Assembly (NCBI GenBank): GCA_036874045.1
Contig: CM072335.1
Span: 10,994,001-11,058,000 of the forward strand
Source: Cymodocea nodosa
Taxonomy: Eukaryota > Streptophyta > Magnoliopsida > Alismatales > Cymodoceaceae
Length of the DNA stretch: 64,000 bases
Reading direction: 5' to 3'
The notes below the pieces were generated by a model that saw nothing but the letters and a program-made list of their open reading frames with translations, made no database searches and was not told the DNA's origin. Below are positions 1-64,000 of the stretch, piece by piece (position 1 is the first letter of the stretch; each line of letters begins with the position of its first letter). Made by a program: the position numbers and the translations under genes.

Positions 1-1782
1 GATGGCACTACTGCTATCATAGTAAATAATGGTATTCTGAAAATTTAGCTTATAATCTACCAGTGTTTATTGCATCCATAAGATCTATGCACAACATAGG
101 CCTACTGCGATATATTCAGCTTCAGTGGTGGATAGAGCTATACAGTTTTGTTTCCTGTTGAACCAAGAAACAAGTGAATGACCAAGCAATTGACATGTCC
201 CACTAGTACTTTTTCGATCTGATTTGCATCCTACATAATCTACATCACTGTATCCTACTAAAATCAATTGATTCTGTGAAGAATAAAATAAGCCAAACTC
301 TTTGGTACCCTGTAGATATTTAAATATACGTTTAACTGATTTTAAGTGTGATGCTTTTGGAGAGGCTTGATATCTTGCACAAGTACAAACACTAAACATT
401 ATATTTGGTCTACTGGCTGTTAGATACAAAAGTGATCCAATCATACCTCTGTATTTCTTTTGATCCACTAGAATGCCAGAAATGTCCTTATCAAGTTTTT
501 CATTTGAGTTCATAGGAGTACCTACTACTTTGGATTTATCCATACCAAATTTTAAGAGAATCTCTTTGCAAAATTTCTCTTGATTTAGGAAAATACCATG
601 CTGAAGTTGATGAATCTGTAATCCTAGAAAGAATTTTAATTCTCCCATAAGACTCATCTCAAATTCATTCTTCATTAAGATTTGAAAATCATGACATAGT
701 TTCTCATGTGTGGCACTAAAAATGATATCATCCACGTAGATTTGAATAATCAATTTATGAGAGCTTTCAGATTTGATGAATAGGGTGTTGTCTGCAGTTC
801 CTATGTTAAACTGATTCTCAAGAAGGAAACTCTTCAGTTTATCAAACCATGCACGTGGTGCTTGCTTCAAACCATAGAGAGCTTTATTCAATTTGTATAC
901 ATGGTTTGGATTTTCTTCATCTTCAAAACCTAGTGGCTGTTCTACATATACTTCTTGCAGAATGCCATTAAGAAATGCACTTTTAACATCCATCTGATAA
1001 AGCTTGATTTTCATACTACTTGCAAAGGCAAGTAACATTCTAATTGCTTCAAGTCTTGCAACAGGTGCAAAAGTTTCTTCATAGTTGATTCCTTCCTATT
1101 GATTGTATCCCTGAGCAACAAGTCTAGCTTTATTTTTGATAATACTACCATTATTGTCAAGTTTGTTCTTAAACACCTATTTAGTGCCAATAATTGATTT
1201 TTCGATGGGCCTTTCAAACAAGTTCCAGACTTCATTTTTCTTGAACTGATTTAGTTCCTCTTGCATGGCCATGATCCAGTATTCATCATTGCAGGCATCT
1301 TCAACTGTTGAAGGTTCAAGTTCAGACACAAAAGCACAATAATTACAAATATTTTGAATTTTGCTTCTTGTTTGAACACCTTGATTTATATTCCCAATAA
1401 TTTGCCCAATGGGATGTTCAGACTTTGTCTTCCATGCTTTTTCTATCTCAGTAGATGTAGGTAGTGATGAACTATCCTTTTTCTGAGGAATTTTCTGATT
1501 TGTTACTTCACTTTCACTTTCACTGTCTATTGTTAGCCTCTTCAATTTTCCTACCATATCTTCATCAAAGAATACGTTTATTGACTCTTCTACTCTTCTT
1601 TCATGTTCAAAATAGACCATGTAGGCTTTGCTTCTTGAATAGTATCCAACAAGTAAAGCAAGATCAGATTTTGCATCAAATTTGTCCTTTTGATTCTTTG
1701 TATTAAGCACAAAACATCTTGATCCGAAGACCTTAAAATATCCAACATTTGGTATTTTACCATACCATAGTTCAAAAAGTGT
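1..1782 (-). pseudogene. Ty1/copia pol fragment (CoM, left piece): integrase tail, reverse transcriptase, RNase H start
   Basis: On the minus strand one frame runs from about 1710 down to 85 and encodes the end of a Ty1/copia polyprotein. In order it shows the integrase C-terminal tail (AKSDLALLVGY), a Ser/Glu-rich linker, the reverse transcriptase with QMDVKSAFLNG and catalytic YVDD (bases 727-738), then the start of RNase H (TEAEYIA, about 106-126). Two in-frame stops break it, one in GTK*VF at 1177-1179, where the family has Trp, and one near 1096 in a Gln/Glu-rich stretch. The window opens inside RNase H, so the element continues to the left. Its other end is cut at 1782 by the Gy1 insertion and resumes at 18361. 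The integrase at 18361-18702 most resembles that of CoP2 at 62344-62843, so these two are probably one family. Confidence 0.93.
1778..1782. repeat. Target-site duplication of Gy1 (partner at 18356-18360)
   Basis: AGTGT just before the 5' LTR pairs with GGTGT just after the 3' LTR. They differ by one transition. Removing Gy1 and one copy restores the CoM integrase reading across the site, so both the element boundaries and the target are secure. Confidence 0.88.
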
Positions 1783-1923
1783 TGTTTAGAATGAAAAAGT
1801 GCATATTATTAACGATTAAATGATGGTTAATTGCATAATATTTAGCTTATCATATAAGAATTAAGCCATTATGTTATAATTGCACTGTTATATGCTTTAA
1901 TTGAAGAATCTGCTTAATTTGGG

Positions 1924-2159
1924 ATTGACCTGTACTTGCACAATGATACAATAGACACTGTGCACTTGTAGTTAAAGTACAAATTAGAATTAATATCTAA
2001 ATTGTATTAAAGGTTGTTTGTTTACTTCTAAAAGAAAGAATAGGCATAAAGATAAATTAACTAAGTAAAAATAGAAGTAACAAATCCAAGTTTTTCTAGT
2101 GTATTGTTGGGAAAACGCAAACAAGTATTATGGCGCCATTGCCAGGGAATTAATTTGGG
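1924..2159 (+). repeat. Duplication of LTR end plus primer site, inserted inside the Gy1 5' LTR
   Basis: The segment repeats the last ~200 bp of the same LTR (compare 3923-4124), then a primer-site copy (TGGCGCCATTGCCAGGGA, 2131-2148) and a few leader bases. It is bounded by a direct repeat TTAATTTGGG at 1914-1923 and 2150-2159. The 3' LTR lacks it at the matching place (about 16255). A template switch during reverse transcription is the likely cause. Confidence 0.85.
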
Positions 2160-3059
2160 GGAATTAATGTTAATTTAGTACATTTATGAACTGTCGGTAA
2201 GTTGCAAGCTGTGAAATTCTTAAGTATTCGAATTTTCTGATATTTCGGACAGTTATGTTTAACATGCCAAACATATTCAGACAGTTATGTTTAACAGACC
2301 GAACATGTATCAAATAGTTATGTTTAAATTGCCGAACAGTTATGTTTTGAGAGAATATTTTATTATTTCCTGAAGTATACGTGTCAAAACCATAATGAAT
2401 GACTTAAGTGAACTTTCGGTGAGTTATCTATAACTATCCGAAATTGCAGCTGGGCATCAGATATTTATCCCTGTAACTCTCCAAAATCTCTTTTTATTTA
2501 TAAAATAGTTGAGGACACGTGTCATGTTCTAGGAAATTGACCTAAGTGAATTTTCGGTGAGTTATTTGTAAGTATCCGAAATGCACCTAAGCATCGGATA
2601 GTTAAGTTTATAAGTATCCGAAATGCATCTGAGCATCGGATAGTTAAATTTATGCACGTGTTGAATTTAAATGCTTTAGAATATCACGTGAGATGCACAT
2701 GTTTAACTCGTTAAGTTAGCATAACTGTACGCGTTGAGTTACATGAATATTACACTAAGGTAACGTGTTATGTTAGCAGCTTATTTCTTTATATTTTCCA
2801 ATATGCCACTATAGCGGTTGGAGGAACAAACAGTTGGAAGAGAAAAAAACCACGTTTGCACATATCGCGTAGGGAGAAGAAAGCATCGCCGTTGATATGA
2901 ATGAAGGAAATTCAACCGACCATTCAAGCAGAAGCAGTTACTACTGAAGAAATATAAAAGAAAAGAAGAAAAAGAAGAAAAGTGTGCATGTGTGATCGAT
3001 GGGCGGACAATGTGTGTAGAGGAGGATCGATGTCGCAATTCTCTAAAGTACCACACCAA

Positions 3060-3105
3060 CCATCATCATCACCATCATCATCACTACCACAATCACCAAC
3101 CATCG
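3060..3105 (+). repeat. CAT/CAC-rich simple repeat in the LTR
   Basis: A short imperfect (CAT)n/(CAC)n run, also present at about 17257-17298 in the 3' LTR and about 42240-42270 in Gy2. It creates His-rich shadow ORFs with no other support. Confidence 0.7.
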
Positions 3106-3759
3106 GAGGTCTGTGAGGATACTTGCCTGATGTCGGGTCGATTCCGAGCCAAACATAGTGCCTGACAACCACTGTGAGGAGTGATCGCGTTGCGGGAAGG
3201 GAAGCCATTTTCACCAAGTGCCGACTCATATTTCAGGAGATCGTAAAGCTTTTAGCCTTGGCTTCGGGTTGATGCCTGTATGCTGAAGAGGAGATCATTT
3301 TGCAATTCTAGACTCGCGATTCTATAGGGAGAGGTGACAGAATTGTAAGTGGTTTAATTTTTAGTGGTGTAATCGCGTTGCAAGTAGTGTCGGAAGTATT
3401 TACTGTCAAGTGAGATTACTTTACATTTCACCTTTCACCCATTTCCATGTTCATATTAAAACAAAAATACTAAAAACAATTTATCTATGTTCGTATGTTG
3501 TATTTGAGTGTTGTATTGTTTGTGTTGTATCGTGATTAATGTTATCTTTGTTAGTGTTGTGATTGTTTTATGTTTATTTTAGTTTTATAGTTTACTGAAA
3601 TTGGTTCGTTCAAAAGACTTAAAGATTTTAATGGTTACTGTTTGAATTATCTGAATGTTAGTATTGCTTAATGATAAATCCAATGTTAACTAACATTAAA
3701 GAGCTTAATTGATGTTATTTACAATCTGTGGAATCGCCCAATGATTGGCCAAATTCTTC

Positions 3760-3768
3760 TATAAATAG
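3760..3768 (+). promoter_or_regulatory. LTR TATA box of Gy1
   Basis: TATAAATAG in the 5' LTR is kept at 17958-17966 in the 3' LTR and as TGTAAATAG near 42930 in Gy2. Its distance from the LTR end suits an LTR promoter. Perfect hairpin units lie just downstream. Confidence 0.65.
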
Positions 3769-4131
3769 TAGTATTAAAATGAAATGACAAGCTCGTGGAG
3801 TTAACTTAAGTCCACGAGGTTAGTCCGTTGAGTTAACTGTAAGTCAACGGAGAGCTTATTGAATATATAAATTTGATTGTTAACAAATGAACAGTTCTCA
3901 AGTTCTTTAGCAATTCCCTGTGGGATCGACCTGTACTTGCACACTGATATAATAGACACTGTGCACTTGCAATTAAAGTACAAATTGGAATTAATATCTA
4001 AATTGTATTAAAGGTTGTTTGTTTACTTCTAAAAGAAAGAATAGGCATAAAGATAAATTAACTAAGTAAAAATAGAAGTAACAAATCCAAGTTTTTCTAG
4101 TGTAGTGTTGGGTAAACACAAAAAGGTTTTA

Positions 4132-4149
4132 TGGCACCGTTGCCGGGGA
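4132..4149 (+). other. Primer-binding site, tRNA-Asp type (Gy1)
   Basis: TGGCACCGTTGCCGGGGA starts 7 bases after the LTR and matches the complement of a plant tRNA-Asp 3' end (TGGCGCCGTTGCCGGGGA) with one change. This primer is typical of Athila/Tat elements. Confidence 0.85.
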
Positions 4150-4200
4150 ATTGAATTGAATTGAATTAAACTAAATTGAATTGAATTGAATTGAATTAAT
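4147..4200 (+). repeat. (GAATT)n microsatellite in the leader
   Basis: About ten imperfect GAATT units directly follow the primer site, in the untranslated leader between PBS and the first ORF. Confidence 0.85.
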
Positions 4201-4268
4201 TTAAGCAACTATTAGAGCTGCTTCGTTTTAATAGCCAGAGTTGTATGTTTTCTTTTGTAATTGAGAAT

Positions 4269-5249
4269 ATGGCATATGCTTATGCTCAAAGATTTCTGAA
4301 ACTTATAATTAGCATATGTGCATTCTGCAATTATGAAGGACACGACATTTCTGACTATTTGAAATTGAAACGTTTATAGATGGTTAGATCCCATGAACAA
4401 CAAATGAATTATCCTCAATATAATAGAGTTGAGTATGAGAATCCTATAGTTTACCCAACTAATGGTCAATATAGAATGTGTAATATGTTGAGAGACACTG
4501 AAGTTTGGGATAGGTATGACAAACTAGAGCATAGTATAGAGAAAAATCTGGTTAAACTGGAATACTTTGTGTGTCAACAATAAGAAGTCAACCAAGTAAA
4601 CTATAAGGAAATATATTCAGAACCTAAAAAGGATATAATTTACGAAACTGAAAAAATCATAATGAAAATTGATCAACAAGCGAATGCAATGAAATTAGAT
4701 GATCTGGAAACAAAATTAAAAGCATTAGACGAAAATACAATGAAAATACAAGTTATGCAACAGGACAATGAAAATTATAATGTTATAAACCTGCATAATT
4801 TGCAAAATATACAGCAAATAGAAAATACTAATGCAAGAGAATTTAAAGAATGCACTTTAAAACTAAAAACAATTGAAGATCATAATCACGAAAATGATAT
4901 GCAAAAACATCATGAAAGTAACGAAAATCTGGAAGATGTATGTGTAACATTAAGATCTGGAACTGATATACCACCAAGAACTCAAAATGAAAATGACATG
5001 AAGGTGGATAAGAGTAAAAATCAAAATGATAATGAAAATGTAATAGCTGAAAATCTAGAAATCACTGAAGAACAATCTGAATCTGCGAGTGAAGCTAAAA
5101 ATGATCAAACAAATCAACTGAAAGAAAAAGAGTCTTTGAAATCAAAATCTTTAGCACCCTATCCTGAAAGATTACAACAAACAATACCTGAAAAACAAGA
5201 AAAATCAGAGAAATTTTTGAAAAAGTACAAGTTAACATTCCTTTGTTAG
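4269..5249 (+). pseudogene. Truncated 5' gag of Gy1: zinc-knuckle remnant and Gag C-terminal tail, no capsid
   Basis: From ATG 4269 one frame runs to 5249 with internal stops at about 4377 (TAG) and 4581 (TAA). Near residue 17 it has C-x2-C-x4-H (CAFCNYEGHDISDY), a CCHC nucleocapsid knuckle in which the last Cys codon reads TAT. The rest is acidic and Asn/Gln-rich with predicted coiled coil. VTLRSGT near 4960 and a PYPERL box near 5160 mark the usual Athila Gag-protease linker. No capsid domain precedes the knuckle, although Athila Gag normally has about 250 residues there; that domain is at 11876-13063. One base appears lost near 5226-5231, because the protease linker (AKFLKDWCTKK) continues from 5231 in another frame. 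The start codon is inferred. Confidence 0.72.
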
Positions 5250-8200
5250 ATCTATTGTAGAAAATGCCACCTTGTGCTAAATTTCTGAAGGATTGGTGTA
5301 CTAAGAAAAGATAGCAGAAAGTTTTTAGAAAGGCCTTTTTAGCTGAGCAAAGTAGTTCCCTATTTTTGCCACAAATTCCTAAAAAGTTATCTGATCCTGG
5401 AATCCCTGTTATATCATGCACCATAGGAAATACCATTCTAGAAAGAACCTTAATAGACTTAGGTGCAGGTATAAATGTTATGCCAAGTGATATATTTGCA
5501 TCCTTAGGATTAGAAGGCTTAACTCCTACTAGTATGGTTATTCAATTAGCTGATAGAAGTATAAGATACCCTAGAGGAAAAATAGAGGATGTCTTAATTA
5601 AAATCAAAAACTTTATATATCCTGATATTGTAATTTTGGATTCCCAACAAATTAAGCATAAAAATAGTGATACGTCTTTAATTTTGGGAAGGCCATTTTT
5701 AGCAACATCAGGGGCAGTTATAAATTGTAAAACTGGAGTAATGAAGTTAGCATATGGTAATGAGGATACTCAATTAAATATTTTCAAACCAGAAAGGTTT
5801 GAGGAGTTAGAAATATCCTTACATACCATAGACTTTTTAGAGGATGAAGGAGATATGTTAGATGATGTAATTCAAGAAGAATTAAATAGGCAAATCAATT
5901 CTGAAACTTTAGAAGAAAGTGAAAGTATAAATATAGAAGGAGATCGGGAAGAAATTAATTTAGAAAATGATGATGTTTAGTTAGGAGCTCTAGCTTTCGA
6001 CGGGCAACATTTAGAATTAGAACCTTTACCTCCTGAATTAACCTATATATTTCTAGAAGATAAACGAACCTGTCCAATCATTATTGCTTCAGATTTAAAA
6101 GAGGATCAAATAGCTAAATTAAAAGATGTAGTAAAAAGTTATAAAGAAGCAATAGTATGGACTATGACTGATATAAAAGGGTTAAGTTCAACTTTATGCT
6201 GTCACCACATATATTTAGAAGAGAATGCTAAACCTGTTAGAATTCCTGAGAGGAGATTAAATCCAAACCTTAAAGAAGTAGTCAGGAAGGAAATAGTTAA
6301 ATGGTTAGATAATGATATAATTTATCCGATTTCTGATAGCTCATGGGTTAGTCCAATTCATGTAGTTCCCAAGAAATCAGGATTAATAGTTATTAGGAAT
6401 GAAAGTCAAGACTTGATACCTACTAGAATTCAATCAGGTTGGAGAGTATGTATAGACTATAGAAAGTTGAATGCTGTGACTAGGAAAGATCATTTTCCCT
6501 TACCTTTTATAGATCAAATGCTGGAAAGATTAGCAAGGCAAGAATATTTTTGTTTCCTAGATGGGTATTCAGGGTATAATCAAATTCCCGTAGCATTAAA
6601 GGATCAAGAGAAAACAACTTTCACTTGTCCTAATGGAACTTATGCTTTTAAGAGAATGCCATTCGGATTATGCAATGCTCCAGCTACCTTTCAAAGGTGT
6701 GTGTAGGGCATATTTACTGGAATGATTGAAGATTTTTTAGAAATATTTATGGATGATTTTATTGTATATGGCAACTCATATGAAGTGTGTTTAAGCAATT
6801 TAGACCAAATATTAAAACGCTGTGTGGAAAAAAATCTGGTTTTAAATTGGGAAAAATGTCACTTCATGGTTAAACAAGGAATAGTCTTAGGGCATGTTGT
6901 TTCTAAAAAAGGGTTGGTAGTAGATAAAGCTAAAATAGAAGTAATTTCTAATGTACCAAAACCTAAATCAGTAAAAGATATTAGATCATTTCTAGGACAT
7001 GTTGGCTTTTATAGAAGATTTATTAAAGACTTTAGTAAAATAGCTAGACCTTTAACTAATCTATTAAAAGATGTTCCATTTAACTTTGATAAAAATTGCA
7101 AGGAAGCATTTTTCAGACTTAAGACTAGCTTAATTTCAACTCCTATAATTCAAGCACATGATTGGAACTATCCATTTGAATTAATGTGCGATGCTTCTGA
7201 TTTTGCTGTAGGAGCAGTGTTAGGACAGAAGATATAAAAATCTCCTAGAGTGATTCATTATGCAAGCAAAACCTTAAATGATGCTCAAGTTAATTACACA
7301 ACTACTGAAAAAGAATTATTAGCTGTTGTGTTTGCTTTAGAAAAGTTTAGATCATATCTGATTGAAGCTAAAGTAATAGTATACATGGATCATTCAGCTC
7401 TAAAACATCTAATAAAGAAAAAAGAAACTAAACCTAGATTGATCCAATGGATATTATTATTACAAGAATTTGATCTAGAAATTAAACATAAAAAAGGTTG
7501 TGAGAATGTAGTAGCAGATCATTTATCAAGATTACAAATAGAAAAATCAAATATTGAAATTAAGGATAATTTTCCTAATGAACAATTAATGACCATCAAC
7601 ATAATGCCTTGGTATACAGACATAGTTAATTACTTAGTTACTGGTCTAACACCTAAGGATTGGAGTAGACAGGATAAGAAATTGTTTTTCTCAAGAGTAA
7701 AATATTACTATTGGGAAGACCCATACTTATTTAAGAAATGTCCTGATCTGATTTTAAGGAGGTGTGTTCCAGAAACTGAATATCCGAGCATATTATCTTT
7801 CTGTCATGACCAAGCTTGTGGAGGACTTTTTGGTTTAGGGAAAACTACTGCAAAAATTCTACAATGTGGGTTTTATTGGCCAACACTATTCAAAGATGCT
7901 CATAAATATTGCTTAAGTTGTTTAAGATGTCAACAAATAGGAAGAATATCAAAGAGGAATATGATGCCTCTTAATCTTATTGTTGAGGTTGAAATCTTTG
8001 ATGTGTGGGGAATAGATTTTATGGGTCCATTTCCTATGTCTAATCAATTTAATTATATATTGTTGGGGGTGGATTATGTATCTAAATGGATAGAAGTTAT
8101 TCCTACAAAAACTAATGACAATAAAGTAGTAATACAATTTATAAGAATTAATATATTTGCCAGATTTGGAATACCTAAAGCTATTATCAGTGATAGAGGA

Positions 8201-8684
8201 ACTCATTTCTGTAATAGAAGTTTTGAAGCCTTAATGAAGAAATATGGAGTAAACCACAAAATTGCAACATCATATCATCCGCAAACAAGTGGACAAGTAG
8301 AAAGTGCAAACAAATAAATTAAGTTAATCTTAGAAAAAGTAGTAAATCCTATTAGAACAGATTGGGCTAATAGATTAATAGATGCACTTTGGGCTTATAG
8401 AACTGCTCATAAAAATTATTCCAAAAAGCTTTGAAATAGGACAAGAAGTATATCTTTATATGGCTAGACTCCATAACCATCCAGGAAAATTGAAATCTAG
8501 ATGGGTAGGACCTTACATAGTTTGAAATGTTTATCCTTATGGAGTTATTGAAATTGAAAATCCTAAAAATCAGAATATATTTAAAGTAAATGGACAAAGA
8601 CTTAAACCTATTCTAAAAGCACCAAAAAGCTCCTTTCGAATTATAGAAGAAGTCAAAGTAAAGGATTACTCGAGTTTTACTTAG
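5231..8684 (+). pseudogene. Athila-like pol of Gy1: protease, reverse transcriptase, RNase H, integrase
   Basis: One frame is maintained from 5231 to 8317 through several stops. In order: retropepsin-like protease with DLGAG (near 5457) and ILGRPFLAT; reverse transcriptase with WRVCIDYRKLN, FLDGYSGYNQI and FMDD (near 6748); RNase H with CDASDFAVGAVLG (near 7190) and [10 protein letters not shown]; integrase with an HHCC-like zinc region (about 7800-7930, second His apparently Leu), then DFMG (about 8014), SDRG (about 8190) and QVESANK for the D,D-E triad. Stops at 5978 (TAG), 6705 (TAG), about 7236 (TAA) and 8316 (TAA) have C-to-T form; at 8316 Gy2 has CAA. Roughly 225 bp present in Gy2 (about 28731-28954) are missing near 8405-8420, removing the end of the integrase core. 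The integrase tail resumes and ends at 8684. Confidence 0.93.
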
Positions 8685-9060
8685 TAAGAAATCAGTTTTT
8701 ATGTTTATATATATAAAAAAAAAAACATTAAAAATATATATAAAATATAAAAATCGTTGTGGTTCAACCGATTGGATCCATCAGTATGATCGAAACTTAA
8801 ACAAATATGAATATTAATTTTCAGAAAAAAATGTTGGTTTTACCGAAACATAGTATTGATTCAATCGAAAAAAAAATAAAAAAAATAAAAAATATATAGG
8901 TTTGACTGAAACATAGTATCAGTTAAACCGGTAAAAAAATAAAAAAAACTATTCTCTGTAATATTTTTATTATTATATTTGCTTGTACGAGGAGTCCATT
9001 GAGTTACGCTTAACTCATCGAGCTTACTCCATTAAGTATTGAGTTAGTCAATGAGCTTAT

Positions 9061-9088
9061 TCCGTTGAGTTAACTGTAACTCAACGGA
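9061..9088 (+). repeat. Perfect 12-bp hairpin
   Basis: Arms TCCGTTGAGTTA (9061-9072) and TAACTCAACGGA (9077-9088) are perfect reverse complements around a 4-nt ACTG loop. The same hairpin with loop ACTA is in the Gy1 3' LTR at 18055-18082, and one-mismatch versions are at 29588-29615 and 36314-36345. Confidence 0.93.
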
Positions 9089-9167
9089 GTACTATAGCTA
9101 AGACCTCAGATAAAATAGTAATAGTTGGTTCGGGAAATGACCCGATTACCTGCCTAAACTTAGGGCT

Positions 9168-9177
9168 TATTTAAACT
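9168..9177 (+). promoter_or_regulatory. TATA-like box before the env-like ORF
   Basis: TTATTTAAAC is followed by a leader with ACCTAGGG and then ATG 9272. CoA has TATTTAAAC (27379-27387) about 90 bp before its 3' ORF. A subgenomic promoter is inferred, not shown. Confidence 0.35.
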
Positions 9178-9271
9178 AAAACCTAGGGTTTTGAGGGCAT
9201 TATCTGGCAAATCATTTAGAATCTAGAATAGTAGAAATCAGAGCGATTTCGTGCTATTGTGTAACTCCACG

Positions 9272-10787
9272 ATGAGGAAGATGAAGCCTGAATTCTGAGA
9301 AGAGGTAGTGGACACTACACAGTTTCTGAAGGAATCTGAAGAATGGCACATGCAACCGAAGATCAAAAATACAACAAGAGAGAAAGAACTACAAAAGGTA
9401 GAATCAAAACTCTTTAACTTGAGAAAAATTTTAGTTGAGTTAGAAATACAGATACCATAGATAATGGAGACACGAATTAGAGTGGCAACTGAAATTGTAG
9501 TAAGTAAAGAAAGAAAGATACGGCCAAACAATGAAGTAGCCCTAGAATTAATCCAACATAAGTCCCAGCTCTTGTTCAAAAGACAAATCTGTAGACGAGC
9601 TAAATGGGTGATCTAGGAGCAAGCAAGGAAAGAAAATGAAGAAGAGGCAACTGAAGGACAAGAGAAGCCGACTACTGAAAGACCTGTTCCTGAGGAGCAG
9701 CAGCCTGGACCTTCAAATCCACTTCCTAAACCATTAGAAAGGTTGGTAGTTATGGGGCCTTCAAACGAAGAAGAAATAAGAGAATTTGAAGCACTGGTTC
9801 AAGTTGGAAAAAACCAAGGAGAATTAGAAGATTTGGTAGTGGCTAAAGCACACCCAGTGTTTGATGCACTTTACAAAAAGAGGGCTGCAGAAAAGTTGAA
9901 AGCCCAATATAAAATCAAAGTGGAACAGCATCAAAAAGCTACTACCAGAACTACTGTCAGATATGCTGCAAAAGAAGCTGAAGCTGGTCCTTCGAGACCA
10001 GCAGTTATAAAAAAAGTTAAACAGGAAGAGCCAGTACCTATGGCTCGAAGGCTTGCAGAGCCTACTTTTGTAGATTTAATTTCAGAAAATGAAGAGGAAG
10101 AACAGGCACAACTAATCAGAAAAAAGAAAGGAAAAGAAAAAGTGCCTGAATATGAGGAAATTAAATCTGAAGTACCAAGTTTTATAGGGCCTGTGGAGCA
10201 GATTTTTATTAACCTGCAATCCGATTCTAAGGAGGAGCAGGACGAGCTGTAGCAACATGGGCAAAGAAAAGAAGAAAATCAGGCTGAAATTAGTCTAAAC
10301 ATGGACTAAACAGCAAATTAAGGATTGTTTAGCTATCAATCCTAGTGTGCCATTATTAAACAGATTGAAGCATTTAAATGGTAAAGTACACATGGTAGCT
10401 AACATTCTTATTAAAAATGTCTATCAACGATAGGACCATGACATAGAATTAAGTCAATTTGTCAAATGGGCCACATATGCAGTTGTAAATAAGATCCAAA
10501 TAAATTGGTCTGTAGTTTTTATCTCCAAGCTGAAAACAGTGAAGAAGAAATTATTTTATGGAGATTTGATTCCACTGCTGATGGTGGATTGTATTGATTT
10601 CACGAAATGGACATCAAAAAGGATTAGATCAAGAACCATTTTGGTGAAAGAATACAGAAATTTTATAGCTGCAGAACTAGTTGTACCTTCTGGAAGAATT
10701 ATAGGAGCAGTAAAGAGGATTAATCAATTAGAACTTCAATTAGAAAAACTCTAGAAGGAAGTAGATGAACTTAGGCATAGAGATTAA
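9272..10787 (+). pseudogene. Env-like / Athila ORF3 protein of Gy1
   Basis: Begins MRKMKPEF then TGA, where the Gy3 fragment has TGG. The N-terminal part is charged and likely coiled coil (TREKELQKVES). A linker rich in Glu and Pro follows, then a conserved block with KAHPVFDALYKKRAAEKLKAQ (9743-10252 is open). The C-terminal domain follows in another frame: LLNRLKHLNGK (near 10350), FVKWATYAVVN, LFYGDLIPLL and FTKWTSKRIRSRT. This resembles the domain annotated as a putative plant transposon protein in Athila third ORFs. Compared with Gy2, Gy1 lacks the middle part (YSRLVN to FYANLREEEG), deleted near 10290-10310. I see no signal peptide or membrane segment, so 'env-like' refers to position only. 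The copia ORF at 48604-51510 has the same C-terminal domain. Confidence 0.75.
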
Positions 10788-11477
10788 ATTGTAATGCTTG
10801 TCTGCTTATGTAAAATTGTATGAAATTGTATGATGTACTTGTAATGTAATTGATTCATATTAATGAATGTAAATTTTTCAGATGCAATTTTCATACGTGT
10901 TTTGGATGTGAAATGAATGGAATTTATTGAATATTATGTCATTGTGAAACTTTATTTATGAATATATAACAGATTTACAATTTGCTGAATGACAGGATAA
11001 CTACTTAAAAATTTCTACATGTTGAAGGTAAAATGTAAATTCTGCATAACATAAAATGACCTGCAAGTTAAATCTTTATATAATGTTCATATTTAAATGT
11101 ATTTTAATCAAAATGATGCATTAATGATAGATTTAACTTTATTACAGTTAGCAGAATGAAAAAGAAAAAAAGAAACAGAGAGGAACTTATGAGAGTAAAA
11201 CTTAGAAGTTGTTAAGTGTTAACTCAACAAAGTAAGTCCGTTGAGTTAAGCGTAACTCCACGAGGTCAGTAATATAATATAAGGTCACTCCGTTGAGTTA
11301 TCTGTAACTCAATGAAGTTAGTCCATGGAGTTAGCAATAGTAACCGACTGTATTCTATTGAGTTATCTATAACTCAACGAGGTTAGTTCGTGGATTAAGC
11401 AGAACAGTTATTCTTTTAACCACGAACAAAACTTCGTCGATTTAGTAGTTGGAAATTAGTAGTGGTACACGTACCCA

Positions 11478-11487
11478 TATAAATAGG
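11478..11487 (+). promoter_or_regulatory. Internal TATA box before the relocated gag
   Basis: TATAAATAGG is almost identical to the LTR TATA box and likewise follows a hairpin array. Gy2 has the weaker CATAAAAACAGG at 36511-36522. An internal promoter for the gag and F-box ORFs is inferred. Confidence 0.45.
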
Positions 11488-11693
11488 AACCACGATGCAC
11501 GTTGCAAGACACATTCTTGCAACAAGATTTATTCACTTTATGGATGCGCAGTATATATATAAAATAGAATGTTATTTACGAGTTACCATCACTTTTAAAA
11601 GAAAGGAAAATGCATTGGAGGAACTCGAAGGAGAAGCAGCTGATTCAACTTCATCTGACAACAAATATTTATAGAATGGAAAGCTTCAGACTG

Positions 11694-11791
11694 GTATGTA
11701 ATTAATCTTCTGCTATTTATTTAGGAGCACATGGACTTGTTCTCTAAGCAATAAACGATTAGTAAGAACTACCTAGGAATTTTCATTGTAG
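11694..11791 (+). other. Possible 98-nt intron in the gag leader
   Basis: G|GTATGTAATTAATC at 11694 is a good plant donor and CATTGTAG|A at 11791 a plausible acceptor. The donor is kept in Gy2 (near 36730); the Gy2 acceptor region still ends in AG (ACACAAAG) but is otherwise different. Unproven. Confidence 0.3.
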
Positions 11792-11875
11792 AGGAGTACT
11801 GAAAAATTTTCTGAACTGAACTTTAACGAAATTCTTTAGGGTGTAGCTAACCTTTCTTTAAAAGAGAACGTAGAG

Positions 11876-13063
11876 ATGGCTGCTCAAGTAGAAAAACCAT
11901 TAGGAGAGATTCTATATCCTGAATTAGTTGATGAACCTTCATGTATTAGATTCCCAAACTTTGAGGGAGATAGGTTTGAACTAAAATCTAATTATATTAG
12001 TCAATTGCCACATTTTCATGGATTAGAAAGAGAGGATGCCTATTATTTCCTTAGAGAATTTAATGAAGTTTGTCAAATATTGAAAATTCCCAACATGAGT
12101 ATAGATGCTATTAAACTTAGATATATCCCTTTTTCTTTAAAAGACACAACTAAGAGATGGTTATATACTTTGTCACCTGATTCAATTTCTACATGGACTG
12201 AATTTTGCTCTGTTTTTATAGAAAAATATTATCCAACATATCAAACGATTAAAAAGAAGAAAGAAATATTAATGTGTACCCAAAAACAGGGTGAATCATT
12301 CTGGAAATATTTTGAAAGATTTAAAGATTTACTAACTCAATGTCCACATCATGCAATGAGTAAAGCATAATTAATAGGTATAATTTATGAAAGCATAGAT
12401 GTTTCAATGAAATCTTTATTAGAATCTATTTGTCAAAATGGATTTTTAAAATTATGTAGTGAAGAAGCATGGGCATATTTAGAAAACTTTGCAAAAAGAA
12501 CTGCATAGTGGGAAAATTTGGCTGAAGCTATTGCAGATAAAAGAATATTGCCAAGAGGAATGCATGAAATAGATTCAAATACTATGCTTGAGGTGAAATT
12601 AAATGAATTAACAAAGAAAATAGAAGAGTTATCATTAAATCAAAGGCTAGCAGAAAAGAATGCAAACATAAATGACTTAGATATTATTTATGCTAGAAAC
12701 CAAAGAGATAACTTGGGAAATTCTTATCATCCTAATTGGAGAAATCACCCGAATTTATCTTGGAGAAACAACAATTTCCAGGGAGGAGAAAATATAAATG
12801 AGAAGAACAAAAGTTATGAAGTATTAATTAAACAAGGATCTAGAATAGAGAAATTAGAAAAGATAATCCAACAAGTAAACAATCGTCTAGATTTTATATT
12901 GGGAAATGCTGCAATTCAAAATCAGAATAGAAATATATCACTTAGACAGAAGGAACCAATGGAAGTTAGACCTACTGGAGGATTGCCAATACAAGCTATA
13001 CCGAATCCTATCAATAGAACGGTTAATGAAATTGATACCTCTTCTAGGAGGGTAGCTGAATGA
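11876..13063 (+). pseudogene. Relocated Gag capsid ORF of Gy1, downstream of pol
   Basis: ATG 11876 to TGA 13063 is one 396-codon frame with two stops (TAA 12368, TAG 12506; Gy2 has CAA and CAG). The Athila retrotransposon Gag domain is clear: KPLGEILYPELVDEPSC, FELKSNYISQLPHFHGL, EDAYYFLREFNEVC, IKLRYIPFSLKD, RWLYTLSPDSISTWTEF, EKYYPTYQ, then GESFWKYFERFKDLLTQCPHH. The linker ELTKKIEELS and NWRNHPNLSWRNN follow, as in ordinary Athila Gag, but the CCHC knuckle normally between them is absent. A coiled coil (EKLEKIIQQVNNRLDFIL) follows. The ORF stops just where the VTLRSG linker would begin; that linker is at the 5' end of the element. The frame extends a little upstream of the ATG, so the true start may be earlier. 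Gy2 has the same ORF with identical length. Confidence 0.9.
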
Positions 13064-13129
13064 AGCAGCATATCTGAAGCAACTATCTATATGTATATAT
13101 GTTTTTTATTTTTAGTTAATAGTATCGTA

Positions 13130-13192
13130 GAGTTAATTTTTAACTCAACGAACTTAGTCCGTTGAGTTATGCCTTAACTCCACGAGGGTGTG
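13130..13192 (+). repeat. Hairpin unit between gag and F-box ORFs
   Basis: GAGTTAATTTTTAACTC is followed by CCGTTGAGTTATGCCTTAAC and CTCCACGAGG, an imperfect GTTGAGTTA-type unit. The same spacer is conserved in Gy2 at about 38160-38222. Confidence 0.75.
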
Positions 13193-13253
13193 CAGTAGTT
13201 ATGTTAATTTTTGTCTCTACTAAATTTTTGTTTGTGTTATACAAAATCAACAA

Positions 13254-14393
13254 ATGGAATTGATGCAATTACCGTTGGATACACTAAGGGAAGTACTAAG
13301 TAACTTGTCAGCTAAAGATCTGTGTAGGCTGTGTTGTGTATCAAAGGAAATTAAAGACTGTATTGAAGAAAAATATTTTCAGGGACTACAAGCTGCAAAA
13401 ATGACTAAGATTAGAGATAGATTCATATGGAGGTCATTTAATCGTAGTTCAAATACCCATGAATATCTGGCTATGGAAGAAACTACTGGAATTCCACCCA
13501 ATGCATTAGAAGGAATAAATCATATTATGGGGATAGATGAAGGATTAATCATATACAAGACGAGACCAATGTATGCAAGTTTATTATTACTTGATATTTT
13601 GATAAGAAATCCTATAACAGGAGAAGAATGGAATATAGGAAGACCTAATAGATTTGAAGCACCAACTGTAAATTATGGGTCAGCTTTAATATTTTCTGAT
13701 AAAAATTCTGCAATTCCTAAAAAATTATATTATTGGAGACCTACAGGAAATTGGGGTGAAGATTTACGCTTAAGTGTGTATAATTTTCTGAACAGATCTT
13801 GAAATGAAAATATTATGATATATCTAGGACAAAAATCATTAATTAACCAAACACATGTCATACTTGATGGATATATCTATTTAGTCACAGAGATATCAAT
13901 AACATATAGATCTGATTTATACATAGTGAGCATAGATAGTTATGATGAATATATAGATATTTTACCTATACTAAGTGAAATAGCTAAACCACCATCTGCA
14001 GAATTTAATGAAATTCAAATAGGAATGTAGTATAATGAAGAAGATGATCCTACTTTATGTCTAATAAGATGGTGGGATGAACTGATGAAATTTCAAATAT
14101 GGATTATGGAAGACATAAATGAATGGAAGTGGGAAGAGGAGTATATTGAAATAGATGTAGAAATAGAAACTACTACATTACCCTAGAACCTAAAAGGATC
14201 CCTTTCTGCATTACATATCATTAATGGTAATACACTCGTATTTGGAATTTATAATATATTACATGTTTACAAATTAAGAAGGAACAAGAACTACATTAAA
14301 ATAGAATTAATAGCAAGAAGAACTATGTCTAAAAAGTTTGCTTGGACTGATATATTTATTCCATTTGTTTCTACTTTTCAATCATGTTCTTAA
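13254..14393 (+). pseudogene. F-box protein ORF carried by Gy1
   Basis: ATG 13254 to TAA 14391-14393 is one 379-codon frame. Residues about 5-40 form an F-box (LPLDTLREVLSNLSAKDLCR then LCCVSKEIKDCI), the module that binds Skp1 in SCF ubiquitin ligases. The rest resembles a plant F-box-associated domain: ILIRNPITGEEWNIGRP, YGSALIFS, VILDGYIYLV, LCLIRWWDELMKFQIWIM, and a final PFVSTFQSCS like the family's usual end. Stops at 13800 (TGA) and 14028 (TAG) fall where Gy2 has TGG. A stop at 14184 (TAG) is shared with Gy2, so the ancestral protein may have been about 310 residues, with the last 69 codons a host remnant. It lies between gag and the PPT in both copies. Capture of a host gene is inferred; an SCF role in the element life cycle is speculation. 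Confidence 0.83.
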
Positions 14394-14517
14394 GCTGTGA
14401 TTTTCTATGTTTAATGTTGTGTGTATTCTGCCTTTATTTTTTTTTAAAAAAAAAAGAATTATGAAGTTTTCATATTCATTTTATAAAAAAAAAACAAACA
14501 AAATAAAATATCAATCC

Positions 14518-14610
14518 AGTTTGTTGGTATCTGTTCTGGGAAACCAACTAGCTTGCTTGTGAGCCACCAAAGGCATAGGATCCTGGGTTCCACACAAGAC
14601 ACTGATTTAT
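14518..14610 (+). ncRNA. Conserved tRNA-like / SINE-head-like block
   Basis: About 93 bp is nearly identical in Gy1 and Gy2 (39541-39632), better conserved than flanking DNA. TAGCTTGCTTGTGAG resembles a degenerate pol III A box. AGGATCCTGGGTTCCACAC about 30 bp later resembles a B box (GGTTC with later mismatches). It may be the head of a tRNA-derived SINE caught in the family ancestor. Weak call. Confidence 0.35.
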
Positions 14611-14830
14611 TAATATCTGTTATTTTGTTTTATATTTTGCTTTTATCTGTGAATGAAAAGTTTTTCAGAATCAAAAATCGGAATATGTAGAAGGAGATAC
14701 AAATGAAACAAGGTATGTAACTAATTACTCATCCTGAATTTTAAATCAAGCAAAATTGTATTCATGCCTGCTACAATTACTATACTTATTGTCAAATCTT
14801 TTACATTGAGGACAATGCAAAATGTAGGTA

Positions 14831-14842
14831 TGGGGGGGAGGT
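14831..14842 (+). other. Internal polypurine tract-like G run (Gy1)
   Basis: TGGGGGGGAGGT after ACATTGAGGACAATGC, a context typical of plant gypsy PPTs, lies about 1.28 kb before the 3' LTR. Gy2 has the same at about 39892-39902. Extra PPT copies upstream of the 3' LTR are a known Sirevirus trait. Confidence 0.55.
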
Positions 14843-16103
14843 AATTGAAGTAACAGCCATGTAAGTTTTGAGGAAATTGAAAACTTTTATGAACTTGCTG
14901 TAACTATCTGATAAATGAGACTGTAAATTTTTATAAACTGCTTGAATGTTATATTTAGAAGGCTATATAAGATGCTATTGAATTTACTATTTATTCAAAT
15001 CTAGATATAGTATCTTATGTTTTTTTGAATTTCATGAGTTTAACAGTTTCACGATTTTAAAATAAAATCAGAATGCTTAATGAAAAAATCAGTAAATTAT
15101 CTGAAGTCCTAAAAGAGCTGAGAAGTGAATTCTAGATTAAATGAAACACATATGATTAAAGATACATTTAATTTGATTGATTGAACTTGTAGAATGATTT
15201 ATGTGTAGATCTTATTAAACTACAGAAAAAGTATGAGCTTATTGTTATGGATTCATATTTTTAGTAACTGATAGAAGCAGGACTATATGAGATTGGCGTT
15301 TTACTACATCTGTATTAATGAAATACATACATATATAGTATGTGATTAATGTTTTGTTTTGTGTTTGTAGTTAGATTGTTTTTTTAAAATAAAAAAAAAA
15401 GGGAAAATTTTGAGAGTTTATTGACTTGTTTGATCACAAGCCTTTTGTACTTGAGCAGATAGATATGTAAGGATTGTTGACCTGAACAAGGACTCTTGAA
15501 ATCTGGCAACCTAAGATCCTAATCAAATCTGGGATTGTTGACTGAAAGCTCGTTACATGGGTACATTAGAAAGCTCTTGTATGATTCAAGCTTGTCAAAT
15601 TAACTTTTAAAATACAAAAAAAAAATATATATATATATACATATACTATTCTTAAAAGATACAAGTGTTTTGTGAAATACAGATATCTTATGAATCGAGT
15701 ATATTTTCTGTTATCTAGAATTGCTGAAATATGAATCTGGAATTGACTTTTGAAGTTGTTTATTGGAGATACAATTCTTTATTCTACTTGTCTTAATCAG
15801 ATTGAATTGGATTGTACTCTGATTCGTATGTTGTTGAAATTTCTTTTAGAAATCTTATTGGAAAATTCAGGATGACAGATGATGAAAAGAAGAACAAATG
15901 ATAATATAATTAACACTTATGTGATGATGATATACTTTGTATGTAATTTACATATATTCTAAGTATATTTGCAGGTTGATTATTGAAACATACAGAATAT
16001 ATTTTTTATGCTAAATAGAAGAAAAACAAAGGGGAAGAATTAATTCTAGCACTTTTAAAGACCAATTAATTAGATCTTAGTTTGCTAAGGGACTAGCAAA
16101 ATT

Positions 16104-16118
16104 TAGGTATGGGGGAAG
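16104..16118 (+). other. Polypurine tract of Gy1
   Basis: AGGTATGGGGGAAG lies immediately before the 3' LTR TG. The Gy2 version is AGGTATGGGGGGAG. Confidence 0.85.
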
Positions 16119-18355
16119 TGTTTAGAATGAAAAAGTGCATATTATTAACGGTTAAATGATGGTTAATTGCATAATATGTAGCTTATCATATAAGAATTAA
16201 GCCATTATGTTATAATTGCACTGTTATATGCTTTAATTGAAGAATCTACTTAATTTGGGGGAATTAATGTTAATTTAGTACATTTATGAACTGTCGGTAA
16301 GTTGCAGGCTGTGAAATTCTTAAGTATCTGAATTTTCTGATATTTCGAACAGTTATATTTAACATACCGAACATATTCGAACAGTTATGTTTAACAGACC
16401 AAACATGTATCAGATAGTTATATTTAAATTACCGAATAGTTATGTTTTTAGAGAATATTTTATTATTTCCTGAAGTACACGTGTCAAAACCATAATGAAT
16501 AACTTAAGTGAACTTTCGGTGAGTTATCTATAACTATCTGAAATTGCAGCTGGGCATCGAATAGTTATCCCTGTAACTCTCTGAAATCTCTTTTTATTAA
16601 TAAAATAGTTGAGGACACGTGTCATGTTCTAGGAAATTGACTTAAGTGGATTTTCGGTGAGTTAGCTGTAACTATCTGAAATGCATCTGAGCATGGGATA
16701 GTTAGACATGTAACTCTCCGAAATGTTATTTTATGATTAAACTGCTGCTGACACGTGTTGAGATCTGGTAGATTTACTTAAGTTATATATCGATGAGTTA
16801 TTTGTAAGTATTCGAAATGCACCTGAGCATCGGATAGTTAAATTTATGCACGTGTTGAATTTAAATGCTTTAGAATATCATGTGAGATGCACATGTTTAA
16901 CTCGTTAAGTTAGCATAACTGTACGCGTTGAGTTACATGAATATTACACTAAGGTAACGCGTTATGTTAGCAGCTTATTTCTTTATATTTTCTAATATGC
17001 CACTATAGCGGTTGGAGGAATAGACAGTTGGAAGAGAAAAGAAACCACGTTTGCAAGTATCGCGTAGGGAGAAGAAAGCATCGCCGTTGATATGAATGAA
17101 GGAAATCCAACCGACCATTCAAGTAGAAGTAGTTACTACTGAAGAAATATAAAAGAAAAGAAGAAAAAGAAGAAAAGTGTGCCTGTGTGATCGATGGGCG
17201 GACAGTGTGTGCAAAGGAGGATCGGGGTCGCAATTCTCTAAAGTACCACACTAACCATCATCATCACCATCATCATCACCACCACAATCACCAACCATCG
17301 GAGGTCTGTGAGGATACTTGCCTGATGTCGGGTCGATTCTAAGCCAAACACAGTGCCTGACAACCACTGTGAGGAGTGATCGCGTCGCGAGAAGGGAAGC
17401 CATTTTCACCAAGCACCGACTCATATTTCAGGAGATCGTAAAGCTTTTAGCCTTGGCTTCGGGTTGATGCCTATATGCTGAAGAGGAGATCATCTTGCAA
17501 TTCTGGACTCGCGATTCTATAGGGAGAGGAGACAGAATTGCAAGTGGTTTAATTTTCAATGGTGTAATCACGTTGCAAGTAGTGTTGTCGGAAGTATTTA
17601 CTGTCAAGTGAGATTACTTTACATTTCACCTTTCACCCATTTCCATGTTCATATTAAAACAAAAATACCAAAAACAATTTATCTATGTTTGTATGTTGTA
17701 TTTGAGTGTTGTATTGTTTGTGTTGTATCGTGATTAATGTTATCTTTGTCAGTGTTGTGATTGTTTTATGTTTATTTTAGTTTTACAGTTTTCTGAAATT
17801 GGTTCATTCAAAAGACTTAAAGATTTTAATGGTTACTGTTTGAATTATCTGAATGTTAGTATTGCTTAATGATAAATCCAATGTTAACTAACATTAAAGA
17901 GCTTAATTGATGTTATTTACAATCTGTGGAATCGCCCAATGGTTGGCCGAATTCCTCTATAAATAGCAGTATTAAAAAGAAATGACAGGCTCATGGAGTT
18001 AACTTAAGTCCACGAGGTTAGTCTATTGAGTTAGCCATAACTCAACGAACTTAGTCCGTTGAGTTAACTATAACTCAACGGAGAGCTTATTAAATATATA
18101 AATTTGATTGTTAACAAACGAACAATTCTCAAGTTCTTCAGCAATTCCCTGTGGGATCGACTTGTACTTGCACACTGATACAATAGACACTGTGCACTTG
18201 CAGTTAAAGTACAAATTAGAATTAATATCTAAATTGTATTAAAGGTTGTTTCTTTACTTCTAAAAGAAAGAATAGGCATAAAGATAAATTAACTAAGTAA
18301 AAATAGAAGTAACAAATCCAAGTTTGTCTAGTGTAGTGCTTGGAAAACGCAAACA
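16119..18355 (+). repeat. 3' LTR of Gy1
   Basis: TG...CA ends, TATAAATAG at 17958-17966. The hairpin array in U3 has one more unit block (about 16670-16800) than the 5' LTR. It contains the ~95-bp block (about 16878-16972) shared with copia LTRs, and a perfect hairpin at 18055-18082. By eye it is roughly 94-95% identical to the 5' LTR outside indels, mostly transitions. Confidence 0.92.
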
Positions 18356-18360
18356 GGTGT

Positions 18361-18702
18361 CTTATGTAGGATAGGTCTAAGATGAGTTCTGTTTATTGAA
18401 TAACATGTAGTATTTACAGCTTCAGCCCATAGAGACTTTGGTAGATCAGATGCGTTAAGAATTGTCCTTGCCATTTCTTGTACTGATCTATTCTTCCTTT
18501 CTACAATTCCATTCTAAGCAGAAGTTCTTGGACATGAGAATTCGTGTAGTATGCCAAAAGAATTGCATAATTCTTCAAATTCTGAATTTTCAAATTCACC
18601 TCCATGATCACTTCTGATATTCTTCACGATTGATTCTTTTTCATTTTGAATTCTAATACAAAGATGTTTGAATTCATCACAGGATTCATTCTTGTGTGTT
18701 AA
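18361..18702 (-). pseudogene. Ty1/copia integrase fragment (CoM, right piece)
   Basis: Minus-strand continuation of CoM after Gy1. It encodes the integrase catalytic core: THKNESCDEF, IRSDHGGEFEN, LHEFSCPRTSA, then a stop where Gln is expected, NGIVERKNRS and a run into the LFELWYGKIP box at 1745-1780. The Asp (SDHGG) and Glu (VERKNRS) of the triad are present. It is cut at 18702 by the CoA 5' LTR; the rest of CoM is not seen elsewhere in the window, presumably lost with CoA's right side. Confidence 0.9.
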
Positions 18703-19159
18703 TGTTGAGTATTTTTGTTTTGATGATGTGTGCTGAATGAAAATAATCATATTTGCTCAATTACTATTGCTTGTGAAAAGAAATTAAAATCATCAATTAA
18801 TACAGAAAAAGCTTACTGATATAAATACTTGTCTGTATTGGATCTAAAGTTAATAACTAGTCGTTTCGTTGCATTAATTTCTCATTTAGCTAAACGTTAA
18901 GCTAACGTGTGTTTTTATTGAAAAGCATGATATGTTTTAATGTTATATCTTCTGTATCATGAACAGTGCACGTTTAGACAACTCGTTAAGTTAGAGTTTT
19001 GTTTGTATAGAGGTCACGTGAGAACTCGTTAAGTTAGAGACTTAAAGGTTAAAATAGGTCACGCGATAACTCGTTAAGTTAGTGAGTAAAAGAAGAGATG
19101 AACTCGTTAAGTTAGTGTTATATACGTGGTGAAATTATAAGTTATGAATGTTGTATTGT

Positions 19160-19254
19160 ATCACGTGAGGTGCACATGTTTAACTCATTAAGTTAACATA
19201 ACTAAACGCGCTGAGTTGCTATATTGAACACTAAGGCAACGCGTTAGGTTAGCG
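19160..19254 (+). repeat. U3 block shared by copia and gypsy LTRs
   Basis: From TCACGTGAGGTGCACATG through CTCATTAAGTTAACATAAC to GCGTTAGGTTAGC, this copia stretch aligns with Gy1 LTR 2684-2777 and 16878-16972 at roughly 85% by eye. Other copies are near 31455, 44787 and 61192. Confidence 0.85.
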
Positions 19255-19748
19255 TTATAAACTTAAGTTGTTATTTTTGCACGTGGTAAAATTCTTATTA
19301 TAAAAACATTTGTTTATTACTGGTTCGTTGAGTTATCATAACACAATGGAAATGGTTCGTTGAGTTATCATAACACAACGGAGATGGTTCGTTGAGATAG
19401 CATAACACCACAGACTTAGTTCGTTGAGTTAGCTACAGCACTTGTCACGTGAAATGGCACATGAGGAGCTCATTAAGTTAGAAACGTTAAGTTAAATATA
19501 TACTTGTGTTACTCGTTTAGTTAACATTAAAGTAACGACTTCTTATTACAATGATGAAAAACTTTTGGACGAGAAAGTTTATTTTGCAGGAAATTTTTCA
19601 GAGATCCAAGACTGATGATTAAAGAAAATTCGAAATATAAACGTGGGTTAGAACGTGTGTGTTTCGATGAAGGAAAAAGAAAAGACATGGACAAGTGGAA
19701 AACTGGTACTGGTTAAACGTGAAGGATATGCATGAAATGAAGATATAG

Positions 19749-19757
19749 TATAAAAGG
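19749..19757 (+). promoter_or_regulatory. TATA box of the CoA LTR
   Basis: TATAAAAGG, about 570 bp before the LTR end, also present in the solo LTRs (for example 32013-32020). CACGTG and hairpin arrays upstream are the likely enhancer. Confidence 0.65.
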
Positions 19758-20317
19758 CATAGAATTCTCGTTGATCAATTTATCCTTGCACACAAAAAGA
19801 AAAATCTTTTCAAGGATCAAACCATCCCTGCACACCAAAAGAAAAATCTTTTTCAAGGATCAAAAACACCTTCCCAGGGAAAATCTCTCAAGTGGAAGAA
19901 AGTTCAGTAAAGCATAAAAAGGTAAGATTTTCGTCACTGAAGATTTGAAGTATCAGAAGAAAGCAAATTCGGTGAAGCATGAAAAGACAAGATATTCGTC
20001 ACTGAAGAATTGCTGAAGAAGAAAAAGAAGAAGAAGAAAGATCTCAAACAAGGAGAAAAGTTTTAAATTCCGCAAATTAGTTTTCTCTGTTTGTAGTTAT
20101 GAAATTGTTTAGATGATACATGGTATCAAAATATAATTGCATCTACAATTTCTAAGGAGAATTGAATTGTATATTGTAATTGAAACCTTGAATAAAAATG
20201 ATTTTATGAAAACAATGTCTCGACTTGTTTTTGAGTTTTAAAGTTTCAATTATATTTCAGAAAATATTAAAAATACACAATTCACCCCCCTCTTGTGTAG
20301 CCATACTATCCTACAAG

Positions 20318-20329
20318 TGGTATCAGAGC
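20318..20329 (+). other. Primer-binding site, initiator tRNA-Met (CoA)
   Basis: TGGTATCAGAGC two bases after the LTR is the standard copia primer site. Confidence 0.93.
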
Positions 20330-20515
20330 TTTGTGAATAATCTTTGATATAAAATCGATACCAACTTATTTAATATCATTGCTTATTCTACCTTCCTTGT
20401 TTTTAAACATAAATTAATATCTGAGCATACGTTTAACTCTATTGATTTAAGGCTCAAATTGTTTTAAAGTTATTAGACTGTTTAAAATCAAATAGGTTGA
20501 AAAATCTAAGGTAAG

Positions 20516-22769
20516 ATGGCTACTGGAAATGGTAATTTTTCTTTATATGAAGACCAAAATCTTAATTGTCCTCCTTTATTTGATGGAATACATTTTGAAT
20601 ATTGGAAATATAGGATGACTGTTTTTCTTCAAAGTATAGATCATAAGTTGTGGTTCATGATTTCTAAACCATATACTCTGTTAACTACTCCTTATAATAC
20701 TTGGACAATTACTGAAAAAGAAAATAAAACTCTGAATGCTAAGGGCTTAAATATTTTATTTTGTGCATTGAGTTATGAACAGTTCAGTAAAGTGTCGGCA
20801 TATAAATCTGCTTATGAGGTGTGGCTTGCATTAGAAGTTTCACATGAAGGTACTTCTCAAGTTAAAGAGACAAAAATAAACATGTTGATTCATAAGTATG
20901 AACTCTTTAAGATGCATCAAGACGAAAATATTTCTGAGATGTTTTCTAGATTTCTTGATATCATAAACTCTTTAAAATGTTTAGGAAAGAATTTTGAACC
21001 GAAGGATTTGCTGAGGAAAATTCTCAGATCCCTAAGTTCTAAATGGTCTCAGAAAGTAACATCGATTGAGGAATCACGAGATTTAAATGTTTATACTATG
21101 AATGAACTTATAGGAAATTTAACAGCTTATGAAGTTCAATTAAATGAATCACTGAGTCACAACAAACTAAAAATGAAGAAAGAAATAGCCTTCGAAATTA
21201 ATTCAGATTCTGATATATCTACTAATTCTGACAAGGATTTGATTTTGCTGACTAGGAAATTCAAGAAAGCATGGAAAGCTAGGAAACAGCAAAGGAAAAA
21301 AAATGATAAACCCTCAACATCAAAATCATTGAATGACAAGAATTCTTCATCCAGAAAGTATGTATGTTACAACTGTAAGAAACCTGGACATCTTTCTCTA
21401 GATTGTCCTATGAGGAAAAATGAAAAGCAAAGTAGGACAAATCAGAAGAAGACGGCTCAGAAAACTCAGAAAAAGTTTTACAAGAAAAAGGCTTTGAAGG
21501 TCACTTAGGATGACATGTCTGAAGAGTCTGAATCTGAGGAATCAACATTAAAATCTTCACATTCAAAAGAAGAACAAGAGTTAGAAGACGTTGCTCATGT
21601 GTGCTTCATGGCAGATGAGTCTGAGGTAATATCTGATTCTGAAAGTCATTCAGATTTTAACTTTGATGAATTATTATGTGCTTATCATGCATTACTACAA
21701 AAACTTAAAATATGTAAACAGGAAAATAAGAATATTAGAAAATCTTCATCCATTATGGAAGAAGAAAATTGTTTCCTGTCTACTACTTTAGAAAAGTTTA
21801 AATGTGATAATGAAAATCATGCTAGAGATTTGCAAAAATTTAGATTTAATGAATGTATCTTGCATAAACTTACAGAATATAAATGCTGAAAAATTAAAGA
21901 TAGAATCTGAAAATGAAATGTTGAGAAACAATATAAATGAACTTGAATTAGAGATAGAAAAATTAAAACTGAGAGAGAAAGATTTAAATTCTACCTTTGA
22001 GAAATGGAATTTAAGTCAAACTAAGTTAGACAAACTAACTAGTACCCCTACGGTGTCTTATAAATTTGGCTTAGGATTTGATTATCCTGAATATCCTGAA
22101 TCTCAAGCCAATAAAGGATTTATTAGTTGCAGTTCAAGTAAATCTAAGACTAAAATTCCTTTTATTATGAAACAAGGTAATAAATATGTAGAAGTAGGTA
22201 CTTCAAGGGATGAATCATACAGTAATAATATAAATCAATGTGATTTGTCAAATTGTACTTCTAACATGACTATAAATGTTTCTAAAAATCTTGTTTCTTG
22301 TTCTGGAAATTCAGTTTCTAATGTTTCTAAAATTTCAAACAATTGTAGTAAACTGAAAATTCAGAAACCTGAGCATGTAATTCAATACACTGGTATTAGA
22401 CCAATTACTCATTCTGCATGTGATAAAACAAAAAATTCTTGTGCAGAAAAAGATTTTGTATGTATGGAAAGTGTTAATACAAGTACAAAATCTTCGTATG
22501 AACTTACAGAAATGTATAAGCGTGACCAAAATAAATTATCTGATAAAAATATGTTTGGTCTTGATTATAATACATCTGAAAACAAAAAGAATGATTGCAA
22601 AAGCAATAATGCTATATGTGAGTATGAAGCTAATGATAAATCAATAGTACTTATAACTAATAAGAATATAAATGATAATGTTAAACTATTTTTAAACAAA
22701 AAGAAGAAATATGCATTTAATGAACTTGGTCCTCAACAACATTGGGTACCAAAAAAAAGTTTTTCTTAA
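20516..22769 (+). pseudogene. Copia Gag of CoA
   Basis: ATG 20516 opens MATGNGNFSLYE and a UBN2/copia-type Gag domain (PPLFDGIHFEYWKYRM, TSQVKETKINMLIHKYELFK, IGNLTAYEVQL). A zinc knuckle CYNCKKPGHLSLDC lies near 21367-21408, then a basic stretch. A TAG at 21506 replaces the Trp of a V-T-W-D-D box (CoP1 has VAWDDS). The C-terminal half is a long acidic coiled coil; the frame shifts by an indel near 21885 and ends with GPQQHWVPKKSFS at 22769. A large Gag with extended coiled coil is a Sirevirus feature. CoP1 (43368-46893) and CoP2 (58616-60148) carry related Gags. Confidence 0.9.
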
Positions 22770-22772
22770 TTT

Positions 22773-25700
22773 GTGCTGCAGGAGGAAGCAACATCAAAAT
22801 GGATCTTGGACAATGGAGCATCAAGTCACATGACCGGACAAAAAAGTCTATTACAAAATTTTACAAATACCATGAAAGAAAGTGTAACATTTGGAAACAA
22901 AAGCAAAGATAAAATCATAGGTATGGGCAATGTTCAAATAACTCCTACTTGTGTTATTTTGAATGTACTATATGTAGAAAACCTAGGATTTAATTTGCTG
23001 AGTGTCAAAAACTAACTGAAAATGGATATTATGTAGTGTTTGAAGATAATATATGCAAAATAATTAATAAAAATACAGATGAAATTAAGTTTATTGCTAA
23101 AAGAAAAGGTTCTGTATGTATTTTATCTTTACCTTCAGATGCAGTTGATTTAAATTCATGTTTGCTAGCTGAAACTAGTGATGCATATCTATGGCATAGA
23201 AGGATTGAGCATATAAATATGAGACTGTTACATAAACTATCTAGAAAACATTTAGTGAGAGGTTTACCAAAGATTGAATACTCAAAGAGATAATTTAGTG
23301 AGATGCATGTGAGTTAGGTAAACTTCACAAAAACTCTTTTAAATCCAAAACTGATATTTCAAGCAAGAGAGTCTTAGAACTTATACATATGGATCTATTT
23401 GGACCAACAAGAATCATGAGTCTTGGTGGTAAATGGTATGTATTTGTTTTAGTAGATGACTTCTCTAGATACACTTGGGTATATTTTCTAGCATCTAAGA
23501 CAGAAGTTTTTGAAAAATTTAAAATGTTTTGCAATTTTGTTCAAAATGAGCAAAGTGTCTCTATTCAAAAACTTAGGAGTGATTATGGAACTGAATTTGA
23601 TAATGATCAAATGGATAACTATTGTAATGAGCATGGCATTGATCACAGATTTTCTTTTCCAAGAGCACTGTGTCAAAATGGTGTTATTGAGAGAAGGAAT
23701 AGATCACTTCAAGAAATGGCTAGAACTATGTTGAATGAACATAAGTTACCTTAAAATCTTTGGGCTGAAGCAGTAAATACAGCTTGTTATGTTATTAACA
23801 GAAGTCATTTAAGACCTCATGTTAATAAAACTCCTTTTGAAATTATGTTTAATAGGGTTCCAAAAATTTCCTATATGAAACCATTTGGCTGCAAGTGTTT
23901 TATTCTTAATATTAAGGATAAAAGGGATAAATTTCAAGCCAAATCGGATGAAGGAATTTTTGTAGGTTACTCTACTAGAAGTAAAGCCTATAGAGTATAT
24001 AACAAGACTTCTAGGACTATTAAAGAAATCCTCCATGTAAGCTTCAATGAAAATTCTCTTAGAGAATCTTAATCTAAAGTTGTTAATGATGATATGATCA
24101 ATTTTCCAAATGAGTTAGAGATCAATAGAGAGATTGATGATTTATCTGAGAAAATCAAAAATATGAACTTAAATGATCAAACTAATGATGAAAGTGATGG
24201 ACTTTCAGATGTTGATGAGAATATTGAGGAAAATCAGAGAAATTGGTGTTATTCTTCATCACATCCCATTACTCAAGTCATTGGTAATATTAATGAGGGA
24301 GTTAAAACTAGAGCTTCAGTAAATTTAAATAGTATGTGTATGTTTGTTTCTATGGTGGAACCAAGGAATATACAAGAAGCATTATCTGATGAAAATTGGA
24401 TAGTGGTAATGCAAGAAGAACTAAATCAATTCATCAGAAATGATGTATGGGAATTAGTCTCTCCACCAGAAAATCAGTCCATAATAGGTACAAAGTGGAT
24501 CTTTAGAAACAAAACTAACGAAACTAGTCAAATTATAAGGAATAAAGCTAGATTAATTGCACAAGGGTATACACAGGAAGAAGGATTAGATTATGATGAA
24601 ACATTTGCTCCTGTGGCTAGGTTAGAAAGTATTAGAATATTATTAGCCTATGCTTGTTATATGGATTTTAAATTATATCAAATGGATGTAAAGAGTGCAT
24701 TTCTAAATGGTTTAATTAATGAAGAAGTCTATGTAAAACAACCACCTCGATTTGAAGATATTAAAAATCCTGACTTTGTGTATAAATTGAAGAAAGCCTT
24801 ATATGGTTTGAAGTAAGCACCTAGATCATGGTATGAAAGATTATCTACTTTTTTAATAGAAAAAGGCTATATCATGGGAAAAGTGGATCATACTCTATTT
24901 ATTAAGAGAGATGGAAAAGATCAGATTGTTGTTCAAATATACGTGGATGATATAATCTTTGGAGCAACCTCTGATAAGTTGATAGAAATATTCTCTGAAG
25001 AGATGACTAATCAGTTTGAAATGAGTATGATAGGAGAACTTTCATACTTTCTAGGACTTCAAATTAAGCAAATGGATAAAGGTATATTTTTAAATCAGGA
25101 AAAATATGTAGATGAAATGCTTAAGAAATTTAATTTTAATGATACAAGGATTCAAGGAACTCCTATGAGTACTACTTTAAAGTTAGATATTGATGACATA
25201 GGAAAATCTATAGATCAAAGAAAATATAGAAGTATGATTGGCTCTTTACTTTATTTGACTGCTAGTAGACCTAATATTATGTTTGATGTGTGTGTTTGTG
25301 CTAGATTTCAATCTAATCCTAAAGAATCACACTTAATTGCAATTAAAAGAATATTTAGATATATACAAGGAACTAAAAATTTCAGACTGTATTATTCTAA
25401 GGATAGTTCAATAGATCTTATAGGATATACTAATGCTGATTATGCAGGATCTAAATCTGATAGAAAGAGTACTAGTGGCACATGTCAATTATTGGGAAAT
25501 AATTTGGTGTCATGGTTTAGTAAAAAGCAAAACTATGTAGCACTTTTACTACAGAAGCTGAATATGTTGCTGTTGCACTGTGTTGCACTCAGATTCTATG
25601 GATAAGGCAAACTTTAGAAGATTTTGGATTATCTTATGATACAACTGAGATTTATTGTGACAGTAGTTCTGCAGTAAATCTTTCTAAAAATCCTGTATTA

Positions 25701-25889
25701 CATTCAAGCGCAAAGCATATAGAGGTTAGACATCATTTTCTAAGACATAACGTAATTAAAGGAAAAATTAAATTAGAATTTGTGTCTAGTAAAAATCAAT
25801 TAACTGATATAATTTCAAAACCTCTAGACGAAAATACATTATGCAACATTAGATTAAATTTAGGTATTTGTAGGCTATGTGATGTGTAA
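22773..25889 (+). pseudogene. Copia pol of CoA: protease, integrase, reverse transcriptase, RNase H
   Basis: Copia order. Protease WILDNGASSHMTG (Asn where Ser is usual) near 22800. Integrase has LWHRRIEHINM and DACELGKLH as zinc region, MDLFGP, RSDYGTEFDN and NGVIERRNRS as the D,D-E core, then the KAYRVYN tail. Reverse transcriptase has QMDVKSAFLNG and YVDD (near 24942). RNase H has ADYAGSKSDRKSTSG and, after a frameshift near 25545, TEAEYVA, CDSSSA and HIEVRHHF, ending at TAA 25887-25889. Frameshifts occur near 23010, 23295 and 25545, with stops at 23752, 24070 and 24814. It is complete in content but inactive. Confidence 0.93.
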
Positions 25890-27468
25890 AATGCTTAAAC
25901 TCCACATAAAAAGATAAATATTATTGATGATGTTGTTCACCTCATAGATATTATATACTTATTATAAATATCTAAAGTAATATCTAAACTATTGCTTAAG
26001 ATACTATGTATTTATTGTAAAATCATAGTAGTATCTTATTGATTTTAAGTAGTTTATCAATTTTAATAGTTTTTACGATTTTAAGTGAAAGTGTAAATGA
26101 AAAACATTAAATACTTCTGACATTCTGAAATTTTGATTAAATGTTTTCTTTGAATCAAGGAAAATGCATATGATCATGCATAAATTTAACTTAATTGATT
26201 AAACTTGTAGAATAAGTTATATGTAACTCATCTTAAACTGTTAATCAAAAGTATAAGCTTATTGAAACTGATTCATATTCTCAATACAATCATAGAAGTA
26301 AAAATTGTATGAAATTTTTGTTTTATTGCATCTGTATTAATGGAATACATATATACTGTGCTTAAAATGAAAAGTGCTTACAAAGTAAAAATCTTTGAGA
26401 GTTTATTGATCAATTTGATCACGAGCCTTTTGTACTTGAGCAGATAGGTATGTTGTCCTGAAAAAGAATTCTTTAAATCTGGCAACCTAAGGTCCTTATC
26501 AGATCTAGGATTGTTGACTGAAAGCTCATTACACGGGTACATTAGAAAGCTCTTGTATGATTCAAGATTTTCAAACTAACTTTTAAAGAAAATTATCAAT
26601 ATTTACTATTTTGAAAAGAAAAAGTTGTTTCATTAATTGCAGATATCTTTGAATCGCATATAGTTTATACCAATATGACTACTGATTTATTGAATCAACA
26701 TTAGTACTTTTGAAAACGTTTATTTGAGATACATTCTTTTATTCTCCTTGAATTAATCGAATTGAGTTCAAAGTTGTGTTTTGATTCATATATAGTAGGA
26801 ATTGATTTTGGAAATCATTTTTGATGATGTCAGGATAACGGAAGTCTCTGAAAAGAAAATGTAAAAATATAGTTATACTTAACATCTATTGTCACTACAA
26901 GTATATTTTGTATTTTGATTGAATATATTTGAAGTATATTTGTAGGGGGAGGATTAACAATGTTGAAAACAGATTAATATAATTTAAAATACAAATCTTA
27001 GTTAATCTGAATTAATGTCCTCTTAAAATCTTGATGAAATAATTTAAAAAGACAAATAAACTATTTTAGATTCAAAGGACAAAATGTTCAAATAGTTTAC
27101 AATGTTCACAAGATAATGTTAAGTTTAGCATGTGTGTTGTTTTCGGAACGTTTCAGTTGGAAGCATCCGAAAATTGTTTTAAGTATACTAACTAGACGTT
27201 ATGTTAGATAAGGTAACGTGTAAAACTGCCTCTAGACAGCATTTTACTCGTTAGGTTAGTTAACTCAACGAGTTATACTTGAATATTTCGGGTACATTGA
27301 TTGAATAAACTTTATTCAATATTTATTTAATTTCTAAACCCGACTTCTCTTCACGTTGAGTTATACGCCTAAAAACCCTATTTAAACACTTATTACATGG
27401 GGACTTAGGTTATTTGTAAACTTTGTCAAGAAAATCTTTCCCGCTTGTTGCTATTACAACCTACGACG
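25890..27468 (+). other. CoA 3' non-coding cassette and spacer
   Basis: No coding signal. About 26065-26985 matches the Gy1/Gy2 3' region (15040-16000; 40150-41100) over its length, including CGAGCCTTTTGTACTTGAGC and GGATTGTTGACTGAAAGCTC. TAGGGGGAGG at about 26943-26952 is a PPT-like tract. 27120-27360 has TTTCGG and CTCGTTAGG hairpin-like units. TATTTAAAC at 27379 precedes the post-pol ORF. Confidence 0.75.
27379..27387 (+). promoter_or_regulatory. TATA-like box before the copia 3' ORF
   Basis: TATTTAAAC after AACCC, about 80 bp before ATG 27469, matching the arrangement before the gypsy env-like ORF (9168). Inference only. Confidence 0.35.
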
Positions 27469-28378
27469 ATGGTCTCCAAGTTCTACAAAGGTCATGGCAG
27501 AGGAAAAGGCAAAAGCAGAAGAGATGCAAAAGGAAAAGAAATAGAGAATGATGAAGTTCCACGTACTTGGTTCAAGAAAATATTTCGAGTGGACAAAAGG
27601 TTAGAAGAACTTTATAAAAATTACTTCTTTTCTCAAGATATATTAAATGAAGTTAGACAAGAACTTCAACATATTGATGCAAGTATTACATACATGGGTA
27701 TTCGAAGTAAATATGATAGAAAATATAGAATGAAATGTGCTGAGATTGCATTTTTGGAACAGTATGCAAAATATTTGGAAAAAGGTGTACGTTCATCAAA
27801 TAGAACTCCTTAAACTCCTATAAATGGTACAAGACTACATGCATTTGAGGAAGAGCATGAATCAACTATCCCTACTCCTTTATATTCAAAACAAGTAGAA
27901 TCAAATATTGTTGTTGACAAAACAAAAGTTGACAGTCTTCGAAAGGCCGTTGCAATAGAAAGTGCCTTAGAAGAATTAAAGCAGAAAACTTTTATGGAGC
28001 AATTTGAAAAGAAAACAACAATACTTGAAAAGGAGAAACAAAAATGTTATAGAAGAAGGAAAGTCAGAAAAATTATGTCTAAGGAAACAAAGTCTATTGA
28101 AAAAGGAAAATCAGATGAAAATTTATTTCCAAAGGACAATATATGTCTAGACATCGTACCTTATTGTGCATCTGATAAACTCATCAGTTCCGAACACACT
28201 AAAACTGATGAAGATAATGTGACTTTATTTTCCCTTGTTAGAAAACTTGAGAAGAAATCCAAGTCAAATATGAGCTCAAGTTTTTTTATTAGTACAAGTC
28301 CTGATGATGCAGAAATTGACAAATCAGAGCATCAGGCACCTGACATTGAACAAGTTATTGCAAATATAATTGACATAT
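27469..28378 (+). pseudogene. Post-pol (env-like) ORF of CoA, truncated
   Basis: ATG 27469 opens MVSKFYKGHGRGKGKSRR, a Gly/Arg/Lys-rich start followed by an alpha-helical charged region (LEELYKNYFFSQDILNEVRQ). One stop (TAA near 27811) interrupts a frame that otherwise runs through 28378. It is related to the ORF at 48604, which also starts with an RG-rich stretch and has INDIYSRYTFTNEVLHEIRK. Position after pol matches Sirevirus env-like ORFs, but I see no signal peptide or membrane helix. The C-terminal domain seen in the 48604 ORF is missing because the element is broken at 28378, where the frame continues into Gy2 integrase by chance. Confidence 0.65.
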
Positions 28379-29220
28379 TGTTGGGGGTGGATTATGTATC
28401 TAAATGGATAGAAGATATTCCTACAAAAACTAATGACAATAAAGTGGTAATACAATTTATAAGAACCAATATATTTGCCAGATTTGAAATACCTAAAGCT
28501 ATTATCAATGATAGAGGAACTCATTTATGTAATAGAAGTTTTGAAGCCTTAATGAAGAAATATGGAGTAAACCACAAAATTGCAACATCATATCATCCGC
28601 AAACAAGTGGACAAGTAGAAAGTGCAAACAAACAAATTAAGTTAATCTTAGAAAAAGTAGTAAATCCTACTAGAACAGATTGGGCTAATAGATTGATAGA
28701 TGCACTTTGGGCTTATAGAACTGCTTATAAGACATGCTTAGCTATGTCACCTTTTAGGCTAGTATATGGAAAAAGTTGTCATTTACCAGCTGAAATTGAA
28801 CATAAAGCTTATTGGGCATTGAAAACTCCGAACACTAATTTAAATCAAGCTGCTGAAAATAGGAAAATGCAATTAGTTGAATTAGAAGAATTTAAGAATG
28901 AAGCTTATTCGAAGATTGTAAGAGAAAAAGAGAAAATGAAATTCTAGCATGGTAGGAAAATTATTCTAAAAAGCTTTGAAATAGGACAAGAAGTATATCT
29001 TTACATGGCTAGACTCTATAACCATTCAGGAAAATTAAGATCTAGATTGGCAGGACTTTACATAATTCGAAATATTTATCCTTATGGAGCTAAAAATCCT
29101 AAAAATCAGAATATCTTTAAAGTAAATGGACAAAGACTAAGACCTATTTTGAAAATACCAAAAAGTTCTTTTGGAATTATAGAAGAAATAAGAGTAGAGG
29201 ACTACTTGAGCTTTACTTAG
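28379..29220 (+). pseudogene. Integrase C-terminal two thirds of Gy2
   Basis: Begins inside the catalytic core ([12 protein letters not shown]) and continues [53 protein letters not shown], then [21 protein letters not shown] and NGQRLRPIL before TAG at 29218. One internal stop (TAG 28945) has C-to-T form. It preserves the ~225 bp that Gy1 lost. The first Asp (DFMG) lies left of the joint and is absent, so the triad is incomplete. It is read in frame with the CoA post-pol ORF from 27994, giving an accidental chimeric 317-codon ORF. Confidence 0.9.
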
Positions 29221-29830
29221 TAAGAAATCATCTTTTTTTATTTTATTTTTGCTTTTATTAAAACATAAAAAAAAAGTAAGTAAAAAAAATATAAAAAAAA
29301 ATTAATTATAAAAAAAAACATAAAAAATTATAAAATATAAAAAATCGTTGCGGTTCAACTGATTGGATCCATCGATCTGACCAGAACATAAAAAAAATCT
29401 TTATTAATTTTTAGTAAAAAAAATCAATCTGACCGAAACATAGTATCGGTTCAACTGGTAAAAATTGAAAAAAAACTATTATCTTAAGTATTTTTTTTAA
29501 TAGATCTAACTATATGAGAAGTTCGTTGAGTTACGCTTAACTCAATGAACTTACTTTGTTGAGTCTTAAGTTAGTCAACGAACTTATTCCATTGAGTTAA
29601 CTGTAACTCAACGGAGTACTGTAGTTAAGTCTACAAACTTAGTCTGTGGAGTTATCTGTGATTCCACGGATGAGAGAACGAGTTTTGTTTGGGAAATGAC
29701 CTGATTACCTGCTTAAACTTAGGGCTTATTTAGACTAAAACTTAGGGTTTTGGGGGCATTATCCAGCAAATCAATTAGAACTTAGAACAGAAGAGATCAA
29801 AGCGATTCCGTGCTATTGTGTAACTCCACG
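29221..29830 (+). other. Hairpin-rich spacer before the Gy2 env-like ORF
   Basis: Counterpart of 8685-9271. A-rich, with CCGAAACATAGTATCGG repeats, a GTTGAGTTA hairpin at 29588-29615 (one mismatch), and the leader TTAGGGTTTTGGGGGCATT before ATG 29831. The TATA-like box has become TTATTTAGAC. Confidence 0.7.
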
Positions 29831-30998
29831 ATGAGGAAGATGACACCCGAGTTCTGAGAAGATGCGGTTGACACATCAGAATTTCTGAAAGAGTTAGAGG
29901 AATGGCACACAAGGCAGAAAATCAGAAATACAACAAGAGAAAAAGAGCTACAAAAGGTAGAATCTGAACTTTTTAAGTTGAGAAGAGTTTTAGTAGATTT
30001 GGGTATATAAATACCCTAGATAATGGAAACCAGAATCAAAGTAGCAATGGAAATTACTGTTAGTAAAGAAAGAAAAATCAGGCCAAACAACAAAGTAGCC
30101 CTAGAGCTAATCAAACGCAAGGCCAAATTATGGTTCAAAAGGCGCATTGCTGGTCGTGCAAGGGGTGAAACGAGGCGGTAGCAACAAGTAGAGGAAGAAT
30201 AAGAGGACCAACTACTGAAAGACCTGTTCTTGAGGAACAGCAGCTAGGACCTTTAGTTCCACCATTTAGGCTGTTGGCACGAGCAGCAATTTTGGGGCCT
30301 TCAACTGAAGAAGAGTTAAGAGAATTTGAAGAATTGGTTCAAGTTGGGAAAAACTACGGAGAACCAGAAGATGTGGCAGTAGCTAAAGCGCACCTAGTGT
30401 TTGATGCACTTTGCAAGTGGAGGGCTGCAAAAAAATTGAAAGCCCAATATAAAATTAAAGTTGAACAACATCAAGAAGCCACTACCAGATTTACTACAAG
30501 AGGAGGAGTTGAAGCTGGTCTTTCGAAATCAGCAATTATTTGAAAAATTAAACAGGAAGAGTCAGTACCTGTAGTTCAAAGGCGTGTAGAGCCTATGTTT
30601 ATAGATTTAATCTCAAAAGTAGAAGAGAAAGACCAGGCACAATTAATCAAACGAAGGAAAGGAAAAGAGATAGTGCCTAAATATCAAAAGGAGATTAACT
30701 TTGAAGTACCAACATCAATAGGGCCTGTACAGCCAATTTTGGTGAACTTGCTATCTGATTCCGAGGAGGAGCAGGAGCAACAGTAACAGCAAAGAAAAGA
30801 AGAAAATCAGGCTGGAATTAAAGAGCAAAGAAAAGAAGAAAATCAGGTTGAAACTAGTCTACATCCTGTACAAGAAGAAGAAACAGAAATTAGGGTAGAA
30901 ACTGAATTGCCCGTGACTCCATCCCAATCTACCACAGAATCAGAAAGAACAGTGACAATGTAGATTGGTAGTCAAGAGGAAGAAGAAAGAACAGAAAA

Positions 30999-32576
30999 TG
31001 TTGAGTATTTTTGTTTTGATGATGTGTGCTGAATGAAAATAATCATATTTGCTCAATTACTATTGCTTGTGAAAAGAAATTAAAATCATCAATTAATACA
31101 GAAAAAGCTTACTGATATAAATACTTGTCTGTATTGGATCTGAAGTTAATAACTAGTCATTTCGTTGCATTAATTTCTCATTTAGCTAAACGTTAAGTTA
31201 ACGTGTGTTTTTATTGAAAAGCATGATATGTTTTAATGTTATATCTTTTGTATCATGAACAGTGCACATTTAGACAACTCGTTAAGTTAGAGTTTTGTTT
31301 GTATAGAGGTCACGTGAGAACTCGTTAAGTTAGAAGCTTAAAGGTTAAAATAGGTCACGTGATAACTCGTTAAGTTAGTGAGTAAAAGAAGAGACGAACT
31401 CGTTAAGTTAGTGTTATACACGTAGTGAAATTATAAGTTACGAATGTTGTATTGTATCACGTGAGGTGCACATGTTTAACTCGTTAAGTTAACATAACTA
31501 AACGTGTTGAGTTTCTATATTGAACACTAAGGCAATGTGATAGGTTAGCGTTATAAACTTAAGTTGTTATTTTTGCACGTGGTAAAATTCTTATTATAAA
31601 AACATTTGTTTATTACTGGTTCGTTGAGTTATCATAACACAACGGAGATGGTTCGTTGAGATAGCATAACACCATGGACTTAGTTCGTTGAGTTAACTAC
31701 AGTACTTGTCACGTGAAATAGCACATGAGGAACTCATTAAGTTAGAAACGTTAAGTTATATATATATTTGTGTTACTCGTTTAGTTAACATTAAAGTAAC
31801 GACTTCTTATTACACTGATGAAAAATTTTTGGACGAGAAAGTTTATTTTGCAGGAAATTTTTCAGAGATCCAGGACTGATGATTAAAGAAAATTCAAAAT
31901 ATAAACGTGGGTTAGAACGTTTGTGTTTCGATGAATGAAAAAGAAAAGACGTGGAGAAGTGGAAAACTGGTAGTGGTTAAACGTGAATGATATGCATGAA
32001 ATGAAGATATAGTATAAAAGACATAGAATTCTCGTTGATCAATTTATCCTTGCACACAAAACGAAAAATCTTTTCAAGGATCAAACCATCCCTGCACATA
32101 GAAAGAAAAATCTTTTTCAGGGATCAAAAACACCTCTTCGAGAAAAATCTCTCAAGTGGAAGAAAGTTTAGTGAAGTATGAAAAGGTAAGATTTTCGTCA
32201 CTGAAGATTTGAAGTATCAGAAGAAAGCAAATTCGGTGAAGCATGAAAAGACAAGATATTCATCACTAAAGAATTGATGAAGAAGAAAAAGAAGAAAAAG
32301 ATCTCAAACAGGGAGAAAAGTTTTAAATTCTGCAAATTAGTTTTCTCTATTTGTAGTTATGAAATTGTTTAGATGATACATGGTATCAAAATATAATTGC
32401 ATCTACAATTTCTAAGGAGAATTGAATTGTATATTGTAATTGAAACCTTGAATAAAAATGATTTTATGAAAACAATGTCTCGACTTGTTTTTGAGTTTTA
32501 AAGTTTCAATTATATTTAAGAAAATATTAAAAATACACAATTCACCCCCCCTCTTGTGTAGCCATACGATCCTACA
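30999..32576 (+). repeat. Solo LTR of the CoA family, in the Gy2 env-like ORF
   Basis: TGTTGAGTATTTTTG to GATCCTACA. Flanks GAAAA and AAAAA form a 5-bp target duplication with one mismatch. The interrupted ORF resumes directly after it. It arose by recombination between the two LTRs of a full element. Confidence 0.92.
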
Positions 32577-33112
32577 AAAAATGAACAAGAAACTGAACAA
32601 AGCCATATGGAAAGAAATGACTTTGCAGATTCCACTGAATTTAATGAAGCAATTCAAGACAGAGTGGATAATTCTGCCAGCTCACCACCACAGACAGAAG
32701 CAAAAGAAAATGTCCAAGAATCTTTAGAGCTTTTTCAGCAAGTTCAAGTTCATCCTATGGAAGAGGAAGTTCAAGAACAAACACCTCTGTAACAACAAAA
32801 TCACATTCCTGACTCGACTGAATTAGCAGTTCTAAATGTACACTTTTGGAGTTAGGAAGCTTATGATAAATACCAAGAGATTAGGGGTTATGATATCATA
32901 TATAGTAGACTAGTAAATTGAGACGAAATGCAAGAAATTAAGGAATTATTTGAGTTCCAATGTCTACTACAATTTATTTCTCAGCAGAAAGGGCATGCAA
33001 TATATGAAAATCTAGTTCCCTACTTTTATGCTAATTTAAGAGAAGAAGAAGGACAATTAATTTAAATAAGGAGGAAGCTGATTGTAAAGTATCAATCTGT
33101 GCATTTTATATA

Positions 33113-35208
33113 TGTTAATTCATGCATGTTAAGGATTATAAGTCATCATTATATATGTTCTTATAAAGGATTACATGAAAATCATATTTTTAGACATATG
33201 CATAAATTAGGGATTAAATAGTTGATAATGTACAAATTTATCCTTTATCAATTAAACACCTAGTCAATAGCCCTTGTATTAGACATAATTCTTATAATTC
33301 TTCAATGTATGACTTTATATACATTGTATGATTGCCAAATCACTTAAATATGATGTTAAACTAAAGAACTTTAAGTAATTCATGTATGTACATGTGAAAA
33401 AGTTGTACACCAAAACCTTCCTAATTTGGCAACTTTCCATATATAGCAACTCATGCATGCATGTATACTATATTTGCATCATATGATTTATATTCAATGT
33501 ATATGTGCATCCAACTTGGTTTTGATTTTTATAGGTCAATAAATCATGAAATCAAGGTGGATTAAAGAGGAAAAAACGTGGGCCATTGGATGCAACTTAT
33601 TGGAGCCCAAGCAACAAAAGCCTAGAGTATTTAAAGTGTTTGACCACTCAATTCTAGGCTATCTCCTCCTCTTCCAACACATTGCAGCCGGCGGTTCCAG
33701 CCATTCCAGCATCTCCATCTGGAAAGTCCCATCTTCCCCTTGATCTTGAACAAGCTCCCTTCAAGAATGGTGAGCTTTGGCGTCTTCCACTCCTCCTAGA
33801 AGACACCTTCTCTTCAATTCAGACGGCCATACGTTAGGATCTCCTTGGGCGTTCATCTTGGTGGATTGGGAGGCTCGTGTGACTGATTTGGAGTGGAGCA
33901 AAAGGTTCGGATCTTCAGGGTTGAGTCATCGGAAGCACCATTCTTAGATGTGGAAGCCAAAGTTGTGGGTCTTGGAGGCAAGATCTTGAGGACGTGCACC
34001 ACTCTTCTTCAAGGCAACCTTAGAAGCTTCACTTGGACGTGCTACAGGTGGTGACAGCCCTGTGGAGCATTGATTTCAAGGACTTTGGGGAGTCATTGCT
34101 TGAAGAAACGTGGAGGATTAAAAGGTATGATGGAAAGGAGAGATCCTCATACTAGTTTTCATGTTTTACAATTTTATATGTATGAGTATAGTTTGAGTAT
34201 GTGGAAGGACGAAATTCTATGCATAAATCTTTGTTTCAAATGTTCTATATTAAAGATCACATACTGTTTTGATGTTAATTGATATCAGGATTGAGTTCAT
34301 ATTATATGTTTAGTGTGAATGAATGTGATGATGTGAATTGTGAAGGCAGTTTTCTGTTCTTAGATGGCCAGATTGTTAGTAGTTTTTCTTCGAATTATAT
34401 CTACTTGTTCGTCATCTATAAATTCCATTTTTTTTGTTTCGTTTTGTAAGTATAATGAATGTAGAACAAGTTTACAAATTTTTAAAATTTTTTAGAATGT
34501 TTTTCGAAGCTTTTCGATTTTATTTTGTGAAGGTATCAGCAGTTTTGAGTCTCTATTGAGTGCTAGTTTTTAGCTCGACACCTGTGCTGTGCTTGCATCA
34601 TGTATTTTTTGGAATTCAGTTATGTAAATTTTCCTTGTTAGTGTAACGGATCTACTTTCAAGGCGCGCTTATTTCGTAGCATTTCATGAAGATTTGACGG
34701 AGATTTGATTTTTGAACCAAAGGTGCATTTTTGGAAAGTTTCCATAACCGTCTGCGCCCCTTTCTTAAATAAGATATTGCCAGCATTTTAAGTTGATTTA
34801 ATCCACGAAATAAGAGCCATTTGAAACATATTCTGAGGATCTTTCCAACCGTTATTTATTCTGGATTTTTAAACGTTCAAGTTGGAAGTTATTGGAGTTA
34901 AAAGTCAAGCATAAATTATGTGATTTCCGGATTAATACTCATTGATTTCTTTAATATCTTATCATAACTAATTGGATTTTGGGGTAATCTTATAAATCTT
35001 AATTGTGTTACGAAATTTGTATATTAATATTAAATAATTATGAATTAGTTTAATGTAGATATTTAATCGGATAATCATTTTAATAAAATTTTTTAAGACA
35101 AACTCCTTGTGGATTCGACCCGTACTTGCACATGCTTATTACAATGGGTACCGTGCGCTTGCGGTTATAAATGTAAAATTTGCGCTTTTGCCGTTTAATT
35201 TAACAACA
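33113..35208 (+). repeat. LTR of a second gypsy family (G2), probably solo, in the Gy2 env-like ORF
   Basis: Ends TTAACAACA. The right part (from about 34052) is repeated inverted at 62844-64000, fixing the right boundary. The start at TGTTAATTC is a best guess and no clean target duplication is visible (ATATA against CATAA). The tail TTCGACCCGTACTTGCACATG resembles the end of the Gy1 LTR, so G2 is also Athila/Tat-like. It is less AT-rich than its surroundings and has a possible TATA box (GTATTTAAAG) near 33627. The ORFs at 33546 and 34070 are not supported. Confidence 0.75.
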
Positions 35209-35798
35209 CATAAAAGTGTTACACTGATGTATAGATAACACCAGAGCTTCTCCACAACATTCTTGGATTGAAGAATGAAGGAAAAGAAATTTTGGAAAGC
35301 ACAACTACTATTGAGTGGATAGAGTAGGAAATCAAGGATAGTTTGGCTATTAATCTTGGTGTGCCATTATTAAATAGACTGAAGCATTTAAATGGTAAAG
35401 CACACATGATATCTAACATTTTGATTAAAAATGTCTACCAACGGCAAGGCCATGATATTGAACTAAGTCAATTTGTAAAGTGGGCCACTTATGTAGTTGT
35501 GAATAGAATTCAAGTAAATTGGTGTCAAGCCTTCCTATCCAAGATGAGATCAGCAAAGAAGAAATTGTTTTATGGAGATTTAATACCTATATTGATGGAC
35601 TGTATTGATTTCACGAAATGGACATCTAAAAGGATAAGATCAAGAACCATTTCAGTGAAAGAATATAGAAATTATACTACTACTGAAGTATCTGTACCTT
35701 CTAGAGGAATGTTTGGAGCTGTAGAAAGGATAGACCAATTAAAGCAACAACTAGAAAAACTCTAGAAGGAAGTAGATGAACTTAGGAGTAAAGACTAA

Positions 35799-36914
35799 AT
35801 TGTACTGTTCGTCTACTTGTACTTGTATGTATCTATATGAAAAATATCTGATTGATTGTAATGTAATTTATTCATATTAATGAATATATGTTTTTCAGAT
35901 ATATTTTTCATGCGTGTTTAGAATGATGAAATGGATGAACTATATTGAATGTTATATAATTTGTGGAACATTATGCATGATTGTTTAAAAGATTTACAAT
36001 TTGCTGAATGATAGGATTAAATGATAGATGCTTGAAAATATCTGCATGCTGCAAGGTAAAATGTAAATTCTGCATAACATGAAATGAACTGCAAGTTAAA
36101 TATTTATATATTCAGATTTAAATGAGTTTTGATTAAAATACTACATTAATGACCTGTATTTAACTTTATTTAAGTTAGTAGAGTGCAGGAGAGAAAAAAA
36201 AAAATAGAGGTATTTACAAGGAGTAAACTTAGAGGTTGCTAAGTGTTAACCCAACGAAGTAAGTTCGTTGAGTTAAACTTAACTCCACGAGGTCAGTAAT
36301 ATAATATAAGGTCACTCCGTTGAGTTATCTGTAACTCAACGAAGTTAGTCCGTGGAGTTAGCAACAGTAACTGAAGTTGTTCTGTTGAATTATCTGTAAC
36401 TCAACGAGGTTAGTTTGTGGATTAAGCAGAACGGTTATTCTTTTAACCACGAACGAAACTTCGTTGGCTTAGTGGTTACTAAAATTTGAAATTAGTAGTG
36501 GTATACGTACCCATAAAAACAGGAACCACGCCGCACGTTACAAGACACATTCTTGCAACGAGATTTATTTGCTTTATGGATGTGCATTATATATATAGAA
36601 CAGAATGTTATTTACGAGTTACCAGCACTTTTGAAAGAAAGGAGAATGTGTTGGGGAACTGGAAGGAGAAGCAGCTAATTCAACTTCATCCGTCAACAAC
36701 TATTTACTGAATAGAAAGCTTCAGACTGGTATGTAATTAATCTTCTGCTATTTTATTTATGAGCACATGGACTTGTTCTCCTAGCACTAAATGATTAGTA
36801 AGAACACCTACATAGGAGTATTCAACACAAAGGCGTACTGAAACATTTTTTGAATTGGACTTTAACGAAATCCTTAGGGGTGTAGCTAACATTTCTTTAA
36901 AAGAGAACGTAGAT
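35799..36914 (+). other. Spacer before the relocated gag of Gy2
   Basis: Counterpart of 10788-11875. Hairpins at 36240-36430, including a 14-bp stem with one mismatch at 36314-36345; a weakened TATA box near 36511; an imperfect GTTACAAG...CTTGCAAC hairpin; and a GTATGTAATTAATC donor-like site near 36730. Confidence 0.7.
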
Positions 36915-38102
36915 ATGGTTGTTGTAGTAAAAAAACCACTAGGAGAAATTTTGTACCCTGAATTAGTTGATGAACCTTCATGTATTCGATTGCCAAACTT
37001 TGAGGGAGATAGGTTTGAACTGAAATCTAATTATATTAGTCAATTGTTACATTTTCATGGATTAGAAATAGAGGATGCCTATTATTTCCTTAGAGAATTT
37101 AATGAAGTTTGTCAAATGATGAAAATGACTAACATGAGTATAGATGCTATTAAAGTTAGATATATCCCTTTTGCTTTAAAAGACACAGCTAAGAGATGGT
37201 TATATACTTTGTCACCTGATTTAATTTCTACATGGACTGAATTTTGCTCTGTTTTTCTAGAAAAATATTATCCAACACATCAAATGATTAAAAAGAAAAA
37301 AGAAATATTAATGTGTAGCCAAAAATAGGGTGAATCATTCTAGAAATATTTTGAAAGATTTAAAGATTTAGTGACTCAATGTCTACATCATGCAATGACT
37401 AAAGCACAATTAATAGGTATAATTTATGAAGGCATAGATGTTTCAACGAAATCTTTATTATAATCTACTTGTCAAAATGGATTTCTAAAACTATGTAGTG
37501 AAGAAGCATGGGCATATTTAGAAAACTTTGCAAAAAGAACTACACAGTGGGAAAACTTAGCTGAAGCTATTGCAGATAAAAGAATATTGCCAAGAGGAAT
37601 GCATGAAATAGATTCAAACACTATGCTTGAAGTGAAATTAATTGAATTAACAAAGAAAATAGAAGAGTTATCATTAAATCAAAAGCTTGCAGAAAAGAAT
37701 GCAAACATTAATGATCTAGATATTATTTATGCTAGAAACTAGAAAGATAACTTTGGAAATTCTTATAACCCTAATTGGAGAAGTCACCCAAATTTATCTT
37801 GGAGAAACAACAATTTTCAGGGAAGAGAAAATATAAATGATAAAAATATAAGTTATGAAGCATTAATTGAACAAGGATCTAGAATAGAGAAATTAGAAAA
37901 GATAATCCAACAATTAAACAATCGTTTGGATCTTGTATTTGGAAATGCTGCAATTCAAAATCAAAATAGAAATATACCACTTAGACAGAAGGAATCAATG
38001 GAAGTTAGACCTACTAGAGGATTGCCAATACAAGCAATACCTAACCTTGTCAATAGAACTGTTAATGAAATTAATACCTCTTCTAGAAGGGTAGCTGAAT
38101 GA
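36915..38102 (+). pseudogene. Relocated Gag capsid ORF of Gy2
   Basis: ATG 36915 to TGA 38100-38102 is again exactly 396 codons, in the frame and length of 11876-13063. The same blocks are present: KPLGEILYPELVDEPSC, FELKSNYISQLLHFHGL, IKVRYIPFALKDTAKRW, WTEFCSVFLEKYYPTHQ, HEIDSNTMLEV and PNLSWRNNNFQ. Stops include TAG 37326 and TAG near 37341, where Gy1 has CAG and TGG. Again no zinc knuckle. The open frame reaches upstream to 36855 (DFNEILRGVANISLKENV), so the real N terminus may lie there. Its position between the env-like and F-box ORFs confirms the order in Gy1. Confidence 0.9.
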
Positions 38103-38287
38103 AGTAGTATAACTAAAGTAAATATATATATATATAAGTTTATTTGTAGTTAATAGTATCGTAGAGTTAGTCCTTAACTCAACGAACTTAGTCTGTTGAG
38201 TTATGACCTAACTCCACGAGGGTGTGCAATAGTTATGTTAATTTTTGTCTCTGCTAAATTTGTGTTTATGTTATACAAAATCAACAA

Positions 38288-39427
38288 ATGGAATTGATGC
38301 AATTACCGCTGGATGCACTAAGGGAAGTTCTAAGTAACTTGTCAGCTAGAGATCTATGCAAGCTATGTTGTGTATCAAAGGAAATTAAAGACTGTGTCAG
38401 AGAAAAGTATTTTCATGGACTACAAGCTGTAAAAATGACTAAGATTAGAGATGGATTTTTATGGAAGTCATTTAATCATAGTTCAATTAGCTATGAATAT
38501 CTGAATATGGAAGAAACTACTAGAATTCCACCCAATACATTAGAAGGAATAGATCATATTATGGGGATGGATGAAGAATTAATTATATATAGAACCAAAC
38601 CAAGGAATGCAATTCTATTACCCGATATTTTGATCAAAAATCCAATCACAAGAAAAGAATGGAATATAGGAAGACTAGAGAGATATGAAGTACCAACTGA
38701 AAATTGTGGGTCAGCTTTAATATTTTCTAATAAAAATTTGACCATTCCTAAAAAATTATATTATTGGAGACCTACAAGAAATTGGGATGAAGATTTATAC
38801 TTAAGTGTGTATAATTTTCTGAATAGATCTTGGATTGAAAACACTATGATATATCTATGACATAAATCATTAATTAACAGCATGCATGTCATACTTGATG
38901 GATATATATATCTAGTTAGAGATATATCAGTTGCATTTAGATCTGATTTATACATAGTAAGCATAGATAGTTATGATGATGAATATATAGAAATTTGGCC
39001 TATACCGAGAGAAATAGCTAAACCACCATCTGCAGAATTTGATAAAATTCAAATATGGATGTGGTATAATGAATATGATGATCCTACTTTATGTCTCATA
39101 AGATGGTGGGATGAGTTGATGAGATTTCAAATATGGATTATGAAAGACATAAATGAATGGAAGTGGGAAGAGGAATATATTGAAATAGATGTAGAAATAA
39201 AAACTGCTACATTATCCTAGAACCGAAAAGGATCCCTTTCTGCATTTCATTTCATTAATGATAATACACTTGTATTTAGCATTGATAACATACTACAAGT
39301 TTACAAATTAAGAAGGAACACGAACTGCATTAAAATAGAATTAATAGTACGAAGAATTATGCCTAAAAAGTTTGCTTGGACTGACACGTTTATTCCATTT
39401 GTTACTACTTTTCAATCATGTTCTTAA
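38288..39427 (+). pseudogene. F-box protein ORF carried by Gy2
   Basis: ATG 38288 to TAA 39425-39427, 379 codons, as in Gy1. F-box LPLDALREVLSNLSARDLCK with LCCVSKEIKDCV; F-box-associated-like region with ILIKNPITRKEWNIG, YGSALIFS-like GSALIFSNKN, LYIVSIDSYDDEYIEIW and LCLIRWWDELMRFQIW. Only two stops: TGA 38858 (Gly in Gy1) and the shared TAG 39218. Against Gy1 there is one whole-codon loss and one whole-codon gain and no frameshift. In the first ~130 nt I count 6 synonymous codon changes and 6 replacements, which suggests past coding constraint; the sample is small. Confidence 0.83.
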
Positions 39428-41232
39428 ATTGTGATTTTGTGCTTTTAATGTTGTGTTTTCTGCATTTATCTTTAGAAGAAAAAAAAAAAATTTAGTTTTA
39501 GTTTTATTTTATAAGAAGAAAAAAAAAACAAAATATCAATCCAGTTTGTTGGTATTTGTGCTGGGAAACCAACTAGCTTGCTTGTGAGCCACCAAAGGCA
39601 TAGGAGCCTAGGTTCCACACAAGACATTGATTTATCAATATCTGTTAAATGTTATTTTGTTATATATTCTGTTTTTATCTGTGAATGAAAAGTTTTTCAG
39701 AATCAAAAATCGGAATATGTAGAAGAATATACAAAGAAAACAAGGTATGTAACTGATTACTTATCCTAAATTTAGATTTAAACTCATTCATTGAGTTAGG
39801 TGCTAAGTCAACGAAATAATATTCATGCCTGCTACAATTACTATATTTATTGTCAAATCTTTTACATTGAGGACAATGCAAAATGTAGGTATGGGGGGGA
39901 GGTAATTGAAGTAACAGCCATGTAAGTTTGTTAATTAAAGGAATTAGAATGGTACTGCAAAGTTTTGTAGAAATTGAAAATTTTTATGAACTTGCTGTAA
40001 CTATCCAATAATTGAGACTATAAAATTTTTACAAACTGTAACTGCTTGAATGTTATATTTAGAAGGCTATATAAGATGCTATAGAATTTACTATTTATGG
40101 ATATCTAGATATAGTATTTTATGTTTTTTCTGAATTTCATGAGTTTAACAGTTTTACGATTTTAAAATGAAATCATAATGCTTAATTGAAACTTAGTAAA
40201 TTATTTGAAGTCCTGAAAGAGCTGAGATGTTGAATTCTATATTAAATGAAACACATATGATCAAAGATACATTTAATTTGATTGATTAAACTTGTAGAAT
40301 GATTTATGTGTAGATCTTATTAAACTATAGAAAAAGTATGAGCTTATTGATATGGATTCATATTTCAGTAAATGATAGAGGCAAGACTATATGATATTGG
40401 TGTTTTATTGCATTTGTATTAATGAAATACGTACATATACAATATGTGAAAAAGAAAGAAAAAAAAAGAGAAAAAAAAGGAAAAAAAAAAGAAAAAAGAA
40501 AAAAAAAACTTTGAGAGTTTATTGACTTGTTTGATCACAAGCCTTTTGTACTTGAGCAGATAGGTATGTAAGGATTGTTGACCTGAAAAAGGACTCTTAA
40601 AATTTGGCAACCTAAGATCCTGATCAGATCTGGGATTGTTGACTGAAAGCTCATTACATGGGTACATTAGAAAGCTCTTGTATGATTTAAGCTTGTCAAA
40701 TTAACTTTTAAAGTACAAAAATACATATACTGTTTTGAAAAGATACAAGTGTTTTGTGAAATATAGATATCTTTTGAATTGAGTATATTTTCTATTATCT
40801 AAAATTGCTGAAATATGAATCTAGAATTGACTTTTGAAGTTGTTTAATGGAGATACAATTCTTTATTCTACTTGTCTTAATCATATTGAATTAGATTGTA
40901 TTTTGATTCGTATGTTGTTGAAATTTATTCTAGAAATCTTATTGGAAAATTCAAGATGACAAATGATGAAAAGAAGAACAAATGATAATATAATTAACAC
41001 CTATGTGATGCTGATATATTTTGTATGTAATTTGCATATATTCTAAGTATATTTGTAGGTTGACGAGGAGAAAACAATGTTAAAATAGATTACTAAAACA
41101 TACAGAATATCTATGTGATAATATAAGTTCTTATGCTGAACAGACGAACAAAAAGGAAGAATTAATTCTAGCACTTTAGAAAGACCAATTAATTAGATCT
41201 TAGTTTACTAAGGGACTAACAAAATTTAGGTA
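39428..41232 (+). other. 3' non-coding region of Gy2
   Basis: Counterpart of 14394-16110: tRNA-like block (39541-39632), donor-like AAGGTATGTAAC (39743-39754), internal G-tract (39892-39902), then the cassette shared with copia CoA. A 60-bp A/G-only stretch lies at about 40449-40508. Confidence 0.75.
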
Positions 41233-41241
41233 TGGGGGGAG
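41227..41241 (+). other. Polypurine tract of Gy2
   Basis: AGGTATGGGGGGAG immediately before TGTTTAGAATG. Confidence 0.85.
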
Positions 41242-43367
41242 TGTTTAGAATGAAAAAGTGCATAATATTAACGGTTAAATGATGGTTAATTGCATAATAT
41301 TTAGCTTATCATATGAGAATTAAGCCATTTTGTTATAATTGCACTGTTATATGCTTTAATGAAAGAATCTACTTAATTTCAGGGAATTAATGTTAATTTA
41401 GTACATTTCTGAACTATTGGTAAATTGCAGGCTGTGAAATTCTTAAGTATCCAAATTTTCTATTATTTCAGACAGTTATGTTTAACGTATCGAATAGTTA
41501 TGTTTAATGTACCGAAGAGTTATGTTTAATGTACTAGACAGTTATGTTTTAAAAGAATATTTTATTATTTCCTGAAGTACACGTGTCAAAACCATAATGC
41601 ATGACTTAAGTGGATTTTTAGTGAGTTATCTGTAACTATCCGAAATACATCTAGGCATCGGATAGTTAGATTTGTAACTCTCTGAAATATTTCTTTATTA
41701 TAAAACTGTTGATGAAACGTGTCGTGTTCTAGAAGATTGACTTAAGTTATCTTTCGGTGAGTTATCTGTAACTATCCAAAATGCACCTAAGCATCGGATA
41801 GTTAAGTCTATAACTATCTAAAATGCATCTGAGCATCGAATAGTTAAGTTTGTAAGTATCTGAAATGCATTTGAGCATCAAATAGTTAAATTTATGCACG
41901 TGTTTTATAGTTAAATCAACGAAGCAAGTCCGTTGAGTTATTTGTAACTCCACGGACCATTTATTTTCTAATATGCCACTGTAGTGGTTGTAGGAAGAGG
42001 ATAGTTGGAAGAAAAATCTACGATCGCACGTATCACGTAGGAATTCACTCGTCGAAGAGAGAAGAAATCATCGTCATTGATATGAATGAAGGAAATCTAA
42101 CCGATAATTCAAGCAGAAGCAGTTACCACTAAAGAAATATAAAAGAAAAGAAGTAGTGGGTGTGTGTGGCTAGTGTGAGCAGAGGAAGATCATCAAGCTT
42201 TCTGCAAGCAGCGTCGGTAATTATCTGAAGTTCCACACCAACCATCACCACCACCACCATAATCACCAACCATTGGAGGTCTGTGATGATACTTTCCTGA
42301 TGTCGGGTCGATTCCAAGCCAAACACGGTGCCTAACAACCATTGTGAGGAGTGATCGCGTCACGGGAAGGAAAGCCATTTTCACCAAGCACTAACTCATA
42401 TCTCAGGAGATCATAAAGCTTCTAGCCTTGGCTTCGGGTTGATGCCAGTATGCTAAAGAGGAGATTATCTTGCAATTTTGGACTCGCAATTCTATAGGGA
42501 GAAGAGACAAAATTGTAAGTGCTTAAATTTTTAATGGTGTAATCACGTTGCATGTAGTGACAGAAGTATTTACTGTCGACTGAGATTGCTTTTACCTTAC
42601 ACCTTTCGCCCATTTTCATGCTTATATCAAAACAAAAATACCAAAAACAACTTATTTGTGTTTGTATTTCGTATTTGAGTGTTGTATTATTTGTTTTGTA
42701 TCATGATTAATGTTATCTTTGTTAGTGTTGTGAATGTTTTATATTTGTTTTAGTTTTACAGTTTACTTAAATTGGTTTGTTCAAAAGACTTAAAGATTTT
42801 AATGGTTATTGTTTGAATTATCTAAATGTTAGTATTGCCTAATGATAAATCCAATGTTTACTAACATTAAAGAGCTTAATTGATGTTATTTACAATCTGT
42901 GGAACCGCCCAATGGTTGGCCGAATTCCTTTGTAAATAGCAGTATTAAATTGGAAAGACAAGCTCGTGGAGTTAACTTAAGTCCACGAGATTAGTCCATT
43001 GAGTTAGCCATAACTCAACGAACTTAGTTCGTTGAGTTAACTATAACTCAACAGAGAGCTTATTGAATATATAAATTTGATTATTAAAAACAAAATAGTT
43101 CACAATTCTTCACCAATTCTTTGTGGTATCGACCTGTACTTGCACACAAATACAATAGACACTATGCACTTGCAGTTAAAATACAAATTGGAATTAATAT
43201 CTAATTTGTGTGAAAGGTTGTTTGTTTACTTCTAAAAAGAAAATCACTGATATAAGCATAAAGATAAATTAACTAAGTAAAAACAGAAGTTAACAAATAC
43301 AAGTTTTTCTGGCACGTTGCCGGGGAACCAAACAAGTTTTTTAGTGTCGTTGCTGGGAATCCAAACA
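41242..43367 (+). repeat. 3' LTR of Gy2
   Basis: Matches the Gy1 LTRs from TGTTTAGAATG. The hairpin array is reorganised, and the end contains two tandem ~33-bp units (43301-43333, 43334-43367) that each carry a primer-site-like core (GTTGCCGGGGAA; GTTGCTGGGAA). TGTAAATAG near 42930 replaces the TATA box. Confidence 0.88.
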
Positions 43368-44369
43368 CCAGGTCAAGGAATCTAAGATTAATATGTTAGT
43401 ACATAAATATGAGCTTTTTAAAATGCACGAAAATGAATGTATCTCTGATATGTTTTCCCATTTTCTTGACATTGTAAATTCATTAAAATCTTTAGGCAAG
43501 AAATTCGAGGAAAAAGACTTGGTAAGAAAGATCCTTAGATCTTTAACTAAAAGTTGGGCCCAAAAGACAACATTTATTGAAGAGTCTAAAGATTTAAATA
43601 CATATACTCTCGATGATCTCATAGGAAATCTGACAGCCTATGAAGTACAACATTTAGATCCAAAAGGAAAGAATCCTAGAAAGGATCTGGCTTTTGAGGC
43701 TGATAAAGTCTTAGAAGTCACTAGTGATTTTGACAATGATTTACTGTTGTTGACTAGAAAATTTAGAAATTTGTTGAAGAAACATAGGAACTTCAGGTCA
43801 TCAAAGGCATCTAGAGATATGGAGAAGAAGTCATTCATGAAAGACAAAATCATATGCTACAAGTGCAACAGATTGGGTCACTTTCAAATTGATTGTCCGC
43901 TCAACAAAGATAAGAAGAATTCGAGGAGGAATTTTAGGAGTAAGAAATTTAGAAAGAGAAGGGCACTTAAAGTGGCATGGGATGACTCTTCAGCTTTACA
44001 AAGTGAAGAAACAAAGGATTCAACATCAGACAATGAATCCTCATCAACATCAGATTTAGAAGAAAATCTAGCAAATGTATGCTTCATGGCAAAATCCAAT
44101 GAGGTATCCTTTGATCAAAATGCTAACTTTGATAATTTTGATGGATTACTTGTTGAATACAATAGACTGGCTAGAAAATATAAGAAAGTCAAAATAGAAA
44201 GAAAGAACACTAGGAAAATGCTAGATGAATCTGAAAATAAGATTGATTTTCTGAACTCTACGTTGAATAAATTTAAAGAAGAAAATCAAAGGCATGCATA
44301 GGAAATTTTAAAGTTTATTGCTATAGAAAGAAAATTGCATGCTAATTATGAAAATTTAATTGCTGATTA
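43368..44369 (+). pseudogene. Copia gag of CoP1, left piece
   Basis: Starts inside Gag at the block VKESKINMLVHKYELFKMHEN (homologous to CoA 20860-20920) because Gy2 inserted here. It continues IGNLTAYEVQH, a zinc knuckle CYKCNRLGHFQIDC (about 43855-43896), VAWDDS and an acidic coiled coil, open to 44300. A TAG near 44299 follows, then the solo LTR at 44370. The N-terminal part of this Gag is not in the window. Confidence 0.88.
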
Positions 44370-46063
44370 TGTTGAGTATTTTTGTTTTGATGATGTGTGC
44401 TGAATGAAAATAATCATATTTACTCAATTACTATTGCTTGTGAAAAGAAATTAAAATCATCAATTAATACAGAAAAAGCTTACTGATATAAATACTTGTC
44501 TGTATTGGATCTGAAGTTAATAACTAGTCATTTCATTGCATTAATTTCTCATTTAGATAAACACTAAGTTAACGTGTGTTTTTTATTGAAAAACATGATA
44601 TGTTTTAATGTTATATCTTCTGTATCATGAACAGTGCACATTTAGACAACTCATTAAGTTAGAGGCTTAAAGGTTAAAATAGGTCACGTGATAACTCGTT
44701 AAGTTAGTGAGTAAAAGAAGAGACGAACTCATTAAGTTAGTGTTATACACATGGTGAAATTATAAGTTACGAATGTTGTATTGTATCACGTGAGGTGCAC
44801 ATGTTTAACTCGTTAAGTTAACATAACTAAACGCGTTGAGTTGCTATATTGAACACTAAGGCAACGCGTTAGGTTAGCATTATAAACTTAAGTTGTTATT
44901 TTTGCACGTGGAAAAATTCTTATTATAAAAACATTTGTTTATTACTGAATCGGTGAGTTAGAGTTTTTTTCGGAGACTTACAGTCGTAACTATCCGAAAG
45001 GTAACTTAAGTCATGTTTTCAGGTCTTGACACATGTCTCACTAGTTTTATAATATAAAGAGTTTTTTGGTGACTTACATCTATAACTATCTGAAACTTAA
45101 ACTGTTTTCGGTGAGTTATCGTTTAACCTTCCGAAAGAAAGGTTAAGCTGGTTCGTTGAGTTAGTATAACACCACGGACTTAGTTCGTTGAGTTAGCTAC
45201 AGTACTTGTCACGTGAAATGGCACATGGTGAACTCGTTAAGTTAGAAACGTTAAGTTATATATATATACTTGTGTTACTCGTTTAGTTAACATTAAAGTA
45301 AGGACTTCTTATTACACTAATGAAAAATTTTTGGACGAGAAAGTTTATTTTGTAGGAAATTTTTCAGAGATCCAAGACTGATGATTAAAGAAAATTCGAA
45401 ATATAAACGTGGGTTAGAACGTGTGTGTTTCGATGAAAGAAAAAGAAAAGACGTGGAGAAGTGGAAAACTGGTAGTGGTTAAACGTGAAGGATATGCATG
45501 AAATGAAGATACAGTATAAAAGGCCTAGAATTCTCGTTGATCAATTTATCCTTGCACACAAAACAAAAAATCTTTTCAAGGATCAAACCATCCCTGCACC
45601 CCAAAAGAAAAATCTTTTCAGGGATCAAAAACACCTCTTTGGGAAAAATCTCTCAAGTGGAAGAAAATTTAGTGAAGCATAAAAAGGTAAGATTTTCGTC
45701 ACTGTAGATTTGAAGTATCAGAAGAAAGCAAATTCGGTGAAGCATAAAAAAATAAGATATTCGTCACTGAAGAAGAAAGAAGAAGAAAGAACTCAAACAG
45801 GGAGAAATGTTTTAAATTCTGCAAATTAGTTTTCTTTGTTTGTAGTTATGAAATTGTATAGATGAAACATGGTATCGAAATATAATTGCATCTACAATTT
45901 CTAAGGAGAATTGAATTGTATATTGTAATTGAAACCTTGAATAAAAATGATTTTATGAAAACAATGTCTCGACTTGTTTTTGAGTTTTAAAGTTTCAATT
46001 ATATTTCAGAAAATATTAAAATACACAATTCACTCCCCTCTTGTGTAGCCATATGATCCTACA
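44370..46063 (+). repeat. Solo LTR of the CoA family, in CoP1 gag
   Basis: TGTTGAG to GATCCTACA, flanked by GATTA and GATAA (one mismatch). It is longer than its relatives: at about 44948-45150 the GTTCGTTGAGTTA repeats are replaced by TTTCGGTGAGTTATC / AACTATCCGAAA units of the kind found in gypsy and CoP2 LTRs. Confidence 0.92.
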
Positions 46064-46893
46064 GATAAGAAGAAAATGATCTGTGAAATTGAAAAACTGG
46101 AACTGACTATTACTGATTTAAATTCAAAAATTGATATGTTAAAGATTAAGGTTTGTGATCAAAAGGCTATATTAAGTAAATGGAATTATAGTCAAACTAT
46201 AACAAATGAACTTAGTAGTAAAATATCAAATGTAGAAAAACATGGTATTGGTTTACATGATGCATCTTCTAAAAATTATATATTATATGATGGTACTGCT
46301 AAAAATAATGTCTTTATTTCTAATACTAAGAATAGTAAAAGAAAAACTATTCCATGTGTGATTAAAAAGGGAGATAAATATGTGCAAATTGATAAAATGC
46401 AGCATATAAATAATAGCACACAATGCAACAATTTCAAAAGAAATTTTCAGAAAAGTCAAGCTAAGTCATTTGAGAATCTTAATATTCTTGATTAATTTTC
46501 TTCATATTTAAAGAATATCGGATATTGGAATCAGCAATCAAAAAAATGTCAGAAATGAAAATTTCAACTCTAGTTTACATAGAGATAAATGTTCTAATAA
46601 TTATAACATTAAGAGAAATAAACGCAAGAATAATTATCAGAAAATACATAAGTTGAAGTTTAAAATTATTGATAATTTTGATATGACTCTCTCTTAAATT
46701 CTTGGACTCACTCAGAAATGGGTTTCAAGAGATAAAATCTCTTTTTAATTGTTTTGTAGGTACACAAATCAAAATGGATAATGGATAGTGGAGCATCCAC
46801 CCACATGACTAGAGATATACGATTACTTATAGAAGTAATAAAGACCAAGAACGGACAAGTTACCTTTGGAAATAAAAACAAAACAAAATATCT
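46064..46893 (+). pseudogene. Copia gag C terminus and protease start of CoP1, right piece
   Basis: Continues the Gag coiled coil (CEIEKLELTITDLNSKI) to a stop near 46494, then the Gag tail with TQKWVSRDKIS near 46715 and the protease motif MDSGASTHMT (Asp codon at 46784). From 46548 to about 46893 it is closely related to 54793-55138 (CoP3). The pol homology then stops abruptly: integrase, RT and RNase H are absent, and 3' non-coding sequence follows, so an internal deletion or a joint between two elements lies near 46893. Confidence 0.85.
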
Positions 46894-48603
46894 ATTTTCG
46901 AATTACAGTTTTCTAGTAGTTAAGAAATTATGAAATTCTGATTTTTATTGAAGTCAATTTATTTAAGAAAAATTCAGAAAAGATTACTTAAAGAAAGTTA
47001 AATTGATTCAATGTGAGTGCCAACTATATTTTTGTTACTTATGTATATGCTATTATAGAGATTTTAACAGGAAAATACATAGAAAGTATGTAATTTTTAT
47101 TAAAGGAAAGTTATTAACATTTTGTTAGAAAAATTAAGTCTTGTGGTTGCCTCTAATTTAATTTGCTTTTTTATTTATTTCTTTTTTGTTTGCAATTACT
47201 TGAGTAATTAAGTCCGTTGGGGGATCTTAAACCCTAGTCACTTAAACCAACTAGTTTGGGATGTGCTGACTGAAAACTCATTTTGCAAGTAATTCAGATT
47301 ATATTAAAAAAAAAAAAGGGGGAAATGTACTCAAGCTTAATTTATTTTCTAGATGTCATAACAATCCTACAATAATCTATGCATATAATCTTTGTTATTT
47401 TTCTTTGTTATTATCTACTCTTTACACATAATGTATAGTATTTATTTTCTTAAGTTTGTGTACTCATTATTGAATTCTTTTAAGTTCCTAAAGGTATATC
47501 TCTATGAATTATCTTTTGTAAATTGAATAGGATAAAAGCTAGAAAGTCTAAATTGTTAAATCTACTACTTCTTTCAGTATTTAATTAAAAAAAGAAGAAG
47601 AGAGACTCAAATCTATTTAAGGCTTCGTACCCAACTTATGTAAGCTATTTGACCTTTTAAAGCCAAATCTACTTAGGGCTTGGCAACCCAGTTTAAAGTA
47701 CGCCATAGATTCTTTAGACTACATTTATGTAGGGGGAGCAATTTCTAATATAATAATTCAACAAATATGAATTATTATATGTTTTAATGAAAGAATCTGC
47801 ATAATTTCAAGAAATTAACATTAATTCAATACATTTTTAAACTGTTGGTGAAATACAATTTTTTTTCTTAAGTATCCAAATTTTCTATGATATACTGCAC
47901 AGTTATGTATTAAATGATCAACAGAATATTTTATTATTTCCTGAAGTATACGTGTTGAAACCGAAATGCATATCTTAAGTGAATGTTTGGTAAGTTATCT
48001 GGTAACTATCCGAAATGCATCTAAGCATCGAATAGTTAGGTTTATAAGTATCCAAAAATATCTGAACTCCTTAAGTTAGAATTACGCACGTGTTGAATTT
48101 CATTGCTTTATTATGTCTTAGTTGAAACTTGAACAGTTATGTTTAACTCTTCGACTTTCACACTTATCCATATGAGAAACTTGAATAGTTAACTTAATAT
48201 TCTTATAATTTTCTAAAAGACTTACTCTAACAATAACTATTCTCGTTTGTCATATAGTTATGTGCTTTACTACTCACAAAACTTGAATAGTTATCATAAA
48301 GTCTTCGAGTTTTCTCACTTTTCACTTAGCCCGAAGTTATTTTCTTTACACGAACAGTTATGCTAAGTATTCTGCTTTTGCCAGTTGTAAAACTCATACA
48401 GTTATTGTAAGCATTTAAGTTATTTATTAGTAATGGATCTTATATTTATGATTTCAATGATTGAATCCGTTTATCTGTTTATAAACTCGAAGAGTTATAA
48501 ATGTTTTACTAACATCATTTCGTGTTTCTACCTTTGTAAAACCCTAGTTTCATAATCTTTACTTCCACTAAGTTCTACAGTGCACAACAAAGATTAGTCG
48601 ACA
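46894..48603 (+). other. Copia 3' non-coding region with a gypsy-LTR-like segment
   Basis: No coding signal. 47190-47320 resembles the shared 3' cassette (GGGATCTTAAACCC, GTGCTGACTGAAAACTCATT). AAAGGGGGAAATG (about 47317) and TAGGGGGAGCAA (about 47732) are PPT-like. 47770-48110 aligns with the Gy2 LTR start (41345-41900): GAAAGAATCTGC, TTCTTAAGTATCCAAATTTTC, TATTTTATTATTTCCTGAAG, ACTATCCGAAATGCATC. 48120-48520 has repeated ACAGTTATG and GAATAGTTA motifs. Confidence 0.7.
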
Positions 48604-50739
48604 ATGTCAAGACGTGGAAGAGGATGTGGTAGAATGACCAAAGTGCAAAAAAGAGAGTTGGAACTTCAGAAAATAGAAAGTGAAATCAACGACATCTACT
48701 CAAGGTATACTTTTACAAATGAAGTACTACATGAAATTAGAAAAGCTATTCAAGACGAGAAAAATTTCTGTTGGAAGTTTATTCGCAATTATGATGAAAC
48801 AAAGTTTAGACTAAAATAAATTGAACTTTCTACATTACAACTATGGAAACGAACTTTACAACCTAACCCTACAGTTGTTACAAGTTCTAGACATGTACTA
48901 GAAAAATCAGTATAGTCTATCACTTACTATGGAAAGAAATGGGGACCAATGATAGAAAATGCAAATAGGGAATTAGAATCTTTGTATTCCCAACATTATT
49001 TTCCCTTGGTTGTTTTAGATGACATTCAACAGTATATAGATGAATAGAAAACTGCCATTTGAGAAATGGGCCTTCGAATTGAAGGACAAAAGTTTATCAA
49101 CTAAAAATGACAAAGGTTGAGAGCTTAAAACTCTATATTCTATTATTACAACCTAGACATCATGGTGAAGGACCATCAAGACCATAGGTGCCTTTAATAG
49201 GAGAAATTAAGAAAATTTTAGAACCTCCTGAACAACCAGAACCACTACAGACATATGGTCAGAAAAAGAAAAAGACATTAGAATATTTTGGACTAACTGC
49301 AAGTGTACAAGGAATATTGCAACAAAAAGAGAAGAATCATTGAAAAATGGAAAACTATGTTTCATTGCAGAAGCTGGACAGACTTTTGTGTTAGGAATTC
49401 TAGTAGATGTGACAAATATCGAATTACAAGCATACACTCTAAGGTATTGTGTCACATTAGTGCATAATGTATCTTTTAATACAATGGACAGTTTTTCACA
49501 TCATGCTGCAAGCACACATTCTTTTCCTACAGAAAGAGAACATGTAGGAAATTTTGATAATACATATATAGATGATATCAATTTTGATGATATTTTTGAT
49601 GATATAGACACTGAGTCTATGAATGTTGAAGATATTTCATCTGAAGAGGAATGTACAAATATTCTTCCTCTAACTGTATCTCGGATAGAAAATTTTGATT
49701 TTTGGTATAGTTGCTTATACTATAGTTTATACATATGGTTATGTTTGTTATAGTATATAATATACTTGTTGATAAATGTATATAATCAACAACATACACA
49801 ATTACAAATTGAATATCACACTACTAATGTCTCAAGTATAGAAATTTCAGAAATATAGAATGAATCTATTATAGAACATTCTTTCCTACAGAGACAGTTG
49901 TTGTATAGATCAATTTTAGACATAAATGTTGCTGATAGATAGATTAATACAGAGACTGTTGCTGTTGATATGTTTCAAGAAGATCAAATAGAAGAATTTC
50001 AGTAGATTATTGATATGACAATAACAGATATTTCAGACATTTATACTAGCTTTGAGAGAAATTCCACTAGTTCTGAAAACTATGAAAATATAGATACTGC
50101 TGATAATATTGAAACCAATCCCAGATCAGAACATCATAACAGGAAAATACCTAATCCTGAACAGAGTTTAGACGAAAATACATTATTATGGTTCAGAAAT
50201 AGTTCCTGTTATAAAAGATTTCAAACATATAAAACTTTTACAGTTTTATATTCAAGACCAGTTAAGTTTGAAGGAATGGCACATATACGAGAAATGTTTG
50301 AATATATAGTGCACAACCTGTTTTCTTTCCTCTAACTGTTGACTATACTTCCACAACAGCCATGCCATTTTGTTATACCAGAACTTATAAGTTGTTTTTA
50401 CTCAAACTTAACAGTGCAAGAAGGTATTCCTGTTTCCAATATACAAGAAGATGACATATATTTAACTCTAATTTACTTTATCAAGCATTTGGTCTGAAAA
50501 ATGGAGTTATATTATCCAAAAGAAAACAGGCTTATTAGTTGGGATGGGACATTAAAAGTTTAGCCAAAGATCCAACTACCAACAAACCAATGAGATTATT
50601 AAATGATTTAAATGGCCAAGCACATTTTATTACAAAAATACTGCATACTTCATTGTTTCTGTTAGTCAAATTGGATCAGGCTACCATTATGCCAAAAGCT
50701 CGAGCTGATAGCAAAGGCATTACCAATCCTTTTAAGTAA

Positions 50740-50990
50740 GCCTAGAAACTCTCACAAGTCCGAGTTCGTGGGAGGAATCATTAGGATTAACCCCCTTCTC
50801 CCATAGGTCCCTAAGGCCTTCTCCCTTCACCCTCCAAGTCCTTCAGGTCCCTCAGCCCGTCACCCCTCGAGTCCCTCAGCGAGTTCCTCAACAATCCCCC
50901 CCCCCCCCGAAAAATGCATCCCATACTACATTCTCAGGGATTCGAACCCGCAGTTTCAGAGGTTTGGTCATGGTGCAGAAGTTGGCAGAT
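50740..50990 (-). mobile_element. Probable tRNA-derived SINE, interrupting the copia 3' ORF
   Basis: A GC-rich ~250-bp block splits the env-like domain. On the minus strand GGGTTCGAATCCC (50937-50949) is a perfect pol III B box. The A box about 30-40 bp upstream is degenerate. A run of 13 C (about 50897-50909) and CCCTCAG/CCTTCTCCC repeats follow. Exact ends and target duplication are not resolved; a degraded tRNA-like pseudogene is an alternative. Confidence 0.5.
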
Positions 50991-51261
50991 GTTGTCTTTA
51001 TACTACATATGCATTAATTAACCATATACAGGTGATACAATTTGTAGAGTAAATTATTTTATAGTGATACGATTTTGAGAATTGTGGCAAGTCAAACAGA
51101 TATTACACCTTGGCCACAGAAAAGATTAAAGTTAAGATCTTTCTTTGCAAAGGAACTCCAAAAATACCAGGAAGCAGATACACCTGTAATTCAACAACAA
51201 CAACAGGATTAGCAAACATAATCACAATAGCAACAGCAACAACCAACACAATTTTCAGAAC

Positions 51262-51352
51262 AACAGCAATATACAGATATAAATACAAGTATACATACAG
51301 ATATAAATACAGGTATACATACAGATACAAGCACAGGTATAAATACAGACAT
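51262..51352 (+). repeat. Minisatellite (ACAGATATAAATACA-like units)
   Basis: Four to five units of about 20 bp, ATACAGATATAAATACAGGT with variants, in the C-terminal tail of the copia env-like ORF. They read as Tyr/Lys-rich peptide repeats in shadow frames. Confidence 0.85.
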
Positions 51353-51816
51353 CCATTCTGCATTTTTACAGCAACCATCACAAGTTTCAGAAAATGATTT
51401 AGATCAAGTAGTAATTGATCAGATAAACAAAGTAAGTACAGAAATTACAAAGCAAATTTCAGATACTCTAATCAGTATTTTTCGAAGACAAAGAGGCTTG
51501 TGATTATACAAATTATGTATTACACGATTTATGTATTGTAATTTGTTACCAAATATATTATGTAAACTATTTACTGCACTTAATGCTCACATGATTGTTT
51601 TTCATAGTTTATATTTAAATAGTTTATGTTTAATCCACGAAAGTTATGCAAGTTTAAAAATATCTTTTTGATTCATGTATACTTAGCAAAGTTTTTTCTT
51701 CCTTACATTTACATGGCTTAAATACTAAAGAAGACGAAGATAGACTATTCTCTTTTCTATAATGCTAAAAAGGGGGAGAAGATAGATTATTTGACTTATT
51801 AGGTTTTGACATCATC

Positions 51817-51830
51817 AAAAAGGAGGAGAT
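51817..51830 (+). other. Polypurine tract of the copia 3' end
   Basis: GACATCATCAAAAAGGAGGAGAT just before TGTTAGG is the classic Sirevirus PPT context. An earlier GGGGGAGAAGATAGA tract is at about 51771. Confidence 0.85.
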
Positions 51831-53038
51831 TGTTAGGAATTTTGTTTTGATGATATATGCTTTTTTTAAAGTTTTTAAATAAGTCTAAATAATATTCTCT
51901 AAGTATATTTCTCTAAGTATAATAGTTAACAGATTATCGAAAAGTTTCATTTTTATGTCAGATAAGTTAAAGTTTTCCGAAGAGTTAGATTTTCGATAAT
52001 TAAACTTTCAGATAGTTAACATTTCATTTTTGTCGAATAGTTTATGTTAAAAACTCGTATAGTTAAGTTATCTACACGTGTGTTTTTAATATTTTAAGTT
52101 GTCACATGTTTTTCAATATGCGTTCGGTAATGAAAATCAAATAGTTAGATAACTATTCAAGTTTTTATACGCATGGATAGATAAGTGTTCAAGATTTATA
52201 AAATGACTAATGAATAGATAAGTTTGCTATGTTTAGTCACGTGTTTTGCAAGTGCAAAAACTTGAAGAGTTAGAGATAAGTGTTCAAGTTTTTATAAGAC
52301 TTAAAGAATAAGTGTTCGACTAAATCGAAGACTTAGAAGATATTCTACAAGAATCCAAGAATATAAAGTTTCGGTGAATCTACGAGTGGAGATCGTGAAA
52401 ATTCAAAATTATAGTAGAGAAAGTGGAAACTCAAAAAGATAGTAATTTGGATTAATGAAAAAATTAGTATGTGGATTATGGATTAAGTGGATGAACATGT
52501 TTAATGTGAAAGACAACAGAGTTCGACTACTAATAGAGAGTACGAGCTACATTACAACAAAGGATCCCAATCTTAAAAACCAAGTCTGAATATTCAATCT
52601 GGATCCCTAACTGAAAAGTTAAGTTTGAATATTCATATTCTGAAAAGTTCTCCAACATCAGAAGAAGTTTGAAATTCCAAGCAATTTCAGAAAAAGAGCT
52701 ACAAACATAAGAAGTCTGGAAATTCGACAACTAGAGAAGAAGAGATATAAAAGCTGAGCAAAGAGAAGGAAAGAAGTTGTGTGCATAAAGATCAGGTTTT
52801 ATACAATTCGAAATTAGTTTTGAATAAGAGCTTTATTTTTCTATTCGAATTGTATATCGAACATTACTGTATCAAAACCGTCAAGAAGGGAATTGAGCTA
52901 AAAAGATATTGTAATTTTTGTCTTTACATAAAGAATAGAATTTCATTTACGAGTGTTTTGTGCTCTTGTTTTATCTGCTAGTATTTTAATTACTAAAGAC
53001 ACAATTCACCCCCCTCTTGTGATATAGATGATCCTACA
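51831..53038 (+). repeat. 3' LTR of the CoP1-side copia element
   Basis: TGTTAGGAATTTTG to GATCCTACA. It has TATAAAAG at 52746-52753 and the usual copia end ATTCACCCCCCTCTTGTG. U3 carries GAGTTA/TAACT-based motifs (CGAAGAGTTAG, CAGATAGTTAAC). What follows is minus-strand gypsy DNA, and no target duplication is seen. Confidence 0.85.
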
Positions 53039-53940
53039 TTGTTGATGCTGTTCCACTTTAATTTTATATTAGGCTTTCAACTTTTCTGCTACCCTCTTTT
53101 TGCACCCTGCATCAAACACTAAATGTGCTATAGCTACTGCCAACTCTTCTAGTTCTCTTTGGTCTTTTCCAATTTGAACCAATTCTTGAAATTCTTTTAT
53201 TTCTTCCTTAGTAGAAGGCCCTAAAATTATTGCTCGTTTTAACAGCCTTGGTGGTGGAACTAAAGGTCCAGGTTGTTGTTCCTCAAGAACAGGTCTTTCA
53301 ATAGTCGACTCCTCCTGTTGTTCAATTGCTTGTTTTTCATTTTCTTTCCTTTGTTGCTCCCAGATTGCCCACTAGGCCTATCTACCTATGCGTCTTTTGA
53401 ACTAGAGGCGGGACTTACGTTGGATTAGTTCTAGGGCAACTTCGTTATTTGGTCTGATTTTTCTCTCTCTACTTATAGCAACTTCCGTTGCTATTCTGAT
53501 TCTCATCTCCATAATCTGAGGTATTTGTATTCCCAAATCTACTAACACTTTCCTCTAGTTGAAAAGTTCAGATTCTACCTTTTATAGCTCTTTTTCCCTC
53601 GTCGTATTCTTGATTTTCTACCTTGTGTGCCATTCCTCTATATCTTTAAGAAATGCTGACATGTCAATTGCATTTTCCCAGAACTCGGGTGTCATCTTCC
53701 TCATCATGGAGTTACACAATGGAACAGAATCTCTCTAATCTCTACTATTCTAAGTTCTAAATGTTTCTGCAGATAATGCCCCCAAACCCTAAGTTTAGTA
53801 TTAATAAGCCTTAAGTTTAGGTAGGTAATCGGGTCATTTCCCACGCAAACTCTCTCTCTCTCATTCGTGGAGTTAAAGTTAACTCAACAGGGTAATTTTG
53901 TTAACTTATCCTAGACTCAACGGAGTAAGTTCGTTGAGTT
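53039..53940 (-). pseudogene. Gy3: fragment of gypsy env-like ORF and its upstream spacer
   Basis: On the minus strand the frame reads MRKMTPEFWENAIDM from about 53707, then EEWHTR, the coiled coil, RPVPEEQQ-like linker and a block like VFDAGCKKRVAEKLKA. It is the third copy of the Gy1/Gy2 env-like N-terminal half and keeps TGG where both others have TGA. The upstream spacer with GAGTTAACTTTAACTC hairpins runs to 53940. It ends abruptly at both sides. Confidence 0.82.
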
Positions 53941-54792
53941 TTATAAAATGACTAACAAACAGATAAGTTTGCTATGTTTAGTCACTTGCTTTGTAGGTGC
54001 AAAAACTCGAAGAGTTACAGATAAGTGTTCGAGTTTTTATAGGACTTAAAGGATAAGTGTTTGACTAAATCGAAGACTTAGAAGATATTCTACAAGACTC
54101 CAAGAAGATAAAGTTTTGGTGAATCTATGAGTGGAGATCGTGGAAATTCAAAATTATAGTGGAAAAAGTTGAAACTCAAAAAGATAGTAATTTGGATTAA
54201 AGAAAAAATTAGTACGTGGATTATGGATTATGGGTTATGGATTAAGTGGATGAACATGCTGAACATGAAGATATAGTTCAACTACTAATAGAGAGTACGA
54301 GCTACATTACAAATAAGGATCCCAATCTCAAAAACCAAGTCTGAATATTTAATATGGATCCTTAATTGAAAAGTTAAGTTTGAATATTCATATTTTGAAA
54401 AGTTCTCCAACATCAGAAGAAGTTTGAAATTTCAAGCAATTTCAGAAAAGGAGCAGCAAACATAAGAAGTCTGGAAATTCGACAACTAGAGAAGAAGAAA
54501 TACAGAAGTTGAACAAAGAGAAGGAAAGAAGTTGTGCATAAAGATCAGGTTTTATACAATTCAAAATTAGTTTTGAATAAGAGCTTTATTTTTCTATTTG
54601 AATTGTATATCGAACATTACTGTATCAAAACCTTCAAGAAGGGAATTGAGCTGAAAAGATATTGTAAATTCTATCTTTACTTAAAGAATAGAATTTCATT
54701 TACGAGTGTTTTGTGCTCTTGTTCTATCTACTAGTATTTTAATTACTAAAGACACAATTCACCCCTCCTCTTGTGATACAGATGATCCTATA
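53941..54792 (+). repeat. Partial copia LTR (same family as 51831-53038)
   Basis: Matches 52197-53038 to the LTR end (here GATCCTATA). The 5' third is missing and the break sits at TTATAAAATGACTAA, directly against Gy3. The TATA box has decayed to ATACAGAAG. Confidence 0.88.
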
Positions 54793-57113
54793 GTCAGAAA
54801 TGAAAATTTCAACTCTAGTTTATATAGAGATAAATGTTCTGATAATTATAATACTAAGAGAAATAAACACAGGAATAATTATCAAAAGATAGGTAAGTTG
54901 AAGTCTAAAAATATTGATTATTTTGATATGACTCTCTCTAAAATTCTTGGACCCACTCAGAAATGGGTTCCAAGAGATAAAATCTCTTCTTAACTATTTT
55001 GTAGGTACACAAATCAAAATCGATAATAGATAGTGGAGCATCCAGCCACATGACTGGAGATATACGATTACTTACAGAAGTAACAAAGACCAAGAACGGA
55101 CAAGTTACCTTTGAAAATAAAAGCAAAACAAATATCCTTGGGTCTGGCAAGGTTTAGGTAACTGAAAATTTTTTTATAAATGACGTCTTATTAGTAGAAA
55201 ACTTAGGTTTTAATTTATTGAGTGTTCCTGTTTTAATGAAGTTTTATAAAGTAATTTTTGAAAAGGATTCTTGTAAAATTATGGACATGACTACAAACGA
55301 AATTTTATTCACTACATATAAGAAAGGATCCATTTGTATTCTGAATTTGCCTTATGATATTATTAAAGACAATGCTTGCTTAATTGCAAAATCGAATGAA
55401 GTTATTTTATGGCATAGAAGGCTAGGACACTCAAACTTAAAATTATTACAAAAGCTATCTAAAAAGAATTTAGTTAGAGGTTTACCTAGTATTAAGTACT
55501 CGAAAGAGTTTATGTGTGATGCATGTCAACTAGGTAAATTACATAAAACATCCTTTAAAAGTTTAAATGAAATAACAAGCAAAAGAGTATTAGAACTAGT
55601 GCAAATGAATTTATTTGGACCTACTAGGACTACTAGTCTAGGAGGTAAACACTATGCTTTTATACTAGTTGATGACTATTCTATGTTTATTTGGGTTTAT
55701 TTTCTAGCTAATAAAACTAAAGTTTTTGAAATATTTAAGATATTCTGTAATAAAGTTTAGAATGAGCAAAATGTTAAAATTCAAAAACTTAGGAGTGATC
55801 ATGGTACAAAATTTGATAATGATCAAATGGATACTTTTTGTGGAGAATTAGGCATAGATCATAAGTACTCATTTCCAAGAGCTCCTTCACAAAATGGGAT
55901 AGTAGAATGTAAAAACAGATCACTTTAGGAAATGTCAAAAACCATGTTAAATGAAAATAAGTTACCCCTATCTCTCTAGGTAGAAGTAGTTCATACAGCA
56001 TGTTATGTTATAAATAGAGTACATCTAAGACCAATTTTGGATAAAACTCCTTATAAGATATGGTATAATAGGGTTCCCAAAATAAGTTATTTAAAATCCT
56101 TTGACTGCAAGTGTTTTATTCTAAACACTAAGGAACGTAAAGACAAATTTAGAGCCAAATCAGATGAGGGTATTTTTGTTGGTTATTCCATTAGAAGTAA
56201 GGCATATAGAGTATATAACAAATCAACAATAACCATTGAGGAAACCCTACATGTGAAATTTCATGAAAATTCTCATTTGGAATTTAGACATGTTGACAAC
56301 TTTGATTCAGAAATTCTCCTAGAAATGGTACCAAAGGATGTTGACAGAGAAATTGAAAGATTATCTTACGGAATAAGAAATATAAACTTAAATGATGAAG
56401 AATTAGAAGAAAATAATGTCATACCTATAGAAAATATGGAACAACATAGAAATTGGCGTTATGCTTCATCTCATCCTATTGATCAGGTAATAAGTGATCC
56501 TAATTAAGGAGTTAGAACTAGGTCATCAGTAGTCAACATTTGTGGTGCTTATTTATTTGTTTCCCTACTAGAACCTAAGAAAATTGAAGATGCCTTAGAA
56601 GATGAATTTTGGTATTTAGCTATGCAAGATGAGCTAAATCAATTTATAAGAAATGAGGTTTGGGATCTAGTTCCACCACCTGAAAATCAGTCCATAATAG
56701 GAACAAGGTGGGTATTTAGAAACAAAGTAGATCAGGATGGACATATAGTTAAAAATAAAGCTAGGTTAGTTGCTCAAGGTTACAAGCAAGAGGAAGGAAT
56801 TGACTATGATGAAACATTTTCTCCTGTTGCTAGACTAGAATCAATATGAATTTTGTTAGCATATGCTTGATACATGGATTTCAAATTATATCAAATGGAT
56901 GTTAAGACTGCTTTTTTAAATGGATATATAAAAGAAGAAGTTTATGTAAAACAACCTCCAGGTTTTGAAGATTCAAAACATCCTAAGTATGTTTACAAGC
57001 TTAAAAAGGTACTATATGGCCTTAAACAAGCCCTTAGGTCTTAGTATGAGAGATTATCAAAATTTCTTATGGAAAAAGGGTACTCTATGGGAAGGGCAGA
57101 TCACACTCTTTTT
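54793..57113 (+). pseudogene. Copia pol of CoP3: Gag tail, protease, integrase, reverse transcriptase (truncated)
   Basis: Starts in the Gag tail (NENFNSSLYRDKCSDN; TQKWVPRDKISS). Protease DSGASSHMTG (Asp codon at 55029), integrase LWHRRLGHSNL, CDACQLGKLHKT, MNLFGP (Asp replaced by Asn), RSDHGTKFDN, NGIVECKNRS, the KAYRVYN tail, then the linker SSHPIDQV and RT with [27 protein letters not shown] and [11 protein letters not shown], stopping in ADHTLF where CoP2 inserted. Stops near 55758, 55927, 55978, 56505, 56847, 56868 and 57042 mostly replace Gln, Arg or Trp. The remainder of RT should lie right of the window. Confidence 0.92.
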
Positions 57114-58564
57114 TGTTAGGACCCTAGTATTTTGATAATGCAAAAACCTATGTGAGGAAACATATTGTATTTCACAGATAAGTCAGTGCAACAAAATATT
57201 AGAAGGTAGACAAACAGATGTAGATAATTCAAAAATTACTACTATAGAGCAACAGGAAAATCAGACAGTTCCAAGCTTATGTATCTATAAGAAAGTTAAT
57301 CTTCGATGAGTTAAAAACTTAAGTATCCGTAGAGCAAGTTTAAAGTAGCAGCAACACTATCGGACAATTAGAAGAATAACTATTCGAAATCATAAAGCCT
57401 TCAGAGAGTTGTGAAAGGCAGTTGGTTAAATGATCGAAAAGTTAAGGAGTTAACTATCTAAAAGCTCAAGGAAAATCGAAAAGTTAGAAAGGGTAACTAT
57501 CTGAAACTTAAGTCATTCAATTACCCACATGCAAAAATCTAGAACAAAAGCTTAAAGGACTTTTCGGAGAATTAGAAATCTAACTATCCGAAATTTGAAG
57601 AGTTTTGGTGAGTTACAGGTATAACCATCCAGAATTTAAGTTCTCCTATTATGCACGTGTAGAATTAAAAAGATAGCAGTAGGAAGCTTAAAAGAAAAAT
57701 CAGAGAGTTATTGTAGCTAACTATCTGAAAGTCAAGAGTTTTTCGGTAAGTTAAAACTACAAGTCTCTAAACACTTGACACCTCACGTGAACAGCTTCAA
57801 ATCCTCATGTGACATAGACAACAAGATGTAAGTGAAGTTTCGGTAAGTTATAGACACTTTTCGGTGAGTTATTCATATAACCATCCGAAAATCAAAGGAA
57901 ATCAGAGGATTACCTACTAAACATCAGACAGAATAGTAACTTACCATATTTAGGTTTGATAATTTAGCAAGTACAGTAGAATACATCCATTGGAAGAAAA
58001 ATATGATCGTTATACCTTTTGGTATAAATATGAGAAGTTAAAGAGAAGATCACACAGAGATAACGATCATATATTATACTATGAGCTACATAAATTTTCA
58101 GATCTACTCTTAGGTCTGCAACAGTTAAGAATACTCTTAAAGATTCACTGTAGAAAAGCTCCCTATGCCAAAACTCTGATAGAAAAGTTTAAAGCTATTG
58201 GTTCGTGAGTTTCAACCTGAAAACTCATTTTGGTTAAGAGCTTCAACTTGAAAGCTCGAAAGAAAGGTTGGTTATTGAGCTTATACCTGAACGCTCTAAG
58301 TGTTGGTTCTTGCTTCAACCTGAAAGCAAGTGTTGTAAGTACTTGTCTACTTAGTGAAGCCCAAGTGTATCTTGGGGGTGGACTAGCCAAGTTGGTGAAC
58401 CACCTAAAAATTTGCTGTGTTATTTTCTTCTTACTGTTTTGGTTTACATTTAATTCATTTCATCTTAATGTTTTGTTGAATCAATCGATTCTAAGTTAAA
58501 AGAATTAAAATTTACACGCCTTCACCATTCACCCCCCCCTTTGGTGAGCCTATCGATCCTAACA
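57114..58564 (+). repeat. 5' LTR of CoP2
   Basis: TGTTAGGACCC to CGATCCTAACA, different in sequence from the CoA LTR. It contains TTTTCGGTGAGTTAT / ATAACCATCCGAAAA hairpins (best at 57858-57892, about 12 of 15 pairs) and TATAAATA at 58023-58030. Confidence 0.88.
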
Positions 58565-58566
58565 AT

Positions 58567-58580
58567 TGGTATCAAAGATT
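58567..58580 (+). other. Primer-binding site of CoP2 (initiator tRNA-Met, mutated)
   Basis: TGGTATCAAAGATT differs from TGGTATCAGAGC by G-to-A and C-to-T transitions. Confidence 0.75.
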
Positions 58581-58615
58581 GGTTAATCCGTCTTAAGATT
58601 TAACCATCTAGATTT

Positions 58616-60148
58616 ATGGCTCAATTTGTTGAGGGACAAAACATCCACAGACCTCCTCTATTCGATGGTTCCAATTATAATTATTGGAAGAATAGAATGG
58701 AGTGTTTCCTTAGGAGTTCTGATGTAAAACTCTAGAATATTGTTGTTCTTGGAACTACACTTCCAACCAGTGATGTTATGAACTAGTCTAAGGAGGATGA
58801 GAGAATCATCCAGATGGATGCTAGAGGGCTGAATGCCATATATTGTGCACTAACTACTAAACAATATAACAAAGTGTTTGCATGAAAGTCTACTCATGAG
58901 GCTTGGAAAATACTTCAAGTTACTCACGAAGGTACAAGCCAAGTAAAGGATACTAAAATCAGCATTCTATTGAGAAAACTAGAATTGTTTAAAATGGATG
59001 ATAATAAAAACATTTATGTTTTCAAGATTTACTGAAATTATTAATAGTCTGAAAGGCCTAGGAAAGGAATTTTCTTCTCATGAACAGGTACAGAAGATCT
59101 TGAAGTTTAACTATCGAGTGGAAACAGAAATCCACATCTATCTAAGATTCCAAGGATCTCAACAATTGCACGGTTGAAGAACGTTGGGCAATCTTCTAGC
59201 CCACGAAGTTCAAATGAAAGACTGGAAGGAACAGAAGGGAACAGTTGAAAAGAAAAAGGAAATTGCATTTCCTTCAATTGAAGAAGATTTAAGCTCAGAT
59301 GATGATGAGATCATGTTGTTGGCAAGGAACTTTAGAAAGTTCATGAAGAAAAAGAATATGACCAGCTCCTCCAAAAGAACTGTCCCTACATGTTTCAAAT
59401 GCAAAAAGCAAGGACACATACAGACTTTCTATCCATTTTAGACAGAAGAGGATCAGGCAGATAAGAAGAAGAGATGGAAAGACAAAAGAAGATGGCACTC
59501 AAAGCTACGTGGGATGACAGTAGTTCATCAAGTAGTTCATCTGATTCTGAAGATGAAACTATAGCCAATGTGTGCTTTACAGCTCAAGAGGTATGTTCCA
59601 CTTCTTACTCTAGTTTAGAAAATGAGCATGATGAAATAGATATTAATAGTCTTGTGTCTATTGTAGATAATCTATATGTTAAATGTAGAGAATTTAAGAA
59701 AGAAATTAAAAGGTTGAATAATTGCTTAGAAGATTCTTTTGTTGAAATAGAAACAGCTATAGTTGAAAATAGAAATCTAAAATCTAACTTGGATAAATAT
59801 AGTTGTGATAACAATAAATTAAAAGAAGAAAATAAAAACTTATTGACTACAATATCTGATCTGAAAAAGACCATATGTAAATTTACTCGAGGTCAAAAAG
59901 GACTAAATAAAATGATAGGATCTCAACGACCTAATAGAAGTAAATATGGCCTAGGGTATGCTACACCATAGGAAGTACCTTATTGTGGTGGAATGATTCG
60001 ATCATATAGAGATGACACCACTATGTTTGCCATCAAAAGAAGATTAGGTCATATGTGGCTACCAAGAGGTAATAGATTTAATGTTTTAAGGACTAACTCT
60101 ATTGGACCCAAGAAGATTTGGGTACCAAAAGCCTTAATTTTAGTATAA
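58616..60148 (+). pseudogene. Copia Gag of CoP2
   Basis: ATG 58616 opens MAQFVEGQNIHRPPLFDGSN, the copia Gag start, with NYWKNRMECFLRS, TSQVKDTKIS and a frameshift near 59020. The zinc knuckle CFKCKKQGHIQTFY (about 59393-59434) has its last Cys codon as TAT. A basic stretch and LKATWDDSSSS follow (59490), then a coiled coil (VEIETAIVENRNLKSNLDKY) and the end KKIWVPKALIL near 60140. Stops replace Trp or Gln at several points, for example near 58734 and 58782. Confidence 0.88.
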
Positions 60149-62843
60149 ATTGCAGGATGACAAGGAGCTCTAAGCACATACAACAAAATGGATTGTGGAT
60201 AGTGGATGCTCAAAGCACATGACAGGTAAGAAAAGATTTCTTGATTTTGTTCAAAGTTTAAGTTCAGGATCTGTTAAATTTGGAAATAATGAAAAGTGTA
60301 AAATAACTGCTATAGGAAATATCACATCAGAAAATGGTATAATTGAGAATGTCTTTCATGTCAATGGATTAAAACAAAACTTATTAAGTGTAGGACAATT
60401 ATGTGATAAAGGTTATACAGTTTCTTTTATTGTTGAAAATTGTTACATTATTGATCCAGCAACGAATGAAATAAAATTTACTGGTATTAGAAATTGTTCT
60501 ATTTATACATTAAACTTTCCATGTGAAAATACTGCAAGCAATTCCTATTTGGTAGCATCTAGTGAAGATGATTGGTTGTGGCATAAAAGACTTGGTCACA
60601 TTAGTATGAAGACTCTCAGAAAGTTATCCAACGATGATCTTGTCAGGGGATTGCCTAAACTTACATTCAAGAAAGATAGAGTGTGCAGTGACTATATGGT
60701 AGGAAAGTAGAAGAGAACCTCTCTCCATAGTTGTTGAGTATTTTTGTTTTGATGATGTGTGTTGAATGAAAATAATCATATTTGCTCAATTACTATTGCT
60801 TGTGTAAAGAAATTAAAATCATCAATTAATATAGAAAAAGCTTACTGATATAAATACTTGTCTGTATTGGATCTGAAGTTAATAACTAGTCGTTTCGTTG
60901 CATTAATTTCTCATTTAGCTAAACGTTAAGTTAACATGTGTTTTTATTGAAAAACATGATATGCTTTAATGTTATATCTTCTGTATCATGAACAGTGCAC
61001 ATTTAGACAACTCGTTAAGTTAAAGTTTTGTTTGTATAGAGGTCATGTGAGAACTCGTTAAGTTAGAGGCTTAAAGGTTAAAATAGGTCATGTGATAATT
61101 CGTTAAGTTAGTGAGTAAAAGAAGAGACGAACTCGTTAAGTTAGTGTTATACACGTGGTGAAATTATAAGTTACGAATGTTGTATTGTATCACATGAGGT
61201 GCACATGTTTAACTCGTTAAGTTAACATAACTAAACACGTTGAGTTGCTATATTGAACACTAAGGCAACGCGTTAGGTTAGCGTTATAAACTTAAGTTGT
61301 TATTTTTGCACGTGGTAAAATTCTTATTATAAAAACATTTGTTTATTACTAGTTCGTTGAGTTATCATAACACAACGGAAATGGATCGTTGAGTTATCAT
61401 AACACAACGGAGATGGTTCATTGAGATAGCATAACACCACGAACTTAGTTCGTTGAGTTAGCTACAATACTTGTCACGTGAAATGGCACATGAGGAACTC
61501 GTTAAGTTAGAAACGTTAAGTTATATATATACTTATGTTACTCGTTTAGTTAACATTAAAGTAACGACTTCTTATTACACTGATGAAAAATTTTTGGATG
61601 AGAAAGTTTATTTTGCTAGTAATTTTTCAGAGATCCAGGACTGATGATTAAAGAAAATTCGAAATATAAACGTGGGTTAGAACGTGTGTGTTTCGATGAA
61701 GGAAAAAGAAAAGACGTGGAGAAGTGGAAAACTGGTAGTGGTTAAACATGAAGGATATGCATGAAATAAAGATACAGTATAAAAGGCATAGAATTCTCGT
61801 TGATCAATTTATCCTTGCACATAAGACGAAAAATCTTTTCAAGGATCAAACCATCCCTGCACACCAAAAGAAAAATCTTTTTTAAGGATCAAAAACACCT
61901 TCTCGTGGAAAATCTCTCAAGTGGAAGAAAATTTAGTGAAGCAGGAAAAGTTAGATTTATGTCGCTGAAGATTTGAAGTATTAGAAGAAAGCAAATTCGG
62001 TGAAGCAGAGAAGGACAAGATATTCGTCACTGAAGAATTGCTGAAGAAGAAAAAGGAGAAGAAGAAAGATCCCAAACAGGGAGAAATGTTTTAGATTCTG
62101 TAAATTAGTTTTCTCTGTTTGTAGTTATGAAATTGTTTAGATGATACATGGTATGAAAATATAATTGCATCTACAATTTCTGAGAAGAATTGAATTGTAT
62201 ATTGTAATTGAAACCTTGAATAAAAATGATTTTATGAAAACAATGTCTCGACTTGTTTTTGAGTTTTAAAGTTTCAATTATATTTCAGAAAATATTAAAA
62301 ATACACAATTCACCCCCCTCTTGTATAGGCATAGGATCCTACAATAGCAAACATGAAATTTCAACCAAAAGGCCATTAGAACTTTTACACCTGGATTTGT
62401 TTGGCCCAACTCAAATTTCAAGCCTTGGAGGTTGAAAATATACTCTTGTTATTGTAGATGACTTTTCTAGATTAACCTAGGTAATATTTTTGACTCATAA
62501 AAATGAGACATGCAGTGAGTTCTAAAATTTTTGCCTTAGAATTCAAAACCAGAAGGAATTGATAGTAAAGAAAATTAGAAGTGATCATGGAGGAGAATTT
62601 GAAAACCATGAGTTCGAAAATCTATGCAATTCATATGGAATTTTGCATGAATTCTCTTACCCTAGAACTTCAACTCAAAATGGAGTAGTGGAAAGAAAGA
62701 ATAGGACATTGCAAGAAATGGCTAGAACTATGTTAAATGCCACTGATTTGCCAAAATTTCTCTAGGCTGAAGCTGTAGGTACAGCTTGTCATATCTCCAA
62801 CATAACTCACATCAGACCTATGATGAATGTAAATGCTTTTATG
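60149..62843 (+). pseudogene. Copia protease and integrase of CoP2, split by a solo LTR
   Basis: Two pieces, 60149-60731 and 62344-62843. Protease TKWIVDSGCSKHMTG (about 60190-60230), linker FHVNGLKQNLLSVGQL, integrase zinc region LWHKRLGHISM with VCSDYMVGK (first Cys of the CxxC pair now Ser-Asp), then after the LTR LELLHLDLFGPTQISSLGG, VDDFSRLT, IRSDHGGEFEN and NGVVERKNRTLQEMARTML. Stops near 60708, 62434, 62478 and 62763 fit C-to-T or G-to-A change. It ends at 62843 against the G2 LTR. Confidence 0.9.
60732..62343 (+). repeat. Solo LTR of the CoA family, in CoP2 integrase
   Basis: TGTTGAG to GATCCTACA with flanks ATAGT and ATAGC (one transition). Same length class as the CoA LTR, with three GTTGAGTTATCATAACACAAC-like repeats around 61350-61440. 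Confidence 0.93.
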
Positions 62844-64000
62844 TGTTGTTAAATTAACGGCAAAAGCGCAAATTTTACATTTATAACCGCAAGCGCACGG
62901 TGCCCATTGTAATAAGCATGTGCACATATGGGTCAAATCCATAAGGAGTTTGTCTTAAATAATTTTATTAAAATGATTATCCGATTAAATATCCACATTA
63001 AACTAATTCATAATTAAACTCTAATTACTTAATATTAATATACAAATTTCGTAACACAATTAAGGTTTATAAGATTACCCCAAAATCCAATTAGTTATGA
63101 TAAGATATTAAAGAAATCAATGAGTATTAATCCGGAAATCACAGAATTTATGCTCGACTTTTAACTCCAATAACTTCCAACTTGAATGTTTAAAAATCCA
63201 GAATAAATAACGGTTGGAAAGATCCTCGAAATATCTTTCAAATGGCAGTGATTTTGTTGATTAACACAAATTAAAACGCTAGCAATATCTTATTTAAGAA
63301 AGGAGCGCAGACGGTTATGGAAACTTTCCAAAAACGCACCTTCGGTGCAAAAATCAAATCTCTGTCAAATCTTCATGAAATGCTACGAAATAAGCGCGCC
63401 TTGAAAGTAGATCCGTTACACTAACAAGAAAAATTTACAAAACTGAATTCCACAAAATACATGACGTAAGCACAGCACAGGCGTCAAGCTCAAAATTAGC
63501 TCTCGACAGAGACTCAAAACCACTGATACCTTCACAAAATAAAATAAAAAATCTTCGGAAAACATTCTAAAAAAATTCTAAAACTTTGTAAACTTATTCT
63601 AAATTCATTATACTTACAAAACGAAACAAAAAATGGAATTTATATATGACAAACAAGTGCATACAATTCGAAGAAAAGCTACTAACATTCTGGCCATCTA
63701 AGAAATGGAAAACTGCCTTCACAATTTACACCATCATAATCATTCACACGAAACACATGATATGAACTCAATTCTTATATCAATTAACATCAAAACAGTA
63801 TGTGATCTTTAATATAGAACATTTGAAACAAATATTTATGCATAGAATTTCGTCCTTCCACATACTCAAACTATACTCATACATATAAAATTGTAAAACA
63901 TGAAAACTAGTATGAGGATTTCTCCTTTCCATCATACCTTTTAATCCTCCACGTTTCTTCAAGCAAGGACTCCCCAAAGTCCTTGAAATCGATGCTCCAC
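62844..64000 (-). repeat. G2-family gypsy LTR, minus strand, truncated by the window end
   Basis: Begins TGTTGTTAAATTAACGG, the reverse complement of the LTR end at 35208, and matches 34052-35208 inverted throughout. The insertion interrupts CoP2 integrase after HIRPMMNVNAF. Whether it is solo or part of a full element cannot be seen. Confidence 0.88.

What the first reader, a model, noticed from the sequence alone, without database searches (positions are those of the whole stretch)
13254..14393. F-box protein gene captured and propagated by a Ty3/gypsy element
Both Gy1 and Gy2 carry, at the same place between relocated gag and PPT, a 379-codon frame with an N-terminal F-box and an F-box-associated-like C terminus. 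Indels between the copies are whole codons and most stops are G-to-A type. In the first ~130 nt I count 6 synonymous codon changes and 6 replacements, suggesting coding constraint after capture. An element-borne F-box protein could redirect SCF ubiquitin ligase to host silencing factors, as P0 F-box proteins of poleroviruses do to AGO1; that role is speculation.
Basis: partly seen in the sequence, partly recalled or inferred. Interest (0 to 1): 0.88.

Follow-up and report, generated by a model that had tools for sequence, protein, structure and literature searches.

The report
Retrotransposon F-box gene behind gag-bearing intron
A very abundant jumping gene, apparently of a plant, carries an F-box gene of the kind that marks other proteins for destruction; the gene shows signs of natural selection and seems to be read from a spliced message whose intron holds the element's own capsid gene.

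Summary
Window 13254-14393 and 38288-39427 carry the same 379-codon frame between a displaced gag and the polypurine tract of two Athila-like Ty3 elements. The F-box passes Pfam's cut-off (40 vs 20.5 bits); the FBA-like C terminus does not. The frame is fully open in 10 of the 40 scored copies. Variants shared between copies are constrained (N/S 0.58-0.59 of neutral; 6 stops, 13.1 expected); private variants look near neutral (0.82-1.36; 28 stops, 23.2 expected). So the protein was under moderate selection while the element multiplied.

New: gag lies inside a GT-AG intron (11694-13244) whose removal puts ATGGAAAGC... in frame ahead of the F-box. Seven of 40 copies, and 204 junctions genome-wide (2,783 with the donor), lack exactly this intron; one clade for the seven is rejected. 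So spliced element RNA was probably reverse-transcribed repeatedly. A TATA-like box lies 124 nt before the start codon. Best reading: a 3' unit giving Gag unspliced and an SCF adaptor spliced, like a retroviral accessory gene. The target is unknown; silencing suppression is speculation. The search for the host parent gene did not complete.

The parts
13254..14393 (+). Gy1 F-box frame, 379 codons plus stop, three in-frame stops (codons 183, 259, 311)
13263..13376 (+). F-box domain, residues 4-41, PF00646 39.8 bits (cut-off 20.5)
11676..11693 (+). Upstream exon end: six in-frame codons ATGGAAAGCTTCAGACTG that splicing would join in phase 0 to the F-box frame
11694..13244 (+). Gag-bearing GT-AG intron, 1551 nt; donor GTATGT intact; acceptor AG is AA in this copy (AG in 27, AA in 6 of the 33 intron-containing copies of the 40, this one included)
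11840..13063 (+). gag (capsid) frame, Retrotrans_gag PF03732, broken in this copy, downstream of pol and inside the intron
11552..11563 (+). TATA-like box 124 nt upstream of the exon ATG; its ATATATAT core is in 15 of 15 copies aligned; no test against chance in this AT-rich DNA
4132..4149 (+). Primer binding site of Gy1, TGGCACCGTTGCCGGGGA (Athila-type; identification recalled)
4584..5249 (+). 5' frame before protease; in copies L042 and L065 a longer frame with a CCHC-like knuckle (a gag NC/linker part left at the 5' side; motif recalled)
5315..8317 (+). Gy1 pol frames, broken: RT, RNase H and integrase pass Pfam cut-offs; protease is just below (23.6 vs 24.3 bits)
14828..14841 (+). Polypurine tract of Gy1, GTATGGGGGGGAGG; the 3' LTR follows to about 18366
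38288..39427 (+). Gy2 F-box frame, stops at codons 191 and 311
36729..38278 (+). Gy2 intron with gag (about 36879-38101); donor intact, acceptor AG is AA, upstream ATG is ATA

Best explanation
An Athila-type Ty3 element acquired an F-box gene at its 3' end and made it an accessory gene. Shown from DNA: the frame is at one place in the family; it was under moderate purifying selection before insertion; gag lies directly upstream in a segment with GT-AG ends; many genomic copies lack exactly that segment, and they do not form one clade, which is what reverse transcription of spliced RNA leaves. Inferred: a 3' transcription unit, either from an internal promoter at the TATA-like box near 11552 or from a longer LTR-driven message, gives Gag when unspliced and the F-box protein (MESFRLNRQ-MELMQLP...) when spliced. 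The protein docks on Skp1/ASK through its F-box and its changeable C-terminal part brings a substrate to the SCF ubiquitin ligase for destruction. The substrate could be a host restriction or silencing factor, or the element's own protein. Rough likelihoods: spliced F-box message about 0.85; SCF adaptor about 0.6; host silencing factor as target about 0.2.
For: Fully open in 10 of 40 copies. PF00646 E about 1e-10. Shared variants: A 54 N, 26 S, 5 stops (neutral expectation 60.3, 16.9, 7.8; ratio 0.58, P 0.019; the 5 stops are G>A or C>T and each also occurs in B copies, so recurrent decay is likely); B 57 N, 31 S, 1 stop (63.4, 20.2, 5.3; ratio 0.59, P 0.013). Private variants: A ratio 1.36 with 15 stops (13.3 expected), B 0.82 with 13 (9.9 expected); pooled Fisher odds ratio 2.28, P 2.0e-4. 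Nei-Gojobori dN/dS of Gy1 vs Gy2 0.51, 0.23 in codons 1-45 and 0.57 in the rest. Intron: donor CTG|GTATGT in 7 of 8 intron-containing copies read, CTA|GTATGT in the eighth, L041; acceptor AG in 27 of 33 A copies; exact loss in 7 of 40 copies; at least 6 changes of state on the tree of 40, one clade rejected with p-AU 9e-11; genome-wide, up to 3 mismatches, spliced junction 204, donor 2,783, acceptor 1,698, reversed-pattern controls 0. TATA-like core in 15 of 15 copies aligned.
Against: No RNA or protein data. Differences nearly fixed between the groups are 28 N to 6 S (ratio 1.33 at the 90% threshold; 0.94 at 80%; 0.68 at 70%), so constraint is weak, or C-terminal change is favoured. For the F-box itself the picture is mixed: none of those 28 replacements falls in codons 1-45, but B-shared variants there are 7 N to 2 S (ratio 1.4, P 0.78) and A-private non-decay ones 17 N to 1 S. 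The P-values are moderate and copies are not independent. Recombination between elements could spread one intron loss over the tree. The two intronless copies read over 10 kb (L042, L043) keep pol upstream, so the reverse-transcribed RNA was not a short F-box message. None of 17 copies of the older group lacks the intron. The AlphaFold model is poor (mean pLDDT 36) and no C-terminal domain passes a cut-off. No host parent was found.
Confidence: 0.6

Rival explanations
1. Passenger: the F-box gene was trapped once and has hitch-hiked without function; the open frames are only recent copies.
For: N/S over all pairs of the close group is 0.83; differences nearly fixed between groups show no constraint at the 80 and 90% thresholds; transversion divergence of Gy1 and Gy2 outside the F-box (4.3 per 100) resembles that of the 3' untranslated part (4.9), against 2.4 in gag.
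Against: Shared variants are depleted in replacements and stops while private ones are not; both indels between the groups are 3 nt; the reading frame continues across the splice junction.
Confidence: 0.22
2. The gag-less copies are not splicing products but one deletion, or the gag segment was inserted into a gag-less ancestor.
For: The seven intronless copies share one exact junction; elements recombine, which would scatter a single event.
Against: The ends coincide with GTATGT and a U-rich TTTTACAG; state changes at least 6 times on the tree and one clade is rejected; 17 of 17 copies of the older group keep the segment, so presence is probably ancestral; the other deletions that I looked at (L041, L048, L031) do not end at splice sites.
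Confidence: 0.12
3. Self-regulation: the SCF adaptor turns over the element's own Gag or Pol, tuning copy number, rather than attacking the host.
For: Gag and F-box would come from one alternatively spliced unit (inference), which would couple them.
Against: No direct evidence; about 3,000 junctions speak against a tight brake; selection among elements favours faster replication (general reasoning).
Confidence: 0.15
4. The frame is an env-like gene that resembles an F-box by chance.
For: It sits in the env-like position between pol and PPT, behind a splice acceptor.
Against: The F-box score is about twice the curated cut-off in the three copies whose bits were shown, and all 7 open copies scanned match.
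Confidence: 0.04

Closest known systems
Plant LTR retrotransposons with additional sense ORFs between pol and 3' LTR (Athila, Bagy2; review PMC7264820, first of three parts and passages read)
   Same: Position, orientation, presence in many copies; splicing in the env-like case is reported there for Bagy2
   Different: Here the ORF is an F-box protein, and gag itself lies in the intron removed to reach it
Orchid Ty3 elements with a captured 2-ODD m6A demethylase ORF (PMC9289625, passages read)
   Same: A known cellular domain retained as an additional ORF in a Ty3 family over rounds of replication
   Different: Another domain (RNA demethylase, not SCF adaptor); its Gag and Pol form a single ORF
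F-box 'LTR-gene' of Thlaspi arvense (PMC8764390, passages read)
   Same: An F-box gene counted among genes duplicated with an LTR element; that genome also has a large athila family (1,630 copies)
   Different: The passages treat it as one host gene of an expanded family, not as a gene kept in all copies of an element; whether the athila family carries it is not said there
Spliced plant LTR elements: Ogre (PMC9289625 passage; reference titles) and BARE (PMC3735527, passages read)
   Same: An intron inside an LTR element; in BARE a spliced subgenomic RNA serves one protein
   Different: In Ogre the putative intron separates Gag and Pol, in BARE the spliced RNA encodes Gag; here the intron contains gag. 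DNA copies of spliced BARE RNA could not be amplified from barley; here 204 intron-less junctions exist
Retroviral accessory proteins that redirect cullin ligases (Vif, Vpr, Vpx; cullin use recalled) and plant-virus F-box proteins P0 and Clink (PMC3588083, passages read)
   Same: Proposed mechanism: a mobile element or virus supplies its own substrate adaptor
   Different: No sequence relation tested; P0 is F-box-like and lacks typical C-terminal repeats; here the F-box passes Pfam
Maize Bs1 (PMC13317346, passages read) and Diaspora (PMC1142308, passages read)
   Same: Bs1: host gene parts in an LTR element. Diaspora: authors proposed that packaging of a spliced RNA could delete a gene in one step
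   Different: Bs1 segments were not full-length ORFs; for Diaspora it was a hypothesis of env loss, here gag-less copies with exact splice junctions are seen

Membership tests
F-box protein | PF00646 above the curated cut-off at the N terminus | tested here: met
   39.8-40.6 bits vs 20.5; 7 of 7 open copies match
F-box protein | Binds Skp1/ASK and joins an SCF complex | not testable with these tools
   no binding data
FBA-type plant F-box protein | FBA_1/FBA_3 domain above cut-off | tested here: not met
   FBA_1 14.1 vs 21.1 bits; FBA_1 listed at E <= 1 in 5 of 7 copies, best 0.016
Athila-type Ty3/gypsy element | RT-RNase H-integrase order, Retrotrans_gag, PBS and PPT | tested here: met
   Pfam (protease just below cut-off), PBS at 4132 and PPT at 14828; the lineage name rests on recalled sequence likeness, no tree was built
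Athila-type Ty3/gypsy element | gag 5' of protease | tested here: not met
   The Retrotrans_gag frame lies 3' of integrase; 7 of 8 fetched 10-kb copies hold pol and the same order, gag present in 5 of these and gone in 2 (L042, L043); the eighth, L046, does not reach pol
Spliceosomal intron | GT-AG ends and exact loss in RNA-derived copies | tested here: met
   loss by splicing is inferred from DNA
Spliceosomal intron | Removal seen in RNA | not testable with these tools
   no RNA data
Host gene captured by transduction | Identifiable parent gene in the host genome | not tested
   The genome search with a protein unanswered

The most novel reading that the evidence does not exclude
A plant Ty3 element has evolved an HIV-like accessory system: one 3' transcription unit switches by alternative splicing between capsid (intron retained) and an SCF substrate adaptor (intron removed), and the adaptor's retained F-box and changeable C terminus are in an arms race with a host restriction or silencing factor.
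Probability: 0.23. Interest if true: 0.92.

Novelty: new variant of a known kind. Interest (0 to 1): 0.7.

Why it matters
Additional ORFs in plant retrotransposons are common but mostly without known domain or function. This one has a domain with a testable biochemical role, a selection signature and a likely splicing route of expression, in a family with about 3,000 junctions in the genome. If it is an SCF adaptor, it gives a way to ask what a plant retrotransposon needs to destroy. The 204 gag-less, splice-exact junctions are also a natural record of spliced element RNA being reverse-transcribed, which for BARE could not be found in barley DNA (PMC3735527).

Tried and rejected
PDB sequence search: 0 hits at E <= 1. 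Protein database: 0 hits at E <= 0.001 for a 190-aa window piece (24 candidates) and for a full open copy (2,423 candidates); that database may hold few plant proteins. Double splicing: the pol-less copy L031/L065 first looked like a leader-to-exon splice, but I could read no GT-AG at its junction, so I call it a deletion. The gaps in L041 and L048 were likewise rejected as introns. Host parent gene: search not answered. Literature: nine answered searches. One paper listed, PMC8764390, has an F-box gene called an LTR-gene; I saw no other F-box gene in an LTR element in the listings. 'F-box' does not occur in PMC7264820 and PMC11963269 (counts) nor in PMC9289625, PMC13317346 and PMC6431247. The library lacks most subscription journals.

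Full report
1. What is there. The window (contig C1 of a 374.6-Mb genome in 28 contigs) holds two Ty3 elements with the frame in question. Gy1 has an Athila-like PBS at 4132, pol frames at 5315-8317 (RT, RNase H and integrase above Pfam cut-offs, protease just below), a Retrotrans_gag frame at 11840-13063, the 379-codon F-box frame at 13254-14393, a polypurine tract at 14828 and a 3' LTR to about 18366. Gy2 has the same 3' half with the F-box frame at 38288-39427. That the host is a plant and the lineage Athila is my reading of the sequences, recalled rather than given by a tool.

2. The frame is a real gene. The F-box scores 39.8-40.6 bits against a cut-off of 20.5. Of the 40 copies scored (of 4,344 candidates, ranked by likeness to Gy1, which is one of them), 10 are fully open, 26 have stops at unchanged length and 4 have a 1-nt indel. 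Of 16 more divergent copies fetched (of 39 listed besides Gy2), none is open. The C terminus is at best weakly FBA-like (14.1 vs 21.1 bits).

3. Selection. Raw comparisons mix pre-insertion selection with post-insertion decay, so I split variants by sharing. Group A is the 36 of the 40 copies that have unchanged length (L011, L015, L016 and L024 were dropped). Its private variants (183) show N/S 1.36 of the neutral expectation and 15 stops (13.3 expected). Its variants shared by 3 or more copies (85) show 0.58 (P 0.019); their 5 stops (7.8 expected) are all G>A or C>T changes that also occur in group B. Group B is Gy2 and the 16 divergent copies; it need not be one clade. B variants absent from A and shared by 3 or more copies (89) show 0.59 (P 0.013) with 1 stop (5.3 expected), which comes at a codon with two differing bases and is probably an artefact; private ones (124) show 0.82 with 13 stops (9.9 expected). 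The private/shared contrast pooled over both groups has odds ratio 2.28, P 2.0e-4. Gy1-Gy2 dN/dS is 0.51; 0.23 in codons 1-45 and 0.57 beyond. By the same method as for B, gag of Gy2 against 7 A copies gives 0.41, and the F-box frame of Gy2 against the same 7 elements 0.57.

4. Results against constraint. All-pairs N/S within A is 0.83, and 0.91 among the 10 open copies. Differences nearly fixed between A and B give 1.33, 0.94 or 0.68 at thresholds 90, 80 and 70%. At 90% none of the 28 replacements lies in codons 1-45, which fits a conserved F-box, but B-shared variants in codons 1-45 are 7 N to 2 S (ratio 1.4, P 0.78) and A-private non-decay ones 17 N to 1 S, so the F-box is not clearly more constrained than the rest. 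I read the whole as moderate constraint before insertion with a changeable C-terminal part.

5. An intron that holds gag. Comparing 8 copies over 10 kb, two (L042, L043) lack window 11694-13244 exactly. The ends are CTG|GTATGT and TTTTACAG|AATCGACAAATG. Of the 40 copies 7 show the joined form and 33 the unspliced form; the acceptor AG survives in 27 of those 33 and is AA in 6, Gy1 among them; it is AA in Gy2 too. The joined form places ATG GAA AGC TTC AGA CTG in phase 0 ahead of AAT CGA CAA ATG, giving MESFRLNRQ-MELMQLP. The codon before that first ATG is TGA in 7 of 15 copies aligned, AGA in 6, and AAA and GGA in one each; in Gy2 the ATG itself is ATA. On a tree of all 40 copies the intron state changes at least 6 times and one clade of the seven is rejected (p-AU 9e-11); recombination between elements is not excluded. 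Genome-wide, with up to 3 mismatches, the joined pattern occurs 204 times, the donor pattern 2,783 and the acceptor pattern 1,698 times, with zero hits for the reversed controls. The joined fraction is thus about 7% or 11%, depending on which junction is counted. In the 17 copies of group B the joined form was not seen.

6. How it may be expressed. Pol and a further stretch of about 3 kb without Pfam match (env-like by position only) precede the unit, so the F-box cannot be a first frame on the full-length RNA. The intronless copies L042 and L043 keep pol, so the RNA that was reverse-transcribed had lost only the gag intron. A TATA-like box (11552 in Gy1, 36588 in Gy2) lies 124 nt before the exon ATG of Gy1, and its ATATATAT core is in 15 of 15 copies aligned; I did not test this against chance. 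An internal promoter would make one short transcript that gives Gag unspliced and the F-box protein spliced. A second splice from the LTR leader is the alternative; I found no copy that shows it, since the one candidate (L031) shows no GT-AG.

7. What it may do. A canonical F-box predicts Skp1/ASK docking. Moderate constraint and a changeable C terminus fit a substrate adaptor with a moving target. That could be a host factor, as plant viruses do with P0 and Clink (PMC3588083, passages), or the element's own protein. Nothing here identifies the target.

8. Novelty. Additional ORFs between pol and LTR are a known kind (PMC7264820), captured cellular domains in Ty3 elements are known (orchid 2-ODD, PMC9289625), introns in LTR elements are known (Ogre, BARE), and one F-box gene has been listed as an LTR-gene in Thlaspi arvense (PMC8764390, passages). 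In nine answered searches of an open-access library I found no report of an F-box gene kept as part of an element family, nor of gag inside an intron downstream of pol; only asked about gene order. I rate it a new variant of a known kind.

Noticed in passing
window 4132-13063; L042, L065: gag is split: a CCHC-like knuckle frame remains 5' of protease, while the capsid part lies 3' of integrase inside the intron. Gene order pol-gag is unusual for Ty3 (recalled).
   Followed up: partly
L031 and L065 (C17:5850200-5856340): An element without pol and gag, keeping a 5' LTR, leader frame and a fully open F-box frame; its join from window position 5014 to about 11350 shows no GT-AG.
   Followed up: partly
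F-box codons 46, 161, 167, 193, 311: The same stop codons recur in several copies of both groups, all by G>A or C>T, as expected of deamination at methylated cytosines (cause inferred).
   Followed up: partly
window 11371, 13142, 18039 and similar: The motif AACTCAACGA recurs in the exon upstream of gag, near the 3' end of the gag intron and near the LTR end; it may have guided the template switch that moved gag.
   Followed up: no
window 18701-20316, 30997-32577, 44369-46063, 60732-62344: Four copies of a sequence of up to 1.6 kb, 89-95% alike, among the other repeats of the window.
   Followed up: no
G000:C17:5847840 (+) and 5851836 (-): Two spliced-junction copies of the F-box gene in opposite orientation within about 4 kb; the second is L031.
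   Followed up: no
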